64,000 nt of DNA from Fomitopsis serialis (Eukaryota > Basidiomycota > Agaricomycetes > Polyporales > Fomitopsidaceae). How positions within the stretch are numbered: position 1 is the stretch's first letter; the number at the start of each line of letters is the position of its first letter. Positions 1-64,000 of the stretch are shown in pieces. Under the pieces are notes generated by a model. That model ran no database searches. It was not told the origin of the DNA and saw only the letters and a list, made by a program, of their open reading frames with translations. Made by a program: the position numbers and the translations under genes. The stretch covers positions 1-64,000 of the forward strand of contig NW_025955073.1 in NCBI RefSeq assembly GCF_022376445.1. The letters run 5' to 3'.

Positions 1-793
1 GACGGGGACGCAAAAGGAGCGCACACAAGTGTACTTGCATCGCGAGGGTCATGCATGTAGCTGTGGCATGTCGGATGTTCTTGACGGCTCCAGTGCCGAA
101 GGGACGCGTTGCTCGGTTTCATGAAGCGGCACCGCTAGATGAAGCAGCTGCAATAGGCAGCTCAGAGCCCTCGCTCGAGAAGGTTTCCCACGAGATGAGT
201 GGGACCAACGCTTTTGCGGTGCATCGCGGTACAAATGAGGACGATGCGAAGCCTGCATGTCGTCTATACGTCTCGAGTACCGGATGGGCACTACTTACCA
301 TCAGTAGTGAGCGCAGTGTACAAGTGCGTGCACCGTGACGGCAATGACCGAACGTAGAACTTCTGCCAGCTAGCCAGCAAGCCTATGCTTTCTCGTATGC
401 GCTGAATCTTGAGGATGTCCAAGTCGGTCCAGATACGCGAACAGCTGGAGGACTGGACTGATCAATGGGACCTAGTGGTGGCGTTGTGTTCTATCCTGGG
501 ATCGGGTATACGTATATATAGCACGACGCGTCCGACGCGTGACGCGGGGCGGTTGTGTATGGGCGCTCCCCGCTCCCCACAGGCGACCAACCGTTCTGAA
601 TCTCCGCAGCCAACTTCACGACGGGCCCCTTCCTCTGTTCGCCCTTCCTCCAGCCCATGTTAGTGTCTTGAACCAATATACCTGCATTCCCTACTTTTCA
701 CCTTGTTTCTTCAACCACTGTACGTCCCAGCGAGAATACACTACCATCTAACCTCTCACTCGTATCCACCGCCTCGCAGGTCACTGCAGCTGC
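1..793. other. 5' intergenic stretch
   Basis: I see no gene I can support here. Short open frames exist on both strands but none resembles a known family. The last 250 bases are pyrimidine-rich and run into the GDT1-type start at 794, so they probably hold its promoter and 5' leader. Confidence 0.5.
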
Positions 794-1771
794 ATGGCTG
801 TCTCTAATGATGTCCCCGACGCGGACGAGACCTCCTTCCAGGTCTTCGCCCGCTCCTTCGCCATGATCATCTTCTCAGAAATAGGCGACAAGACCTTCCT
901 CATCGCCGCCATCCTCGCCATGCGCCACCCGCGCCTCGTCGTCTTCTCGGGCGCGTTCGCCTCCCTCGTCGTCATGTCTTTCCTCTCCGCCGAGCTCGGG
1001 AACCTCCTCCCCACTCTTCTTCCGAAACGATGGACACAGGTAGCGGCGGCGGTGCTCTTTTTCGTATTCGGCGCGAAGATGCTGCAAGAGGCGCGCTCAA
1101 TGCGGCCGGACAAGATGGAGGAGGAGATGAAGGAGGCGGAGGAGGATATCGAGGGCGACGATGCGCTGGAAGACGGGACCGGGGTAGAGCTGGGGAACGG
1201 TCGCGACGTCATACCGCTGGAGGAGGTCGAGGAGGGAGGCCGGCCCGAGATGCATGCCCGGAAGCCAAGCGTTAGCTCGAACGGGAGCGCACGGACACGG
1301 AAAGCGAAGTCTACAGCGAAGGAGTACGCAGACGCGACGCGGAACTTCTGCAGCCTTTTCCTCGGACCCGTGTTCGTACAGGCGTTTGTCCTCACCTTCC
1401 TCGGCGAGTGGGGAGACCGGAGTCAGATATCCACCATTGCACTTGCAGCTGCACATGTGCGTTGGCCATTCTTCCGGTGTCACATCTTCATTAACCCATG
1501 CGCAGAATGTATACCTTGTAACACTGGGTACCGTCATCGGACATTCATGTTGTACCGCCCTCGCCGTCATCGGCGGTCGCTACGTCTCCACGAAAATCTC
1601 CGTTAAGCATGGTGCGTCGCTCCCTGTCTCAGAACCAAACATTTGCTGACTTCCATGCGCGCAGTTACGCTCGCCGGCAGCGCACTCTTCCTCGGCTTTG
1701 GCCTCATATACCTTTACGAAGCATTCGCCTCGATAGATACCGACAACGCAGACTTCAACCCCGCAAACTAG
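794..1771 (+). CDS. GDT1: GDT1/TMEM165-like (UPF0016) cation transporter
   Basis: Three exons (794-1456, 1506-1611, 1665-1771) give 291 aa. The protein has two hydrophobic halves, each carrying the family signature: EIGDKT near residue 32 in the first half and EWGDRS near residue 210 in the second. The family is defined by two E-x-G-D-(K/R)-(T/S) motifs that form the ion path. In yeast Gdt1 moves Ca2+ and Mn2+ into the Golgi and supports glycosylation. Between the halves is an acidic, probably cytosolic loop of about 80 residues (E/D-rich at residues 105-150). Introns are GTGCGT...CGCAG and GTGCGT...GCAG. The C-terminal exon supplies the last membrane segment (AGSALFLGFGLIYLYEAF). The start is the first ATG after the pyrimidine-rich leader. 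Golgi location is inferred from the family. Confidence 0.93.
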
Positions 1772-2257
1772 ATGATCATTGTTGCATGCACATACAGTAC
1801 CCTGCATAGTTTTGTATAATCTCATCCCGGAGTGTCATTCCCTTCAACCTTCCCAGGGCGCGTGAGGCACAGCCCTGGAGCGTGTGCACTCGAGTTGCCT
1901 CCTGCGTGCTTGCATGTATTGCATGCAGCAACTTATACGCGCCAGTAAGTACGGTGGTCGACTGACCGGAGAGAGTGATATTCATGGGCTCCGGACTAGC
2001 GTTCACATACTACGCCATGGCTATCAAGGAAAGCAACAGGATCTCCACAGTACAGTAGTATCATACTTACGTGTCGGACGGCAGTGCAAATCAGCAGAGC
2101 TGTGTAGTCTCCCCTAGGCAGACCCTAAAGAAGACCTTTGTGAGTGGGGGAGAGGACGGTCAGGGCTGTGAGCATGGTGAGCATGCCTCCGCAATCGTCA
2201 TGGTCAGAGTCAGAAAGACAGGCTGTTTATATAGTATCTCACACTCGTAACGATATG
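1772..2257. other. intergenic between GDT1 and tRNA-Asp
   Basis: No gene is visible. The stretch holds the GDT1 3' end and the upstream flank of the tRNA gene. Confidence 0.5.
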
Positions 2258-2335
2258 TCCCTGGTAGTATATCGGTTAGTACACGCGCCTGTCACTGGGC
2301 CGCGCGAAAGCGGGGTTCGACTCCCCGCCAGGGAG
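2258..2335 (+). tRNA. tRNA-Asp (anticodon GTC) with a 6-nt intron
   Basis: The acceptor stem TCCCTGG (2258-2264) pairs perfectly with CCAGGGA (2328-2334), and the discriminator is G2335. The anticodon stem CGCGC (2284-2288) pairs with GCGCG (2302-2306). The anticodon GTC is at 2291-2293, followed by A37 at 2294. Six extra bases, CTGGGC (2295-2300), lie exactly at the canonical 37/38 intron position. With them removed the anticodon loop is the standard 7 nt. The internal A box (around 2263-2275) and the B box GGTTCGACTCC (2314-2324) are intact, and the T stem CGGGG/CCCCG is perfect. No CCA is encoded, as expected for a eukaryotic nuclear tRNA gene. The intron could equally be read one base later as TGGGCC. 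Confidence 0.93.
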
Positions 2336-2363
2336 TCATGATATAAGCTCTGCATGTTGCACC

Positions 2364-2371
2364 TTTTTTTT
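2364..2371 (+). terminator. Pol III T-run terminator of tRNA-Asp
   Basis: Eight consecutive T bases lie 29 bases after the mature 3' end of the tRNA, the usual RNA polymerase III stop signal. Confidence 0.75.
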
Positions 2372-2447
2372 CGTGGCTATTGCATCCAAGTACTAGAATT
2401 TCACCTTAGTAGTCTCATACCTTCGCCCTCCGCGTGAGGGGTTTGTG

Positions 2448-2533
2448 TCGAGCCTATAGACTGAGGTACGGAAGCTTGAAGAATATTATGTCGAGCCTAT
2501 AGACTGAGGTACGGAAGCTTGAAGAATATTATG
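2448..2533. repeat. perfect 43-bp tandem duplication
   Basis: The 43-base unit at 2448-2490 is repeated exactly at 2491-2533. It contains an AAGCTT site and ends in GAATATTATG. There is no coding potential. The lack of any mismatch suggests a recent duplication between the tRNA gene and the 3' end of the uridine phosphorylase gene. Confidence 0.95.
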
Positions 2534-2745
2534 ACATGACATATGTTGTGGGAACGGATTTCTTACACTCAAGGTCCTTTAAAAACTTGTGGAGCGGAAG
2601 CAGTGAGCGTCGTGAAGACCTGTGCCAACTGAAGGTCCGAATGTAACACAATTGTTTCTGTCTTTGAAAAGGGACTGTAGGTCACCTCTATACCGGAACG
2701 CATCACTAGCTCGTTGCTTTGAGCTTTCGAACGCCGACACCGTGC

Positions 2746-4283
2746 TCATTTCAGCTCCCACACACTTCCAGCCTCCTCATGCAGTCGCTGAAGAGAAGAG
2801 ACACAGCGATGAGCAGCAAGGCCTCCCATATGTTCGCGGACTCACATCTGGTTCAATCTCGAATCCGACGAGAGCCTCTAGGACCGCTCGGCCGGTCCAC
2901 GCCTCTACCGCGGCGACCGTCTCCGGGGTGATGAAGTCCTGCGTCGTGCGCGAGGCGAAGACCATCTGCGCCGCGGCCGCCCTGATGCGCGGCTTCGGAC
3001 GGAGTGTCCTTCCCTCAGCGTCGGTGGTGGACACGGAGGGGGGCTGTCCTTGCGTCGAGGGCGGGGGCGGCACGGTCATCGCGGGTGCCACCGGGAGGGT
3101 GGTAACGGGAGGCGTGACCGTCGCGGTTGTGTGCGTGGAGCGTGGCCAGTTCGCGGCGAGGTGGAGGATGTGGAACGTTTCCATCTACGATGACAATAGT
3201 GTGAGATACAATAGGGTGAGATAGCGGCGGCGAAGAGAGATAGCGGGGCATGTCGCACCTCTAGCGTTGCGAGCTCCGCATGCTGTGACTTCAATTCCTC
3301 GATGAGGGTCTCGTTGTGATCCGGGAAGGAAGTCTGACGTCCTTGGGAAGAGTAGAAGCTGCCGGGACGTAAGAGGATGTCCCGAAAAATGAACACTGGT
3401 ATGACCTATCGGCAGATGCGTTGATAGCATTGTCAACGACGCCCGTGGACACTGTGGGTGGACGAGTGCGTTGCAGCGTGGCACTCAGCTATTGACCCTA
3501 TAGAGTTAGCATGCATTTGGTTGGGCACAGGGTAAAGTACGGACGGCATGACGCAACTCGGGGTCAGCATCCACCTGTGCGACTGTTAGCGGAAAGCAGT
3601 AGTCCGGTATTCCAAAAACACTGACTGGTTTGCTGATTCTGTAAGGAAGCTCGTGGGAGTCGCCATTGATGAAGTCGTAGTCGTAGTTCCTCGTAACGGC
3701 AACGCTGGCCTTGGGGACGACGACTGTACCGACGGGTACATCAATCAGACCGCCACAGGACCCTAGTCTTCCACCTTATCAGAACGTCTACAGGTGCCTG
3801 GACGATCGCGCGAGACACGAACCTTATTACGACCATATCGCCGGTGAGGCATTCTCTCACTTCCCGCACGAAGAAGTCGGCGTTAGGATAGCCCATGCCA
3901 ATGCTGACGACGGAGACGGGCATGCCCTTGTACCGGCCCGTTATGGCGGTGAAGCCGCGCTCTGAGCTAAGCGTGAACGGCCTGGGCGACGCGTCGAGGT
4001 GGGACGCGATGCCACTCGCCCGCGAAGGTGCCCCCACCGTGACCTATACGAACCTCAGCATGCGTCATCAAATTGACACACATTTTACTTCATACGTACG
4101 ATGCGGTTAGCAACTTCGCCCGAGCGAATGCCGAGATGGTATACACGCTGATCTAGCGTGCGGGGGAAATCTGCAGCAACAGGTCAAATAGATTAGATGG
4201 GCTCGCTAATGATTAGGCTAGCCATGCCGCAGAAAGAGAAGTCTTGGAGCGCACTTACTCGCGTCGAGAATCAGATCCTTCAT
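2746..4283 (-). CDS. uridine phosphorylase (PNP/UDP family), nine exons
   Basis: Spliced on the minus strand as 4259-4283, 4100-4170, 3823-4043, 3626-3767, 3545-3574, 3406-3488, 3259-3358, 2846-3184 and 2746-2787, giving 350 aa with every junction in frame. The enzyme splits uridine with phosphate to uracil and ribose-1-phosphate in pyrimidine salvage. Family landmarks in order are YHLGIRSGEVANRI near residue 18, SERGFTAITGRYKG, MVVIRLGSCGGLIDVPVG, SSQGRQTSFPDHNE and LEMETFHILHLA, the last being the ribose-binding methionine/glutamate region. A proline/threonine-rich insert of about 50 aa (TPPVTTLPVAPAM and on) splits the core just before IRAAAAQMVFASR, and from memory other fungal enzymes of this family carry a comparable insert. 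The two short exons (30 and 42 nt) were chosen because they restore conserved text (ELRHALSATLQRTRP; RLHEEAGSVWELK). Convergent with the upstream tRNA. Confidence 0.92.
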
Positions 4284-7200
4284 ATTGACTCGCCGGCTTG
4301 CTGTAGTTGGCAGTTGGTGTCGTTGATTACCGGCGTTTGGCTTTCTGTATTGCCCCTAGTGGATTTGACCTTGTGGTGATAGGAAGTCTAAAGTCGATCA
4401 GGAAGGAGGTGGGCCGGCTCCGTATGCAGTGTTGTATTGAATTGTCGATGGTCGATAGGTGATAGTTGGATTGAATGGCTCAATTGAATGTGTGCGCGCT
4501 TGCCTCGGATCGGGAATAGCCGTTTACAGCGATCGTGCCACCCCGAATATCTCGGAGCCTCACGACCGCCACCGTCGTCCTCGTCCTCGTCGTCCTCGCC
4601 GTCCTCGGGCTGTCCGCCCACTGCTTTCTCTGTGTCACACTGCTTTCTGCAACTCCGCTTCCTCTTATGATCAAGTGGTCAACGCAGCAGAGAACCAATC
4701 AAACCACCTCGCTACGGATGGGAATCAGTTGAGGCAAGACACGGTGGGCGCAGACACAAGGTATCTGCTCCGTGTAAAGCAAGCATATCATTCTTCCTGA
4801 TCCATTCAGTATATGCGGCATAGTCTACCGAAGGGCGGACACAGCTTGGTGGCGGCTACGCCCCAGGCGTCTGATGTGGCAACCCGATTCGGAGCGACTC
4901 ATCCGTCTTGCTGCGAGCTGCTGTAATTCTCATCGGCGCCCCCATGTCCGATGTTTCAGTCTGCGGCGGCAAGAGAACGCAGAAGCAGAGGCCGGCGTGA
5001 AAGCAGGCGCTCGGAGAGCAAGTGCAGGGAGCGCGTTTGCATGCCGCGAGAACCACGAGGCCTCTTCACAAGGCTTCCCTCCCGTGCTTGCCCATGGTGT
5101 GTAGTGGATGACCTTGTGCGGGGACGCGTGCAGGACTGACAGCGGTCCGATAGCTCAAAGCTGGGGACATCATTTCTCAATCCGGCGTTGACCGCCAGCC
5201 ATGAGAGCGTCCTACGTCCAACAATCTCCGACGCGCTCAGCGGAAACACGATGTTTGTACCTGGTATCCGGAGCGCAGGTCGACTCGCTGCGGGTCTTCC
5301 CTTCCGGAGGAAGGCCTCTTACGTGTGGCAAACCGCCGCCCGGATGTGGCCCAGAGAGCGTCGCCTCTGCTCCACGGACGATCACCATTTGCCGACCGAC
5401 AACCGAACTGTGCACGCCGTCACCATCAGACCCTTACGACACAGGCTGCTCGGTATCCGTCTCCTGCGGTCAATCTGCGGTAGGGAAGTATTCCAGCTCC
5501 ATGATTTGCAGCTCTTCCGACAAGGGGACCATCCCTCGAGCGGCGGCGGTAGACGGCGGGTAGCGACGAGGCTTCTGGGGCGCCTCCCCTAGGGTTCTTG
5601 CCCTACATGACATCAGCGGAGTCCTACCAGGCTGTCTTGTACTCCGTGTGAATGCACACATTCCTTTTCGAGAGCTTCACGCAGGAACAAGCCCCATGAC
5701 AATCCACGGGGCTGCATGCCCAAGGACGCACTTGGTATCACCTCCGCCGGCGTGTGCTGAAGACACCTGCGGCCGACTCGAGAGATGACCCAGTCCTGCA
5801 CATGTCGCGCTCGACATCGCTCGATCAGGCTATTTCAGCAACTAGCCGGCGCCACACATGCGTCCCGAGGACAAAACGTTGCCCTGTCCTCCACGATCAG
5901 CGACTGTGTAGGCAGCACCGGCCGCTCGGATAGACGGCCTTCGTCCAGGTACGGATGTGTAATCCCATAATGCAAGGTTCTGCCGCCAAGCCCTGTCACT
6001 TCTCGTGCGCCCGCAGTGTCTCTGGCCGTAAGTGCAATTCTCGGCCGTGCATACTCAGGAAGCTTGCTGCTGGCGCTGGTTATCTGATATCGATTCACAA
6101 GTCGTGTTCGTTCATCTTTCACCTGGCATGCTCGCAGCATGATTCCTGAGACGTATCGCGTACTGGGCTCGTCATCGATGCTCTCCAGAGCAGCGGAGGG
6201 CTTCTTATGTGCCTTGCGGCAGTCACTTGAAATCCCCGGGTTCCCACTGGCAGTCGTCGTATGTCCGGTGACGATGCTAGGCGCTAGTCCTTCTCAGGTA
6301 GCCTAGCCAGGAAGGGACTTTTGTCCTTAATCCCCATGGAAGGTGAGGCAATATCGCACCCGTAACTCACGAATGTCATTCTTACAAGGCAACCACCAGC
6401 GCGGGCCAAGCCACCGACCACTGGTCTGGGATTCTCAGGCCCGTCAACTGGCCGTGGTCTCACTCTGCGCAGTCCGGAGACTTTGGAAAGTGAGGGTGCG
6501 TTGCCTATATAGGTCCCGATCGAAAGCAAAGTGGGCGGTCCAGCACCGCAGGCAGAGCCTCGACCACATGGGCGCTTAGTGTGGACCCGTACCGTCGACT
6601 CAGGGCAGCGTTAATCGGAGGCACCGAAGCCATCTGTGCGGATCCTCCTTACCCACAGCGACTGAGGAATTCGGTCCGCTTTCAGCCCAGCGGAGTAGGT
6701 TTCATACTATGACACGAGACCTGTCCGCACCTCGACACCGTTTATAGGATTCCGGTCGGTGGTTGGAATCTCTCTTGCAGGCAGTCTTGCAGCCAAACTG
6801 GCTTCAAGTGTTTACCAATCCTGTCCGGCAACGGAACCAAAGAGAGGCTTTCATGGGCCTTCTTCGCCAACTATTGATCCCGCTTCCGGGGTGAGTCCGG
6901 CGCCTTACCCAAGGCCGCATGACGACTCGCAAACGGGAATTTCCGACCCACCGATATTCCCTCTCTTCGCCCGCCCTTGTGCATCCGTGTGAACTCGGTC
7001 GGCAAGAACGTAGCTCTCGCTTCGCGCCGTCAATATGTCAGTGTACCTGGGAGTCATAAGACGCGCGCAACCACTCCCGGATTGCCACAGGAGGTGAAAT
7101 TCACAGTCCGCTTACATTCCGCGAAGGCTCGGGAGCCTCTGTCCACCCTCTGGTTCGGCGGGACGTCAATCATCAGAGCCTCCCTCGGCTACAAACCTAA

Positions 7201-7883
7201 CCCGCTCCTGGACTTGTTCTCCGTGCGCTCCAGGGCCGCCGGAGCCACGGCCATCGCCTCAGCATCGCACCTGCTTCCAGCGGCCTCCTGGATCCTCTTT
7301 CGCGCAGCTCCATGCGCTCGAAGGCATCACGGCCGAGCACCGCGTCTTCTCAAGATCGGCTGAGGTGGGTAGACGGTCAGCATGTCAGGCGGCTCCCTGT
7401 CAGCAAAGGCGCTGCTGTTCCGGGAAGAGGAGCATGGTGCCCCAAGCTAACCGAATGCGGGATCGACTGATCCAGGCGGAATATGAAAAGGCAAAGCCCT
7501 TCATGGCCGATCCGGGGGCTATCAAATATTTCCCAATATCTAGGGCAACCCACCTGCGTCCACAAACCCTAATCAGTTTCAGCGTGCCTTTCTGTCCGGC
7601 GGTTGGACGAAGAACATCAGTCACACCAAACGCCCCGGCATGTGTACAAGATGCATTGACTGAAGACGCGCGACCCATCTCTCTTCTTGCTCAAACGCGG
7701 CGCGACACGACGCAGAAGACTCCAGCGTTGTCGTCACCCGACGCGTCTGGGAAGTATTTAGGAGGCCAGCTATCGCACACTCACTCCTCTCTCTCTGTTT
7801 GAAGGTCACTTTGACTGGAGAGGACACCTGACCGCCATCGACAATCTCGGCGTCGCTGCACGCTCGCTCGTAGCTTGCCAGCG
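4284..7883. other. 3.6-kb stretch without a recognisable gene
   Basis: All six frames hold only short open frames, mostly under 130 codons and overlapping on both strands, with no family motif I recognise. A CGTC-rich simple-sequence patch lies at about 4565-4615. The last few hundred bases should hold the promoter of the HMG-box gene. Decayed transposon sequence is possible, but I found no terminal repeats or transposase/polymerase motifs. Confidence 0.5.
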
Positions 7884-9465
7884 ATGAATTACTATAGCAC
7901 AGATCTCTATTACGCGGGCCGCGATGATGGGTCCTACTACGATCAACAGCAGGGGCCAGGTCGTGTGGACAGGGACACGTCGCTCACGGAGCCAGATGCT
8001 AACGCAGCATCTTACACCGGCGGATACAAAGACGACCCTGACGTTGCGGGTTAGTGTTCTATCAGCAGTCGATACACACATATAACTTATTTCTCCTCTA
8101 GATGACCCTCACCTTGCGCTTACATCGCAAACATTGAACGCCGACGGCACGCCCAAGCGTCCCATGAACGCGTTCATGATATTCGCTCGCAAGAGGAGGC
8201 CCGAAATTTCTGCAGCTAATCAGATGATGCGCACCGGTGATGTGAGCAAGATATTGAGCCGGGAGTGGAACACAATGGAGATGGTATGACTCTCATGAAT
8301 TCGTCTCGGCTAGTACTCATCTGTATAATAGCCGGAGAAGAAGTTCTACCTCGACCAGGCGAAGAAGCTCAAGGACCACTTCAACTCTCGATATCCCGAC
8401 TACGTCTATCGTCGTAGACCAAACAACTCTCGGAAGAAGCGCAAGCCAGACGTTGGTCACGAGGCGTCCGCGGAAGGATCATCGAGTGTCGAGAGAGAAG
8501 ACTTGGGCACCGATGACGCTCACGAGCTCGACGAAGTCGTCGAGGAGGCTGCGTTGCATGACTATCACTATCAGTTCGCACAGACCTCGGGGGCACCATC
8601 GCAGATGACCTACGGAAACGCCGCACAGTCGCACTCACTCTCCGGCTACAACGCACCATCTTCGCCATTCTCTTCGAATCGTTATGACGACAAGTCCGCT
8701 TCACTCTCGCACTCTCGGTATTCCTCTTCGACTTCGCCTCCGCTCACAGCAGGGATGTTGGCATCGCATCACGCGGGCGAGCTGAATGCTTCAAACGCAT
8801 GGCCGTATCACCGGGACGGCACGAGAACAGGCCGTGTCCCTTTGTTACCGGCGCTGGATACCGGTCTTGCTCGTCAGAGGACTAGCGAGTCAGACTTGGC
8901 AGCCAGTATGAGGGCGGAAGCAACGTCTCCTCAGACTGGTGTGCGAACATGGGGAAGTGGTCCGTACTCCACCTCTTCAGGGAGCTCCAGTGCGTCCATG
9001 ACGCATCACTCGAACTCGGCGTTCCCGACTCTCACTTCCCCCTTCATCCCTGCACCATCGCCTTCGCCTCGACAGGTCGATCCGCTTTCGTCGCCGATGT
9101 CGCATTACAGCGCTACTCAGGATTACTCTTCGGGGCAATCAGTGTATGCGCCCCGAGGAGCGCCCTCCTCGGGAAGGTCGGATGGCGCGTTTGAGCACCG
9201 TGGCTTCACCCAGACCAACGTACTGCCTCCGCCTGTTGCCAATACGTACCTCCCCCCTGCGGACCAACTGGGAGCGTCATGGTCGTCCCAGTATCGGTCC
9301 TTTCCTCCCTCGCACACAAACTTCTCGCCGTCGACGTTGTCTATGCCTTCCCTGCCTATGCAAGGCTCATCTCCCACGGCGCCTTCGCCTACAAACCCCA
9401 ACGCAATGTCAAGCTCTCTCCCTCATATGGGGTACGTCGATCGGAATAGATTCGAGGGACGTTAG
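7884..9465 (+). CDS. HMG-box transcription factor (MATA/SOX-like box)
   Basis: Three exons (7884-8049, 8102-8283, 8332-9465) give 493 aa. The HMG box spans about residues 74-145: it opens with KRPMNAFMIFARKRRPEI, the sequence-specific (MATA_HMG/SOX) type, continues through ILSREWNTMEMPEKKFYLDQ and ends in a basic YVYRRRP...RKKRK tail that looks like a nuclear localisation signal. Both introns fall in or just before the box. The long C-terminal part is Ser/Pro/Tyr-rich, low in complexity and probably a disordered regulatory region. In basidiomycetes this class includes regulators of mating and fruit-body development; which one this is cannot be decided from sequence alone. Start: first ATG of the open frame, leading to MNYYSTDLYYAG. 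Confidence 0.88.
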
Positions 9466-12400
9466 ACGAAGTTTTATTGTATTTCGAGTATCGTCTCTTC
9501 CTGCTTTCGCTTTCCGCATCTCATCAGCATGGCCAACTCGTTCGCTCTCGTACAGGCTTCAGAGTATTTCGCATGAAATCAATATCTATGCCTCCCTATG
9601 GATGTCGTAGTTCGGACAGTGCGCATACCCCTCAATCAGTTTGCGTGACACTTCGCCCGCAGAATCGCTAACTGTTTGATAGACGGGTTTTTTGTCCGAG
9701 GACCCCCGACCCAAAGGCCTACGAATTCGGCGGTGCAAGAGTGGACTTAGGGCAGATCACAGGCAGACCGTCGCGAAACGGTCGGCTGCGCCCGATGCTG
9801 TTGCATGCCGAGTCAGGGTCCGGATTGGCGCTCCTTAACTCCCCACCGCATTGATGCCGTAATCCCGGCCCCGCGCTGTTCGCTGTTCGTGCGTTTCGGC
9901 CTGTCACAGCACGCGTGGGCTGTGGATCGTGTCACAGGGCGTACCTTCCGGCGTGGCGGGCTTCAGGCGCTGCGATGATAGTTCGTGCTTCCATGGTGCA
10001 CGTCTGCCACGAGACAGCCATTACGTGCGGAAGCACGTCCATGTTCTTCGCCCAGTCCAGCAAGGCTTAGCAACTGAAGCCGACAGTTCCGCAGCATGTC
10101 GAGAGTGATCTACCGTATTCACACGACTTCAAGTGGGCCATCTCGTGAATTGGGGTTGAACCTGGTGTAACCCATCACAGCGCCTAGGCGTGTCTACACA
10201 AAACAACTCATCCCGACTCACGAACCTATTCTCTCGCTTGTGAGTACGTATGTAACAACGTCGCTTATGCCGTCTCATTGCTCGGTGGTAGCTCGCGCCA
10301 AACGACAGAAAATCAACCGGCGCTGCCGGGTGTCGCCCTTTTCCTCACGGATGGAGCCACTCATGCAACAACTTTGCCTGTCTTCCAACGCTCGTTGTGT
10401 TCAATAAAATTGCACAATAGACGCGACGTGGCCTCTACGCAGAATGTCAAATTGTCAACTCGTGCTTCGTTGCATCTCATCATGCCGGCAGGCTCAGTGC
10501 AAAATACTTAATCAGACTCGGAGAGCATTGAAGACGATGTCGCCGAAGATGCCAATCCGGATTGGGTGATCGGCGGCATATAACAACGCACTGGCGGTGA
10601 ATATTTAATCTGTAAGTTGTCACTGAACGGCAGTCTGAACACCGACTCCAGAGGGATCCTCGGAGTGAATGTGGCATGAGCGAGCTCTTGCGACTGCGCG
10701 ATTCAGCGTGCCGTTTGCGTTGTCAATCGACAAGCGTCACGGCTCTCCATAGGATTGTCCGGGCTCGATGGGCGACTCGCTTCCCATTCGTGCGTGGGTC
10801 CTACTTCCGAGGCGTTGTTCACATGCTCAGGCCCATGCTCAAGAATCAGGTATGTCCGTAGTCAGCATCCCACAATCACCACGGATGCGTTGCGCATGTG
10901 GTTCTTGACGTCACCGGTACCCTATCTACTTGCAGCGATGTGTGGCTAGCCTGCTGCACGACGGACGCTCCGAGTTGAGATCCGGTCCTGCGCATCGCAG
11001 TACTGAGACAGGCCCAATGATCTACGCGTTCCATATAAGTACGACTCTCGTGATGTAGCATTAAGTACACGAAGAATCGCCGTGCGTTGTTCACCGGATC
11101 CAAGCGGGCTTTAGGTTTCTTGGCACCGCGGAGAAGCTGGTCGGATGTTCTCGTTTCCGCTGCGACTGAATTGATCTCACAGAGAGAGCTCAAAATGTTG
11201 ATTCGATCGCCCACATCTAATACAGACGGTGAGACATAATTCACTCGCATATCGAGATGAGATTGTAGGCACGAAGTCCGCGACGAGGATTGACACCGTT
11301 GTTCAAGCGAGCGCGATGGCTGTGCTGGGAAAGGCATAGCGGCACGCTCAATCAGCAGACCAACGGAGCTCGAACACCGTCTCTCTGGTACAGTCCCTTC
11401 CAGGAACTTGGACCTGGGTCTCAGCAAGCTCTAGATGGTATTCGTGATCAGCTTCCGAGCAGAAAGGGAGAACGTTCTCTCATAATTGCACTTCCACATG
11501 CAGCAATAACCTGGTAGGGAATCCCTTCATCTCCGTGAGTGGTCAGACGACATAAGAGGGTCCCCACCAGGTAGACAAACGCACATGAGACAACCAGCGC
11601 AAGCTTCTCCCGACTCTCAGGCGGCGCGCCCGCAGCCGACACGAATTATGGCGCCGTTTCTCTGTCCCACATAATCCATAAGAGTGATACACCTCTAAAT
11701 GACCATCCAGGAGCGCAGGAAGCCGGAGAGACACAGACCGTAGCCATGAGGCCTCACCTATCGACCTCAAGAAAAATATATAGCCACTCGGAAGCTTGGT
11801 ATTATCCCATCAGTCACAGCAACGAGGCTGCTGCTGCTGATGATCTAGAAACAGTGAACCCACGTCATCAACTCCAAGACATCATGCAAGGAATCTGCAA
11901 CAAATGCGTGCGATCTTGTGGATTTCACGTTAACAGGTCGAGGCACCCTGAGAATCCGATGTTGTCGTGGCGGATAGGCCGTTGCACTAATCGGCCGAGA
12001 ATTTCCTTCTTGAAACGGCTCTTAAGCTAGAAGAACGGCTGGGTGCTTGGTTGCGCGCCACCTGTGTGCCGCAAGCGCTGTTAGCCCAGCTGACGAGATG
12101 CGTACCTTGCGGAGCCGCCAGCAGAGCAGGGTATGCCTACAAATGGTGAACGGAGGGAACCATGTAGCAGCGCCCGTGCGAATTATCTTGCTACAGTCCG
12201 GCAGGACGAATATCCATGCTTCCGCATCCTCGCACGGCCATATGGCAAGGCGCGACACGAACGGCAGTCCTGTAACTCGGCATTGCGCGGGTGGCCTAGG
12301 GCTTTGTGCTCGCACCGGATATCGCCACAGAAGATCGCAGCGGAGGCCAAATACCTCCGACACGTACGGTACATCCCACCAGAGACGGTCTTCTCCCAAC

Positions 12401-14054
12401 TGGGTATGAGCACTTCGAGTCCGGTAGGTGAGCGACTTCCGGTGCTGTCTTCTAGCTGCAGATGTCTCCAATTTGCAAGATTCTCTGCGCATAAATGGCT
12501 AGTCATCATTTGCTGATCGTTCCTTTCTCGGCCGCCAACATTCTTGTCGGCGAGAGCCCGTTTTGCGGATGTATCTGAACCTTGAGACCGATAGGCACGA
12601 AGCCCGTACGGTCTGAGAAGATGATTAGCTCTTGGGCGAAGGAAAATGACAAGAGGTTAAATAGAATACACCTGTCAGATGATGTCTTCGAAATTACGAA
12701 TACAGCGTGGTTACGTTCGCTACCGTCACTGAAGCGCCCCTTGCGAGTCCTTCTATGAATGCTATGAGCGATGAAATTTCGTAGACTCTGTTCAACGATA
12801 CCCACAGGTTGTTGCACTCCGTCCGGTTGTTGGACCGAAGTAGTGATAGAATAGGCGATATTGAAATCAAATAAGTCTGCTGTCGTTCCGACTCGTGTTG
12901 CTGTCCCATATTATGGAGGGATCGGGAGGTATTGACCCTGCGGCAATGCCCAGTAAATCAGTAAAACGCAGAGCTTTCCTATGTCCATGTAGAAATGGGC
13001 AATGACTAGTAGGATACTGACCCAGTAGTATATGACAGCTCGAGGGCACGCGAACAGAACCGGCGTTAGGGATGTTTACCGCCTCTCCCGATAGTCTACA
13101 CATGTTGGTATTCTTCAAGGATCCTGGATTATAGCCAGTTTCCTTCGGCACTTCCAGCTATCGACGGAAAGGACTTGTCCAGATTAGAGGCCAGACGCTG
13201 TCCGGCCCGCCTGAAGCCGTCGGTGCCACCATGGCATCGTGGCCGAAGACTCTCGGAAGACGCGAAGTGGTGACCGTCCACACCCATATCGAGAGATTAT
13301 GCATCTAGGTTCAGATAGGTGTGTTCCATGGAGTACCCCGCATTGCGAGCTCGAGTGTGTGATGCGAGTACGAGTATCATCTGATGAGAGCCACCCATGA
13401 ACTCAAACAGCGAGTGACCTCCAGTGCCACCCAGTTTGGACGGAGTTGTACAATGTGGCTGATCACATGTTCCGCCATCAGTCCGCTATTACTATTAGTA
13501 TGTCAACCGAACCACAATGATGTCGTCCACGTAGCAAAACCTACGTCCGACGACGAGGGCTTGACATTGTTCGCTCGTATGTTATCCTTGGACTTCCCTC
13601 TAGCCATCTGGTGAAATCGCGGGAGTCTTGACTCTTGAGTACTAGATTTGACGCCGCAAGCAGCTGTGTCATGCGACTCGTGTCTCCGGTGCCGCATGCG
13701 GCTATATCTCACAGCTGCTCACAGTACGACACTTTCCTCGACACTCAGCTGCTCGTTTTGAAGCGGGAACATCACGCCGATATACGCGGCTTCGACTCTG
13801 GACACGGGGGCCTACTATCGAAAACGGCCAACCACGGGATTGGGTGGACAGCGCATAAGACGTTTTGATCCCTCTGCATCGCTTCGTGCTCAGCTGACTC
13901 AAATAAGACCACAAACGTTCATCATCACAGATTGCGCCGGGCGCTGCATATATTAATGAAGTCATCGACCCCTCCTCCAACACCCGACGCCGCGCTCGAC
14001 GTCGACGCTGAACCGCGTTACTTTCGCTCGAACGCACATCGCGACGCGACGACG
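9466..14054. other. 4.6-kb gene-poor stretch
   Basis: No gene is supported. Minus-strand frames at 10876-11427 (183 codons) and 12506-13151 (two overlapping frames) read somewhat protein-like. The second has a plausible small intron (GTGTAT...CCAAG, about 12631-12671). Neither matches a family I know, and I could not build a full model. The final 100 bases before the alpha-glucosidase start contain another in-frame ATG at 13956. Confidence 0.45.
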
Positions 14055-17000
14055 ATGGCACCCATCATCTGTGCGGTGCTGTTGACTTTGACATGTATTG
14101 TGCTCTCTGAGCCCACCGCGGGGTCAAGACTATCCTTGTTTCCCAAAGATGGAATGGCACGCATCGGCTCCACATCTCATTCACTCAACGTATCTTCATG
14201 TCCCGGTTCGCAGTTTAGTTTATATTGCCTGTTTGCTCCTTCTCATTGCCTGGCTTTTGCATAGGCTATACGCTGGACTCTTTGAGCGAATCAAAGACGG
14301 GCCTCACAGCGCAATTGCGGCTCGCAGGGGATGCTTGCGACGCTTTCGGCACGGATATCGTGGATCTTACTCTGCAGGTAACCTACGACACCAATCAGAG
14401 GTAATATATCCTAGTCCGACTGAGAATGCAGGGTGACCTGAGCCACTCTGTATTAGGCTCCGTGTCAACATCTTCGATACTGCGCAGTCGCAATTCACCA
14501 TCCCATCGTCGGTTATTTCCGTGCCTCCCGAACCTACCGAAAGTTACGCGCAGACGTCAGACCTCGTGTTCAACTACGAGTCGTCGCCTTTCGCATTTTG
14601 GATCAGTCGTCGGTCGGAACCAGATGCGCTGCCACTATTCGATACTCGAATCAGCTCATTGCCTCCCACGCCGATCCCGCCACTCAATGAAAGTGACCCG
14701 TCCACTGCATTGGATGGGTTTCCCTTGGTATTCGAGGACCAGTACCTCCAGCTCACGTCCGCTCTTCCGTACGATGCCAACATTTACGGGCTGGGTGAAG
14801 TGATTGCAAGCAGCGGTTTCCGGCGTGATATAGGAACCACTGGGGGGCCCGGGACAATCCAGACTATGTGGGCCCGAGATATCGACGATCCAGTGGATGA
14901 AAATGTGTATGTACATGAGCTCATTTTCTGTGTTGCAGTGGCTGACCTCGGTTTACTGCGCAGCTATGGCTCGCATTCCGTATACCTGGAGCACCGTTAC
15001 AATGATACTTCGCGGAAAGCCCAGTCACACGGAGTTTTCCACTTCAGGTTCGGTGCATCACCCTTGTCCGACCGTCAATGATGCTAATCGCTGATGTCAT
15101 GGCAGCGCTGCTGGTTCTGATACGTTATTGGCGACTCCGCCGTCGTCTCCCGTCTCCCTAATCCAATACCGCGCCGTGGGAGGCACCTTCGACTTCTATT
15201 TCTTCTCGGGCCCCACTCCCCAGGACGTAATCGAGCAGTACGGCCAGCTCATAGGGCTGCCAACTTGGCAGCCTCTCTTCGGTCTTGGCTTTCATTTGTG
15301 CAGATGGGGTTACACGAACATTACGGAGACAAAGGAACAAGTGACCCGGATGAGGGAAGCAAATATCCCCCTTGAAGGTTCGCCAACCAGGCTGCTATGT
15401 GCTCGGGTGCTGTCTGACGTCTTGTGTTATGTAGTGATGTGGAATGATATCGACCTCTACCACGCTGTGAGAGACTTCACTACGGATCCCGTGTCTTACC
15501 CTGCAGAGGAAGTACGGGCGTTCATTCAAGAACTGGTAGGTCCACCTCACAAGCTGGGGATGTTTTCTTAAATCCGCTTGGGTAGGCGGCCAACCATCAG
15601 CACTACATACCCATTGTAGATGCCGCCATCGCCAAGCAAGTCAATTCAACCGATATTGTACGTCTGCTTTCCTACAACGGCGGCCCTATGCTGACCCTCT
15701 GACCAGTACGACCCGTACACGCGGGGTGTGGAGCTGTGAGTTTCATGCTAGGTCTGACTGTGTTCTCGCGTCGATGACTGTCCTCTACAGGAACGTGTGG
15801 GTCAAGAACCCCGATGGGTCCGAATACGTCGGCCAAGTGTGGCCGGGCTATACGGTGAGCCCCACCGTGTCTTCTTGCCCAAGTACTCGGGTCTGCGCGC
15901 TCATTTGGCGTCCTGCTGGCCTGGTTCCGTGGCTAGGTGTTTCCCGACTGGTTCTCTGACAACATCGAAGACTACTGGACGGAGGCGCTCAGCAACTGGT
16001 CACAAGGAGGCGTCGAATTCTCGGGAATCTGGCTGGACATGAATGAGGTGTCTTCCTTCTGCAACGGCTCATGGTCAGCTGAGGTCTTTTGTTCCAATTT
16101 TACTGGCGCTGACACATGTGTGCAGCGGTACTGGGGCTGATCTCTCTACCCCAACCCCGGTTTCTCTGCCTGGCGATCCTGGCAATCTCGTCACGGACTA
16201 TCCCGAAGGGTGCGACTCTCATCGTCGCCGACAACTCCGACTGATGGTTTCCCAGCTACAATGTGTCGGTTTGGGGCCCGAGTGGAAATATCACGATCAA
16301 CGGTACTTTAACATACGCCGCGAATGAGCGTTCGTTTGCTCCTGTGACCAAGAGGGGCGTTGGCGCCGGCGAGCAGTCTGGCGTCAATCTGAACTTCCCG
16401 CCATATGCCATTCATAACGGTAAGGGAGCTTTCCGGGTGCCACAACGGCGAGTTCGCTGATTGTAAATGCCGGTAGGGTTCGGTCCGCTATATGTCCACA
16501 CTCTCGACACGAACGCTACTCATGTTGGCGGCTATGCCGAGTTGGACGTCCACAACATGTTCGGGCTGATGGAGGAGAAGACGACCCATCTCGCTGTTCA
16601 GAAGGTTCTTGGTATTCGTCCGTTCCTCATCAGCCGCTCGACGTTCCCCAGCTCTGGCAAGTGGACTGGCCACTGGCTCGGCGATAACCATAGCAAGTGG
16701 TCGTACATGTACTACAACATCCAGGGCGTCCTGCAATTCCAACTGTTCCAGATCCCTATGGTGGGCGCTGATACCTGCGGGTTTGAGGGTAATACGGACG
16801 AAGAGCTGTGCAGCCGATGGATGCAGATGTCAGCATTTATGCCGTTCTATCGGAACCATAACCAGCTTTCGGCGCTGCCACAGGAACCGTACAGGTGGGA
16901 CAGCGTCGCGAATGCCTCCCGCACGGCGATCAGCATCCGCTATTCCCTGCTGCCCTACTGGGTGAGTTCCTTTCGACCGCTGTGTCCGTGTGCCTAGACC

Positions 17001-17750
17001 AAACCTTTGTAGTACACGCTGTTCGCCAACTCGTCCACGTATGGCTCACCGGTCGTGCGCGCCCTGTTTTACGAATTCCCGGACGAGCCGGAGCTGTTCG
17101 CCATTGACAGGCAATACCTCGTAGGGCGTGACGTTCTTGTGACGCCAGTTCTAACCCCAAATGTCTCAACGGTTGACGGTAGGTCTCTCGAGACTTTCCT
17201 TATGGGGGGAGAACTTACCTCGATGATAGGTATATTCCCCGGTAGGGGCCAGGTGACATGGCGCGATTGGTACACGCACGAAGTTGTCAATGCTACTTCC
17301 GGCGGAAACACCACCTTGGATGCTCCGCTCGGACACATTCCCGTGCACATCCGGGACGGGGCGGCGATTCTATTGTACGCAGCGCCTGCCTACACGGTCG
17401 AGGAGACGCGCCAAGGGCCGTACTCCCTACTCGTCTCCCTGTCACCCGACGGGACAGCATTTGGTACGGCATACGTCGATGATGGGCTGAGTGTCCCGCC
17501 GACGCCCAACACGACTCTGACCTTCGTCGCCGGTAACGGCACGCTGTCAATCGAGAGTAACGGTGATTTCTCCATTCAACAGGCTCTGCGAGAGGTGACG
17601 ATCCTGGGGACTGGGCAAGCGAAGCCAGAATCTGTCATCGTACCGGGGCAGATGAACGCAACGTGGACTTACAAGCCTGACACCGAGGAGCTCGTCGTGA
17701 CCGGGTTTGATTTGGATTTGAACAACGACACTCTCATCTCATGGATGTAA
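14055..17750 (+). CDS. secreted GH31 alpha-glucosidase
   Basis: Fifteen exons (14055-14205, 14265-14400, 14457-14906, 14964-15047, 15106-15377, 15435-15535, 15586-15657, 15707-15735, 15791-15854, 15937-16073, 16126-16209, 16256-16419, 16477-16961, 17013-17178, 17230-17750) give 971 aa, all in frame. The enzyme releases glucose from the non-reducing ends of maltose and malto-oligosaccharides. The GH31 nucleophile motif GIWLDMNE is at the end of exon 10 and the acid/base motif VGADTCGF is in exon 13; SGPTPQDVIEQY and GLGFHLCRWGYTN are typical of the family. An N-terminal hydrophobic signal (MAPIICAVLLTLTCIVLS) and many N-x-S/T sites point to secretion. I chose the ATG at 14055 because it opens the signal peptide; upstream in-frame ATGs would bury it. 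The smallest exon is 29 nt. Length is in the usual range for fungal GH31 enzymes. Confidence 0.93.
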
Positions 17751-18176
17751 CGAATTGAATCTCGTGTGCATATGTTCTCGTCCCCTTACGTCAGGATGGA
17801 ATTTAATGAATATCTCTCGTAGTATTGTCGTCGAACGGCACACCTTGACTCACCGCTGCCCAACTTTGAGAATTTAACCTCGTTGCAATGGTAGATCGAT
17901 AGACGCCCATAACGGAAGCATATTCTGATTAGTCAGCAGGTTCGCCAACAGTTTCCACACTAAGACGACCAGGTCGTAGTCGACGACTCCTCGACCTCGA
18001 CGGTCACTCCCTGTGCTCGCTCCAGAACCACGCTTTGCTATTCCCTGAAACTAGTGTTTCGCTGGTAAGTTGACCCCTCTTCCTCGCTTGGATGGGCTTG
18101 TGCAGTAGTAACTCAGGCTGTCGTGGCGGTAGAACCTCGTAGTGCTGTAGGCCTTTCTAGGACGCCGGTCACGGAC
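17751..18176. other. intergenic between alpha-glucosidase and F-box gene
   Basis: No gene is seen. The first 100 bases (17757 onward) resemble the stretch at about 26980-27090, which has no glucosidase next to it. Confidence 0.5.
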
Positions 18177-20086
18177 ATGTCGCGGGTTGCGCACATCCGG
18201 AGAGACATCGCCGCTATTGAGCAACAACTCTGCTCCATTGAAGCCGAAAAGCAACAAGCGCGAGAGGCCCTAGACGTCCTGTCAGCGAAGAGACGCTTAT
18301 TGGAGGCGCGTCGCACTGCACTCGACGCGCAGGCCACGCCCGTTCACTGGCTCCCATCTGAACTCCTACTCGACATCTTTGTCGCTTTTCTCCAAGCAGA
18401 TGCGTCCGCACCGGTTACGTTGGAACTTTTGGTGCGCCCTATCACCGTCTCCCTCGTGTGTCGACAGTGGCGATCGCTAGCTCTCTCGACGTCGAGCCTA
18501 TGGTTCCGCATCCCCGTCCACACTCGACCTATGATACTTTTCTTGAGCCGCTCTCAGGAGACGATGCTGGAACTAGCTTTCTTGCAAACTCCTGTTTTCG
18601 ACGTCTCATCTTGGGATGCGACCCACTTGTCATTACGCCCTTACGTTCCACGTGTGCGGTCAATCCGATGGCGGATGACAGGCGGCAAGAGCCGTGATAT
18701 GCTCAACAAGTTGATGACCAGTGATGTGCCGTTGTGCGCATTGCAGGTCATTGACATCTGCGGTCCGGCGCAGCAGAGAAGACTACAGTTCTGGGCAGTC
18801 GAACGCTACGTATGGATGAACAACACAACCCTCCCGGCGCTCGAGGAGTTGCGTCTCACTGCAGCCATGGCTCTTTCCAAACCTCCAGTTCGCTTTCCTC
18901 GATTGCGTATCCTACAACTCGACCACCGGGATTTGCGGCTCTCAGTGTTATATCAACTGCTTCAATGCACCCCGAACCTCAAAACACTTGTTCTAGTTGA
19001 TATCGTACCAAGGTTGGATTTCGCTATACGGTCTATACCCGCTCGACTCGGTGACCGCCCTCGAATACAGTGGGCCTGGGCCTCAACCTCACAGCCTCGA
19101 ATATACCGCGACGTGCCTGTTTTGGCTTGCCTGGAGCACCTTGATTGGAGCTTTGCTCCCCCGCGGATGCTTGGCTCCTTTTCCTTCTCCTCGACACTCC
19201 GAATCTGCGATCTCTTGCTCTGTGCCTCAACACTGGCCTGAGTCGATGGCCGCGTTACACGGGCTACGATCCCTCCAACCCCGACCCTGCCATTCAAGAC
19301 AGCATTCCAGTGTGCCTGTCTTCTCTCCGAGAGCTGGATGTCCAATGTATTGATGACGAAGCGTTACGTTATGTTTTCCACAAACTCCACTTTCCCTCGC
19401 TCACGAAACTACACATCACGTATCTGCCGCCCCTCCGTGCGCGGTGCGAGCTTCCACGGCTTCCCCGCCACGAGAGCATGTTCCGCGAGCCTCGGCTTCA
19501 CACCGTGACGGATCTCAAGCTCTCGCACTTCACTCTCGACATCGACGAGACCAAGACGATGCTGCGATATATGCCCGCTCTCACTCACCTTACTTTCCTG
19601 GACTGCCCTCAAGCGGCCGGCGTCGTCTGCGCTCTGTCTGGCGGCACTTGTGACAACCGACACGTGAACCCGCTCAACATCTGGATATGTCCGCGGCTCG
19701 AAGTCTTCCGGGTGGTGGACGTTCCCGACCTCAGATTCCGGTGCCTGCGAGGGATGCTCCACGCGCGATTCCATGGTTCCCGGGCACCCGGCTCCTGCCT
19801 CACCACTCCGTCGAAGCAGGGGCCTCGCGTGCCGGGATCCTCTTCTCCACGTGTCGTCAAGCCTTTGCGGAGAAGACTTCGGGATGACGACCTCAGTAGC
19901 GCCGACGGCTCTACGTCTTCGCCGTCCTCACGCGCGGGCGCTACCATTGGATGGAACCCATATGCCTCCATGCGACCATCGCTGCTCCGCATCGTATGCG
20001 TTGAGGGATGTCGCCGAGTCTCTGAGATAGAGGCGATGTCCTTGGGTGACGAATTCCCGTCCCTGAGGGTCAAGTGGGAAGCGTAG
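18177..20086 (+). pseudogene. F-box/leucine-rich-like protein broken by one frameshift
   Basis: The frame from 18177 encodes a coiled-coil start (heptad-like IEQQLCSIEAEKQQAREAL) followed by an F-box-like segment (VHWLPSELLLDIFVAF ... VSLVCRQWRSLALSTSSLWF). This is the common Agaricomycete F-box architecture, in which the F-box binds Skp1 in an SCF ubiquitin ligase and the rest recognises the target. Homology runs in this frame to HLDWSFAPP, then jumps at a C5 run (19158-19162) to the frame starting ADAWLLFLLLDTPNLRSL, which stays open to a stop at 20086. One extra C would fuse both parts into about 636 aa. No GT-AG intron explains the shift. It is either a young pseudogene or a one-base sequencing error; both halves otherwise look well preserved. 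The first ATG of the frame is at 18177. Confidence 0.75.
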
Positions 20087-20998
20087 CCGAAATGTCCCGC
20101 GTTCAGTGAGTCGCCACGATCTCTTCCTTGAGGTTTCGTTACTCAAATATTGCATTGTGCCGCTGCTCTGTGCTTAGACGTGACAACCTCAACCTCAACT
20201 ATTCCCGTTATTCCTACTGCGATACCTAATTCCCGGATCCTCATAACTCTGAACTGTGTGCGTATTGCACCTCTGATAGTCTATTCGTCCTGGCCTTGCG
20301 ATACCCGCTACTTCTATGCGGACGCGTTGTTAAACCGTGTCCCCAAATGTCACTTACGATCTCAGACTGCCACTCTGGTATTCTAAATGATGTTGACGAC
20401 TTGGTACCATGTATACGTGTACGATATATAGTCCGTGGTCACTTCATGAGTCCTATCTCTCCGAAAGCCTGCGCGATGTGGTTCTGATCACACTTTGTTG
20501 TCTGGAAAGATGGCGGAGCTAGAAGCTCAACGCCAATTAGATAAGCAAATTCATACCATCAGCATCTGCGCAAGTGCATCCAAACTCCTCCTGGCCTCTT
20601 CGTACTACGATCACAACCCCTTTTCAGCACTCTATTTCGGACGTAGCGCCGGACTTGGGCATATACGGTAGCCCGTAGCTGCCCAGCAGCGGTGCGTTCG
20701 ATCAAGACGTCCAATGCTCGATAACTAATGGCAACCCAAACACAGTTCACAGTCGACTCGTTGCCAATCACGTCGAAGCGACTGCACTGCTCTAGCCAGC
20801 CACTGTGGGCTCCTTTGGCATCCTTACATTCTCACTTCAGGACCATCGGTAAGTATGTCAGATCGTCCATCTCTAATCGTTACATGGCTCATCTGAAATA
20901 TAGGCCTCCAGCTTTGATAAAGCCAGCCTCCAGCTACGCCGTAACTCAACCGACTCTTCCGTGTACAACCACTGCAATCAAGCTGTCGATCTCGAATC
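20087..20998. other. intergenic before APH-like copy A
   Basis: No gene is visible; only short overlapping open frames occur. Confidence 0.45.
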
Positions 20999-22348
20999 AT
21001 GCCCGGATCTTCGAATGACCTCGCTTCTCTGATTGAGGACGCCGATCACGACAAGCCCGTAGTCCTAGCACTCTCTGAAGAGGCACTCAATGAGGCATTT
21101 AGACCGGGATACAAACCCCTCTGTCATGTCGAAGTGTGCAAACTCGCCGACATCGCGCGTTCGGCACTGCGGCTACCCCCCTCCGTCCCCCCAACTGAGG
21201 TCCGCATCCTCAATGCTGGTTCCTTCAACAAGGTGTTCATCGTCCGTTTCAACTCAATCGCTACAGTCGCACGGGTTCCATTTGACGTACCGGCCGCGAG
21301 GGACCCCATCCGACTCAGGTCGCAGATTGCGACGTTGGACTTCTTGAAGACTCACAAGCCGACTATACCACTACCCAGAGTGCTAGCTGCTGTTGCCGAT
21401 AGCGACAACCCGTCGCGCGCACCGTACGTCGTTTCGGAATTCTGCCGAGGATCGCCTCTCACGATTCAAGAGTGGTACGTGGACATGTCGGATGCGAGTC
21501 GCGACGCCGCGATTGAGCTCCTCGCTGACAACTGGGTCAAGATCGTGACGCCAATCTCGTTCCAGTCAATGGGAAGCATTGTCCGCGACCCTGCGCGACC
21601 GTCCGGCTTCTGAGTCATGCCCATGATCTCGCAGTTCCCGGGGCAGGCAACCCCGTTGCTCGATCCGTCTGTGGCAATGCTCGACGGACACAAGAGCCTC
21701 GGTGATTACTGGACCCTCACGATGGAAGGGCATCGCCGTCAGATGGTCGACTTCTGACCCGACAACGATCACTCTGTCGTTGGCCTGGACCTCCGTTACG
21801 AGAAGTACACTCTAGGGCATCTTTGGCAATGCTACGAGGCCGTCCTGGAACTTGTGCACATCGCCGCGTCTCTAGATCCGCTGGCGGACGCGCCAGCAAT
21901 GGCACTCATGCACGCAGATTATTCCTTCTGGAAGAACATACTCTTCTCTGCGGATCGTACACGCATAGAAGGCATCATCGATTGGGACGATGCTGTCGTC
22001 GTTCCCCGAGATCTTGTCGCCGTATACCCCTACGAGTTGACGGATCAGGCTGGCGTATGGCGCACTGATCCGCCAGACCTAGTTGCTATCCCGCCGGGTA
22101 CGCTGTTCGAAGATGAGGGTCTGTGGGAAACCGCGATCCAGGAAACACAGCAGAGGAGGACGTTCAGAGAAGTTGTGCGGAAGCAGGATCCTCAGCTGGC
22201 GGAGCTATACACAGATCGTCGGGCGAGGTTTGGGAGGCGAGTACATCTTCTGGTCAGTCAAGGATTGGACACTTGGCTATACATCAAAGACTGGATATTA
22301 GGTGAAGGTCTGGAGGAGGCGCGTGCATTGCGTGATGATGAAAGGTGA
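20999..22348 (+). pseudogene. APH-like kinase, copy A (two nonsense codons)
   Basis: This is a full-length relative of copies B and E, homologous from SEEALNEAF to the C-terminal LGEGLEEARAL. The frame is uniform but interrupted by TGA at 21611-21613 (SGF*VMPMIPQF, where copy E has SGFRVIPMIPQF) and by a second TGA near 21756 (MVDF*PDND). The catalytic-loop region is preserved: MALMHADYSFWKNILFSADR (H-x-D...N) and IDWDDAVVVPRDL, the metal-binding aspartates of the aminoglycoside phosphotransferase/choline-kinase fold. Unlike B to E, its 5' end has no GT donor after the MPGSS start and reads straight through. Both stops need only a change to TGA, so inactivation looks recent. Substrate unknown. 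Confidence 0.82.
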
Positions 22349-22971
22349 CCACCGGCATACTGCTTCGCTCGCCGCAGGGGCATTGAATATGAGAACTGTC
22401 TGAAAATAGCCAGGTAACCGAATCACCGCGCCTTTGAGGCGGTTAGGAAGAAGAGCTGTGAAACTCTTCATGTACGTGATGGTCTGATTACTATTACATT
22501 GTTACCTTCGATGCGCGTATGGTCCGGAGTATACAGAGGTGCCTCTCTCTAAGTTTCGCATATTTGCCACAGCGGACTAAGCACGAGCCTGGACACCATG
22601 GCCCGCAAAGTCGCCGGCTTCGAATTTATCTTTCGGCCGCAGGCAGCCGTACCATCGTTGACGTTCTTCCCTGAAGCTTGGAGCTTGAAGCTTGAAGAGT
22701 TGTGCCACCGCGCATATACGTACCTTGCGGGAAGCGAACATTCAGTCAAGCAAACCATTGGCTGCCTTCAGAATGGCAGTAATACAACAATCCACCAGTA
22801 TATTACATGGACACACTGTACTAGAACATCATAAATCCTGTCGACAACCGAATACGTGTCAAAGCTCGTGACCGTGGACTGCCTCCAGCGCAGAGCGAAG
22901 ATTCGTCAGAGACAAGTATGCTTTAGTGTGATGAGATGCGACGTACCATCTATCCTACTCGTGGCCTGAGG
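22349..22971. other. intergenic, 3' flanks of copies A and B
   Basis: There is no gene. The stretch at about 22570-22960 is homologous to the 3' flank of copy C (about 27080-27725), so the duplication that made B and C included some 400 bp of downstream DNA. The point at about 22903 corresponds to the empty site of the MITE at 27407. Confidence 0.6.
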
Positions 22972-24392
22972 TCAAACCCTGCGCTCAGCCAATGCACGCG
23001 CCTCATCCAAACCCTCGCCCAAGACCCACTTCTGTTTCCACAACCAAGTGCACCAGCCATACATGACCAGGTAGTGAACCCGTCTCCTGAGCCTCGCACG
23101 ACGGTCGGTGTACAGAGCCGCAAGCTGTGGATCCTGCCTCTGTACCAACTCCCTGAACCTCCGTCTCTGCTGTGTCTCCTGGATCGCAGTGTTCCACAGA
23201 CCCGTGTCTTCATACAGTGTTCCGGGCGGGATAGCAAACACGTCGTCCGGGTCAGAGCGCCACGAAGCCTCGTGTGTCAACTCCTCGGGATAGACAGCCG
23301 CGAGGTCTCGTGGGACGACGACGGCGTCGTCCCAATCGACTATCCCTTCGATGCGCGTGCGGTCCGCCGAGAAGAGAACATTACGCCAGCAAGCGTAATC
23401 AGCGTGCATCAGAGCCATGATCGGCTCGCGCCCGTGCGGGGTTGCCAGCGGATCCAAGGAGGCCGCGATAGCTGCGATAGTCTGCACGGCTTTAGCACAT
23501 TGCCAGAGTTCACCTAGCGAGTGCTCGTTAAAAAGGCCATCCTTGACGATGACCGAGAGGTCATTGTTCGGGTAGCGAGAAGTGATGTTACGGAACTGCT
23601 CTTGAATTTTGGAGGCCCAAAAATCCGCTAAATTCATCGGCCCCGTGCGCCGCTCGAACGATGGTTCGAGGACCTCAGTATAACGGTCTGGAAATTGTGG
23701 AATCATAGGTATGATGCGAAAGCCACGCCGAGAACCACTAGCGTCTATGCGCCACATGCCATTCACGACACCGGAAGGGTCATGGAGTATGCTTCCGATT
23801 GCGTTGAACGGAACCGGCGCCGTGATCTTGACCCAGAGGTCGGCAAGGAGATCGACGACGGCGTCACGACTTGCGCTCGATAGATTGTCGCACCACTCGA
23901 TATAGGTGATAGGAGTTCCCGTGAGGAATTGGGAAATGACATAAGGCGCACCCGCAGAGTTCGTGCTGCTGTTAGTAACAGCAGCAGCGATGACCCTCGG
24001 CACCGCGATATGCGGTCTGTACAGTGCCAAGAAGTCCAGTGTGGCGACCTGAGATTTCAGTCGAATGGGGTCACGCGCCGCAGGTACGTTGAACGGGACT
24101 CGTGCGACGACTGCTGTTTGCCCAAAACGAACGAGGAAGACTTTGTTGAAGTGCCCAACGTCGTGTATAAGCACTTCACTGGGAGCGACGGTGGAACGAA
24201 GCTGAAGGGCATCGCGGGCCGCAGTCACGAGCTGTCTCACGTCAACGCCGCAGAGGACCTTGTATTTCGGTGCGAAGACCTCATTCAAGGCTTCCTCAGA
24301 GAGTATCCGAGGTGTGATGACTGATAGGCAATAATCATCAGCATTATTAGCCGTCTGCCAATGGGTAGACCGTCACCTGGTGACCCGAGCAT
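22972..24392 (-). CDS. APH-like kinase, copy B (intact)
   Basis: Two exons on the minus strand (24377-24392 and 22972-24320, intron GTGACG...ATCAG) give 454 aa. The tiny first exon encodes MLGSP plus one base; the same short exon/intron structure is seen in C, D and E, which supports the model. The protein belongs to the APH/protein-kinase-like superfamily expanded in Agaricomycetes: N lobe with FNKVFLVRFGQTAVVARVPF (nucleotide-binding strands and lysine-equivalent region), central LLADLWVKITAPV, catalytic loop MALMHADYACWRNVLFSADR and metal site IVDWDDAVVVPRDL. The C-terminal ETQQRRRFRELVQRQDPQL segment is shared by all five copies. It is predicted to be cytosolic, with no signal peptide. 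The substrate cannot be inferred; members are often annotated only as phosphotransferase-like. Confidence 0.85.
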
Positions 24393-26075
24393 CGATGGCG
24401 GTAGTCGTCGGTTGCAGCGTGTAACGGGTGACGGGTAGGCACTTGCTTGAGGAGCTGACCAAAGGGAATGGGTACGTTCATATCACAACTTGATTATAAC
24501 TGGCGAGCGACGGCGCCGTGGGATGTGAGTCAGCGTGACGCGAGTGTGATGAGCGCCTGAGTCACTTTAAGGAGATCAAAAAGTGGTCACGGTCACATAG
24601 CCTGACATGCGAAACTTACCCGGCTTATAGCTAGCCCAAAAGCCTGTGCGAGGAGGGTATGTTTGTGAGTCTCAGTGTGTACTTCGAGATGAATGCCGTG
24701 CTGATGCCTTGTAGTTTACGCGTCTGGCACGGTACTTTAAGTGCAAGCTTATGTCCACTGGCAGCAGCGCCACATGGACTCACGGTCGTTCAACGTTCCA
24801 TAGTATAGAAGGCTAGCACGGAGTCGACCAGCAATACCGCACAAGAATCTGTCCATCTGCCACGCTCCCCGTTGGTCTCGCAATAAGTGAGTCTCGCTTC
24901 TGATGCGACGCTGTCGGAGATATCATTATGGGGCTTCTGTTGTTCTCGGACCGCAGATCCTGACATATACGGTGGCATCGCACCGCTCACTCAGGCTGAA
25001 TGCGATGTCCGGAGACTATGTTGGCCGCAAACGTCAGAAATGACTGGAGCAAGGAGCGCACTATACTGCGTTGAGGAATGCCATGAGAGCCTTAGCCTGC
25101 CATGTGCTTGCGAAGTCTGATGCGGATAGCCGTTTCAGTGATGCTTGTATGCACCTTGTTCTGTGGCATCGGACTTCCGGATAACAACAAGTGTACAGTT
25201 CCGTGGGGAGACCCGGACCATACCGTTGGATTTCGCGGCTTGAGGATTCCTCGTGAATAGAACCGGAACAGGAACCATAAATTCATTGCTCGCCGTAGCC
25301 CATACGTGGACGGGCTTTCCACCAGGTTACTTTGTTGCTCCTCAGAGACGTTGCCTTGATATCGCGAATTGACTCGCTCAGTCTGCATGCTACGGCAGGC
25401 AATTTGCCCATACATCACAGCACTCGCACAAATTCAAGATGTTCACGCATCATGAGGCCGTGGACCTGGTAATTGCACCGAGGTCTTCTAGGCTATGCAG
25501 ATGAAAACGGTACGTCCGCGCGTTGTGATTCTAGACCAACTTCTGAGCGCGCTGGTCCTAGCATTCCTAGGAGCTTCGGCGTGACTCAGTATACCAGGGC
25601 AACATACATGTGCATGTCCAGAATACGCACACAGGAGATGAGGTTCTAACACCTCGTGTATTGCTGGAATCGTGCCGTTCAGTCATATCACACATATTTG
25701 GCGATTTTGCACCGGTGTAAGTTCAGATGCATGCACTCGATTTGGAAACATTTGCCTAACATCGACAAGACAGACCAGGGAATCTGAGAAGAGTACCATC
25801 TCGGACGCGATCACGGCGCAAGGTGCAGGATGCACATTACGATGACTGTGTCTCCAAAAGAGGTCGTGTTGCTCGTGAACCGATATTGTGCCTCTCCGGA
25901 AACGGAACGCATGAGAAGATCTGCTCGGACCATAGTCAGTTCTCATTCGAGGGCGGCAAAGCTTAGCGCATAAAATGGCTCGAAGGGGACTCGAAGTGAG
26001 CAGCATCCTCCCCCAGAGTTCAAGTTGACCAGTGCTCCCTACGCATCTCAACCTCCTACGCCGATATATATCCCA
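24393..26075. other. 1.7-kb stretch without a supported gene
   Basis: Only short frames occur. A minus frame at 25092-25418 (108 codons) and another at 25683-26051 (122 codons) are the longest; neither resembles a known family. Confidence 0.4.
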
Positions 26076-26429
26076 ATGGTAAGTTCACAGGTACACGGTT
26101 GGTCCTGTGATACGACAGACCGACGGTGGATTACTATTCTCTAGGAAACCATCAAGGAAGATCCGAAAGAGTGGCTGAATGTAGTCATTAACGATCCAAA
26201 GAAATCACCCGGCTACCCTACCCTGGCCGTAGGTGCCTGGACGAATATCCACGGTCTCGGCACTTCAACGCACAATCCCCCGCTGCGCGTTCAGATCATG
26301 CGCACGTCTCAGGGCGATTACAGATTCCGACTCCTTGAAAAGAACAGTCAGAGGATCGTTGCCGGTCCTCTTGTATCGAGCACAGGGGATGCCGACGAGG
26401 CTATAAAGGAGCTTCACAATTCCCTCTAA
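26076..26429 (+). CDS. small hypothetical protein, 95 aa, two exons
   Basis: A start codon at 26076-26078 is followed at once by a good intron (GTAAGT ... CTCTAG, 26079-26144). The frame from 26145 then stays open for 94 codons to TAA at 26427-26429. The product is soluble and charged (opening METIKEDPKEWLNVV, with the middle segment AVGAWTNIHGLGTS) and composed like a folded protein. There is no signal peptide or membrane segment. The frame is the only long plus-strand frame in a 3-kb gene desert. I do not recognise the family. The start codon split from the rest by an intron is unusual but allowed; an alternative is that this is the last exon of a longer decayed gene. Confidence 0.4.
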
Positions 26430-27406
26430 ACCACCAGCGCGATGCTTCAGGTATTCGGTGAGCAGGTTCAAGTCGTGTCGTAATCATGCATGCCGTCTGA
26501 CCATGTTGATAATCTGTCTTTAGACCTGCCTGTGTGCGTTGACAATGGCTGGAGTTCAGACGATGAATAACGTTCGGTGTCCCTTGACTTACTGTAACAT
26601 ACAGATTATGGCTCAGACGGATGTTTGATGATCTACGACAGACTGTAACTACCCCTTGCACAATTATTTTGGAAACACAGATCGTCCTCAGACCCCGGCG
26701 TAGCATTGGTCGATGCAGTACAGCACGCACATTAGCCCATTAATTTCTGACCCTTGCAGCTAGTGTAGTCTCCGGGCATCTGAGTTAGCTGTGCCATGCC
26801 ACTGCCAGCGTACTACTGATGTATCAGATTCCGCTACTTACCCGGATACCGCCGCCGACCTGAACTTGCCAGTGACTCACTTATTGCGAGGCACGGCGGG
26901 AAGAGGCCTAATATACTGGCCTATGATATTGGATATTTATTGACATAAATGTTGAACGTTGAACGTTGGACGTTGACTATTTGAATCTTGGGTGCGTATG
27001 TTCCCGTCTTTTTGCTTCAGAATGGAATGCAAACAGTATTTATGTGATGTCGTGGTTGTCGTTGAACGGCGCAACTAGGCTTCGCTCGCCGCCGACCGCG
27101 GTGCAAAAGGTCGTCCGGCCGGCCTCGAACTTGCATATGGGTCGCGGGCAACCGTGCCATTGTTGCGCCCTGAAGAGTTGACACGTCCGAGTCGCGCACA
27201 TATTTGATGGCAAGTGTGCACTTAGCCGAGTCAACCGTGGGCTGGATGGAACAACACAGCGGTGACAAATCAATTCGTAGTGTCCTACGTGGACACATCG
27301 TAGAACATGATACGCGCTCTCGGTAGCGTTTACCAGCTCGGTAGAACGCATGATGTATGGGTTTCTTGTACGCTCGAAGAGTCAAGACTGCTTGCTGTGC
27401 AGAAAG
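26430..27406. other. intergenic with duplicated flank sequence
   Basis: No gene is supported. At about 26955 there are short imperfect copies of a GAACGTTG unit. 26980-27030 matches the 3' flank of the GH31 gene (17757-17806) at about 38 of 50 positions by eye. From about 27080 the sequence is homologous to the flank of copy B (22570 onward). Confidence 0.5.
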
Positions 27407-27676
27407 TACTGTAGCGAACCCTACAACCCGGATGTCACGCGTCACAAGCCCGCCGCCCGCCGCGGCGAGGATGTCATGTTACTCGTCACACCCGACCCCG
27501 CCGCCGGCGCCAACACTGTCGCTAGGCGCTAGGAGCGGCGCCTGCGGCGGGCACAGCGACAAGACCGCCATCCGGGGGGCGCATCACACGTCACACGCGT
27601 CCCCGCCGCTGCGCCGGATCGTGTACAGCCTGTCACACGTCACACCCCCATCCGGGTTGTGGGGTTCGCTACAGTA
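27407..27676. mobile_element. MITE-like element with 28-bp terminal inverted repeats and TA target duplication
   Basis: The left end TACTGTAGCGAACCC continues to GGATG at 27434. The reverse complement of the right end (27649-27676) matches it with one mismatch in 28 bases (T/C at the sixteenth position). The outermost TA on each side fits a TA target-site duplication, as in Tc1/mariner-type insertions, leaving a GC-rich 266-bp body with repeated GTCACAC/GTGTGAC motifs and no coding capacity. The homologous flank of copy B (about 22890-22910) lacks it and continues directly with GTCAGAGAC, giving a paralogous empty site. It is non-autonomous; no transposase is seen in the window. Confidence 0.82.
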
Positions 27677-27801
27677 GTCAGAGACCAGTGTGCTTCAACA
27701 CGGATATCTGTGACGTACCATCCGTATTAGTAGTCCTTGTGATTAGGTGAAGCTCCGCGTTTACCCAATGCATGGGCCTCATCCGAACCCTCGCCCAAGA
27801 C

Positions 27802-29168
27802 CTACTTTCGTTTCCACAGCCAGGCGCACCAGCCTTCGGTGACTAGATAATGAACACGCCTCCTGAGCCTCGCACGACGGTCGGTGTACAGTGCCGCAAG
27901 CTGCAGATCTTGTCTCTGTACTGCCTCCCTGAACCTCCGCCTCTGCTGTGTCTCCTGGATCGCAGTTTTCCACAAACCTGTGTTTTCATACAGCGTTCCG
28001 GGCGGGATGACAAAGACGTCGTCTGGGTCAGAGCGCCACTTGGCCTGGTGGGTTAACTCTTCGGGATAGACAGCCGCGAGGTCTCGTGGGACGACGACGG
28101 CGTCGTCCCAATCGACTATCCCTTCAATACGCGTGCGGTCCGCCGAGAAGAGAACATTACGCCAGCAAGCATAATCAGTGTGCACCAAAGCCAGAATCGG
28201 CTCGCGCCCATGCGAGGTCGACAGCGGATCCAGGGAGGCTGCGATGGCTGCGATAGTCTGCACGGCTTTGGCACATTGCCAAAGTTCACCTAGCGAGCAC
28301 GTGTTTCGAAGGCCATCCTGTACGATGACCGAGAGGTCATCGTTCGGATAGTGAGAAGTGATGTCGCGAAACTGCTCTTGAATTTTGTTGGCCCAATAGT
28401 CCGCCAAGCTCCCCGGCCCAGTGCGGTGCTCGAACGATGGTTCGAGGACCTCAGTATGGCGGGTCGGAAGTTGAGGGATCGTGGGTATCACACGAAAGCC
28501 ATGCCGAGAACCACTGGAGTCCATCCGCCACATGCCGTCTACGACGCAGGATGGGTCATGGAGGATGCTTCCGATTGCGTTGAACGGAACCGGCGCCGTG
28601 ATCTTGACCCAGAGGTCGGCAAGGAGATCGACGACGGCGTCACGATCTGCGCTCTATAGCTTGTCGCACCATTCAATATAGGTGATAGGAGTTCCCGGGA
28701 GGAATTGGGAAATGATATAAGGCGCGCCGGCAGGATTCGTGTTGCTGACGGCAGCAGCGAGGACCCTCGGCACTGGTATATGCGGCCTATACAGCGCCAA
28801 GAAGTCTAGTGTGGCGACCTGAGATTTCAGTCGAATGGGGTCACGCGATGCAGGCACGTTGAATGGGACTCGCGCGACGACGGCTGTCTGCCCCGGAAAA
28901 CGGACGAGGAAGACTTTGTTGAAGTTCCCAGTGTCGTGTATACGCACTTCACTAGGATCGACGGTCGAGTGAAGCTGAAGGGCGTTGCGCGCAGCATTCA
29001 CGAGCTGGCTCGCATCAACGTTGCAGAGGATCATGTATTTCGGCGAGTAAGCCTCGTTCAGGGCTTCCTCAGAGTGTGTCTGAGGCGTGGTGACTGGGAA
29101 GTAATGAACATGAGTAAAGTCACTGACCGTCTGTCATAATGGAGATGATTACCTGGTGGCTCGAGCAT
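27802..29168 (-). pseudogene. APH-like kinase, copy C (two nonsense codons)
   Basis: Exon 1 (29153-29168) encodes MLEPP plus one base, the intron is GTAATC...CCCAG (29094-29152), and exon 2 begins VTTPQTHSEEALNEAY. The frame is broken by TAG after the segment IEWCDKL (copy B reads CDNLSSASRDAV, so TCG became TAG). A second TAG at 27802-27804 replaces the tryptophan of KQKWVLGEG, removing the last 20 or so residues. Catalytic residues (LVHTDYACWRNVLF, VDWDDAVVVPRDL) are intact. The central 937 bp are almost identical, in inverted orientation, to copy D, whereas the 3' third is closer to copy B. Confidence 0.85.
28061..28997 (-). repeat. left arm of 937-bp near-perfect inverted repeat (copy C)
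   Basis: Read base by base against the reverse complement of 30155-31091, the arm shows one difference (position 28254 against 30898). Just outside the arm the two copies differ at 4 of 34 bases on one side and about 9 of 40 on the other. The abrupt edges indicate gene conversion rather than simple recent duplication. Confidence 0.9.
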
Positions 29169-29966
29169 TCAGTCTTGACCGATGAAGTTACACGAAGTCA
29201 GTGTACTTAGTAGCGTGTAATGGGCGGGTACCTGCTTGAGGAGCGGAACGAGCGGATTGTATGTGTCAAAACCGCCGGCTGCGTCGCGCAGCGGGTTATG
29301 TTTGAACTCAGGCCAGCGTACCAATTTGGTACGACATACATGATATACAACGGCTGCTTGAGACACCACGGGTCCTTCAAGTTGAGACAGTCACGGTAGA
29401 CTTCAGTGGCCTGGAAAAAAAGCTAAAATTTACTCACAACTGTTATAGACCTGCCGAGACCATGCTTGAGTGCTGGCCGCTGCACAGTAAGTGTTATGTC
29501 GAGGAGGAGGGAAAACCGTGTTTCACGCGTTTCCAGTCATTACGCGGTTTGCCGCATTCGGCGTCACAGTGACCATAAAAGTCACATTTCCATCACAGAT
29601 CTAGATTTTGATACGCGTGAACACCCCATCATTCACTGGCACGGTGCCACAACCGGAGTCTTTTTTGTATTCTCCGTGTTTTAGGCCCGTACTGTAGGTA
29701 CATGTGGGCACAATAGTAAGGGACGTCAGACGCTAACAGACCGTGCTGCGGCATGGGCCCCCAGATCCCGAGGAACCCCATCTCCCTGCGACCTCACCAC
29801 CCTCCCAGCCCCTGCCACAACTGGAGTCACTGCCTGACTTTGGGCTGACTCGCGGGTCATTCACTTACCTATATCGCATCCAATCCCTTTGTTCCACTCC
29901 TCAAACAAGTGCCTATCCGTTGTACGCTACAACTAATGAGTCTACCGCCATCGGTCAGGACTACTA
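29169..29966. other. spacer between inverted copies C and D
   Basis: No gene is seen. It presumably holds the two divergent promoters of copies C and D. A 72-codon plus-strand frame at 29466-29684 has no recognisable features. Confidence 0.5.
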
Positions 29967-31404
29967 ATGCAAACACCAGAGCCGCCAGGTGGGTTAGTAG
30001 TCTACCATCACTGTAGACGGACAACACTGCTCATCATTGCATGCTCACTGCCTCCCAGATATCACACCTCAGACACACTCTGAGGAAGCCCTGAATGAGG
30101 CCTACTCACCGAAACACAAGGTCCTCTGCAATGTTGACGCGAGCCAGCTCGTGGATGCTGCGCGCAACGCCCTTCAGCTTCACTCGACCGTCGATCCTAG
30201 TGAAGTGCGTATACACGACACTGGGAACTTCAACAAAGTCTTCCTCGTCCGTTTTCCGGGGCAGACAGCCGTCGTCGCGCGAGTCCCATTCAACGTGCCT
30301 GCATCGCGTGACCCCATTCGACTGAAATCTCAGGTCGCCACACTAGACTTCTTGGCGCTGTATAGGCCGCATATACCAGTGCCGAGGGTCCTCGCTGCTG
30401 CCGTCAGCAACACGAATCCTGCCGGCGCGCCTTATATCATTTCCCAATTCCTCCCGGGAACTCCTATCACCTATATTGAATGGTGCGACAAGCTATAGAG
30501 CGCAGATCGTGACGCCGTCGTCGATCTCCTTGCCGACCTCTGGGTCAAGATCACGGCGCCGGTTCCGTTCAACGCAATCGGAAGCATCCTCCATGACCCA
30601 TCCTGCGTCGTAGACGGCATGTGGCGGATGGACTCCAGTGGTTCTCGGCATGGCTTTCGTGTGATACCCACGATCCCTCAACTTCCGACCCGCCATACTG
30701 AGGTCCTCGAACCATCGTTCGAGCACCGCACTGGGCCGGGGAGCTTGGCGGACTATTGGGCCAACAAAATTCAAGAGCAGTTTCGCGACATCACTTCTCA
30801 CTATCCGAACGATGACCTCTCGGTCATCGTACAGGATGGCCTTCGAAACACGTGCTCGCTAGGTGAACTTTGGCAATGTGCCAAAGCCGTGCAGACTGTC
30901 GCAGCCATCGCAGCCTCCCTGGATCCGCTGTCGACCTCGCATGGGCGCGAGCCGATTCTGGCTTTGGTGCACACTGATTATGCTTGCTGGCGTAATGTTC
31001 TCTTCTCGGCGGACCGCACGCGTATTGAAGGGATAGTCGATTGGGACGACGCCGTCGTCGTCCCACGAGACCTCGCGGCTGTCTATCCCGAGGAGTTGAC
31101 CCACGAGGCTGCGTGGCGCCCTGACCCGGACGACGTGTTTGCTATCCCGCCCGGAACACTGTATGAAGACAGACTTATGTGGGAGACTGCAATCCAGGAG
31201 ACGCAGCAGCGGCGGAGGTTCAGGGAGGTGGTACAGAGACAAGACCCAGAGCTTGCGGCGTTGTACACCGACAGTCGTGCGAGGCTCAGGAGACGGATTC
31301 ATTACCTGGTCATACACGGCTGGTACACTTGGTTGTCGTATGACGACTGGATACTGGGTGAGGGATTGATGGAGGCGAATGCATTGGCTGAACGCAATGC
31401 TTGA
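29967..31404 (+). pseudogene. APH-like kinase, copy D (one nonsense codon)
   Basis: Exon 1 (29967-29988) encodes MQTPEPP plus one base, the intron is GTGGGT...CCCAG (29989-30058), and exon 2 runs from 30059 to the stop at 31404. The frame carries the same TAG after IEWCDKL (30496-30498) as copy C. Otherwise the product would be 455 positions long with all APH landmarks, including LVHTDYACWRNVLF and VDWDDAVVVPRDL. The final 100 codons differ from C (EAAWRPDPDDVFAIPP, YTWLSYDDWILGEG) and resemble B and E, so D is a mosaic. Divergently oriented to C. Confidence 0.85.
30155..31091 (+). repeat. right arm of 937-bp near-perfect inverted repeat (copy D)
   Basis: Partner of 28061-28997; the coordinates of paired bases sum to 59152. 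The arms are separated by 1157 bp, so the locus could form a long hairpin, and transcripts crossing both arms would be double-stranded. Confidence 0.9.
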
Positions 31405-31633
31405 ATACATAGCGGGCCACGAGGGCTACGGATGATGCGCCACATGCCGTTAACTTCGACCTTCCCAGAACGAACTGCACAGCCTGCGCGCATCTGATCC
31501 ACTGATATCTCGAATTGTGGGAAACAGACTTGGCCTTGGTCATATTTAAAGAAGCGCTGCTAGCCCTCGCTAGGACTGTGATTTCCCAAGTACCTGATGA
31601 CTGTGTCCTACAAACTTCGCAGCTGATTACCGT

Positions 31634-33031
31634 ATGCCTGGATCATTTGGTGATTAGTTGAGTCCTCTTGTCACGTCGACAGATGCTTAAGTTACCCCTC
31701 TACCAGTTTCTGTGCCATCTGAGGCGGTGCTCAACGAGTCCTACATCCCGGGATACGGCAAACTCTGCCATGTCGATGTCTCTGGCCTTGTCGAAATGAC
31801 GCGCGCCGCTCTCCAGCTATACTCATCCACCGCACCCAGCGAGGTCCGTATCCTTAAAACTGGATCTTTCAACAAGGTGTTCTTCATACAATTCGGCACC
31901 ATCGCTGTCGTCGCACGCGTCCCTTTCGACGTGCCGGCAGCACGCGATCCCATCCGTCTTGGATCGCAAATCGCGACGTTGGACTTCCTCAGGATTCACA
32001 AGCCGACTATACCCATACCCAGAGTTCTCGCTGCTGCGCCCGACAACCAGAATCTGTCGCGCGCGCCGTTTATCATCTCCGAGTTCTGTAGAGGGACGCC
32101 TCTCACGATTCAAGAGTGGTACGACGACATGTCGAATGCGAGCCGGGACAGGGCCATCGACCTCCTCGCCGACGCGTGGGTGAAGATCACTGCGCCAGTC
32201 TCTCTCAATACGATTGGAAGCATCGTTCAGAATGCGTCGAACCTTCCGCATGGTATGCGGCCCAGCAGAGACGACGCGCAGTCGTCCGGATTCCGTGTCA
32301 TACCCATGATTCCGCAATTCCCTGACGAATGGACTGGAGTGCTTGACCCGTCCACGGAGAGGCACTCTGGTCCTAGGAGCATTGCCGAACATTGGTCCCC
32401 CCTGCTGGAAGCGCAGCGCCACCAAATCGGCATGACGTTCGCAGGCAAAGACCCATCTTTCGTTGTATGGGACGACCGAGTCACTAAGCACACATTGGAG
32501 AAGCTCTGGCAATGCTTTCAGGCCATGCAGGAACTCACATGCATCGCTGCATCCCTGGATCCACTGGCACGTACACCGGCGATGGCATTAATGCACTCTG
32601 ACTACTCGTGTTGGAAGAACATACTCTTCTCAGCGGACCGTAGGAGCATAGAGGGCATCGTCGATTGGGACGATGCCGTTGTCCTTCCTCGCGATCTTAC
32701 GGCCATATACCCCGACGAGATGACGGATCAGGCTGGCGAATGGCGGTCGGATCCGCCAGACGTATTTTCTATCCCACCGGGTACGCTATACGAAGACGAG
32801 GGTTCGTGGGAGACGGCGATTCAGGAAACACAGCAGAGGCGAACGTTCAGAGAGGCTGTGGGGAGGCGGGATCCTCAGCTGGAGGCGCTATACACGGATC
32901 GACGGGCGAAGCTCCGGAGAAGAGTGCATTATCTTGTTCGTTATGGGTGGTACACTTGGTTATCGAACGACCGCTGGGTATTGAGCGAGGGTCTGGAGGA
33001 AGCGCGTGCGCTAGCTAGAGGTAGAAAGTGA
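31634..33031 (+). CDS. APH-like kinase, copy E (intact)
   Basis: Exon 1 (31634-31649, MPGSF plus one base), intron GTGATT...ACCAG (31650-31706) and exon 2 (31707-33031) give 446 aa. It has the same fold landmarks as copy B: FNKVFFIQFGTIAVVARVPF, LLADAWVKITAPVSL, catalytic loop MALMHSDYSCWKNILFSADR and VDWDDAVVLPRDL. E is closest to copy A (both read TIQEWYVDMS or TIQEWYDDMS and begin MPGS), whereas B, C and D form the other subgroup. Cytosolic kinase-like protein of unknown substrate. Confidence 0.87.
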
Positions 33032-33239
33032 ACATATCCCCTTAGCTTCACGAGCATGTGCATCTATGATAGACATCTCTGTTCTTACGCACACCCTATG
33101 AAGCTCGAGCTCTGGGCACTTACCTACCAAATACTGTTTCCAATCATAATTGCTGTCGTGCGATTCCAGACATATCGAGGACCACAAAGCCATATGCGCC
33201 GTAATGCAATGACTCTGCGATGCATTCGGCATTGTGCAT

Positions 33240-33470
33240 GATCATGAGTTCTTTGCCGACTTCGAGAATGTATTTATGGCCATCCCGTTCACGTTCGCAA
33301 TTGCCGTCGCGTCCCTCCACGTTCGTGACAACCGAGGAGCTTGCCTGAGATGATCGAAGCTTGATACTGGGACGCAGTAACTTGGGTCGTGGTACTCACA
33401 TTCTCATGCCCCACCATGATTGCGTCGAACGATAGGAGTGAATCAAGTCAATCAAATGAAACGCGGCAGA
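33240..33470. repeat. direct repeat unit 1 (exon-like module)
   Basis: About 230 bp similar to 33510-33750 in the same orientation. Read on the minus strand, both units contain a frame with a shared pattern: here NVEGRDGNCERERDGHKYIL, in the other copy KLEGCDGNCGCERKDHKYIV. In unit 2 the frame follows an intron-like GTGAGT...TTTGTAG. The family is not recognised. Confidence 0.6.
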
Positions 33471-33509
33471 AGGTGAACAGGAAAGCTTACTGGTCATGCT
33501 CTTGTGTGA

Positions 33510-33750
33510 TGCGCGGTTCTGGTCCGACGCGATGCTTCGACAATGTATTTGTGGTCTTTCCGTTCACATCCGCAGTTGCCGTCGCATCCTTCCAAGTTTC
33601 GCGACGACCGAGGAGCTTGACTGAGAGACCATCGATATCCGATGTCTACAAAAATACGCCAATTCAGTCCCTAGTACTCACATTCGTATGCCCCAACGTG
33701 CACTGCGTCGAACGATGAGAAGCTGTCAGGGAGTCAAGCAAATGGGACAC
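33510..33750. repeat. direct repeat unit 2 (exon-like module)
   Basis: Partner of unit 1, with many substitutions but clearly alignable, including the shared TCACATTC(T/G)(C/T)ATGCCCCA block and the GCGTCGAACGAT block. The divergence suggests an old tandem duplication, possibly of an exon. Confidence 0.6.
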
Positions 33751-34147
33751 GGTATCAAGCATCATACCCCAGATTGCATCCGACAGTGTCATACAAGCTC
33801 GCATTGAAGTCCTTCGCCGCTGCACGTTTAGAAGCAGCATGGACGTGGCTCAGAGCACGAGTGCATCCCAGGGCTGCACGAGTGAACGGAGCTGTCAGAA
33901 ACGAAGCTGTCAGATGCGCAGGAAGACATGCAACAGACTTCTATCCCGATTGCGATGAGTGGTGTAGCAAGGCTGCGAAGGATGACGTCGCCAAGGCTTG
34001 GGAGAGGAATCTACAGTACCGCTTGGGATCGATGGGGAACTTTGCTGTCGTACAAGTACTACAACCGCTGGGTTCTGAGTGACGGCCTGGGGACTGGCTA
34101 AAGATGGGAAGCAAACAGACTGGCTATGTAGGGCTCTTCTTACTTAC

Positions 34148-34600
34148 CTGTGGCGTCTCCGAGACCTTGGGCTTTTCGACGCTCGACACCACGAATGTGT
34201 AGGTGTTTTTGCTCTGTCGAGATCATCGTGTAAGATCTAATGCGACATAATCGATGACCGAGTCATCTATACGCACGAACTCAATACGTGATACTTGCGT
34301 TCCCATGGATCGAGCGTGACGCGGGCGCGTGAAGAACGACTGCGCATGCATATTTCAGTCGAATGAATGAGACACGAAGCTACGAACCAGGTGGCACTGC
34401 CTTCGACTTCGTCGTGGTCCTTCGGCACCACACTTCGTCGATGGCAAGCGCGCGCGCAGGGGAGGGCGGATTTGGATCGTGCCTTGGGTCTGACGGACGT
34501 AGGGGGTGCAGCGACGATGATCCAGGAGTGATCAAGGCGTACACGCGCTGCGCTCCAGTGTTCTCTTGACAGTTTACGGAGGATGTGGGAATGCTGCACA
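34148..34600 (-). CDS. unrecognised spliced coding fragment
   Basis: On the minus strand three blocks can be joined by plausible GT-AG introns. The first runs from about RVYALITPGSSSLHPL to TTTKSKAVPP. The second is SRSSRARVTLDPWERKYHVL. The third is KNTYTFVVSSVEKPKVSE, ending at a GTAAGT donor at 34147. The text looks protein-like, but I know no family for it and could not place a start or the remaining exons. It may belong with the repeated modules at 33.2-33.75 kb, which lie downstream on the same strand. The opposite strand also has a 102-codon frame (33774-34082) downstream of these blocks. Treat this as a hint of a gene, not a model. Confidence 0.28.
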
Positions 34601-35175
34601 CGACTATGGACTGGAGGTTGGCGTGCGAGAGAAGCAAGATACTAGAACCAACAAACCTGCTCGCTCGGAAGAGGGTTATTATGCGCGAATGAGTGAGGTC
34701 AGCGTTCTATGATTAGTTCATACTGAGCTAGCTCGATGAATGAATATTGAGGACGCCGGCAACCGCAAGAGACGCGTCGACCACTGAGAATGGGCGGAGG
34801 TAGCCGTGGAATCAAAACTCAAGGCGTCCGCGCACTCGGGGCACTGGATTGCGCGCATGTCCGGGGCCACACAGGCAATAATGCCATGATGAACAAGCCG
34901 ACAAAACTCGCGGAAAAGGCGAGAGGAGGTCGCGCTCTCGTACGTGTATTGCTGCGGCTGAATAGGACTGTTGTGCGCTGCCTGGCGAGGGGACGGGGCG
35001 CAAGGGGAGCCCTTGGCCCAGTGGACTGAGCCTCGAACGCGTCGCGGAGGTAAACACCATGCTTTATAGCATTTCAAACTCCGCAGTGGTGGCTTTTTTC
35101 GGTGCCGTCTTTATCCAAGTCCGGCCCTCCTGGACACTCCTGCCTCCCCGCTACTCCTCTCTCCCCGCACCAGCC

Positions 35176-36664
35176 ATGTCGTCCAACATCAACATCAGCC
35201 AGGTCGACCCCACGGCGCCGACACCGCAAAACACGCCCCTCAGCCACGCCCCCATCGCGCAGGGTCTCTCGCGGCCGACCGTCCCAGACATCAGCGAGGA
35301 CAATGAGCCAGAGGAGGAGGAGGAGGAGTCGGGCATCCAGCAGGCCATGCAGGGCCTCGTCAGCGCGAAGCTCGCCACCCTCATCGGAAAGAGCTCCGGC
35401 TACGTCGAGAGCCTCCCAGAGAACGTCCGGAAGAGCGTTGAGGCGCTCAAGGGCGTCCAGGTGAGGCAGGTCGAGCTGCAGAACCAGTACAAGCGCGAAT
35501 GTCTCGAGCTCGAGAAAAAGGTGCGCGAAAATCAGCCGAGCCTATTCCGATAGGGGTCGCTGACAGGCGGGCAGTACCACGAGCTGCAAAAACCGCTGTT
35601 CGAGCGTCGCTTCAAGATCCTCACTGGGGCCGAGGAGGCGACCATGGCAGAGGTCGAGGCCGGCGAGAAGGAGTGGGCCAAGGAGGACGAGGAGTATCGA
35701 CCTCTCGGCACCGAGGCGACCTACCCGTCCGTCGCCATCCCCGAGTTCTGGCTCACCGCGCTGCGCAACCATGTTGGCCTGTCGGAGATCATCACAGATC
35801 GCGACGGCGACGCCCTCAAGCACCTCGTCGACATTCGCCTCGAGTACCTCCCCACCACGGACACCAAGCCCGGCTTCAAGCTCATCTTCGTCTTCACGCC
35901 GAATGAGTTCTTCGAGAACTCAGTGCTCGAGAAGACGTATATGTACCAGGAGGAGGTTGGCTACACGGGCGATTTCATGTACGATCATGCGATTGGCACG
36001 GAAATCAAGTGGAAGGAGGACAAGGACCTGACGAAGGAGTTCGAGATCAAGAAGCAGAGGAACAAGAGTGCGTAGCAGGCCATTTCGCGCCGGCTCATGC
36101 GTATATGCTGACGATCACCGATCAGACACGAACCGGACGCGTTTAGTGCGGAAGGCAAAGCCAACGGACTCGTTTTTCAACTTCTTCGCGCCCCCGCAGC
36201 CACCGAGCGACGACGACGACGACGTTGATGGGGAGGAGCTCGAGGAGCTCGAGGAAAAATTGGAGATGGACTACCAGATCGGCGAGGATATCAAGGAGAA
36301 GGTTAGTTTGCGTTCGATCGCTCTTGGCCCGCTCATATCAAGGTCGCTAATCGCCTCGATTGCTCTAGATCATTCCCCGTGCGATTGACTACTTCACCGG
36401 CCGCGCGCTTGAGTTTGAGGACTTCGAGGACGACGATGATTTTGAGGATATCGATGATGAGGATGACGACGAGGACCACTTCGAGGATGAGGTACGCTAT
36501 TCTCTGCCCACCACCGCCGGGAAAGTCGCCAGACTGATTCGAAGGACTGAACACAGGACTCGGAGTCGGACGATGCGTCGCCCGCACAACGGCGGCGCAT
36601 GCCCGCGAAGGGCGGCGCGGGCGCGAACCAGAACGTGAATCCGGAGGAGTGTAAGCAGCAGTGA
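35176..36664 (+). CDS. NAP1: nucleosome assembly protein NAP1
   Basis: Five exons (35176-35520, 35575-36067, 36126-36301, 36369-36491, 36557-36664) give 414 aa. NAP1 is a histone H2A-H2B chaperone that shuttles between cytosol and nucleus. The landmarks are a long N-terminal dimerisation helix (LECLELEKKYHELQKPLFERR across the first intron), the NAP core with IPEFWLTALRNH and FFENSVLEKTY, KKQRNKNTNRTRLVRK followed by TDSFFNFFAPP, and a highly acidic C-terminal tail (DDDDFEDIDDEDDDEDHFEDE). The last four residues are CKQQ, matching the C-terminal prenylation box known for NAP1 proteins. The ATG at 35176 (MSSNINISQVD) was preferred over an upstream in-frame start that would add a hydrophobic, non-conserved leader. 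Confidence 0.96.
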
Positions 36665-37428
36665 TCGCGCGTGTCCTTCGCTGCTTGCCCGTGGAGTGTA
36701 GCATGGTGGAGTCTGGCTGTGTCCCCCTCGTCATTGTCGGTTGGAAGGTCCTGGTATGCAATCTGGTAGGTCATCAATCGTGTTGTTGTTCAATCATACG
36801 TACGTACGCCCGGGAAAACGTAATGTTGTCATGCTTGTATTCATTATTCACGCTCTCCCCATCCCACCCCGTGCTCTCGTACTGTCTGCGTCTTGTGCCT
36901 TGATATCTCTCGACGAAAACAAATGATGTTCAGGTGCCTCGTGTGTCTTCTCATTCTCATGGTCGTGGATCTGCCCGGCGGAGAGAAGGATGGCGGGAAC
37001 GATTTTGACAACCTCAGCTGCGGATCGAGTGTTTCGGGGGTGAAGCGAGCAGATTCAGAAGTTAGAGGTCTCCGCGTCTGAATTTGATTGAAGGATCAAA
37101 CGTTCAGGACCCTGAGGCCGGGGACACGGGGACTTGAATAATTAATGGAAAACACGCCGGAGTGGACATGTATGAGTGGTTGTGGACAAGTGTGCTACAC
37201 CGTCGACATGTATGCTGCCCTGTGGTGACTTCAATCAGACTTCAACGCTTCACAGCAATGCAGAGCTGTGGAGAAAAGAAAGGGCGCGTTGCCATCGGGG
37301 GCAGCCGAGGTGTGACTGGACGCGTGGGTCACGTCACGCGTTGATACCGCAATCGCCGCGGCCGCGGGACGCGCCTCGACTCGAAGCAGCCTCCCGTAGG
37401 CGCTTGTCCCCTTCCGTCCATATTCGAC
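36665..37428. other. intergenic between NAP1 and the zinc-finger gene
   Basis: No gene is visible; it holds the NAP1 3' flank and the probable promoter of the next gene. Confidence 0.5.
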
Positions 37429-40400
37429 ATGGCCTACTCCTCCCTTGCAAACTGGGACGGCAGCCAGGCCTCCTCCTCCCAACACCCATCTCCGTCCAGA
37501 CATCCGCCCACCGAGACACAGCACCTCTCACCCTCGAGACCTCCAGCACAAAGCGGTGCCGGTGCCGCGAACTCGAACGCAATTTCTGCGGAGCCGTTGC
37601 GGCCTGACGATCGTACCGGTCTGCCTGCGTCGTCCGACATGCCACCGCCGCCTGTAGCGCAGAAGAGCCGTCGCCCACCCGATTCCACCAGCTCGGAGAG
37701 CGCCGTCAACAACATGCTCTTTCTACCAGAGTCGGATTCGGAGCCGGAGCCAGTCCAGGCGGGTCCTGCGGTGCGTGCTGGGATGCTTCTTCCGTTCCAC
37801 GGTGCCCGTGGCAGCTGACTCGTCCTTGCGTCTCTTTTGCTATCAGCCTCTGCAGGAGGTGGATGTGCGAGTGGCTGCGGCCAAGGAGGCGGAGCACTCT
37901 GTGCGGGCGACGGTGGGTGGCTTCCTTTGTCCTGCGCCCGGCGGGATTCTCATCTGTCCGCCCGCGGTCGTAGATGAATCCAAAACCGCCGACTCCGCCT
38001 GCGTCGCAGTCTCCCGACTTGTTGCCTGATATCCAAGTCCCTCCCGAGTCCATTACGTTCACGTTTCTTCCTCAGGGCCCGCTTCTCGTCGAAGCTGGGC
38101 ACATGCAGCTATCCTTTCAAGATGATTGGCCTGCCGAAGCTGCTGGTACGGCATCGGTGCGTATGCCTGTGCGTAATTTGCATCTGATAGCTTATGCACT
38201 GCGACCTCAGCGAGACACCGCATCGTCAAAGGCGACCGCATCGACATTGCCGCCTACCCCACCGTTGACAGGCTCTCTTGACGCCTCCTCTGACGCGCTT
38301 CTAGAACCCATGGAGAGCGCTGCTGCCACGCGTGCCTCAAGCACAACCCAAGGTCTTGAAAGTGTTCCTCCACAAGGTACGGACGTCGAGATGATTGATC
38401 TCACCGTCGATGCGCCAGAGGAGCAGCATCATGACATGCGTTCGGACTCCGGTTCGAGCAGATCGCGTCGTCGAGCCATCCCGCGGTCAACTGCGGCGGA
38501 GATGCTCACCGTACTCGCTACGCCGCAGGCGGCATCGTCCTCTAACACCTTTCCTCCGCGGCTAGGAGAACCGGGACCATCATCATTCTCGAGCTTCAAG
38601 CAGCTGGCGTCCAGGGGCAGCAGCACCAGCAGCCACGGCATCAAGCGGACGTTCTTCGTACGTGGCCTGGACGCTCTGGCTATGTGCGTATGCTGACGTG
38701 TCCGTTCCCCGTAGGAGTCACCCACCCCTGGTCCTTCAGATCGTGACTCGATGGGCCCCCCACCTAGGAAACAACAGAAGAACATGCATACATACGTGGC
38801 TGCGGCGGGGCCGTCCACGTCGTGCCGCTCTGTCTCACCTCCACCCATCTCGTCTCACCCACCAGATCGTCTGCACCATGGCCGGACGGCGATTCGGCAA
38901 GAGTGTTTCGTCCTGGTACCTCGTCTACCGCCGGACGTCAAGCTCGATGACTATGTGCCAATGGACGTGTACCTAGATCAGCCGCCCAAGCGCAAGGCCA
39001 AACAGCGGGCAGAACAGAAGCTCAAGGATGTCGCGGCTTTTCATGCTGGCGAGTTCGTCGCGGATCCATCTTCGCCTGAGCCACAGAAGCGGGAGCGGGC
39101 GAAAAAGAAAGCCAAGGCAGTGTCTGCTCCTCGGGCCAGCGAGGTCCGTGCGACCCAGCCTCCACCGACGCCAGTGAAGCAGGCAGAACTGAGGCTCCAG
39201 GAAGTGGCTGCTCCTCGGGCCAGCGAGTCCCACGCGACCCAGGCTCCGCCGACACCAAGAAAGCGGGAAGAACCGAGGCCCATGGAACTGGCTGCTCCTC
39301 AGGGTTCCGAGTGGCGCGCGGTGTCGATGTCGCAACCGCGCGAACCACCGAGACCCGCCAGATCCCCATCGCTCCCCGCCACCCCGCCGCCTCCCGAACC
39401 CGAATTCTATCCCGAGTTCGCACCGCTGGACGCGAACACCACCATCGTGCCCGCAGACGGCTTCGCCCCGCTGGAGATCGCGGACATCAGCGTCGAGGAC
39501 CCCCCGTTGATCACGCCTCTGCTGCTCTGCACCGCGCTCCGGCACGTTTGTCCTGAGCGGGACACTGAGTGGTGGCGTGAAAGGGGAAAGGAGGAGGAGG
39601 AGAACATCAGGCGGTGGAGGGAGCAGGTGGAGAGGGAGAAGCGGCAATTGATGGGTCCGTTTGCGCCTGGTCCTTCTCAGGCACCGTCTGCGTCTGCGAA
39701 GGGTAAAGGGAAGGGGAAGGGGAAAACGCAAGTGGAGAAGGGAAAGCAGGAGCTGATGGGTGCGTCAGCGCCTGGTCCCTCCAACGCGCCGTCTGTGTCT
39801 GCCAAGGCGAAGGCGAAGGCGAAGGGAAAGGCGAGGGCGAAAGTGAAGGCAGAGTCTTCGACGTCTAGCGCTTCGCCGGCGCGCAAGAAACGCGAGGCGC
39901 ATGTCCGGGGTCGGTCTACGGTGAATGCGGAGGCAAGCTCGAGTAGGGATATTCCTCCTCCTCCTCCTCCTCCTCCTCCTCCTCCTCCTCCTCCTCCTCC
40001 TCCTCCTCCTCCTCCACCACCACCACCACCACCACCGCCTCCGCCGTTCTACGCGCCGATGTATGACTTGCAGCAGATGCAAGCGCCGTATGAGCCACCG
40101 GCCCCACCCCCGCCTCCGCCCTTGCCGGTCCAGGCGGCAGCCCCGGTGCTTCACGGTAGTCTCTCTGACCCGGTTTTTCTGAGCACGTCGGCGTCCATGC
40201 ATGTGCAGATCCAGCCCCGCCAGTCGATCGTGTCGCCGGTACATTTGCCGACCACCCAGCGGGAGCAAGTGATGGCGCAAGAGATGTTCCGGATCTCGTT
40301 TGAGGAACCTGCGCAGGGAAGCAGGGGGATGGAATCGTCTTTCGGGGAGCCGCAGTCTGAGGATGCGGCCATGGCCATGGGTTTTCGAGAACCTGAGCAT

Positions 40401-41883
40401 GAGGACGGGATGACTGATGTGGATTTTAGAGGGCCTGAGCAAGCGAACGTGGCCATGCCCTTCGGAGGAGAACCTGAGCCAGGGGGTGCGGCGATCGATA
40501 TGGCTCTCGGGGAGCAGGGAGGTGCGGCGATGGACACGTCGTTCGGAGAGCACGGGAATGGGACCATCGACCCGACGCTGCTGGGCGGCCCTCCTCCCCT
40601 GCCGGAGCGTCCTCCGTCGCCATACGAGCGTCACCTTTCTCCGCCTGAGCGCCCGCCGTCTACACTCGAGCGTACGCTGTCTCCGATGTCGGAGCCGGCC
40701 CGTGCGAGCGCGAGCGGACCAAGCAGCGACGAGCAGACAGTTGCCGTTCCTGAGGATCACTCAGACTACGATGAGAAGACCGGCGGGAAGGGTAAAGGCA
40801 AGACTGAAGGGAAGGAGAATAGGAAGAGCAAGGGGAGGGGGAAGGGAAAAGGGAAGGGCAAAGCGAATGCGGCGGAGGCCGATGCTGTCCAGCGGGATGT
40901 GACGTTCTGTCATCACTGCCGGCGGAGCACTTTACATGCGAAGATGCGCTGCACGCTGCTCAAGCCAGACGGGGACCCATGCGGGAAGCGGTTCTGTATA
41001 AATTGTATTGCGAAGAGGTCAGTGCAATCCTTTCTCCGCTGAACCCGACGTCGTGCCGACTCTGCTTGTTCGTTCGGGCGACGCGTTTGCGAATCGCGAC
41101 AGCTATCCGGAGATCGAATTCGTTGAGTTTGCGACGAACTTTCCGTGCCCGTATTGTGCGCAGACGTGCATGTGTTCAAAGTGCTGCCCCAAGCGTGGCG
41201 AGACGTATGTGCCCATGCCGCGCTATCAGGTCAACTACCAGACCCTGGAGCCGATTCCGAGAAGCAACAAGCCGAAGGCAGCGCCCAAGTCCAGACGACA
41301 GTCACGACGTGCGTTACTATTGTTCCATCGGCGAGTTTCTGTGCTGATAGTCTATGCCCCCGTCAGTGCCATCTACGCCGCCGCGCAGTCGCGCCGCAAG
41401 TCTCCCTCGCCACAGCCCCTCACAGAGAACCGCGCAGACGAACTAAAGAGCGGGTCATACTGGGGACGCGTCTATGGCGTTGACGGCGCGCCGATTGGCG
41501 GTGCGTACATTAATGAAGACAGGCAAGCCGTCGTTTTAAAGAAGAGGCGGGTCTTTGTTGGGAAGCCTGATCCCAGCTGGGGCGCCCGTGCCGCGGACGT
41601 GGACCTCGAGCCAGGTTACGTCCCTGTCCCGCGTGGGGTCTGTGCTTATGTCGGGGAACGGAGGTTGCTGGTTCCAGAGTGGGCCTCTGAGTCCGACTCG
41701 GAGGACGAGAAGTTCGATAGCGATCCCTTCGCTGGCCCCTTGTCGCCGCTGCCGGATGACGAAGATGAGGATGTGAAGGATTCCCCTCACAAGATACCGC
41801 CGCCCCATGAATTGTCATTCATGCTTGCGAACATATTATTCGAGTCCGCCCAAGACCAGGCCGCGGCTATCGCTAGTGAGTAA
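37429..41883 (+). CDS. large disordered protein with CDCA7/R1-type zinc finger (zf-4CXXC_R1)
   Basis: Five exons (37429-37770, 37847-37912, 37974-38657, 38715-41017, 41103-41883) give 1391 aa in frame. Most of the protein is low-complexity: Pro/Ser-rich N terminus, basic AKAK/GKGK repeats, 31 prolines in a row, then acidic stretches. Near residues 1080-1150 lies the only clear fold, a cysteine-rich domain spanning the last intron: CHHCRRSTLHAKMRC, CGKRFCINCIAKR, then FPCPYCAQTCMCSKCC. This is the zf-4CXXC_R1 pattern of vertebrate CDCA7 and related fungal proteins. CDCA7 recruits the HELLS/LSH remodeller and supports DNA methylation; a chromatin role here is inferred. Within exon 5 a 42-nt GT-AG segment (41309-41350) could be spliced or kept without changing frame (1377 or 1391 aa). 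Downstream of the finger, SGSYWGRVYGVDGAPIGGAY is another conserved-looking patch. Confidence 0.82.
39954..40046 (+). repeat. (CCT)n/(CCA)n microsatellite encoding 31 prolines
   Basis: This is a run of CCT codons followed by CCA and a few CCG/CCT codons, in frame inside exon 4 of the zinc-finger gene. It is likely to vary in length between strains without breaking the frame. Confidence 0.95.
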
Positions 41884-42331
41884 TGGTGCGATAGAGCACG
41901 AGGCGATGTAGTGGACGGGGATTTACTGCTGGCTTGCCCATGTTGATATAGGATTCGCTCTTGTTTTCATCCACTGCCTCATTTGCTATAAGCACAATTG
42001 CATAGTGATCTTGTTCACGAAGCTCAAACATAATGTTATCTTAGTCTACCAAGACAGTGGCTGATTGCCCGTTGGCGTGTACATACCTTACACCCAGTAC
42101 GACATAGGTTCACTGTACTCTAGTAAGCGAAGGACAGTGAATAAGTAACCGTACGCTTGGTGCGCGTTTCATCCAGGGCAGCACTCGTCGACAAGGTATT
42201 CCTTGCGTCCAGGTACCGCGGGTAGCTGAAAGATCCAGGAAGGACGTTCAAGCGATGCTCAGCCTGTCTTTCCTCTCTGAATCTCATTATCTCCTATCTG
42301 AGTATCTCTTTCCACCACCTCACTCACCTCT
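41884..42331. other. intergenic, promoter of the deaminase gene
   Basis: No gene is seen. The last 100 bases are pyrimidine-rich up to the ATG at 42332. Confidence 0.5.
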
Positions 42332-43034
42332 ATGACCTCCCCGCCAGCCGCCAGCAGCTCACTCTCCCCGCAGGACGCTCTGGGTCTGCGCACCGCCCTC
42401 GCCGCAGCCGGCAAGTCCTACTCCGAGGGCGGCGTGCCGATTGGCGCCGCGCTCGTGCTCCCGCACCCGCCAGGTGAGCCAGACGGCGCGCCCGTCGTGC
42501 TCGGCCAGGGTCACAACGCCCGCGTGCAGCTCGACTCGCCGATCCTCCATGGCGAGACCGCGGCGCTGCTGGATGCGGGGCGGCTGAAGGCAGAGGTCTA
42601 CCGGCAGGCAACGATGGTACGTCCACATTCCGGTCTTGTTCCCTCTTGCACAAATCGGTCGTGCTGTGGTAACTTACGCGGAACCTCGTCTCGTCGCGCG
42701 ACATTGCAGTACACGACGCTCTCGCCCTGCTCGATGTGCTCAGGCGCGATCCTGCTCTACAAGATTCCCCGGCTCGTGATCGGCGAGCACCGCAACTTTG
42801 TCGGCGACGAGGACCTCCTCCGGTCGCGCGGCGTCGACGTCGTCGTGCTCGACGATCCGGAGTGCGTCGACCTCATGGAGAGGTTTATCAAGGAGAAGCC
42901 GGAGGTACGTCGGTCTACTATACGGACGGGTGCTGTGGCGTCGTGGCGGACACGACGAGTCGGATTGTGGACTTACACCCCCACTTCAGGAGTGGTATGA
43001 AGACATCGGGGAGGTCCCACCAAAACACCAATAG
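42332..43034 (+). CDS. FCY1: cytosine deaminase (CDA fold)
   Basis: Three exons (42332-42616, 42710-42904, 42990-43034) give 174 aa. The enzyme converts cytosine to uracil in pyrimidine salvage. The zinc-binding motifs are complete: HGETAAL (His ligand and catalytic Glu) and PCSMCSGA (two Cys ligands), the fungal cytosine deaminase type. The YSEGGVPIGAALV segment precedes them and the IPRLVIGEHRNFVGDEDLL segment follows. The C terminus PEEWYEDIGEVPPKHQ, split by the last intron, is close to the yeast Fcy1 ending (WYEDIGE). Length compares with about 158 aa in yeast; the extra residues are N-terminal. It converges on the dehalogenase gene 420 bp downstream. Confidence 0.94.
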
Positions 43035-43454
43035 GGAGACGCAGTCGTGGCTCGTGATCATCTTAATGGAGAAGCTGCGACTCAGTTGTCCAAGTTGCGG
43101 CTCACGTCGCACCTCAAGACCCAGCCCGGAGATGCCGCGATCGAGAATGAGGCGGACGTACGCGTACATCAACGTACGAAGGAAGACACGATGGAAGAGC
43201 AGAACATAAGCGATGTGGAATACGCAGAACCCGAAGCAAAGTCTGGCGATTGGGAGTTCATGACATGTACAGACTCTGCGTGCTTCGAGCCCTCTTCATT
43301 CATGCAGATCAGCCGCGACCGCCAACTCGTGAGCCATATCAGGGCTCAGCCCAGATGCCCCAAACTAAATTGGCGCATGGACTCGACTCGCTCACTTCAG
43401 GTAATCTTACACTTGCCCTGCTTCTGCTCTTCAATCATCCTCTTTACTCACTGT

Positions 43455-44570
43455 TCACTGCTGCCAAACCTGCCTCTCCTCCTCCCTCGTTTCCAACACC
43501 CGCGCGATCTCCTCCAATCCATCCACCACCAAGTCGACTTCGCCGCCTTCCCCGTCCGTCTTGGCGCGCACGTCGGGTGGACAGTCGAGCTCGCGTGGGC
43601 GGCGTACGAAGACAGTGCGCAGCCCGTGTGATGCCGCCGCGCGGAGGTCGTACATGTGCGCGGCGACCATGCAGAGCTGCGACGGGTGCGTGAGGGACAG
43701 GTGCTGGACGGCGCCGAGGTACGTCTTCGGGTTGCTGGATGGGATGAATGTGAGTCCACGGGGAAGGAAGTGAAGGGAACAAGAGGCGGACGTACGGCTT
43801 GTACGAGCCGAGGAGCTCGGAGGAGAGGACAAGGTCCCACGGGAGGTCGGCATACTTCGCCTGCATGCCATTCACCCATTTCGTCGATCGGTGAGTCATC
43901 CCTCGTCCGTCACTTCACTTCTCTAGATGCAGAAAAGAAGGGCGCACCATGTCGATCAGCGTCCGCACGCTTCCGTTCGAGAGCGTGCCGATGATCGCGA
44001 ACTTCTTCACGCCGTACAAGCCTGCGGACGAGTCTGGCCACCCCGGGAGGCGGTGCCAGAAGAGGACGAGCTCGTGCCGCGCAGCGTCGTCGAGGTGAGG
44101 CGCGAGGTGCGCCCAGCGGTCGGTGGAGAGCATGTCTTCGAGGATCTGCGGATTTGTCGAGTCAGCCTGTATTGAGGTGAGAGAGGGCCGGAACCTGGAG
44201 AGCGCACCTGTCTGTGCAGCTGATCGACGTTGAGCGGGCCTGAGCCGCCGGATGCGACGGAGGAGCTGAGGACGCCTCAGTCGGCGTGGGTGGCAATGTA
44301 TGGACCAAGCACGCTCACGTCGACTTGTAATACCCCTTTCTCCACTCCTCCGCGAACGCATCCCAGTCTAAGGGTTCTCGTCAGTCGCCTCTTCACAGTT
44401 CATGAGATGTATTGGGGCTCGGCTTGCGACTAACCTTGATTGGGTGCGACGGCTCCGAGCTTAGCCTCGAGCTGGTCGAAAATACCCTTGCGCCAGTTGA
44501 CTACGGTGCCAAAGACGTCGAACACGAAGGCCTGTACGCCCTCCAACGGGTTTTGAGTCTGCGCCGACAT
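43455..44570 (-). CDS. haloacid dehalogenase, type II (HAD superfamily)
   Basis: Six spliced blocks on the minus strand. It starts at 44570 with MSAQTQNPLEGVQAFVFDVF, and the HAD nucleophile Asp lies in FVFDVFGTVVNW. Blocks 2-4 read DWDAFAEEWRKGYYKST, SSVASGGSGPLNVDQLHRQ and ILEDMLSTDRWAHLAPHL, which continues to FAIIGTLSNGSVRTLIDM (motif II Ser/Asn). Block 5 is AKYADLPWDLVLSSELLGSYKP, with the motif III lysine. Block 6 starts PNPKTYLGAVQHL and contains MVAAHMYDLRAAASHG (motif IV with acidic residue). The order of motifs is that of 2-haloacid dehalogenases, which release halide from short 2-haloacids. True substrates in fungi are mostly unknown. Stop at 43455. Confidence 0.92.
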
Positions 44571-45227
44571 GGCAGTGCGGTGTTAAGTGGGTGCCTGGCA
44601 CTCTGCAAGCTATATATGGAGCTGAATATGAGACGTTCGTCACATCCGGATGAAATCGGAGGGACGGCGCACCGTCGTCGTTGTGCCAGTGTAGCGTGAT
44701 AAGTGGTCTGTACTCGCGCGATCATGCGCCCCAGCCGATTGAGAGAAGGCTCGTATTACATTCCGTGCATGCACTCTCCCGACATGTTCACGCGCGGAAG
44801 ACATAAGACGTCGGTGAGCAGGTCTCTCGTTCGCATAAGGTCAAAGTATCGATTGACCAGCCATACCTGTGCAGCTTCTCGCGGTGTGGGCCGATGTGAT
44901 TATGTAGCGATTGAAATCACGATATGCCATCCAATGTGCGCACGGCGCTGGCATTTCAAGTATACGAACACACACAAGTACTATGATCTATCATTACAGC
45001 AGGATAGCAAAGAGAAGGATATGCATCAACAGTCACAAAGAGCTGCAAGCCGTGAAGGAAGATTAGGTAGCAATAAGTGTATGCAGCGAACACGATTTTT
45101 GGTTTCAAGATGCTTCGTGACTGGCAGGCTCTAATTTGCTGGCAATGTTCAATCTGTGCCAGTGCACACAGGAAGCCATGGTCGAGGGTCCGAATCGATC
45201 ACAAGAAAGTTGCAAGCCTGCCCCCCT
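44571..45227. other. intergenic between dehalogenase and F-box gene
   Basis: Promoter side of the dehalogenase and 3' side of the F-box gene; no gene is visible. Confidence 0.5.
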
Positions 45228-47120
45228 TCAATCCTGTTCATCGTCTGAGTCCACCACCACCCTCTGTGCTCGGCTGATGTGTACGGTGAACGAGTCTACC
45301 AGAGACTGTAGGCCTCTCTGGATGGCATCGTGTTCGTCAGGGAGCTGATGGGAGGTAGTGCCAGTGGCATCTTCAACCCAGCGCGCGAGGATTGGGTCGT
45401 TCTCGGCATCAATGTCTGGGCGGACTACGAGGTTGAGACCAAGAGTCTTCAAACGAGTACCTCCCTCATCGCGCTCTTGCAGCGTCGAGAGGAGACAATC
45501 CAGCATCATGGACCCGTCGGCAAAGTCTGCGGATGGATCGCATTGCACAAAGAGCTCGCGCAACTGCGGGCAGGGGACCCCGGCAGGGGTTGGCGCGAGA
45601 GTGAAGATGAAATCGCACATGTCATTGCCTGTCCTGTCCGAGAGGACCTCGAGACACTCGATGTTTGGGTAGGCAGCCAAGAGTTGCATCCAGTCGCGTG
45701 GATTGACGATCGCCATGGGTCCGTAGAAGACGAGCGTCCGAACAGACGATGCGTCGAAAAAGCCATCACTAAGTTCACCGATGACTGTCTGGAAGCCGTG
45801 GTGGTAGGTATCAGCATGTTGATGGACGGGCATCATGCGACATGACATGTAGAGCTGTGGTATGAGAGGCAGTTGCTCGACGAACCAAGGGGGGTTGAAG
45901 TCGACGGCCCTCCATGATCGCGAGTCCCAGAATTGCGTGCGATCGATGTCCGCGTAGGCAACGAACCTAGTGGAGGTGGACCACAGCAGTACGTGCCGCA
46001 TCTCCCGGATACAAGTAATGGACTCGGGGTTAGACGGCAGGACTGAACGCAGCACCGAATGACACTCGTCAACAGAGTGCGCTTGCAGCGCGAGGCGAGC
46101 GCTCGGTGGTAGGGAGAGATGTTGTGTGATCGCAGAGAGATCAGGTGCGCCGCCGGATATGCGAAGGCTCTGCATGTGTGGCAGAGACACGGTAGTGCCT
46201 GGGTCGACTACCCGCTCTGACCAAGGACTAGGCTCCCATTTGTAGAGCTTGAGCTCCTCCAGGGACGTGCACAGCTCTAGTACGTCCAAGAGGTCGGCGA
46301 GCGCCGGGGCTCTGGATCCTTGGTGGTCGACGAAGGTAACGTCGCAAAGCGATATCGATGTCAGACGTGACCAAGGCAAATGCGCGATGTACAGGGCGAG
46401 ACCGCTATACTCGATGCGTCGGAGGTTCGGCGCCGTGTCATTCACAGATAGTGCAAGTCCGCTAAAATGAGCACCCACGGACATCGTAGTCAACACGGGG
46501 TAATATTCAGAGATGATGTGCTTGAGCACTTCCGCATAGGGCGCCGATATGGAATCTGGTGTCAGCCCAGGCCTAGAAGTCCGAATAACGAGATCAGAGA
46601 CCTGCGATCGATATTGCGCAAGGAGGGGAGCGACTGAGAGATAGGCCAGGGTGAACTGCAATATGGAGGTATGGCCTGATGGCATATTGTGCCGTATGTG
46701 GTTGTGCAGTAGGTTGAGCTTCAGGTTTGCGTTCGCCGAGCGTGCGAGACAGAGCCGGAGAAAATGCACATTCCACGAGAGGTCGACGGTGGTCCAGAAG
46801 AGAGGTGTTTGGGATAAGATGTCCCTCCAATACCGACAGACACCCATAGTCTGAGATATCCATGGGGCCGTACTGATTTGCGCCATGCTACTGGTAGCAA
46901 AACGAAACACGTCGACGAGGGTCTCGACGGGTAGCGTGTGCATGGGAAGAATCGCATTGGCCATCCTCTTCAGTTTTTCTAGTCTGAGCTCTAGCCTTGA
47001 AATCTCCGTGGTCATCCTGCTATGGACCTCCTGGCTATATGGACCGTGCGTCGCCAGATCTTCTGCTTCAACCGGCAGCGCAAGGAGTGCATCTGCGAGA
47101 GGGCTTTTTGTAGCCATCAT
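45228..47120 (-). CDS. F-box-like protein, intact single exon
   Basis: An uninterrupted 630-codon frame. The N terminus has a short coiled coil (MTTEISRLELRLEKLKRM, about residues 36-53) followed by an F-box-like domain: PMHTLPVETLVDVFRFAT and the diagnostic MGVCRYWRDILSQTPLFW at about residues 92-110. The remainder is a leucine-rich-like repeat region typical of Agaricomycete F-box proteins, where it is thought to bind SCF ubiquitination targets. The C terminus is acidic (VVVDSDDEQD). It lies head to head with the BRCT gene, with 564 bp between starts. The first ATG pair (MMATKSPLADALL) was taken as the start. Confidence 0.88.
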   Translation of the reverse strand: MMATKSPLADALLALPVEAEDLATHGPYSQEVHSRMTTEISRLELRLEKLKRMANAILPMHTLPVETLVDVFRFATSSMAQISTAPWISQTMGVCRYWRDILSQTPLFWTTVDLSWNVHFLRLCLARSANANLKLNLLHNHIRHNMPSGHTSILQFTLAYLSVAPLLAQYRSQVSDLVIRTSRPGLTPDSISAPYAEVLKHIISEYYPVLTTMSVGAHFSGLALSVNDTAPNLRRIEYSGLALYIAHLPWSRLTSISLCDVTFVDHQGSRAPALADLLDVLELCTSLEELKLYKWEPSPWSERVVDPGTTVSLPHMQSLRISGGAPDLSAITQHLSLPPSARLALQAHSVDECHSVLRSVLPSNPESITCIREMRHVLLWSTSTRFVAYADIDRTQFWDSRSWRAVDFNPPWFVEQLPLIPQLYMSCRMMPVHQHADTYHHGFQTVIGELSDGFFDASSVRTLVFYGPMAIVNPRDWMQLLAAYPNIECLEVLSDRTGNDMCDFIFTLAPTPAGVPCPQLRELFVQCDPSADFADGSMMLDCLLSTLQERDEGGTRLKTLGLNLVVRPDIDAENDPILARWVEDATGTTSHQLPDEHDAIQRGLQSLVDSFTVHISRAQRVVVDSDDEQD

Positions 47121-47684
47121 CCACAGTGCTAGAATATAATTTGGTCAGCAACTACGCACAGTATATGATGGTAAACCATGTACATCCAACCGGGAGGTTA
47201 CAGTGAGTCGTATGTAGGGATTTGACTGTAATGGTGCAGGAGACCACGCTCGTATGAACTTGAACGCGTTCGTGCGTTGGCGCTGATTGGCCACACGTGC
47301 CGAGGTCGAACCATCCTCGCGTGTAGGCTCGTTCCCAGCCGTTCTGGCGTAAAAGATTTCAAACTCAGTCGTGGCACTCCGTTAGAGGCCCCCACTCCCT
47401 TTCGCACTCCGATTCCTTTCCTGGCTTTGAAGTATTGTTTCCGGAAAAGGTGGTGGCGGAACTCAATGACTGGCTTGCGAGTCTAGTACCTCGTGTGTAC
47501 TGATACAGCGCTTACGCGATACCCGATTAGGAAGTGTCGCGCGTGCCACGTGCCTGCTACGCGCGCCCATGACTCCTGGCCTGCTCGCCTGCTCACTGGT
47601 GCTCAGCGACCTTGCCTTCGTCCTCCCATCTTCTCTCAATTTCCGGCCGGATATAGTTCGTCTCTCTGCTTTTCTTTTGCATGA
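47121..47684. other. divergent promoter region, F-box gene / Rtt107-like gene
   Basis: Holds two divergent promoters. It is pyrimidine-rich on the plus strand just before 47685. No separate gene is seen. Confidence 0.55.
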
Positions 47685-50600
47685 ATGGCAAAGGAAACTT
47701 TTCGTGACGTCCGATATTACATTTCCCTCACTCTGCGCGCCGAACAGCGCGAACAACTCGCCGATGTCCTCAACGCTGCAGGCGCGACTGCGGTGACAGC
47801 GGACGACCCCTCGCTCACCCATTTTGTTGCAAACTCGCTCCCGAATGATGACACCCTCGAATCCCTGCCAGAGGACACCACCGCTCGCCTCGTCACCCCG
47901 ACGTGGGTCGAGCGTTCGCGCATCCTCGACGCGCCACAGTCTCCTGACTTCTACTCGCCAGATCCCGCGCAGATATTCTCCGGCGTCACCGCTACAGCGA
48001 CAGACCTCTCAGCGTCGGACGCGGAGCTCATGTGCGCGTCGATCACCGCGCTCGGCGGACAATGGCGGGGCGCGCTCACGCGCGACGTGACCCATGTCTT
48101 CGCGCTCGCGCCAGGCAGCCAGAAGTACGAGACCGCGCTGCACTTCAAGGAGCAGACTGGGATGCTCGTTCTCGTTCCTCACTGGCACGACGACTCCATA
48201 CGGCTCGGCATCAGGGGGCTTCCGACCGCAGAGTACGAGTGGCCCGAGCCTGCCGTATTCAGGGGTGACTGGAGCACGAGCAAGGACGGTGCTGCGAGCG
48301 GGGAGGTGCCGCCACCGTACAGGATCTCAGGTGAGAAGAAGCCTTTCTTCGACACTGCACTCGCGGCAGGCAATGACTTGCCGCGCACACGAGCTCCGGC
48401 GCACAATGTCTGGAATGGCCTTCGCATGCTTTTGGCCGTGTCTCTCGGACTTTCGGACAGCCAGCGCAGTGCGCATGAAGAAGACATACGCAGGGAAGGG
48501 GGAGTCGTCGTCGAGCTGGACACGACGAAGAAAGGGCGGGAGCTGGTGGAGGACGAGGTCGCGAAAGTCGACGAGGCCGATGTGTTCGTGACTGCGTACC
48601 GATCCGGGCCAGCCTTCGTGAAGGTGAGCGTGTCGTACTTGTCGAGCTGCTCACAGACCAACGTCCTGGCAGGCATACAGGGAGAATAAGACCATCGGGA
48701 CATTGCCATGGGTGTGGTACTGCCGCGCCACTGGATCCATTTCTCATCCGACAGACCAGCTCGTTCACTATCCGATACCGAGAAGACCAATCGAAGGCTT
48801 CTCGAAACATGTATGTAGCCTGGTAGCCGTGCACGCTCTCACAGGCTTACCGCTAGGATCAGTTTATCACTATCACAAACTACACGGGCAAACATCGCGA
48901 CTACCTGAAGAAACTGATCCTCACTATGGGCGCGGAATTCACTCCGAGCATGTCGCCCAAGAACACGGTCGTCGTAGCCGCATAGTGCGTCTTACGTTTG
49001 TGCTCAAGCCATTCTACTGATTACCTCGCACGCGCAGTATGTCGGGTACGAAGGCCGAGAAGGCCGTCTCGTGGTCCATACCCGTCGTGAATCACACCTG
49101 GCTCGAAGACTGCTTCGTACAGTGGCGGAACCTCACACCCGCGCTGGAGCGGTACATCAACTTCCCGCCGCGCACGGATTTTAGCAAGCTCATCACGGAG
49201 CGGCCGATGGGCGGGAAAGTCATCCTCGAGCCCGCGGAGCTCGAGGCGCTCGAGAAGGGGGGTCTCGACGGCGAGAGGGGTGATGGGAAGAAGCAGAAGC
49301 TCGCCGGGAAAGAGAACAAAGCACCTTTGAGGACGGCTGCGAGCGCAAGAGAGATGAAGGAGGTGGAGGACGCTGTTGCAATGGCGGAGGATCCTGCGGA
49401 GGTGAGCATAGGCGAGTTCCTCGAGACGGACATCCGGATCGAGGAAAAAGATGCTCGGCGAACGCGGAAGGGCGCTGACGACGAGATGGACGCGGACGAA
49501 GGTGAAAGTGGGAAACCCAAGTCGAAGGGATCGTCGCCGCGGAAGTATCAGAGTATGGCGAAGGCGATGAGACGAAGAGGCGCTGCCCGCCCAGACGAGG
49601 ACGCGGAGGACGACGGTCCTCGTCCGTCCACCTCCGCCTCTCCTGACCAACGCAGAACCAGATCTGCACGGGCGGCGCTTGTGTCAGACCAGGACTCTGA
49701 TGTGGAGATGGTTGACCAGTCTCCTCTGGCGCGGAAGGCGCAGAAGTCGTCCTCTCGCCTGACAGCCAAGATTGCGGAGGTGTCGCCGACTCGGACGAAG
49801 CGAACGTCCGCGAAGAAGGCAGCCCCTCTGGTATCCTCTGAAGACGAGGCCGCCATGGAAGTTGACAGTCCCGTGGAGCCGACCTCCGCTCGTGCCACGA
49901 GGAGCAAGGACAAGGGGGCTGCGCAACCAGCAAAGATCGGTCCGCCAAAGGGCGGGCGTAAACGCACCAAGCCTGCGGACGACTCCGAGTCCGAGCCAGA
50001 GCCCCAGGGCGGGCCATCGTTCCGTGTACCCAAGTCCACCGCGCAGTCCTCACGATCCGCCGTGTCCGAGTCCATCGAGCCAGACTCGCCTAAGAAGTCG
50101 ACGCGATCGCCGCGGAAGGAGGTCACCGTGGTCGTACCGACGGTCGTCGCTTTATACGGGACGCGGTCCGAGGCGGGCCCATCGTCCTCGTCGAAGAGAC
50201 CACTCAGCAAGATGCAATCCGTGCGTGCTACGGCGACCGAGTCGCCTGCGTCCCCCGGCAAGCGAGGGAAACCCGCTCGGGAGAAAGCGAGGGAGGAGAC
50301 TCCGGAATCATCCCCCAGCCCGCCGCCGATGCCCAAGTCGCGCCGGAAAGCGGCGGCAGCGACAGCGTCGACCACTCCGGAGACGGAGCCTGCCAAGATG
50401 GAGACACCGTCGACCCTGCAGCGTACGCCGTCGAGGCGGGCTGCGGCGAGCAAGGCGACGCAGAAGCTGAGGGACGAGATCATGCCTGACGTGGTGAACT
50501 TCCAAAAACAGCTGAAGAGCGGTGCAGTCAGAAACGCATGGGAAAGCGACGTGTCGTCTGCGAAGGCAAAGGAGAAGGAGAAGGAACGGGCGGCCGAGGA

Positions 50601-51711
50601 GGGCGGGGAGAAGAGCCGGGGCAAGAAGAGGGCGTCCATAGGAGATGCGGAGGCGGAGGCGGCTTCCGCTGAAGAGGACGAGAAGCCAGAGAAAAAGCGG
50701 CAGCGGACGAGCTTGACGAAGGAGGGGAAGGCTGCAGGGAAGACGAAGACCCAACGGCGACAGTCTGGGAAGAGTGCCCGTGAGGCAGAGGATGAAGACC
50801 AGGCGAGCGACGCTGAGCCTCGTGCTAAGCCTACGAGCAAGGGTAAGGATTCTAGCAATTCATCAAGGTAGCGTACAGTCGAATCTTCGTGAACAGGACA
50901 CAGGCGCCTAACGTGCCCTATAGTCGTCTGCAGAGTATACGAATCATGACTACGCAGATCACTGTGTCCGATGAAGTCACGAAGGTGAGTATCGTCCTGG
51001 CAAGCTTGTGATCCTATCCTGACCTCGCCATGAGCAGTTCCTCAAGAAGCTGGGCGTGCAAATGACGACCAAGCCCTCAGAGTGTACGCACCTCGTCGCG
51101 CGCAACCTTGTGCGGACAGAGAAGTTCCTCTGCGCAATGGCACACGCGCCGCACATCCTCAACGAGAAATGGCTCCTCGCGTCCTACTCCGTCAAGGAGC
51201 TTCTCCGTAAGCCCCCCTGCTCCTCGCCGATTCTGCTGAACTCACCGCCTGTGTTCTGCCGACAGCGGAGGACAAGTTCCTGTTGAAGGACCCCGCGAAC
51301 GAGGACAAGTTCGGATTCAAGCTGACGGACGCGCTCGCGCGCGCGAAGGCGAACGGCGGCAAGCTCTTCAAGGGGCTCACGTTCTACGTCACCCCGCACG
51401 TCCCCGTCGACAGCAAGCTCCTCAAGAACGTCGTCACCGCGTGCGGCGGGCAGGTGCGTCCCCGTTCCCGCCCCTTTTCTTGATGTCTCACGCGCGTCTC
51501 TGGACAGCTGCTGACGCAAACGCCGACGGTGCGCATCCTGGCGGGGCACCCGGAGCGGCACGTCGTGTCGGCGCCGGGGGACCGCGCGATCTGGCGGCCG
51601 CTCGCGCAGGCGGGGCACCGGGTATGGAACCAGGAGCTGATCCTGACGTCCGCGCTGAAGCAGGAGATCGACTGGGAGAACGAGACGTACTTGATTGCGA
51701 CGGATGCATGA
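47685..51711 (+). CDS. RTT107: six-BRCT genome-maintenance scaffold, Rtt107/Brc1-like
   Basis: Eight exons (47685-48623, 48673-48810, 48857-48984, 49038-50867, 50924-50984, 51038-51206, 51266-51453, 51508-51711) give 1218 aa in frame. Four BRCT repeats occupy about residues 5-450: repeat 1 ends HFVANSLPND...LVTPTWVERS, repeat 2 ends LVLVPHWHDDSIRLG, repeat 3 ends NKTIGTLPWVWYC and repeat 4 ends WSIPVVNHTWLEDCFVQW. A charged, Ser/Pro/Lys-rich disordered linker fills residues 450-1010. Two further repeats close the protein (KPSECTHLVARNLVRTEKFL; then VWNQELILTSALKQEIDW). This 4+2 layout is that of budding yeast Rtt107 and fission yeast Brc1, scaffolds that bind gamma-H2A and Smc5/6 or Slx4 at damaged forks. 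Linker S/T-Q and S-P sites suggest phospho-regulation. A long antisense frame in the linker is a composition shadow. Confidence 0.9.
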
Positions 51712-52196
51712 TCAGCGGTGGGTGGTGGGTCGGCGGCATGTGGGTGAGATGTATTTCGTGGCTTGGTTATGTGCTCTGTGTTTGGCTGCTTTGCGAGGTG
51801 CTTTCGTCTCGAATATTGAATATGGATCAGTTTTGCTTCTGTGCTTCTGGATGCCTGTCTGCCTCAGGGGTCTGAGACTCGGGATCAGTGACCACGGCCC
51901 CAAGACTCTTCGCCAGACTCTCAGGTCACCCAAGCACGAAGCACATCGAGGGGGACATGCACAAGAAGTGGGAATCGATTAGCAGTCCGTACGTCTTGGT
52001 TTCTCTATGTATCTCTATGGGTTGGGTATGTGGTGGGTTGTGCCTCGTGTACCTGAGCAAGACAGAAAGCATCTAGATGTCGATAGATCGTACGCCGCCC
52101 TCAGCAAGCTCTCATTCTCTGCCCCGCGCTCGCGTTCTCCCCGGGGAAGCCAGACTTCTCTGTCCTTAGCACAAGTCGTCGTCCTAACCACACCCC
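51712..52196. other. intergenic, convergent 3' ends
   Basis: 3' flanks of the Rtt107-like and Mpv17-like genes; no gene is seen. Confidence 0.55.
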
Positions 52197-53274
52197 TCAC
52201 GCCTTCACCGCCAACGCACCATCCACGGGCACGCCAGCCTCGACCTTCTCCAGCACGGCGGCGTGGCTTGCGTCGTCTGACTGCGCGTTACGCGCGTTGA
52301 CGGCGGAGAGGTAAGCGTTCCAGAAGAGGGCGACGGTGCCGATGGTGAAGAAGCGGTACTGGGGCGGGACGAGGGCGAAGTTGAAGATTTGGGTGGGGAC
52401 GAAGACGCCCCAGTTGCGGATGAGCGTGGGGACGTATGCCTGTACGATGGGTTAGCCAAATGGACAGATCGCGGGTTTGTGCGCGGGGATGCGCCGGTGG
52501 CGAGGGGATTTATGCGGTGGTCGTTCGGGAGGCGAGCATCGCTGGACGGTCGGATCATCTGGGGACGTGTCCCGTGCCGACAGGCGACGCGCCCGCGCCG
52601 GGGCCATCCCCGCGGAGAAACGAAGCACTGAAGATACGCACAGTGCTGAGACGATCTTGCGCATCCGAGAAGCTCTTGCCTTCGAGGAGGGTCATGGAAG
52701 TGAAGAAGAAGCCGACCACAGCTGTGCAAAGGGCCCGGCGGGCTCCGCCGTCAGCGCGTACGGTGCCGCGCAGGGGACGCGGGGAACGCACCGGGAGTGA
52801 AGACGGTCTGGTCGAGCCAGACCTTGTAGGCGACCTCCCTGACGCGGGACTGGACCTTGATGCGGTTGAGGACGTCGAGCCATTTTGTGAGGAGGGGCCC
52901 GAAGAGGGCGCCGCCGTAGAAGGCGGTGCGGGCAGTCCGGAGGAACTGGGAGGGAGAGGACGGGGCTCAGCATCGGGTCACGCGTCTGGCAGCCGACCCC
53001 ACGTTAACGCTCGCGTACGCGCACGTACACGCGTCCGCCAGCGCAGAGGGGCGGGGGCGGGAGAGAGGGAGGGGGACGCACGTCGTGGTTGGTGCCCTTC
53101 TTCTCAAAGGCCTGCTGGGCGAGGACGTCGCCGATGCCGAACATGACGGCGGAGGACGCGCACTGGGTGAGCATGGGCCTCCGGACGAGGGATACGCTGC
53201 GTGGGCGATGAGAGAGCATGCGGGGTGAGAGCGCGAGGGCAGACTTACTTGAATGCCTTGAGGAAGGATGCCAT
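52197..53274 (-). CDS. SYM1: Mpv17/PMP22 family membrane protein, copy 1 (intact)
   Basis: Five exons on the minus strand (53249-53274, 53082-53196, 52792-52945, 52642-52721, 52197-52439) give 205 aa, all junctions in frame. The family (yeast Sym1, vertebrate Mpv17) forms four-helix inner-membrane proteins of mitochondria or peroxisomes, involved in organelle homeostasis. Landmarks are PMLTQCASSAVMFGIGDVLAQQ, TAFYGGALFGPLLTKWLDVL, YKVWLDQTVFTPAVVGFFF, AYVPTLIRNWGVFVPTQIFN (the W-x-x-x-x-P-x-Q signature) and the closing FTIGTVALFWNAYLSAVNA. The last intron is unusually long at 202 bp. Transcribed away from gene X copy 1, whose stop is 597 bp upstream. Confidence 0.93.
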
Positions 53275-53870
53275 GGCTGGTCGTGTGCGGACGATGTGCG
53301 GGCGGCGAGGAGGCGGTCAGCGACGACGACGACGAGCGAGGGCGCGATGGGGGATGGGAGGGAGAGAAGAGGGCTGGGGAGTGCGGGGGCGACATTTTCG
53401 GGTAAATGGCTGGCGACTAAATGGCGGGGCAGGCGAGCGCTTCCCCGCGGTGCGCGTCTTGCTGCGGTCCGTTCCCACCGACACACGTGACCGTACCTCC
53501 GCCTACGCATCCTCGATCGACGATCCCTCCTTCACTTCTCCCAACGCAGGGCGTCCACCTCGAGCGCAAGACAGTCATATTCCATGCTGCTTCATTGGAG
53601 GGGCCGCCGTCACTCCCGATTTTTACGCCGAAAGTGACACGACTTCAATCTGAATCGCAAGGCTATGGAACAGGCCGCGGTGTGCGATAAGTACAGGATG
53701 GGGCAGACACAACATGAAAGCTGATACAAAATGGCAACGTACATTACAGAAAACCAATAGCCACGACACGTCCATCTATGCGACAACATGGAACCACTGC
53801 GAGTCAATACATACCTCCATAGAACCACAACCCGGCCGGCCGGTTACGGTGTCTTCGCCTCTCAGAGACC
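53275..53870. other. intergenic between gene X copy 1 and Mpv17 copy 1
   Basis: 597-bp promoter region; its counterpart in the mirrored copy is 644 bp long. No gene is seen. Confidence 0.55.
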
Positions 53871-55194
53871 TCAATGTCTCATCTCCCGCCCACGCCTCAA
53901 ATGCTCAATCGTCACTTCGACAGTCCCCGAATGCTCCTTCCAGCTCGCTCTGTCTCCATCCCCAAAAACCACGTTTGCATTCACAAGCGAACTCACCACC
54001 TCCCGTCCCTTGAACAACCACATCGGGACTGGCACCCAGAACCTCAGCGCCCACCCGCCGCCCAGCCCGGTCCCTCTGACGCCCGGCGCGAGGTACGTCC
54101 ACGCAATATCGGTGTGGATCCCATTCGCGGGGTTCAGCGAGCCCAGGACGTGCGCGCGCTTGATGAGGGCGGCGCCCCCGCGGTAGGACGTCTCGTAGAG
54201 GTTGGGGTCCGCGATGCTGGGCGTACCGCGGCGGGAATCGACGGTGCGCCAGTTGATGGTGAGCGAATTGATGGGCTTCAGTGGGTACTGGCTCGAGTGC
54301 GGCTTGGCGTCCTTGACGTAGACGAGCCCTTCAAGGACGTAGGTGTGGCTGGTGAGTAGCCCAGGCGATCAGCATACCGTACGCAGACGCGTGAATACAG
54401 ATAGACACTCACTCCAGATCGACGTCCCACATGACAATATGCTTCGCCTTCACTTTGATCGACACGTCGAAACGATCGTGCGGCTGTAGATCGCCCATAA
54501 GCAGACCGGAGACCCTCGTCAAGAAGCCCGGGTCCGCCTCCTCCGCGTCGTCTGCAATGAGCGCCTTGATCTCCTCAAGGTCAGGATCGACCACGGGGGG
54601 CCGCACAGCCGGGCTCTTCGCAGACCACACAGACGCGTCGCCGTCGCCCGCCGTTGACGTCTTTGACACCACGCTCTTGCCTTCGACATCGGCAAAGCCG
54701 TCTTGAGAGTCCAAATTTCTGACAGCAGAGTTGTGGCCACCGAGGTCGGACTCGAGGTCCACTTCAAGTTTGATGTTCCGAGAAGAATGGCACCGCTTGA
54801 GGCCCTTCTTCTTAGCAGACACCGCGCGGGGCTTAATGGCCAGTCGCTTGCCTGGTTTGCTCCCCTTAATCGTGGCCACGGATGCCCCCGAGTTGCAGCG
54901 CGCTCGAGGGTGCCCGCCCTCGTCCCCATCCACGTTCATGTTCTCCTCGTCTTCCTCCGTCCACAACCCCAGATCTCCGTCTTTCTCTTCTTGCGGATCA
55001 GAGGTTGGTGGCAGCGGAAACGTCATTTTATCGAGGTCAGGTTCAGGTTCAGGTTCGGTGAGGGGTGGCGCGAGGTGCAGAGTGAGGTTCAACGAGTCCC
55101 GGAGCTTTTCTTTCATCGCGTGCGCCGACTTGAGGCGGCTCGTCGCGGATATTGGCGCGGAGTTCTTGGAGCGGGCATGCGTGGGCACTGGCAT
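53871..55194 (-). CDS. uncharacterised gene X, copy 1 (intact)
   Basis: Two exons on the minus strand (54413-55194 and 53871-54348) give 419 aa. I do not recognise the family. The first 230 residues are disordered: basic and Ser-rich with acidic patches. From about residue 240 a compact, aromatic-rich C-terminal domain begins: HDRFDVSIKVKAKHIVMWDV, then DHTYVLEGLVYVKDAKP after the intron, LTINWRTVDS, RAHVLGSLNPANGIHT, GGGWALRFWVPVPMWLFKGR and TVEVTIEHLRRGREM. Every one of these blocks recurs in copy 2 at 56212-57876 with the intron at the same place (MWDVD-x-E). The pattern of alternating hydrophobic strands suggests an all-beta domain. No signal peptide or membrane segment. Confidence 0.85.
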
Positions 55195-56211
55195 GGCTTT
55201 AATAGGAGAAGAGCGCTTTGGCGTCCCTGAGTCGTGTGCTTGCGCAGGAAGAGGAGGAGGCTGTACGCGAACAATGCGTGTGGCGGAGCGACGTGACGCC
55301 TGTATCGTCGGGGTTCCAGTCGGACCAGTTAACTGTTCTGCAGGTGTCGACCTTGGGGGTCGTTGTGAGGGAGTTATGAGAGCTCGTGTGAGTGTAAGTG
55401 GAGGTGGAAGTCCAGCACCGGCAGTGGCTCACGGGAGGGTGGCCACGGGCTCGGGCCCTGCCGTGCAGCCACAAAGAGCCACAGACGCGTCGCGCGACTT
55501 GAAGATGTCACGCGCAAGGGTCACGAGATGCGCGTTTGGTGGCGCTAAATCCTCGCTGCTAGCACTGCTGGCAGTCTCGACCTTCTCAGTATCTCCATTG
55601 CAATGCAACCTGAACGCATGTCAGACTCGGAGACCCTAGGGAAAGCCCAGTGGAGGGCAATGAGCTACGGTGTATAGTTTCCGCGCTGGGTGGGACATAA
55701 AGGTACGCCCTCAGGCCTCATCGACTCGTCGGACATGCCCCTGGGCCTGCTCGGAGAAGATGGAACGCTCGCGAGATCCATACGAGTCATCCTGGCACGG
55801 TCTCGGCCAAAGACATCGTTGTCGAGAATCCCGAGCAGCGTCAAAACAACCTTAGACGGATCTGGATAGGCCACATGGCGGTACTAGATCGCCTCGCTTC
55901 ACGTCTTTTGTTCGACCCGTGTGCGTGCGACCGATCCGGGCTGCTTCCGGTGACGACTACTTATCGCAAGGCTATATAGCCTTCTCCCTCGCATCTGTTC
56001 CACCAGTTTCGAGCTTGACCAGTTGACCTGGTATCTGACTGACGATACTCGCCCTCGCCGGTGCGAGGTAAACGCGACACGACTTCCTGTAGCCCTATCC
56101 CGACCCCGAGACGCATAACACTCTCCTTAACTTCCTAAACTGCATCTTGCAACACGATATCGCATTCCAAGATACGTATACCAATACCCCTCAATACCCA
56201 ACAAAGCTATC
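55195..56211. promoter_or_regulatory. divergent promoter region at the centre of the inverted duplication
   Basis: The 1017 bp between the start codons of X copy 1 (minus) and X copy 2 (plus) must contain both promoters. A TATA-like CTATATAG lies at about 55972-55979, some 230 bp before the copy 2 start. A 69-codon minus frame (55665-55874) has no known features. Confidence 0.55.
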
Positions 56212-57876
56212 ATGGCCACTCTCGCCTCCAACCCGCCCTCGAACGCTCCCGTACGGTCCAAAGCTGCGACCGGGACGCCGCTCGGTGGGAAGCTGCGCAC
56301 CATCCTCGCGCCCAAGCCGCGCATCGTCCCCCCTCCACCAGCCCACGCAGCGTTCCCGACGCGCATCCCCATCCGCAAGAAGCGCGAGCACTGCGAGGTC
56401 GCGCTGGACGAGAACGAGACCGCCGGCGACACCCGCCTCGCACACATCCGGCAGCGGTGCGATTCTGGCAGCTCGGTGAGGACGGTGGGTGCGCGCGCCG
56501 TCAGGGCGCGGACGGACAGCCAAGAGACTGTCCGGACGATCAGGCTCGACGAGGCTAAGCCTGTGCCAAAGGCCGGCTTAAGACCCGCTCCCGCTGCAAG
56601 TCCACTGGTCGAGTCTTTGAGCGACCCCGTCCACGCCACTCTGTCCCGACCTGACAGCATAGCCGCCATCGCGAATATAGCGAAGACTGCGAGCGCGCTG
56701 AGGCGCACCACTGATCATAACAAGACAGGCGACGTCAACGCCAACTCTTTACTCTTTCCGTCAAGCATCGCGCCGATCCCTGTGGCCCGGGCGCGTGCTG
56801 GATTGGACCTACAGGAGAAGACACACCTGTCTTCGAAGCCGAGGGGTGCCACTGAGCAGAAGCTTTTGAAGACGTTCACCGCTCCTGTTAAGCCACAGAA
56901 GACCCTGAAGCGCACGCACTCCCACCGGGACCTCCACGCCACCGAGGCTGAGAAAGACTATGATCGCCTCGATCGGTTCTGTGCGACGTCGGTCGAAGTG
57001 TACGAGGCACAAGTTGACGAAGCGGTCGGCGAAATTCAGCGCGCGAAGGAGCTCCTGCATGACGAGGACGAAGACATCGTCCAGAAGGTCGTTAAGGATG
57101 TCGTCGAGGACCCGGCTATCGCTGCGGAATCTGAGGCGCTGAAGCGGCCCCCGAAAGGACGCATCGTCATGGACGATCTCGAAGAGATACCTGACATGTT
57201 ATCGGACGAGGAGGACGCGCTGCCGAAGCGCGGTGAACAGGCCCCCTTCATCCCGCCTCCTGCGCGGTGGGGGACTCATGAGCGTTTCGACGTGATGGCC
57301 AAGCCTATGAACAGGCACACCACGATGTGGGATGTCGACTTTGAGTAAGTTAGCACCCTCTCACTACGCTCGTTTCATGCTAACCATTCATAGGGACACC
57401 TACGCCTGGCAAGGCCTTCTCTTCGTTGCAGATGCGAAACCTTACACCGGGATCCGACCACATATGCCTATCATCGACCTCGAGATCGAGTGGCGCACCA
57501 TCGACGCCTGCTCCCGCACTCTTCGTAGCGACGCCGAACCGGAGTACGCTACGATCTACGAAGGCGCCGTGCTACCGGGCGCGCAAATCCTCACGCAGAT
57601 GGACCCCGCGCGGGGATCTACACTCAACCGCTCTGGAGCTACCTCCCGCCGGACTACCCGGGAACGGGCGAGGGCGGCGCGTGGGCGCTGCGGTTCTGGG
57701 TGCCGGTACCGATGCGGTTGTTTAGGGGCCGCGACGTGCGCCGGTTCGTGCTCGATGCGCGCGTCGCGTTCGGCGCGTGGGACGTGATGACGGGCGTGGG
57801 CCACTCCGAGAGAGTGGACGTCACGATTGAGCATCTCCGGCGCGAGCGGGACATGAAGATATCTGCGAAGGTGTGA
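56212..57876 (+). pseudogene. uncharacterised gene X, copy 2 (one-base frameshift in the conserved domain)
   Basis: Exon 1 (56212-57344), intron GTAAGT...CATAG (57345-57393) and exon 2 (57394-57876). The N-terminal 350 residues are disordered and poorly conserved with copy 1. The C-terminal domain matches block for block: HERFDVMAKPMNRHTTMWDV, EDTYAWQGLLFVADAKP, IEWRTIDAC, ILTQMDPARG. It then shifts frame at a G4 run (57612-57615) into IYTQPLWSYLPPDYPGTG, GGAWALRFWVPVPMRLFRGR and RVDVTIEHLRRERDM, ending KISAKV. One missing G explains the break; exon lengths total 3n+2. Read literally the protein ends at 57787 with an unrelated basic tail. Since both halves are well conserved, a base-calling error is as likely as a real mutation. 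Confidence 0.72.
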
Positions 57877-58520
57877 GTCTGCTTGTTTGTTTTGTTTGTT
57901 TGCTTTCCATTGCTGGGCTTGAGGGTGTCAAGGTACTGTATCGTCGTTTGTAAATCCACTCATTGTAGCATAGATCTCGTCGCGTCGCTGTCTCATTCTG
58001 ACATTGTCTGTTCTCACTGTTATCTTGTAGCTTTACTCTTACGTCAAGTGCAGCAGCAGTGCTGACTGCATCTACGTTATGTCATGACTATAACATTTGG
58101 TGCTATCCTCATTTCCTTCCACGCACATGTCCTTGTCGCTCGTGGCTTCAGGCTACTAGTTGTACCATCCTCCCGTGTCATCGGCGACTGGCTACAAGTG
58201 TGAAGTCACATGACAGACGCGTCTGGGGACGCGACGCGACATTGCCATATGGGGAGGAGCATCGAGCGAGAGACGCTCTTGCTCACATCTCGCAAGACCA
58301 TCATCCATTTGTGGGCCCAAACGCGCGATCACCGCCAAAACATGACTCGCACCGCCCTTCCGACCCTCCTTTCTACCTGTAACCATCTGTGTCGGCGGAC
58401 ATATTATCCTACTCTTCCGCACTACTTATCCTCACTGGCTCTAGCCAAGACCCAACTTGAAGAGATCATACTAGGCTTCGCTGAGTCCGTATCCTAGAAC
58501 TCTTCTTGAAGGAGATCAAC
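57877..58520. other. intergenic between gene X copy 2 and Mpv17 copy 2
   Basis: 644-bp spacer mirroring the 597-bp spacer of the left half. No gene is seen. Confidence 0.55.
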
Positions 58521-59544
58521 ATGGCATTCCTTCTTGCTGCATTCAAGTACGCTAGCTGATTGGGTCTGTGGATGTCTCGCCCGCTGAACAGTAGATTGAC
58601 AGCGAGGCATTGGTGATCAATCCCTTGCTAACCCGGTCTGCGACATCGATGTCGATGTTCGCGCTAGGTGATATCATGGCGCAGCAGTTCGTCGAGGCCA
58701 AGGGGTTAAAGCACGACGTAAGCATTCGCCTCACCAGATATACCCTCTTCACTACACTGATTGCTCGTATATAGCCAATCCGGACGGGGCGTGCAGCGTT
58801 CTATGGCGGTACGTCTGGCAGCTTATCCTTAGCGAGAGGCGAGAAGCAGAGGGTCCAATGACGATGTCTTGTCTCAGCGACGGTTTTTGGTCCAACGTAC
58901 ACGACGTGGCTCAAGTGGTTGAATAGCTTGAAGTTCTCGTCGAGGCCCAAGGAGATCATATGCAAGGTCTTCCTTGACCAGTTCGTCTATGCACCGAGTA
59001 TGCCGTCGCTCGTCAATTTTCCGAGTCCGCTAATCATCATTGCACGTGGTAGCCATCATTGCGACGTATTTCACGACGATGACGTTCATGGAGGGAAAGA
59101 CTGCGGTCGACGCGAAGGAACGGCTACGAACGGTGCATTTCTAATCAAGCTAATTCCGGAATAGCTCTCTGACATAGCACTACACAGGCGTATCTACCTG
59201 CGGTGACACGGAGCTGGTGCGCGCGCACGTCTTGCTTCCCCTTGTTCGTGTTCTGTCCGGATGCTTACCAGGGACGGCACATTTATAGTTCAATATTTGT
59301 TCCCGCGCAAGCACTCAGCTTCTCCCTTGTCCGGTGCAGTATCGTTTCTTCGTCGTCACGACAATCTCGCCGTTCTGGAGTAAGCACTCCGTCCAATGCA
59401 CAATTTTAGGTTCCGATTCTCATCTATCTTCGCACAGATACCTACCTCAGCGCGGTCAATGCGCGAAACGCGCGACTGCAGGAAGCGGAGCGGGCATCAC
59501 GCTACGAAGGTCTTGCGGGTGCTTCTGAGCATGCGCCTGCGTAG
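58521..59544 (+). pseudogene. Mpv17/PMP22 family protein, copy 2 (probable frameshift)
   Basis: It is spliced by homology to copy 1. MAFLLAAFN is split by an intron (GTACGC...TGACAG), then EALVINPLLTRS...FALGDIMAQQFVEAKGLKHD, then IRTGRAAFYGG-type text, ATVFGPTYTTWLKWLNSLKF, KVFLDQFVYAPTIIATYFTT, TFMEGKTAVDAKERLRT and AYLPAVTRSW. The W-to-P region is awkward: the best splice (GTGCGC...TTATAG) gives SIFVPAQALSFSLV, after which a missing C at 59331-59332 shifts the frame to QYRFFVVTTISPFW and NTYLSAVNARNARLQEA. The frame ends at TAG 59542-59544. Introns sit at the same places as in copy 1 where both can be aligned. Either a young pseudogene or an intact gene with one sequence error. Confidence 0.75.
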
Positions 59545-60656
59545 TGGACGAGGTGGGTGCACATAACGGACCACACGTGCTGGGCGATCGCGTAGATCGA
59601 CTTCTAGACTGTACAGCTCATCAGTACGGTTCACTACAAGCAATGTTTGTAGTCTCTCAGACGCGAGAATCTCGACTTTTAACCAACTTTTAACGGTACT
59701 ATGTACTGTGCTGTATTCGCTCTGGAAGGCCGCTTCCAAGCCGCTCTGGCGAAAACCGCCCGCGTTGTCGCCGCTGTCATCAGGGCCAGCTTCAGGTGAC
59801 GTAAATGCTGCTTTGGTCAAAAAGCAAATAAAATCAAGGTCTAGGCTAACGATTCACGGTGTGGTGTTCACCTGTGTTTGTGCCGTACGACTGAGAACCA
59901 GAAACATGGAAACGGAGAACGTCCTGTGTTGTGGTGAGTTCTCCAATATCTTCGTGTTCTGCTCTTCCAACGTCTCGTTATATAGAAGCTGGGTTAGGTC
60001 GAACGCTGCCAGAACTTGACAGCCCGGGCACCGATGGCTATCGTGGTAAGTATGTTATTCCGCTTTCCTTCCATGCGACGTACATATTGACATTGTGTTA
60101 CGCAACGATAAGCGGTACATGCACAAGGTCTCGTAACTCGGCGCTATTTCCCAACATGGTGGTCTGTATTGCCTATGTTATTGGCGCCGATCAATATGAA
60201 CATGCCAAGGGCCGACCCTGTCAGCGTGGATATGCGTTGGGATCACGCTCACTAGGGCTTGTACAACACTGGCTGAGACGATCCAAACATGGGTCGTGGC
60301 TCAGTAGTTGAACGAGGATGGGAACGTCTCTCAATTCGCGCCAGTCTCCTGCTGCTGAGGACTCGTGCTCGTTGAGCCAGCGCGATGCAAGACGCCTGAA
60401 GACGATTGCTCGGGTGCCCTTCAGATTCTGATGGTGAGATCTTGACATTGCAATCCAATTGTTCAACGTCAGGGATCTGAACGTTAACCTTATGCATCGC
60501 ACCATTTTTCTAGCAGCACCTCAGAGGCGAACACACCTACCCTACCTCGAAGCCAACTCCCTCACAGCCTGAGGTCGTGGAGTCACTCTTCTGTGAGTAT
60601 TTACTCAATCTTCTCCGAGCATCTGAACTGAGTTGATCGCGTGCTAGCGGCAAGAA
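59545..60656. other. intergenic, no supported gene
   Basis: Only short frames occur; nothing matches a family I know. Confidence 0.4.
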
Positions 60657-61560
60657 GTGTTCGGAAGACAAACGTTCGAACTTATCAAGGAATTCGTGCT
60701 TGACTCCAACGTCGGGTTCAAGCAAGGACTTGCAGAGTACCGCCTGCCTCAAAATCCGAACGCAGCCATAATGGCCAACAGTCTGGCTGTCGATGCGTTC
60801 GTTGAGATATTTGATCTCGCTACCAGCACCAGGCCTACGTTGGATAGCCCACCGAGTCAAAGCCAGCGGATGATAAGTCTCACGGGCGTGTGTCGACATT
60901 GGAGAGACATCATCATGACCACGCCCTTCTTTTGGACTGACATCAACTTGTCGAGCGACACTCGTTTCGTAGAGCCTGCTGCCGCTCTGGGATGCGAAGC
61001 TCCACCTCAATCTCGCGACAGTTTACTATCATCGTGGCAGGACGGTCGAGACCAATCTCCTGGCGATCACCTCCCTACTGGAGCCACACCGTTCCCGGAT
61101 CTCGCACTTTGGCATGCAGGATGTTCACTCACAGCCTATGGACGAGTCGGAGGGTCTTTCGCAACTAGCGAACGCCGATTACCCCATGTTGACTTCCATC
61201 TCCGTGATTTCGCTCGCTGAAGGTAGCTGGTCTCCGCTGAGGCTAAAGCTGGACCATCTCCAGAACCTTCGACGCGTCGAGCTCTGTCGTGTCAAGCTGG
61301 ACCATCCATACTACCTCTGTCGAGATTGACAACCCTGTCGATCACCACAGTTCCCTCTTTCCAGGACCGCCAGGAGCCCGCATGCGGTCGCTCCCGGATC
61401 TCCTGGATCTTCTGGATGCATGCACGTCTCTGCAGAACTTCACGTACCAGCATCTGGAGCTGAGCTCTCGCCCTGAACGGGCAGCTGATGAGACCCGCGT
61501 CGTGCCGCTATCCCACTATACTACACAAAGTACCGCCGTGTTGCTGGCGTGCCAGCATCC
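60657..61560 (+). pseudogene. F-box-like protein remnant with several frameshifts
   Basis: The remnant keeps the F-box core (ANSLAVDAFVEIFDLATS ... GVCRHWRDIIMTTPFFWTDI), closely matching the intact gene at 45228-47120 (GVCRYWRDILSQTPLFWTTV). After RFVE at about 60974 one extra base moves homology to the frame LLPLWDAKLHLNLATVYYH. Later pieces (ILPLSRLTTLSITTV; ARMRSLPDLLDLLDACTSLQ) lie in further different frames. At least three shifts, not all in homopolymers, make true decay the best explanation. Start and end are uncertain; the 3' end runs into the HNH-family remnant. Confidence 0.78.
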
Positions 61561-61605
61561 TCTTGACCTATTTGAGTCGGTCTTTTCTGCCTGCAAACAT
61601 CAACC

Positions 61606-62690
61606 ATGGCAACACAAACCCAACCGCTCAGGCCGGCCCCGGCCCCACTCCCCTACGTCTGCGCTGGATCACCATCTACCATCCAGGCTACACACCCCCA
61701 CGTATGCTCTTCCACTTCCCCACCTACGACTCCGCCCCGCTCCTCACTTCTCAGGCTGCAGCCGCCGTCTCGTTCTCGACGCCTGTCGCATCATCGCAGG
61801 TAACCGCGACGGCTGCTCTCCACAACCCCTGATCACCGTGGCCCGGCGTCCCGGAGAGCGAGACCACGCTCACCGCTGACGCATACTACTTCCTCATCGA
61901 CGACGACGACCCACAATATGCTGTTGTCTGCGAGTTTGTAGCCTGGCGCTTCCCCGACGTCGTCCCTGCGCATTGGCTCTCTGTCCGCCGCCGGAGCAGA
62001 ACATAATAACACCCGGATTCAGATCCAGCGGCACGTCTATGTCCGCGGTGGTCAAACTCAGGGATGGAGAATGCCTCCTCAGTGGTTATAAACAAGGTGA
62101 ATACCGTCGTTTGTACGCGCATAGCGTCTATTGAGCTCCATCTCAGAGAGTTCGTGCGATAGTGCACGGCTGGTGCCGAAGGAACAAGCAGATTGGTACT
62201 ACGACAACCGGATGCGGCAATATAATGCTGGACATGTCGAGACACCCGACGATGGTGCCAACGGTGTCTGCCTTCGCACGGACATCCATCGCTGCCTCGA
62301 CCGCCAGGGCTTTGTCTTCTTCCCAGTCGGATCTCAGTTCGTGGCCTATTTCATCAAGCCTGAGCCAGACTATGCGTCGCAGTACCATCGAGTCCCAGCG
62401 CGGATCCACGAAGATGTCTCCATCCAGTATCTTTACGCCCGTTTCGCTTTCAACGTCATCTAGCTGTCGGGCCTTTCACGCTTCGCCAAGAAAAGTGTGA
62501 TCGTGGTCCCTAGCGTCGACTTTCAAGTGTTGCCGGCGGCCTATCAGCCTAGCAAACCATCTGGAACTGGAAAAGCCAAGCGAGTGTCCGCGACTTCAAG
62601 CGAGCGGTCCACACCAGAGGAGCCAGCAGATGATCATCCAGGTGAGTGTCCGTCTACTTATCATAATCCGACTGAGCCAGTGTGTTGACA
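61606..62690 (+). pseudogene. HNH-type nuclease family protein, decayed
   Basis: Homology to the Agaricomycete HNH_2-like family is spread over several frames: ITIYHPGYTPPRMLFHFPTY, HFSGCSRRLVLDACRII, AWRFPDVVPAHWLSV, VKLRDGECLLSGY, then after an intron SARLVPKEQADWYYDN, DDGANGVCLRTDIHRCLDRQ and SIQYLYARFAFNVI. The last block ends at a premature TAG (62461-62463), after which LSGLSRFAKKSVIVV continues in frame. Two of the shifts are single missing C bases when compared with the paralogue at 63613. The family's usual AHL-type metal-ligand site reads ARL here, so a catalytic His also appears lost. Confidence 0.75.
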
Positions 62691-63612
62691 TGATACTAGT
62701 GGACCGCGAGGCGATCCCTGGCAGCCACCAATCCGAAGACGTATTTTTCACGAGGTTCCCACAGATCCGTACATACTTATCTTGCTTGGCAGACAGGAGC
62801 TAGCTTGCTCATGGTAGTCCCGCCGTCTTAGGTCGGGAAGTCGAATACTCCGACGATCGCGACTACAATAATCTTGCTTGGCATCCCGAGTCCGACAAAA
62901 TGCAAGCACTGAAGAAGGCTTGGATTCTCAAGAATCCTCAAGTAAGGCAGACCTCCGACGGACACGAGGGGGATTCCGTGAGTGAGGAGGTATGTGCGGA
63001 GAGTGCGTAGTTTGACAAAAACAAACTGAAGTCGTCCCCCAGGTCTCTGCTTGGGAAATCAATCTCGATCCCGAAGAGCAGCAGGTCGCGAACACTTCGG
63101 CGAACGACTGAAGCAGGATGTAGGTTTGTGTACAACGGACAAAATATAGTCGTATACCGTAATAAACAGTAAATTGTAGCGTTAGTATAATCGCGACCGT
63201 AGCGTTTAGTAGATATCGCCATCGCATTACTCGTACTGTACCTGCGTGTCTATTATAATAATACTCGCTGGCTAATTTTACATGATGATTTGCCAGGGAG
63301 TTGAACATCGCATAAGCGCCGGGGAGCATACTGACGTAAGCATCGCGGTCGTGGTTCGCTTCCGCTTTCGTTGTCCAGCATTCGCCGGTGCGCAACGATT
63401 CGAAGGTGAGTTCTACATCTGCTCCTTCGCCATCATATTGCGTCCACACAGCCTGTGCTATCGTGCAATGCAGACAACTTGCTCCCGTCCTGTCGCCGAG
63501 TATCAAGCTCCCGGCGTCGAGGACGCCGATCTGCGTTCAAATAACTAGACTACCGTGCGAGCTTCCTCATTGACATCGTGGAGGAGGCCCTCACCGCGTA
63601 TGAACATTCACC
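62691..63612. other. intergenic between the HNH-family copies
   Basis: No gene is seen. The last 50 bases before 63613 (reading IVEEALTAYEHSPWR in one frame) resemble the stretch just before 61606 (LFESVFSACKHQPW), so the duplicated unit includes upstream sequence. Confidence 0.5.
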
Positions 63613-64000
63613 ATGGCGACAGCCATCCGACCACACAAGTCTTTCGCTGCTACACTCCCCGCCCGCCCGCGCTACATCACCATCTACCACCCAGGCTGCA
63701 AACCCGAGCCGCACATTCTTTTCCGCTTCCCCACCTACGACCCCGCCCCCGCCCCTCACCTCTCGGGCTGCAGCCACCGCCTCGTCCTCGACGCCTGCCA
63801 CATCATCTCGAACAACCACGACGGCTTCCTCTCCGCTACCCCGGACGGCTGCGCCCGTGTCTTGGAGAGCGAGCCGACGCTCACCGCCGACGTCTATTAC
63901 TACTTCCTCCTCGGCGACCACGACCCCGACTACGCCGTCGTCTCCGACTTCGCCACCTGGCGCTTCCTCGACGTGCTCCCCGCCCATTGGCTCTCTGTCC
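63613..64000 (+). CDS. HNH-type nuclease family protein, 5' part (runs off window)
   Basis: Open from ATG at 63613 to the window end, 129 codons with no stop. It begins MATAIRPHKSFAATLPARPR and then carries ITIYHPGCKPEPHILFRFPT, HLSGCSHRLVLDACHIISNN and the tryptophan-rich DFATWRFLDVLPAHWLSV that precedes the HNH core in this family. The HNH catalytic region would lie beyond 64000. It is the intact counterpart of the remnant at 61606-62690 and served as the reference for its frame breaks. Function of the family in fungi is unknown; nuclease activity is inferred from the domain name only. Confidence 0.72.
   Translation, partial: MATAIRPHKSFAATLPARPRYITIYHPGCKPEPHILFRFPTYDPAPAPHLSGCSHRLVLDACHIISNNHDGFLSATPDGCARVLESEPTLTADVYYYFLLGDHDPDYAVVSDFATWRFLDVLPAHWLSV

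Follow-up and report, generated by a model that had tools for sequence, protein, structure and literature searches.

Two neighboring kinase homologues of Fomitopsis (Neoantrodia) serialis lie in opposite orientation, share a stretch of almost identical sequence and carry the same premature stop codon within it, raising the question of how the same lesion came to sit in both copies and which of the two was overwritten by the other. The window (the whole stretch of DNA that was analyzed, 64,000 nucleotides) comprises positions 1-64,000 of contig NW_025955073.1 (C17) in assembly GCF_022376445.1, for which 66.19 Mb in 806 contigs were analyzed. The accessible portion of a published comparison places the Neoantrodia serialis Sig1Antser10 genome (66.7 Mb, 893 scaffolds) as the largest among 12 genomes and gives sizes of 28.4-43.9 Mb for eight others (PMC11678574).

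Within the window, five related kinase-homologue copies were found, of which A, D and E lie on the forward strand and B and C on the reverse strand (Table 1). The Pfam scan covered copies B and E together with the post-stop part of D; bit scores against the APH profile (PF01636) were 35.2 for E, 29.1 for B and 24.0 for that part of D at a cut-off of 23.2, and from this profile match these three are predicted to belong to the APH phosphotransferase family. The alignment of the kinase copies shows an HxDxxxxN...DWD-like stretch, which we take to be the kinase catalytic motif. The 441 residues of copy B are contained unaltered in database record P0004, and database protein P0001 has 99% identity to copy E, both records being from Fomitopsis serialis. 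Rhodofomes roseus and Fomitopsis betulina also possess related proteins. Further members of the kinase family, some with stops, lie outside the window at C46:369728-372973, C451:5783-6891 and C756:21158-22298. The spacers of the array also hold repeats. A MITE-like element (~270 bp, its terminal inverted repeats ~30 bp long) occupies 27406-27676 in the B-C spacer and recurs near full-length on ten other contigs (75-100% identity), and a dispersed repeat of 156 bp at 29661-29816 in the C-D spacer is found full-length on eight other contigs (87-97%) and partially on six more.

A second contig, C46, is collinear with C17 in the pieces compared, from the first base of the window (C46:387680, 97% identity) to 63.5 kb (99%). 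For each of two 3-kb pieces of C17, exactly one other genome location was listed, on C46 with 99% identity, and we infer that C46 represents the other nuclear haplotype of the dikaryon. A fully diploid assembly is not supported, as the nine matches to the RNA polymerase second-subunit family fall at just three places, none of them represented on more than one contig; because the assembly is not diploid throughout, the haplotypes would be separated only in part, and the allelic status of C46 is accordingly an indirect assignment. The Prp8 PROCN family was of no use for the ploidy count, with 27 matches on eight contigs (C223, C103, C125, C804, C237, C169, C261 and C318), a number that exceeds the expectation for one single-copy gene split by introns. 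Should C46 be the product of a recent segmental duplication and not an allele, the argument from D and its C46 counterpart given below would not change. C46 carries counterparts of four of the copies (A2, B2, D2 and E2) and no separate C; the segment that includes copy C measures 5.5 kb in C17 vs. 0.64 kb in C46. An inverted pair is already present in C46 at the C/D place.

Table 1. Coordinates of the kinase copies, the shared tract and its stop codons in the window (codons are numbered in the homologous frame)
Feature	Position	Strand	Remark
Copy A, kinase homologue	21074-22333	+	Interrupted by two TGA stops (codons 180 and 228)
Copy B, open frame	22978-24300	-	TCG where C and D share a stop; Pfam APH PF01636
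Copy C plus ~3.4 kb of left-hand spacer	24344-29863		Only ~0.64 kb in C46 (411983-412625)
Copy C, kinase homologue	27760-29073	-	Two stops, TAG140 and TAG424; probable donor
Second TAG, copy C only	27802-27804	-	Codon 424; outside the tract
Shared tract in copy C	28061-28997	-	Counterpart of 30155-31091
Shared TAG in copy C	28654-28656	-	Codon 140
Spacer of the C/D inverted pair	29113-30039		Alignable parts oriented as in C46
Copy D, kinase homologue	30079-31392	+	Sole stop is the shared TAG at codon 140; probable recipient
Converted tract in copy D (probable)	30155-31091	+	1 mismatch vs. C in 937 bp
Shared TAG in copy D	30496-30498	+	Codon 140
Copy E, open frame, 439 codons	31712-33028	+	99% identical to C46 allele E2

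When the reverse complement of copy C is aligned to copy D, the 937 bp of 30155-31091 contain a single mismatch, at 30898, in agreement with the initial annotation of this DNA, which had described the two copies as identical over that length except for one base. The base of D at this site, a G, is private to D among the nine copies. C-D mismatches restart directly at 30154 on the left and at 31092 on the right, and differences amount to 17/115 on the inner side (30040-30154) and 70/313 on the outer side (31092-31404). The tract is thus one of near-identity between paralogues with sharp edges, both of which lie within alignable homologous sequence. The previously reported edge counts were exact on one side (4 of 34 bases, at 30121, 30132, 30138 and 30154) and close on the other, where eight of the "about 9 of 40" differences fall in 31092-31131 and the ninth lies beyond, at 31137. 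A GENECONV-like column-shuffling analysis was performed with 10,000 shuffles on the 403 columns that are polymorphic among the five copies B, B2, C, D and D2, and the C-D run of 145 identical polymorphic sites was matched in none of them. The same result (0/10,000) was obtained for B2-D2 (run of 70), D-D2 (run of 89) and C-D2 (run of 20), and four of the ten pairs are therefore mosaic by this test; the D-D2 run reflects orthology outside the tract.

The comparison of D with D2 reveals a switch in relationship at the right edge. To the right of the tract, only 1/313 positions distinguish D from D2 (312/313 match), followed by 0/66 in the 3' flank, whereas inside the tract, over 30726-31091, they differ at 75/366 and D differs from C at 1/366 (Fisher p = 6.7e-21 for the D-D2 contrast between inside and outside). 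Synonymous divergence between D and D2 likewise stands at a dS of 0.65 in 30726-31091 and of 0.00 to the right of the tract. Trees built on either side of the edge disagree in the same manner: in 30726-31091, C and D are grouped with support of 100/99 and the AU test rejects D+D2 (p = 0.0003), while in 31092-31392 it is D and D2 that are grouped (100/99) and a C+D clade that is rejected (AU p = 3.7e-7). Beyond the right edge D is an orthologue of D2, and within the tract it is paralogue-like. Because D is D2-like from 31092 outward and C-like in 30726-31091, D carries C sequence at a place where native D sequence would be expected, the latter having most likely been replaced.

The left side is less informative in this respect. 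In 30040-30154, left of the tract, differences number 17/115 between D and D2 and 1/115 between B2 and D2, and D-D2 divergence is 16-18% in the 5' flank. In 30060-30154, a D+D2 clade is rejected (AU p = 0.003), in part because D2 shares this stretch with B2, and C and D are grouped in the best tree with weak support (44/64). Since D2 differs from D here too and shares the stretch with B2, only the right edge is polarized by the orthologue. Further in, D2 differs from C/D at 16/445 positions in 30155-30599 and at 1/126 in 30600-30725, and clade tests were blocked by identical rows for all six named clades in the former segment and for four of six in the latter. With identical rows and a D2 close to C/D throughout 30155-30725, the orthologue contrast comes from 30726-31091 alone.

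The shared stretch of B2 and D2 is itself a tract. The inverted pair on C46 differs at 1/560 positions over 30040-30599 (D coordinates) and at 26/126 directly past the 30599/30600 end; over 30155-30599 this tract differs from the C-D tract at 16/445 positions, and the extents of the two are unlike. The B2/D2 tract is a second, independent conversion that lacks the stop, and the palindromic part of the array therefore converts repeatedly. Beyond the B2/D2 tract, the closeness of D2 to C in 30600-30725 points to an earlier exchange between the lineages of C and D. D2 is tentatively regarded as the source of the tract in B2. Additionally, the 3' flank of B2 matches that of B (88%, 641 columns) and not that of C, and its 5' flank matches that of C (80%, 322 columns) and not that of B, making B2, the minus-strand copy of C46, a B/C hybrid of the kind expected from recombination between the direct repeats B and C.

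The stop codon lies within the tract. As had been noted for this DNA, both C and D read TAG and B reads TCG at the shared site, which is codon 140 in C and D; the B2/D2 pair also reads TCG there, and the homologous frames of D2, B, B2, E and E2 are stop-free. In D, the TAG at codon 140 would cut the product short before the region that contains the catalytic motif, and a loss of kinase function is predicted. Copy A is broken in both contigs by different stops, namely TGA180 and TGA228 in the window and TAG304 in A2 (C46:408726-409985). Relaxed constraint was considered as proof that C died first and is unsupported. The C branch is longer in the 3' part (Tajima test of C vs. B with D2 as outgroup, 29 to 9, chi2 10.5; with E as outgroup, 22 to 11, chi2 3.7), and B-C divergence in that part has a dS of 0.52 and w of 0.16; because dS is raised alongside dN, the long branch of C is no sign of prolonged neutral decay.

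Combined, these results favor interlocus (non-allelic) gene conversion with C as template, in which D was overwritten and the TAG was carried along, a reading to which we assign a probability of roughly 0.86. They lend support to the central proposal of the initial annotation, i.e., that conversion between inverted paralogues spread an inactivating mutation, through the D-D2 contrast (1/313 vs. 75/366), the AU tests and the stop-free D2. The direction is a separate matter, because identity alone does not give it: the TAG could have arisen in D and been passed to C, with the 30726-31091 sequence of D2 coming from another source, and the TAG at codon 424 of C may be later. When the genome was searched with the 366 bases of D2, the next best of 11 matches reached 83% (B2), so that no donor for D2 is apparent. 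The 30726-31091 tree joins C/D to B (91/92) and leaves D2 outside (70/78), and the 31092-31392 tree places D/D2 outside the group of B, B2 and C (49/60), with weak to moderate support in both; D is thus the copy that moved, with the qualification that a B2+D2 clade in 30726-31091 is not rejected (p 0.21) and the outside place of D2 there is not firm. The single private base of D is derived. From the missing D2 donor, the placement of C/D with B and this derived base, the direction very probably ran from C to D, and the reverse is doubtful. On the donor side, a separate C allele is absent from C46, and C is grouped with B in the trees (weak to moderate support). A resemblance of the 3' third of C to B, which had been claimed earlier, fails as an argument for direction: it is absent overall (C-B 50/313, D-B 49/313) and present only in 31333-31382 (7/50 vs. 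17/50), with 36/241 vs. 28/241 differences before that segment and 7/22 vs. 4/22 after it.

The right edge might have had a different origin. Divergence between C17 and C46 per 250-base bin is 7-16% in 22250-24343 and 2-25% in 29864-30999, and identity is at least 99% in 18 of the 27 bins of 31250-38000; on the left, divergence climbs gradually, with 95.6-98.8% identity in six bins of 20750-22249. Similar humps between the contigs occur at 10000-11000 and 43000-43500 (9-12% divergence, in surroundings mostly at 0-3%). As the divergent block ends where the tract does, with divergence falling to 1/313 exactly at its right edge, conversion could have homogenized C and D while they lay on a divergent haplotype, and an ordinary allelic crossover near 31091 could later have attached this block to the common haplotype and so made the edge. 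This two-step history appears unlikely, since D-D2 dS in 30726-31091 resembles that between different paralogues (0.59 for C-D2 in the 3' part) and is roughly double the values for the positional alleles B and B2 (0.30 and 0.22, one for each of the two segments), and since the left edge would still require conversion, C and D being alignable paralogues there (17/115). It is similarly improbable, though conceivable, that the array interior as a whole (~22.25-31.09 kb) forms a haplotype block that has long persisted and strongly diverged, and that the nuclear haplotypes each rewrite their own inverted pair there by independent conversions, so that null and intact alleles arise and stay segregating, possibly by balancing selection. 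An error of assembly or polishing that wrote C sequence into D would be in keeping with an assembly fragmented in 806 contigs and an argument made from assembled sequence alone, and is very unlikely given that D and D2 are 20% apart in 30726-31091, presumably too distant for cross-mapped reads, and that the arms differ in spacer and flanks with one private base separating D from C. The near-identity over 937 bp and the close inverted spacing could also point to a single recent inverted duplication as the origin of the C-D palindrome, after which only the ends diverged, the outcome that the initial annotation had set against its own proposal. Examined with C46, that history is contradicted on the right side, where the 3' end of D is orthologous to D2 (1/313) and distant from C (70/313); both edges lie within alignable paralogous sequence and C46 has an inverted pair here already. 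The D-D2 orthology right of the tract and the edges in homologous sequence rule out a one-duplication origin unless C46 is misassembled, leaving it a minimal probability.

Under gene conversion from C to D, the following course is proposed. Copies C and D, in opposite orientation and ~0.9 kb apart, would have recombined, and homologous-recombination repair with C as template would have overwritten ~937 bp of D, probably in a single recent event and without crossing over. The alignable parts of the C-D spacer are in plus/plus orientation between C17 and C46; because they share orientation in both contigs, the spacer has not been inverted and the C-D conversion would have proceeded without a crossover. 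Through this repair, D would have received the premature TAG of C, turning a probably intact D into a null allele on this haplotype, and the other haplotype would retain the stop-free D2. More generally, the locus suggests that closely spaced inverted paralogues can be lost together by conversion and that the near-identity of duplicates is no proof of recent duplication. One assembly suffices for this reasoning, in that the stop-free orthologue D2 indicates which gene was probably overwritten and that the nonsense codon moved with the tract. With several strains of F. serialis, it would be possible to measure how often, and in which direction, a palindromic gene pair undergoes conversion.

Among the best matches of a literature search, no title concerned this F. 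serialis locus, and a search on kinase expansion returned no paper. Conversion between inverted neighbors and the spread of silencing mutations by conversion are already in print, as far as the excerpts of the sources reach (PMC3375281, PMC9731477, PMC3966223), and the C-D tract is a clean new case of a known mechanism. A close likeness in kind is to human GSTT2, where, according to the excerpted account, gene conversion spread a silencing mutation between inverted neighbors and endangered both duplicates (PMC3375281). The two share inverted adjacent copies and an inactivating mutation passed by conversion; GSTT2 involves a regulatory mutation in a 29 kb duplication with several individuals and great apes as evidence, whereas the F. 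serialis case is a nonsense codon in a kinase array known from two contigs of one assembly. In the human disease locus SBDS/SBDSP (Shwachman-Diamond syndrome), conversion likewise brings in mutations of an adjacent pseudogene, as the consulted section describes, with the difference that a functional gene and a pseudogene are involved there and APH-like array members here (PMC5299470). Conversion between neighboring copies is also described for adjacent inverted paralogues of Caenorhabditis, e.g., hsp16, in a study whose available part mentions that a pseudogene donor can conceivably bring mutational load; that system concerns another gene family and organism, and the same part contains no stop spread via an inverted pair (PMC3966223). 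Finally, the Saccharomyces flip/flop repeats are, in the portion of the report at hand, fungal inverted paralogues that were repeatedly homogenized by gene conversion, with repeats of 4.2 kb located 24 kb apart and an intervening region that inverts (PMC9731477); in F. serialis, by contrast, the tract is 0.9 kb, the spacer has kept its orientation, and one of the tracts carries a stop.
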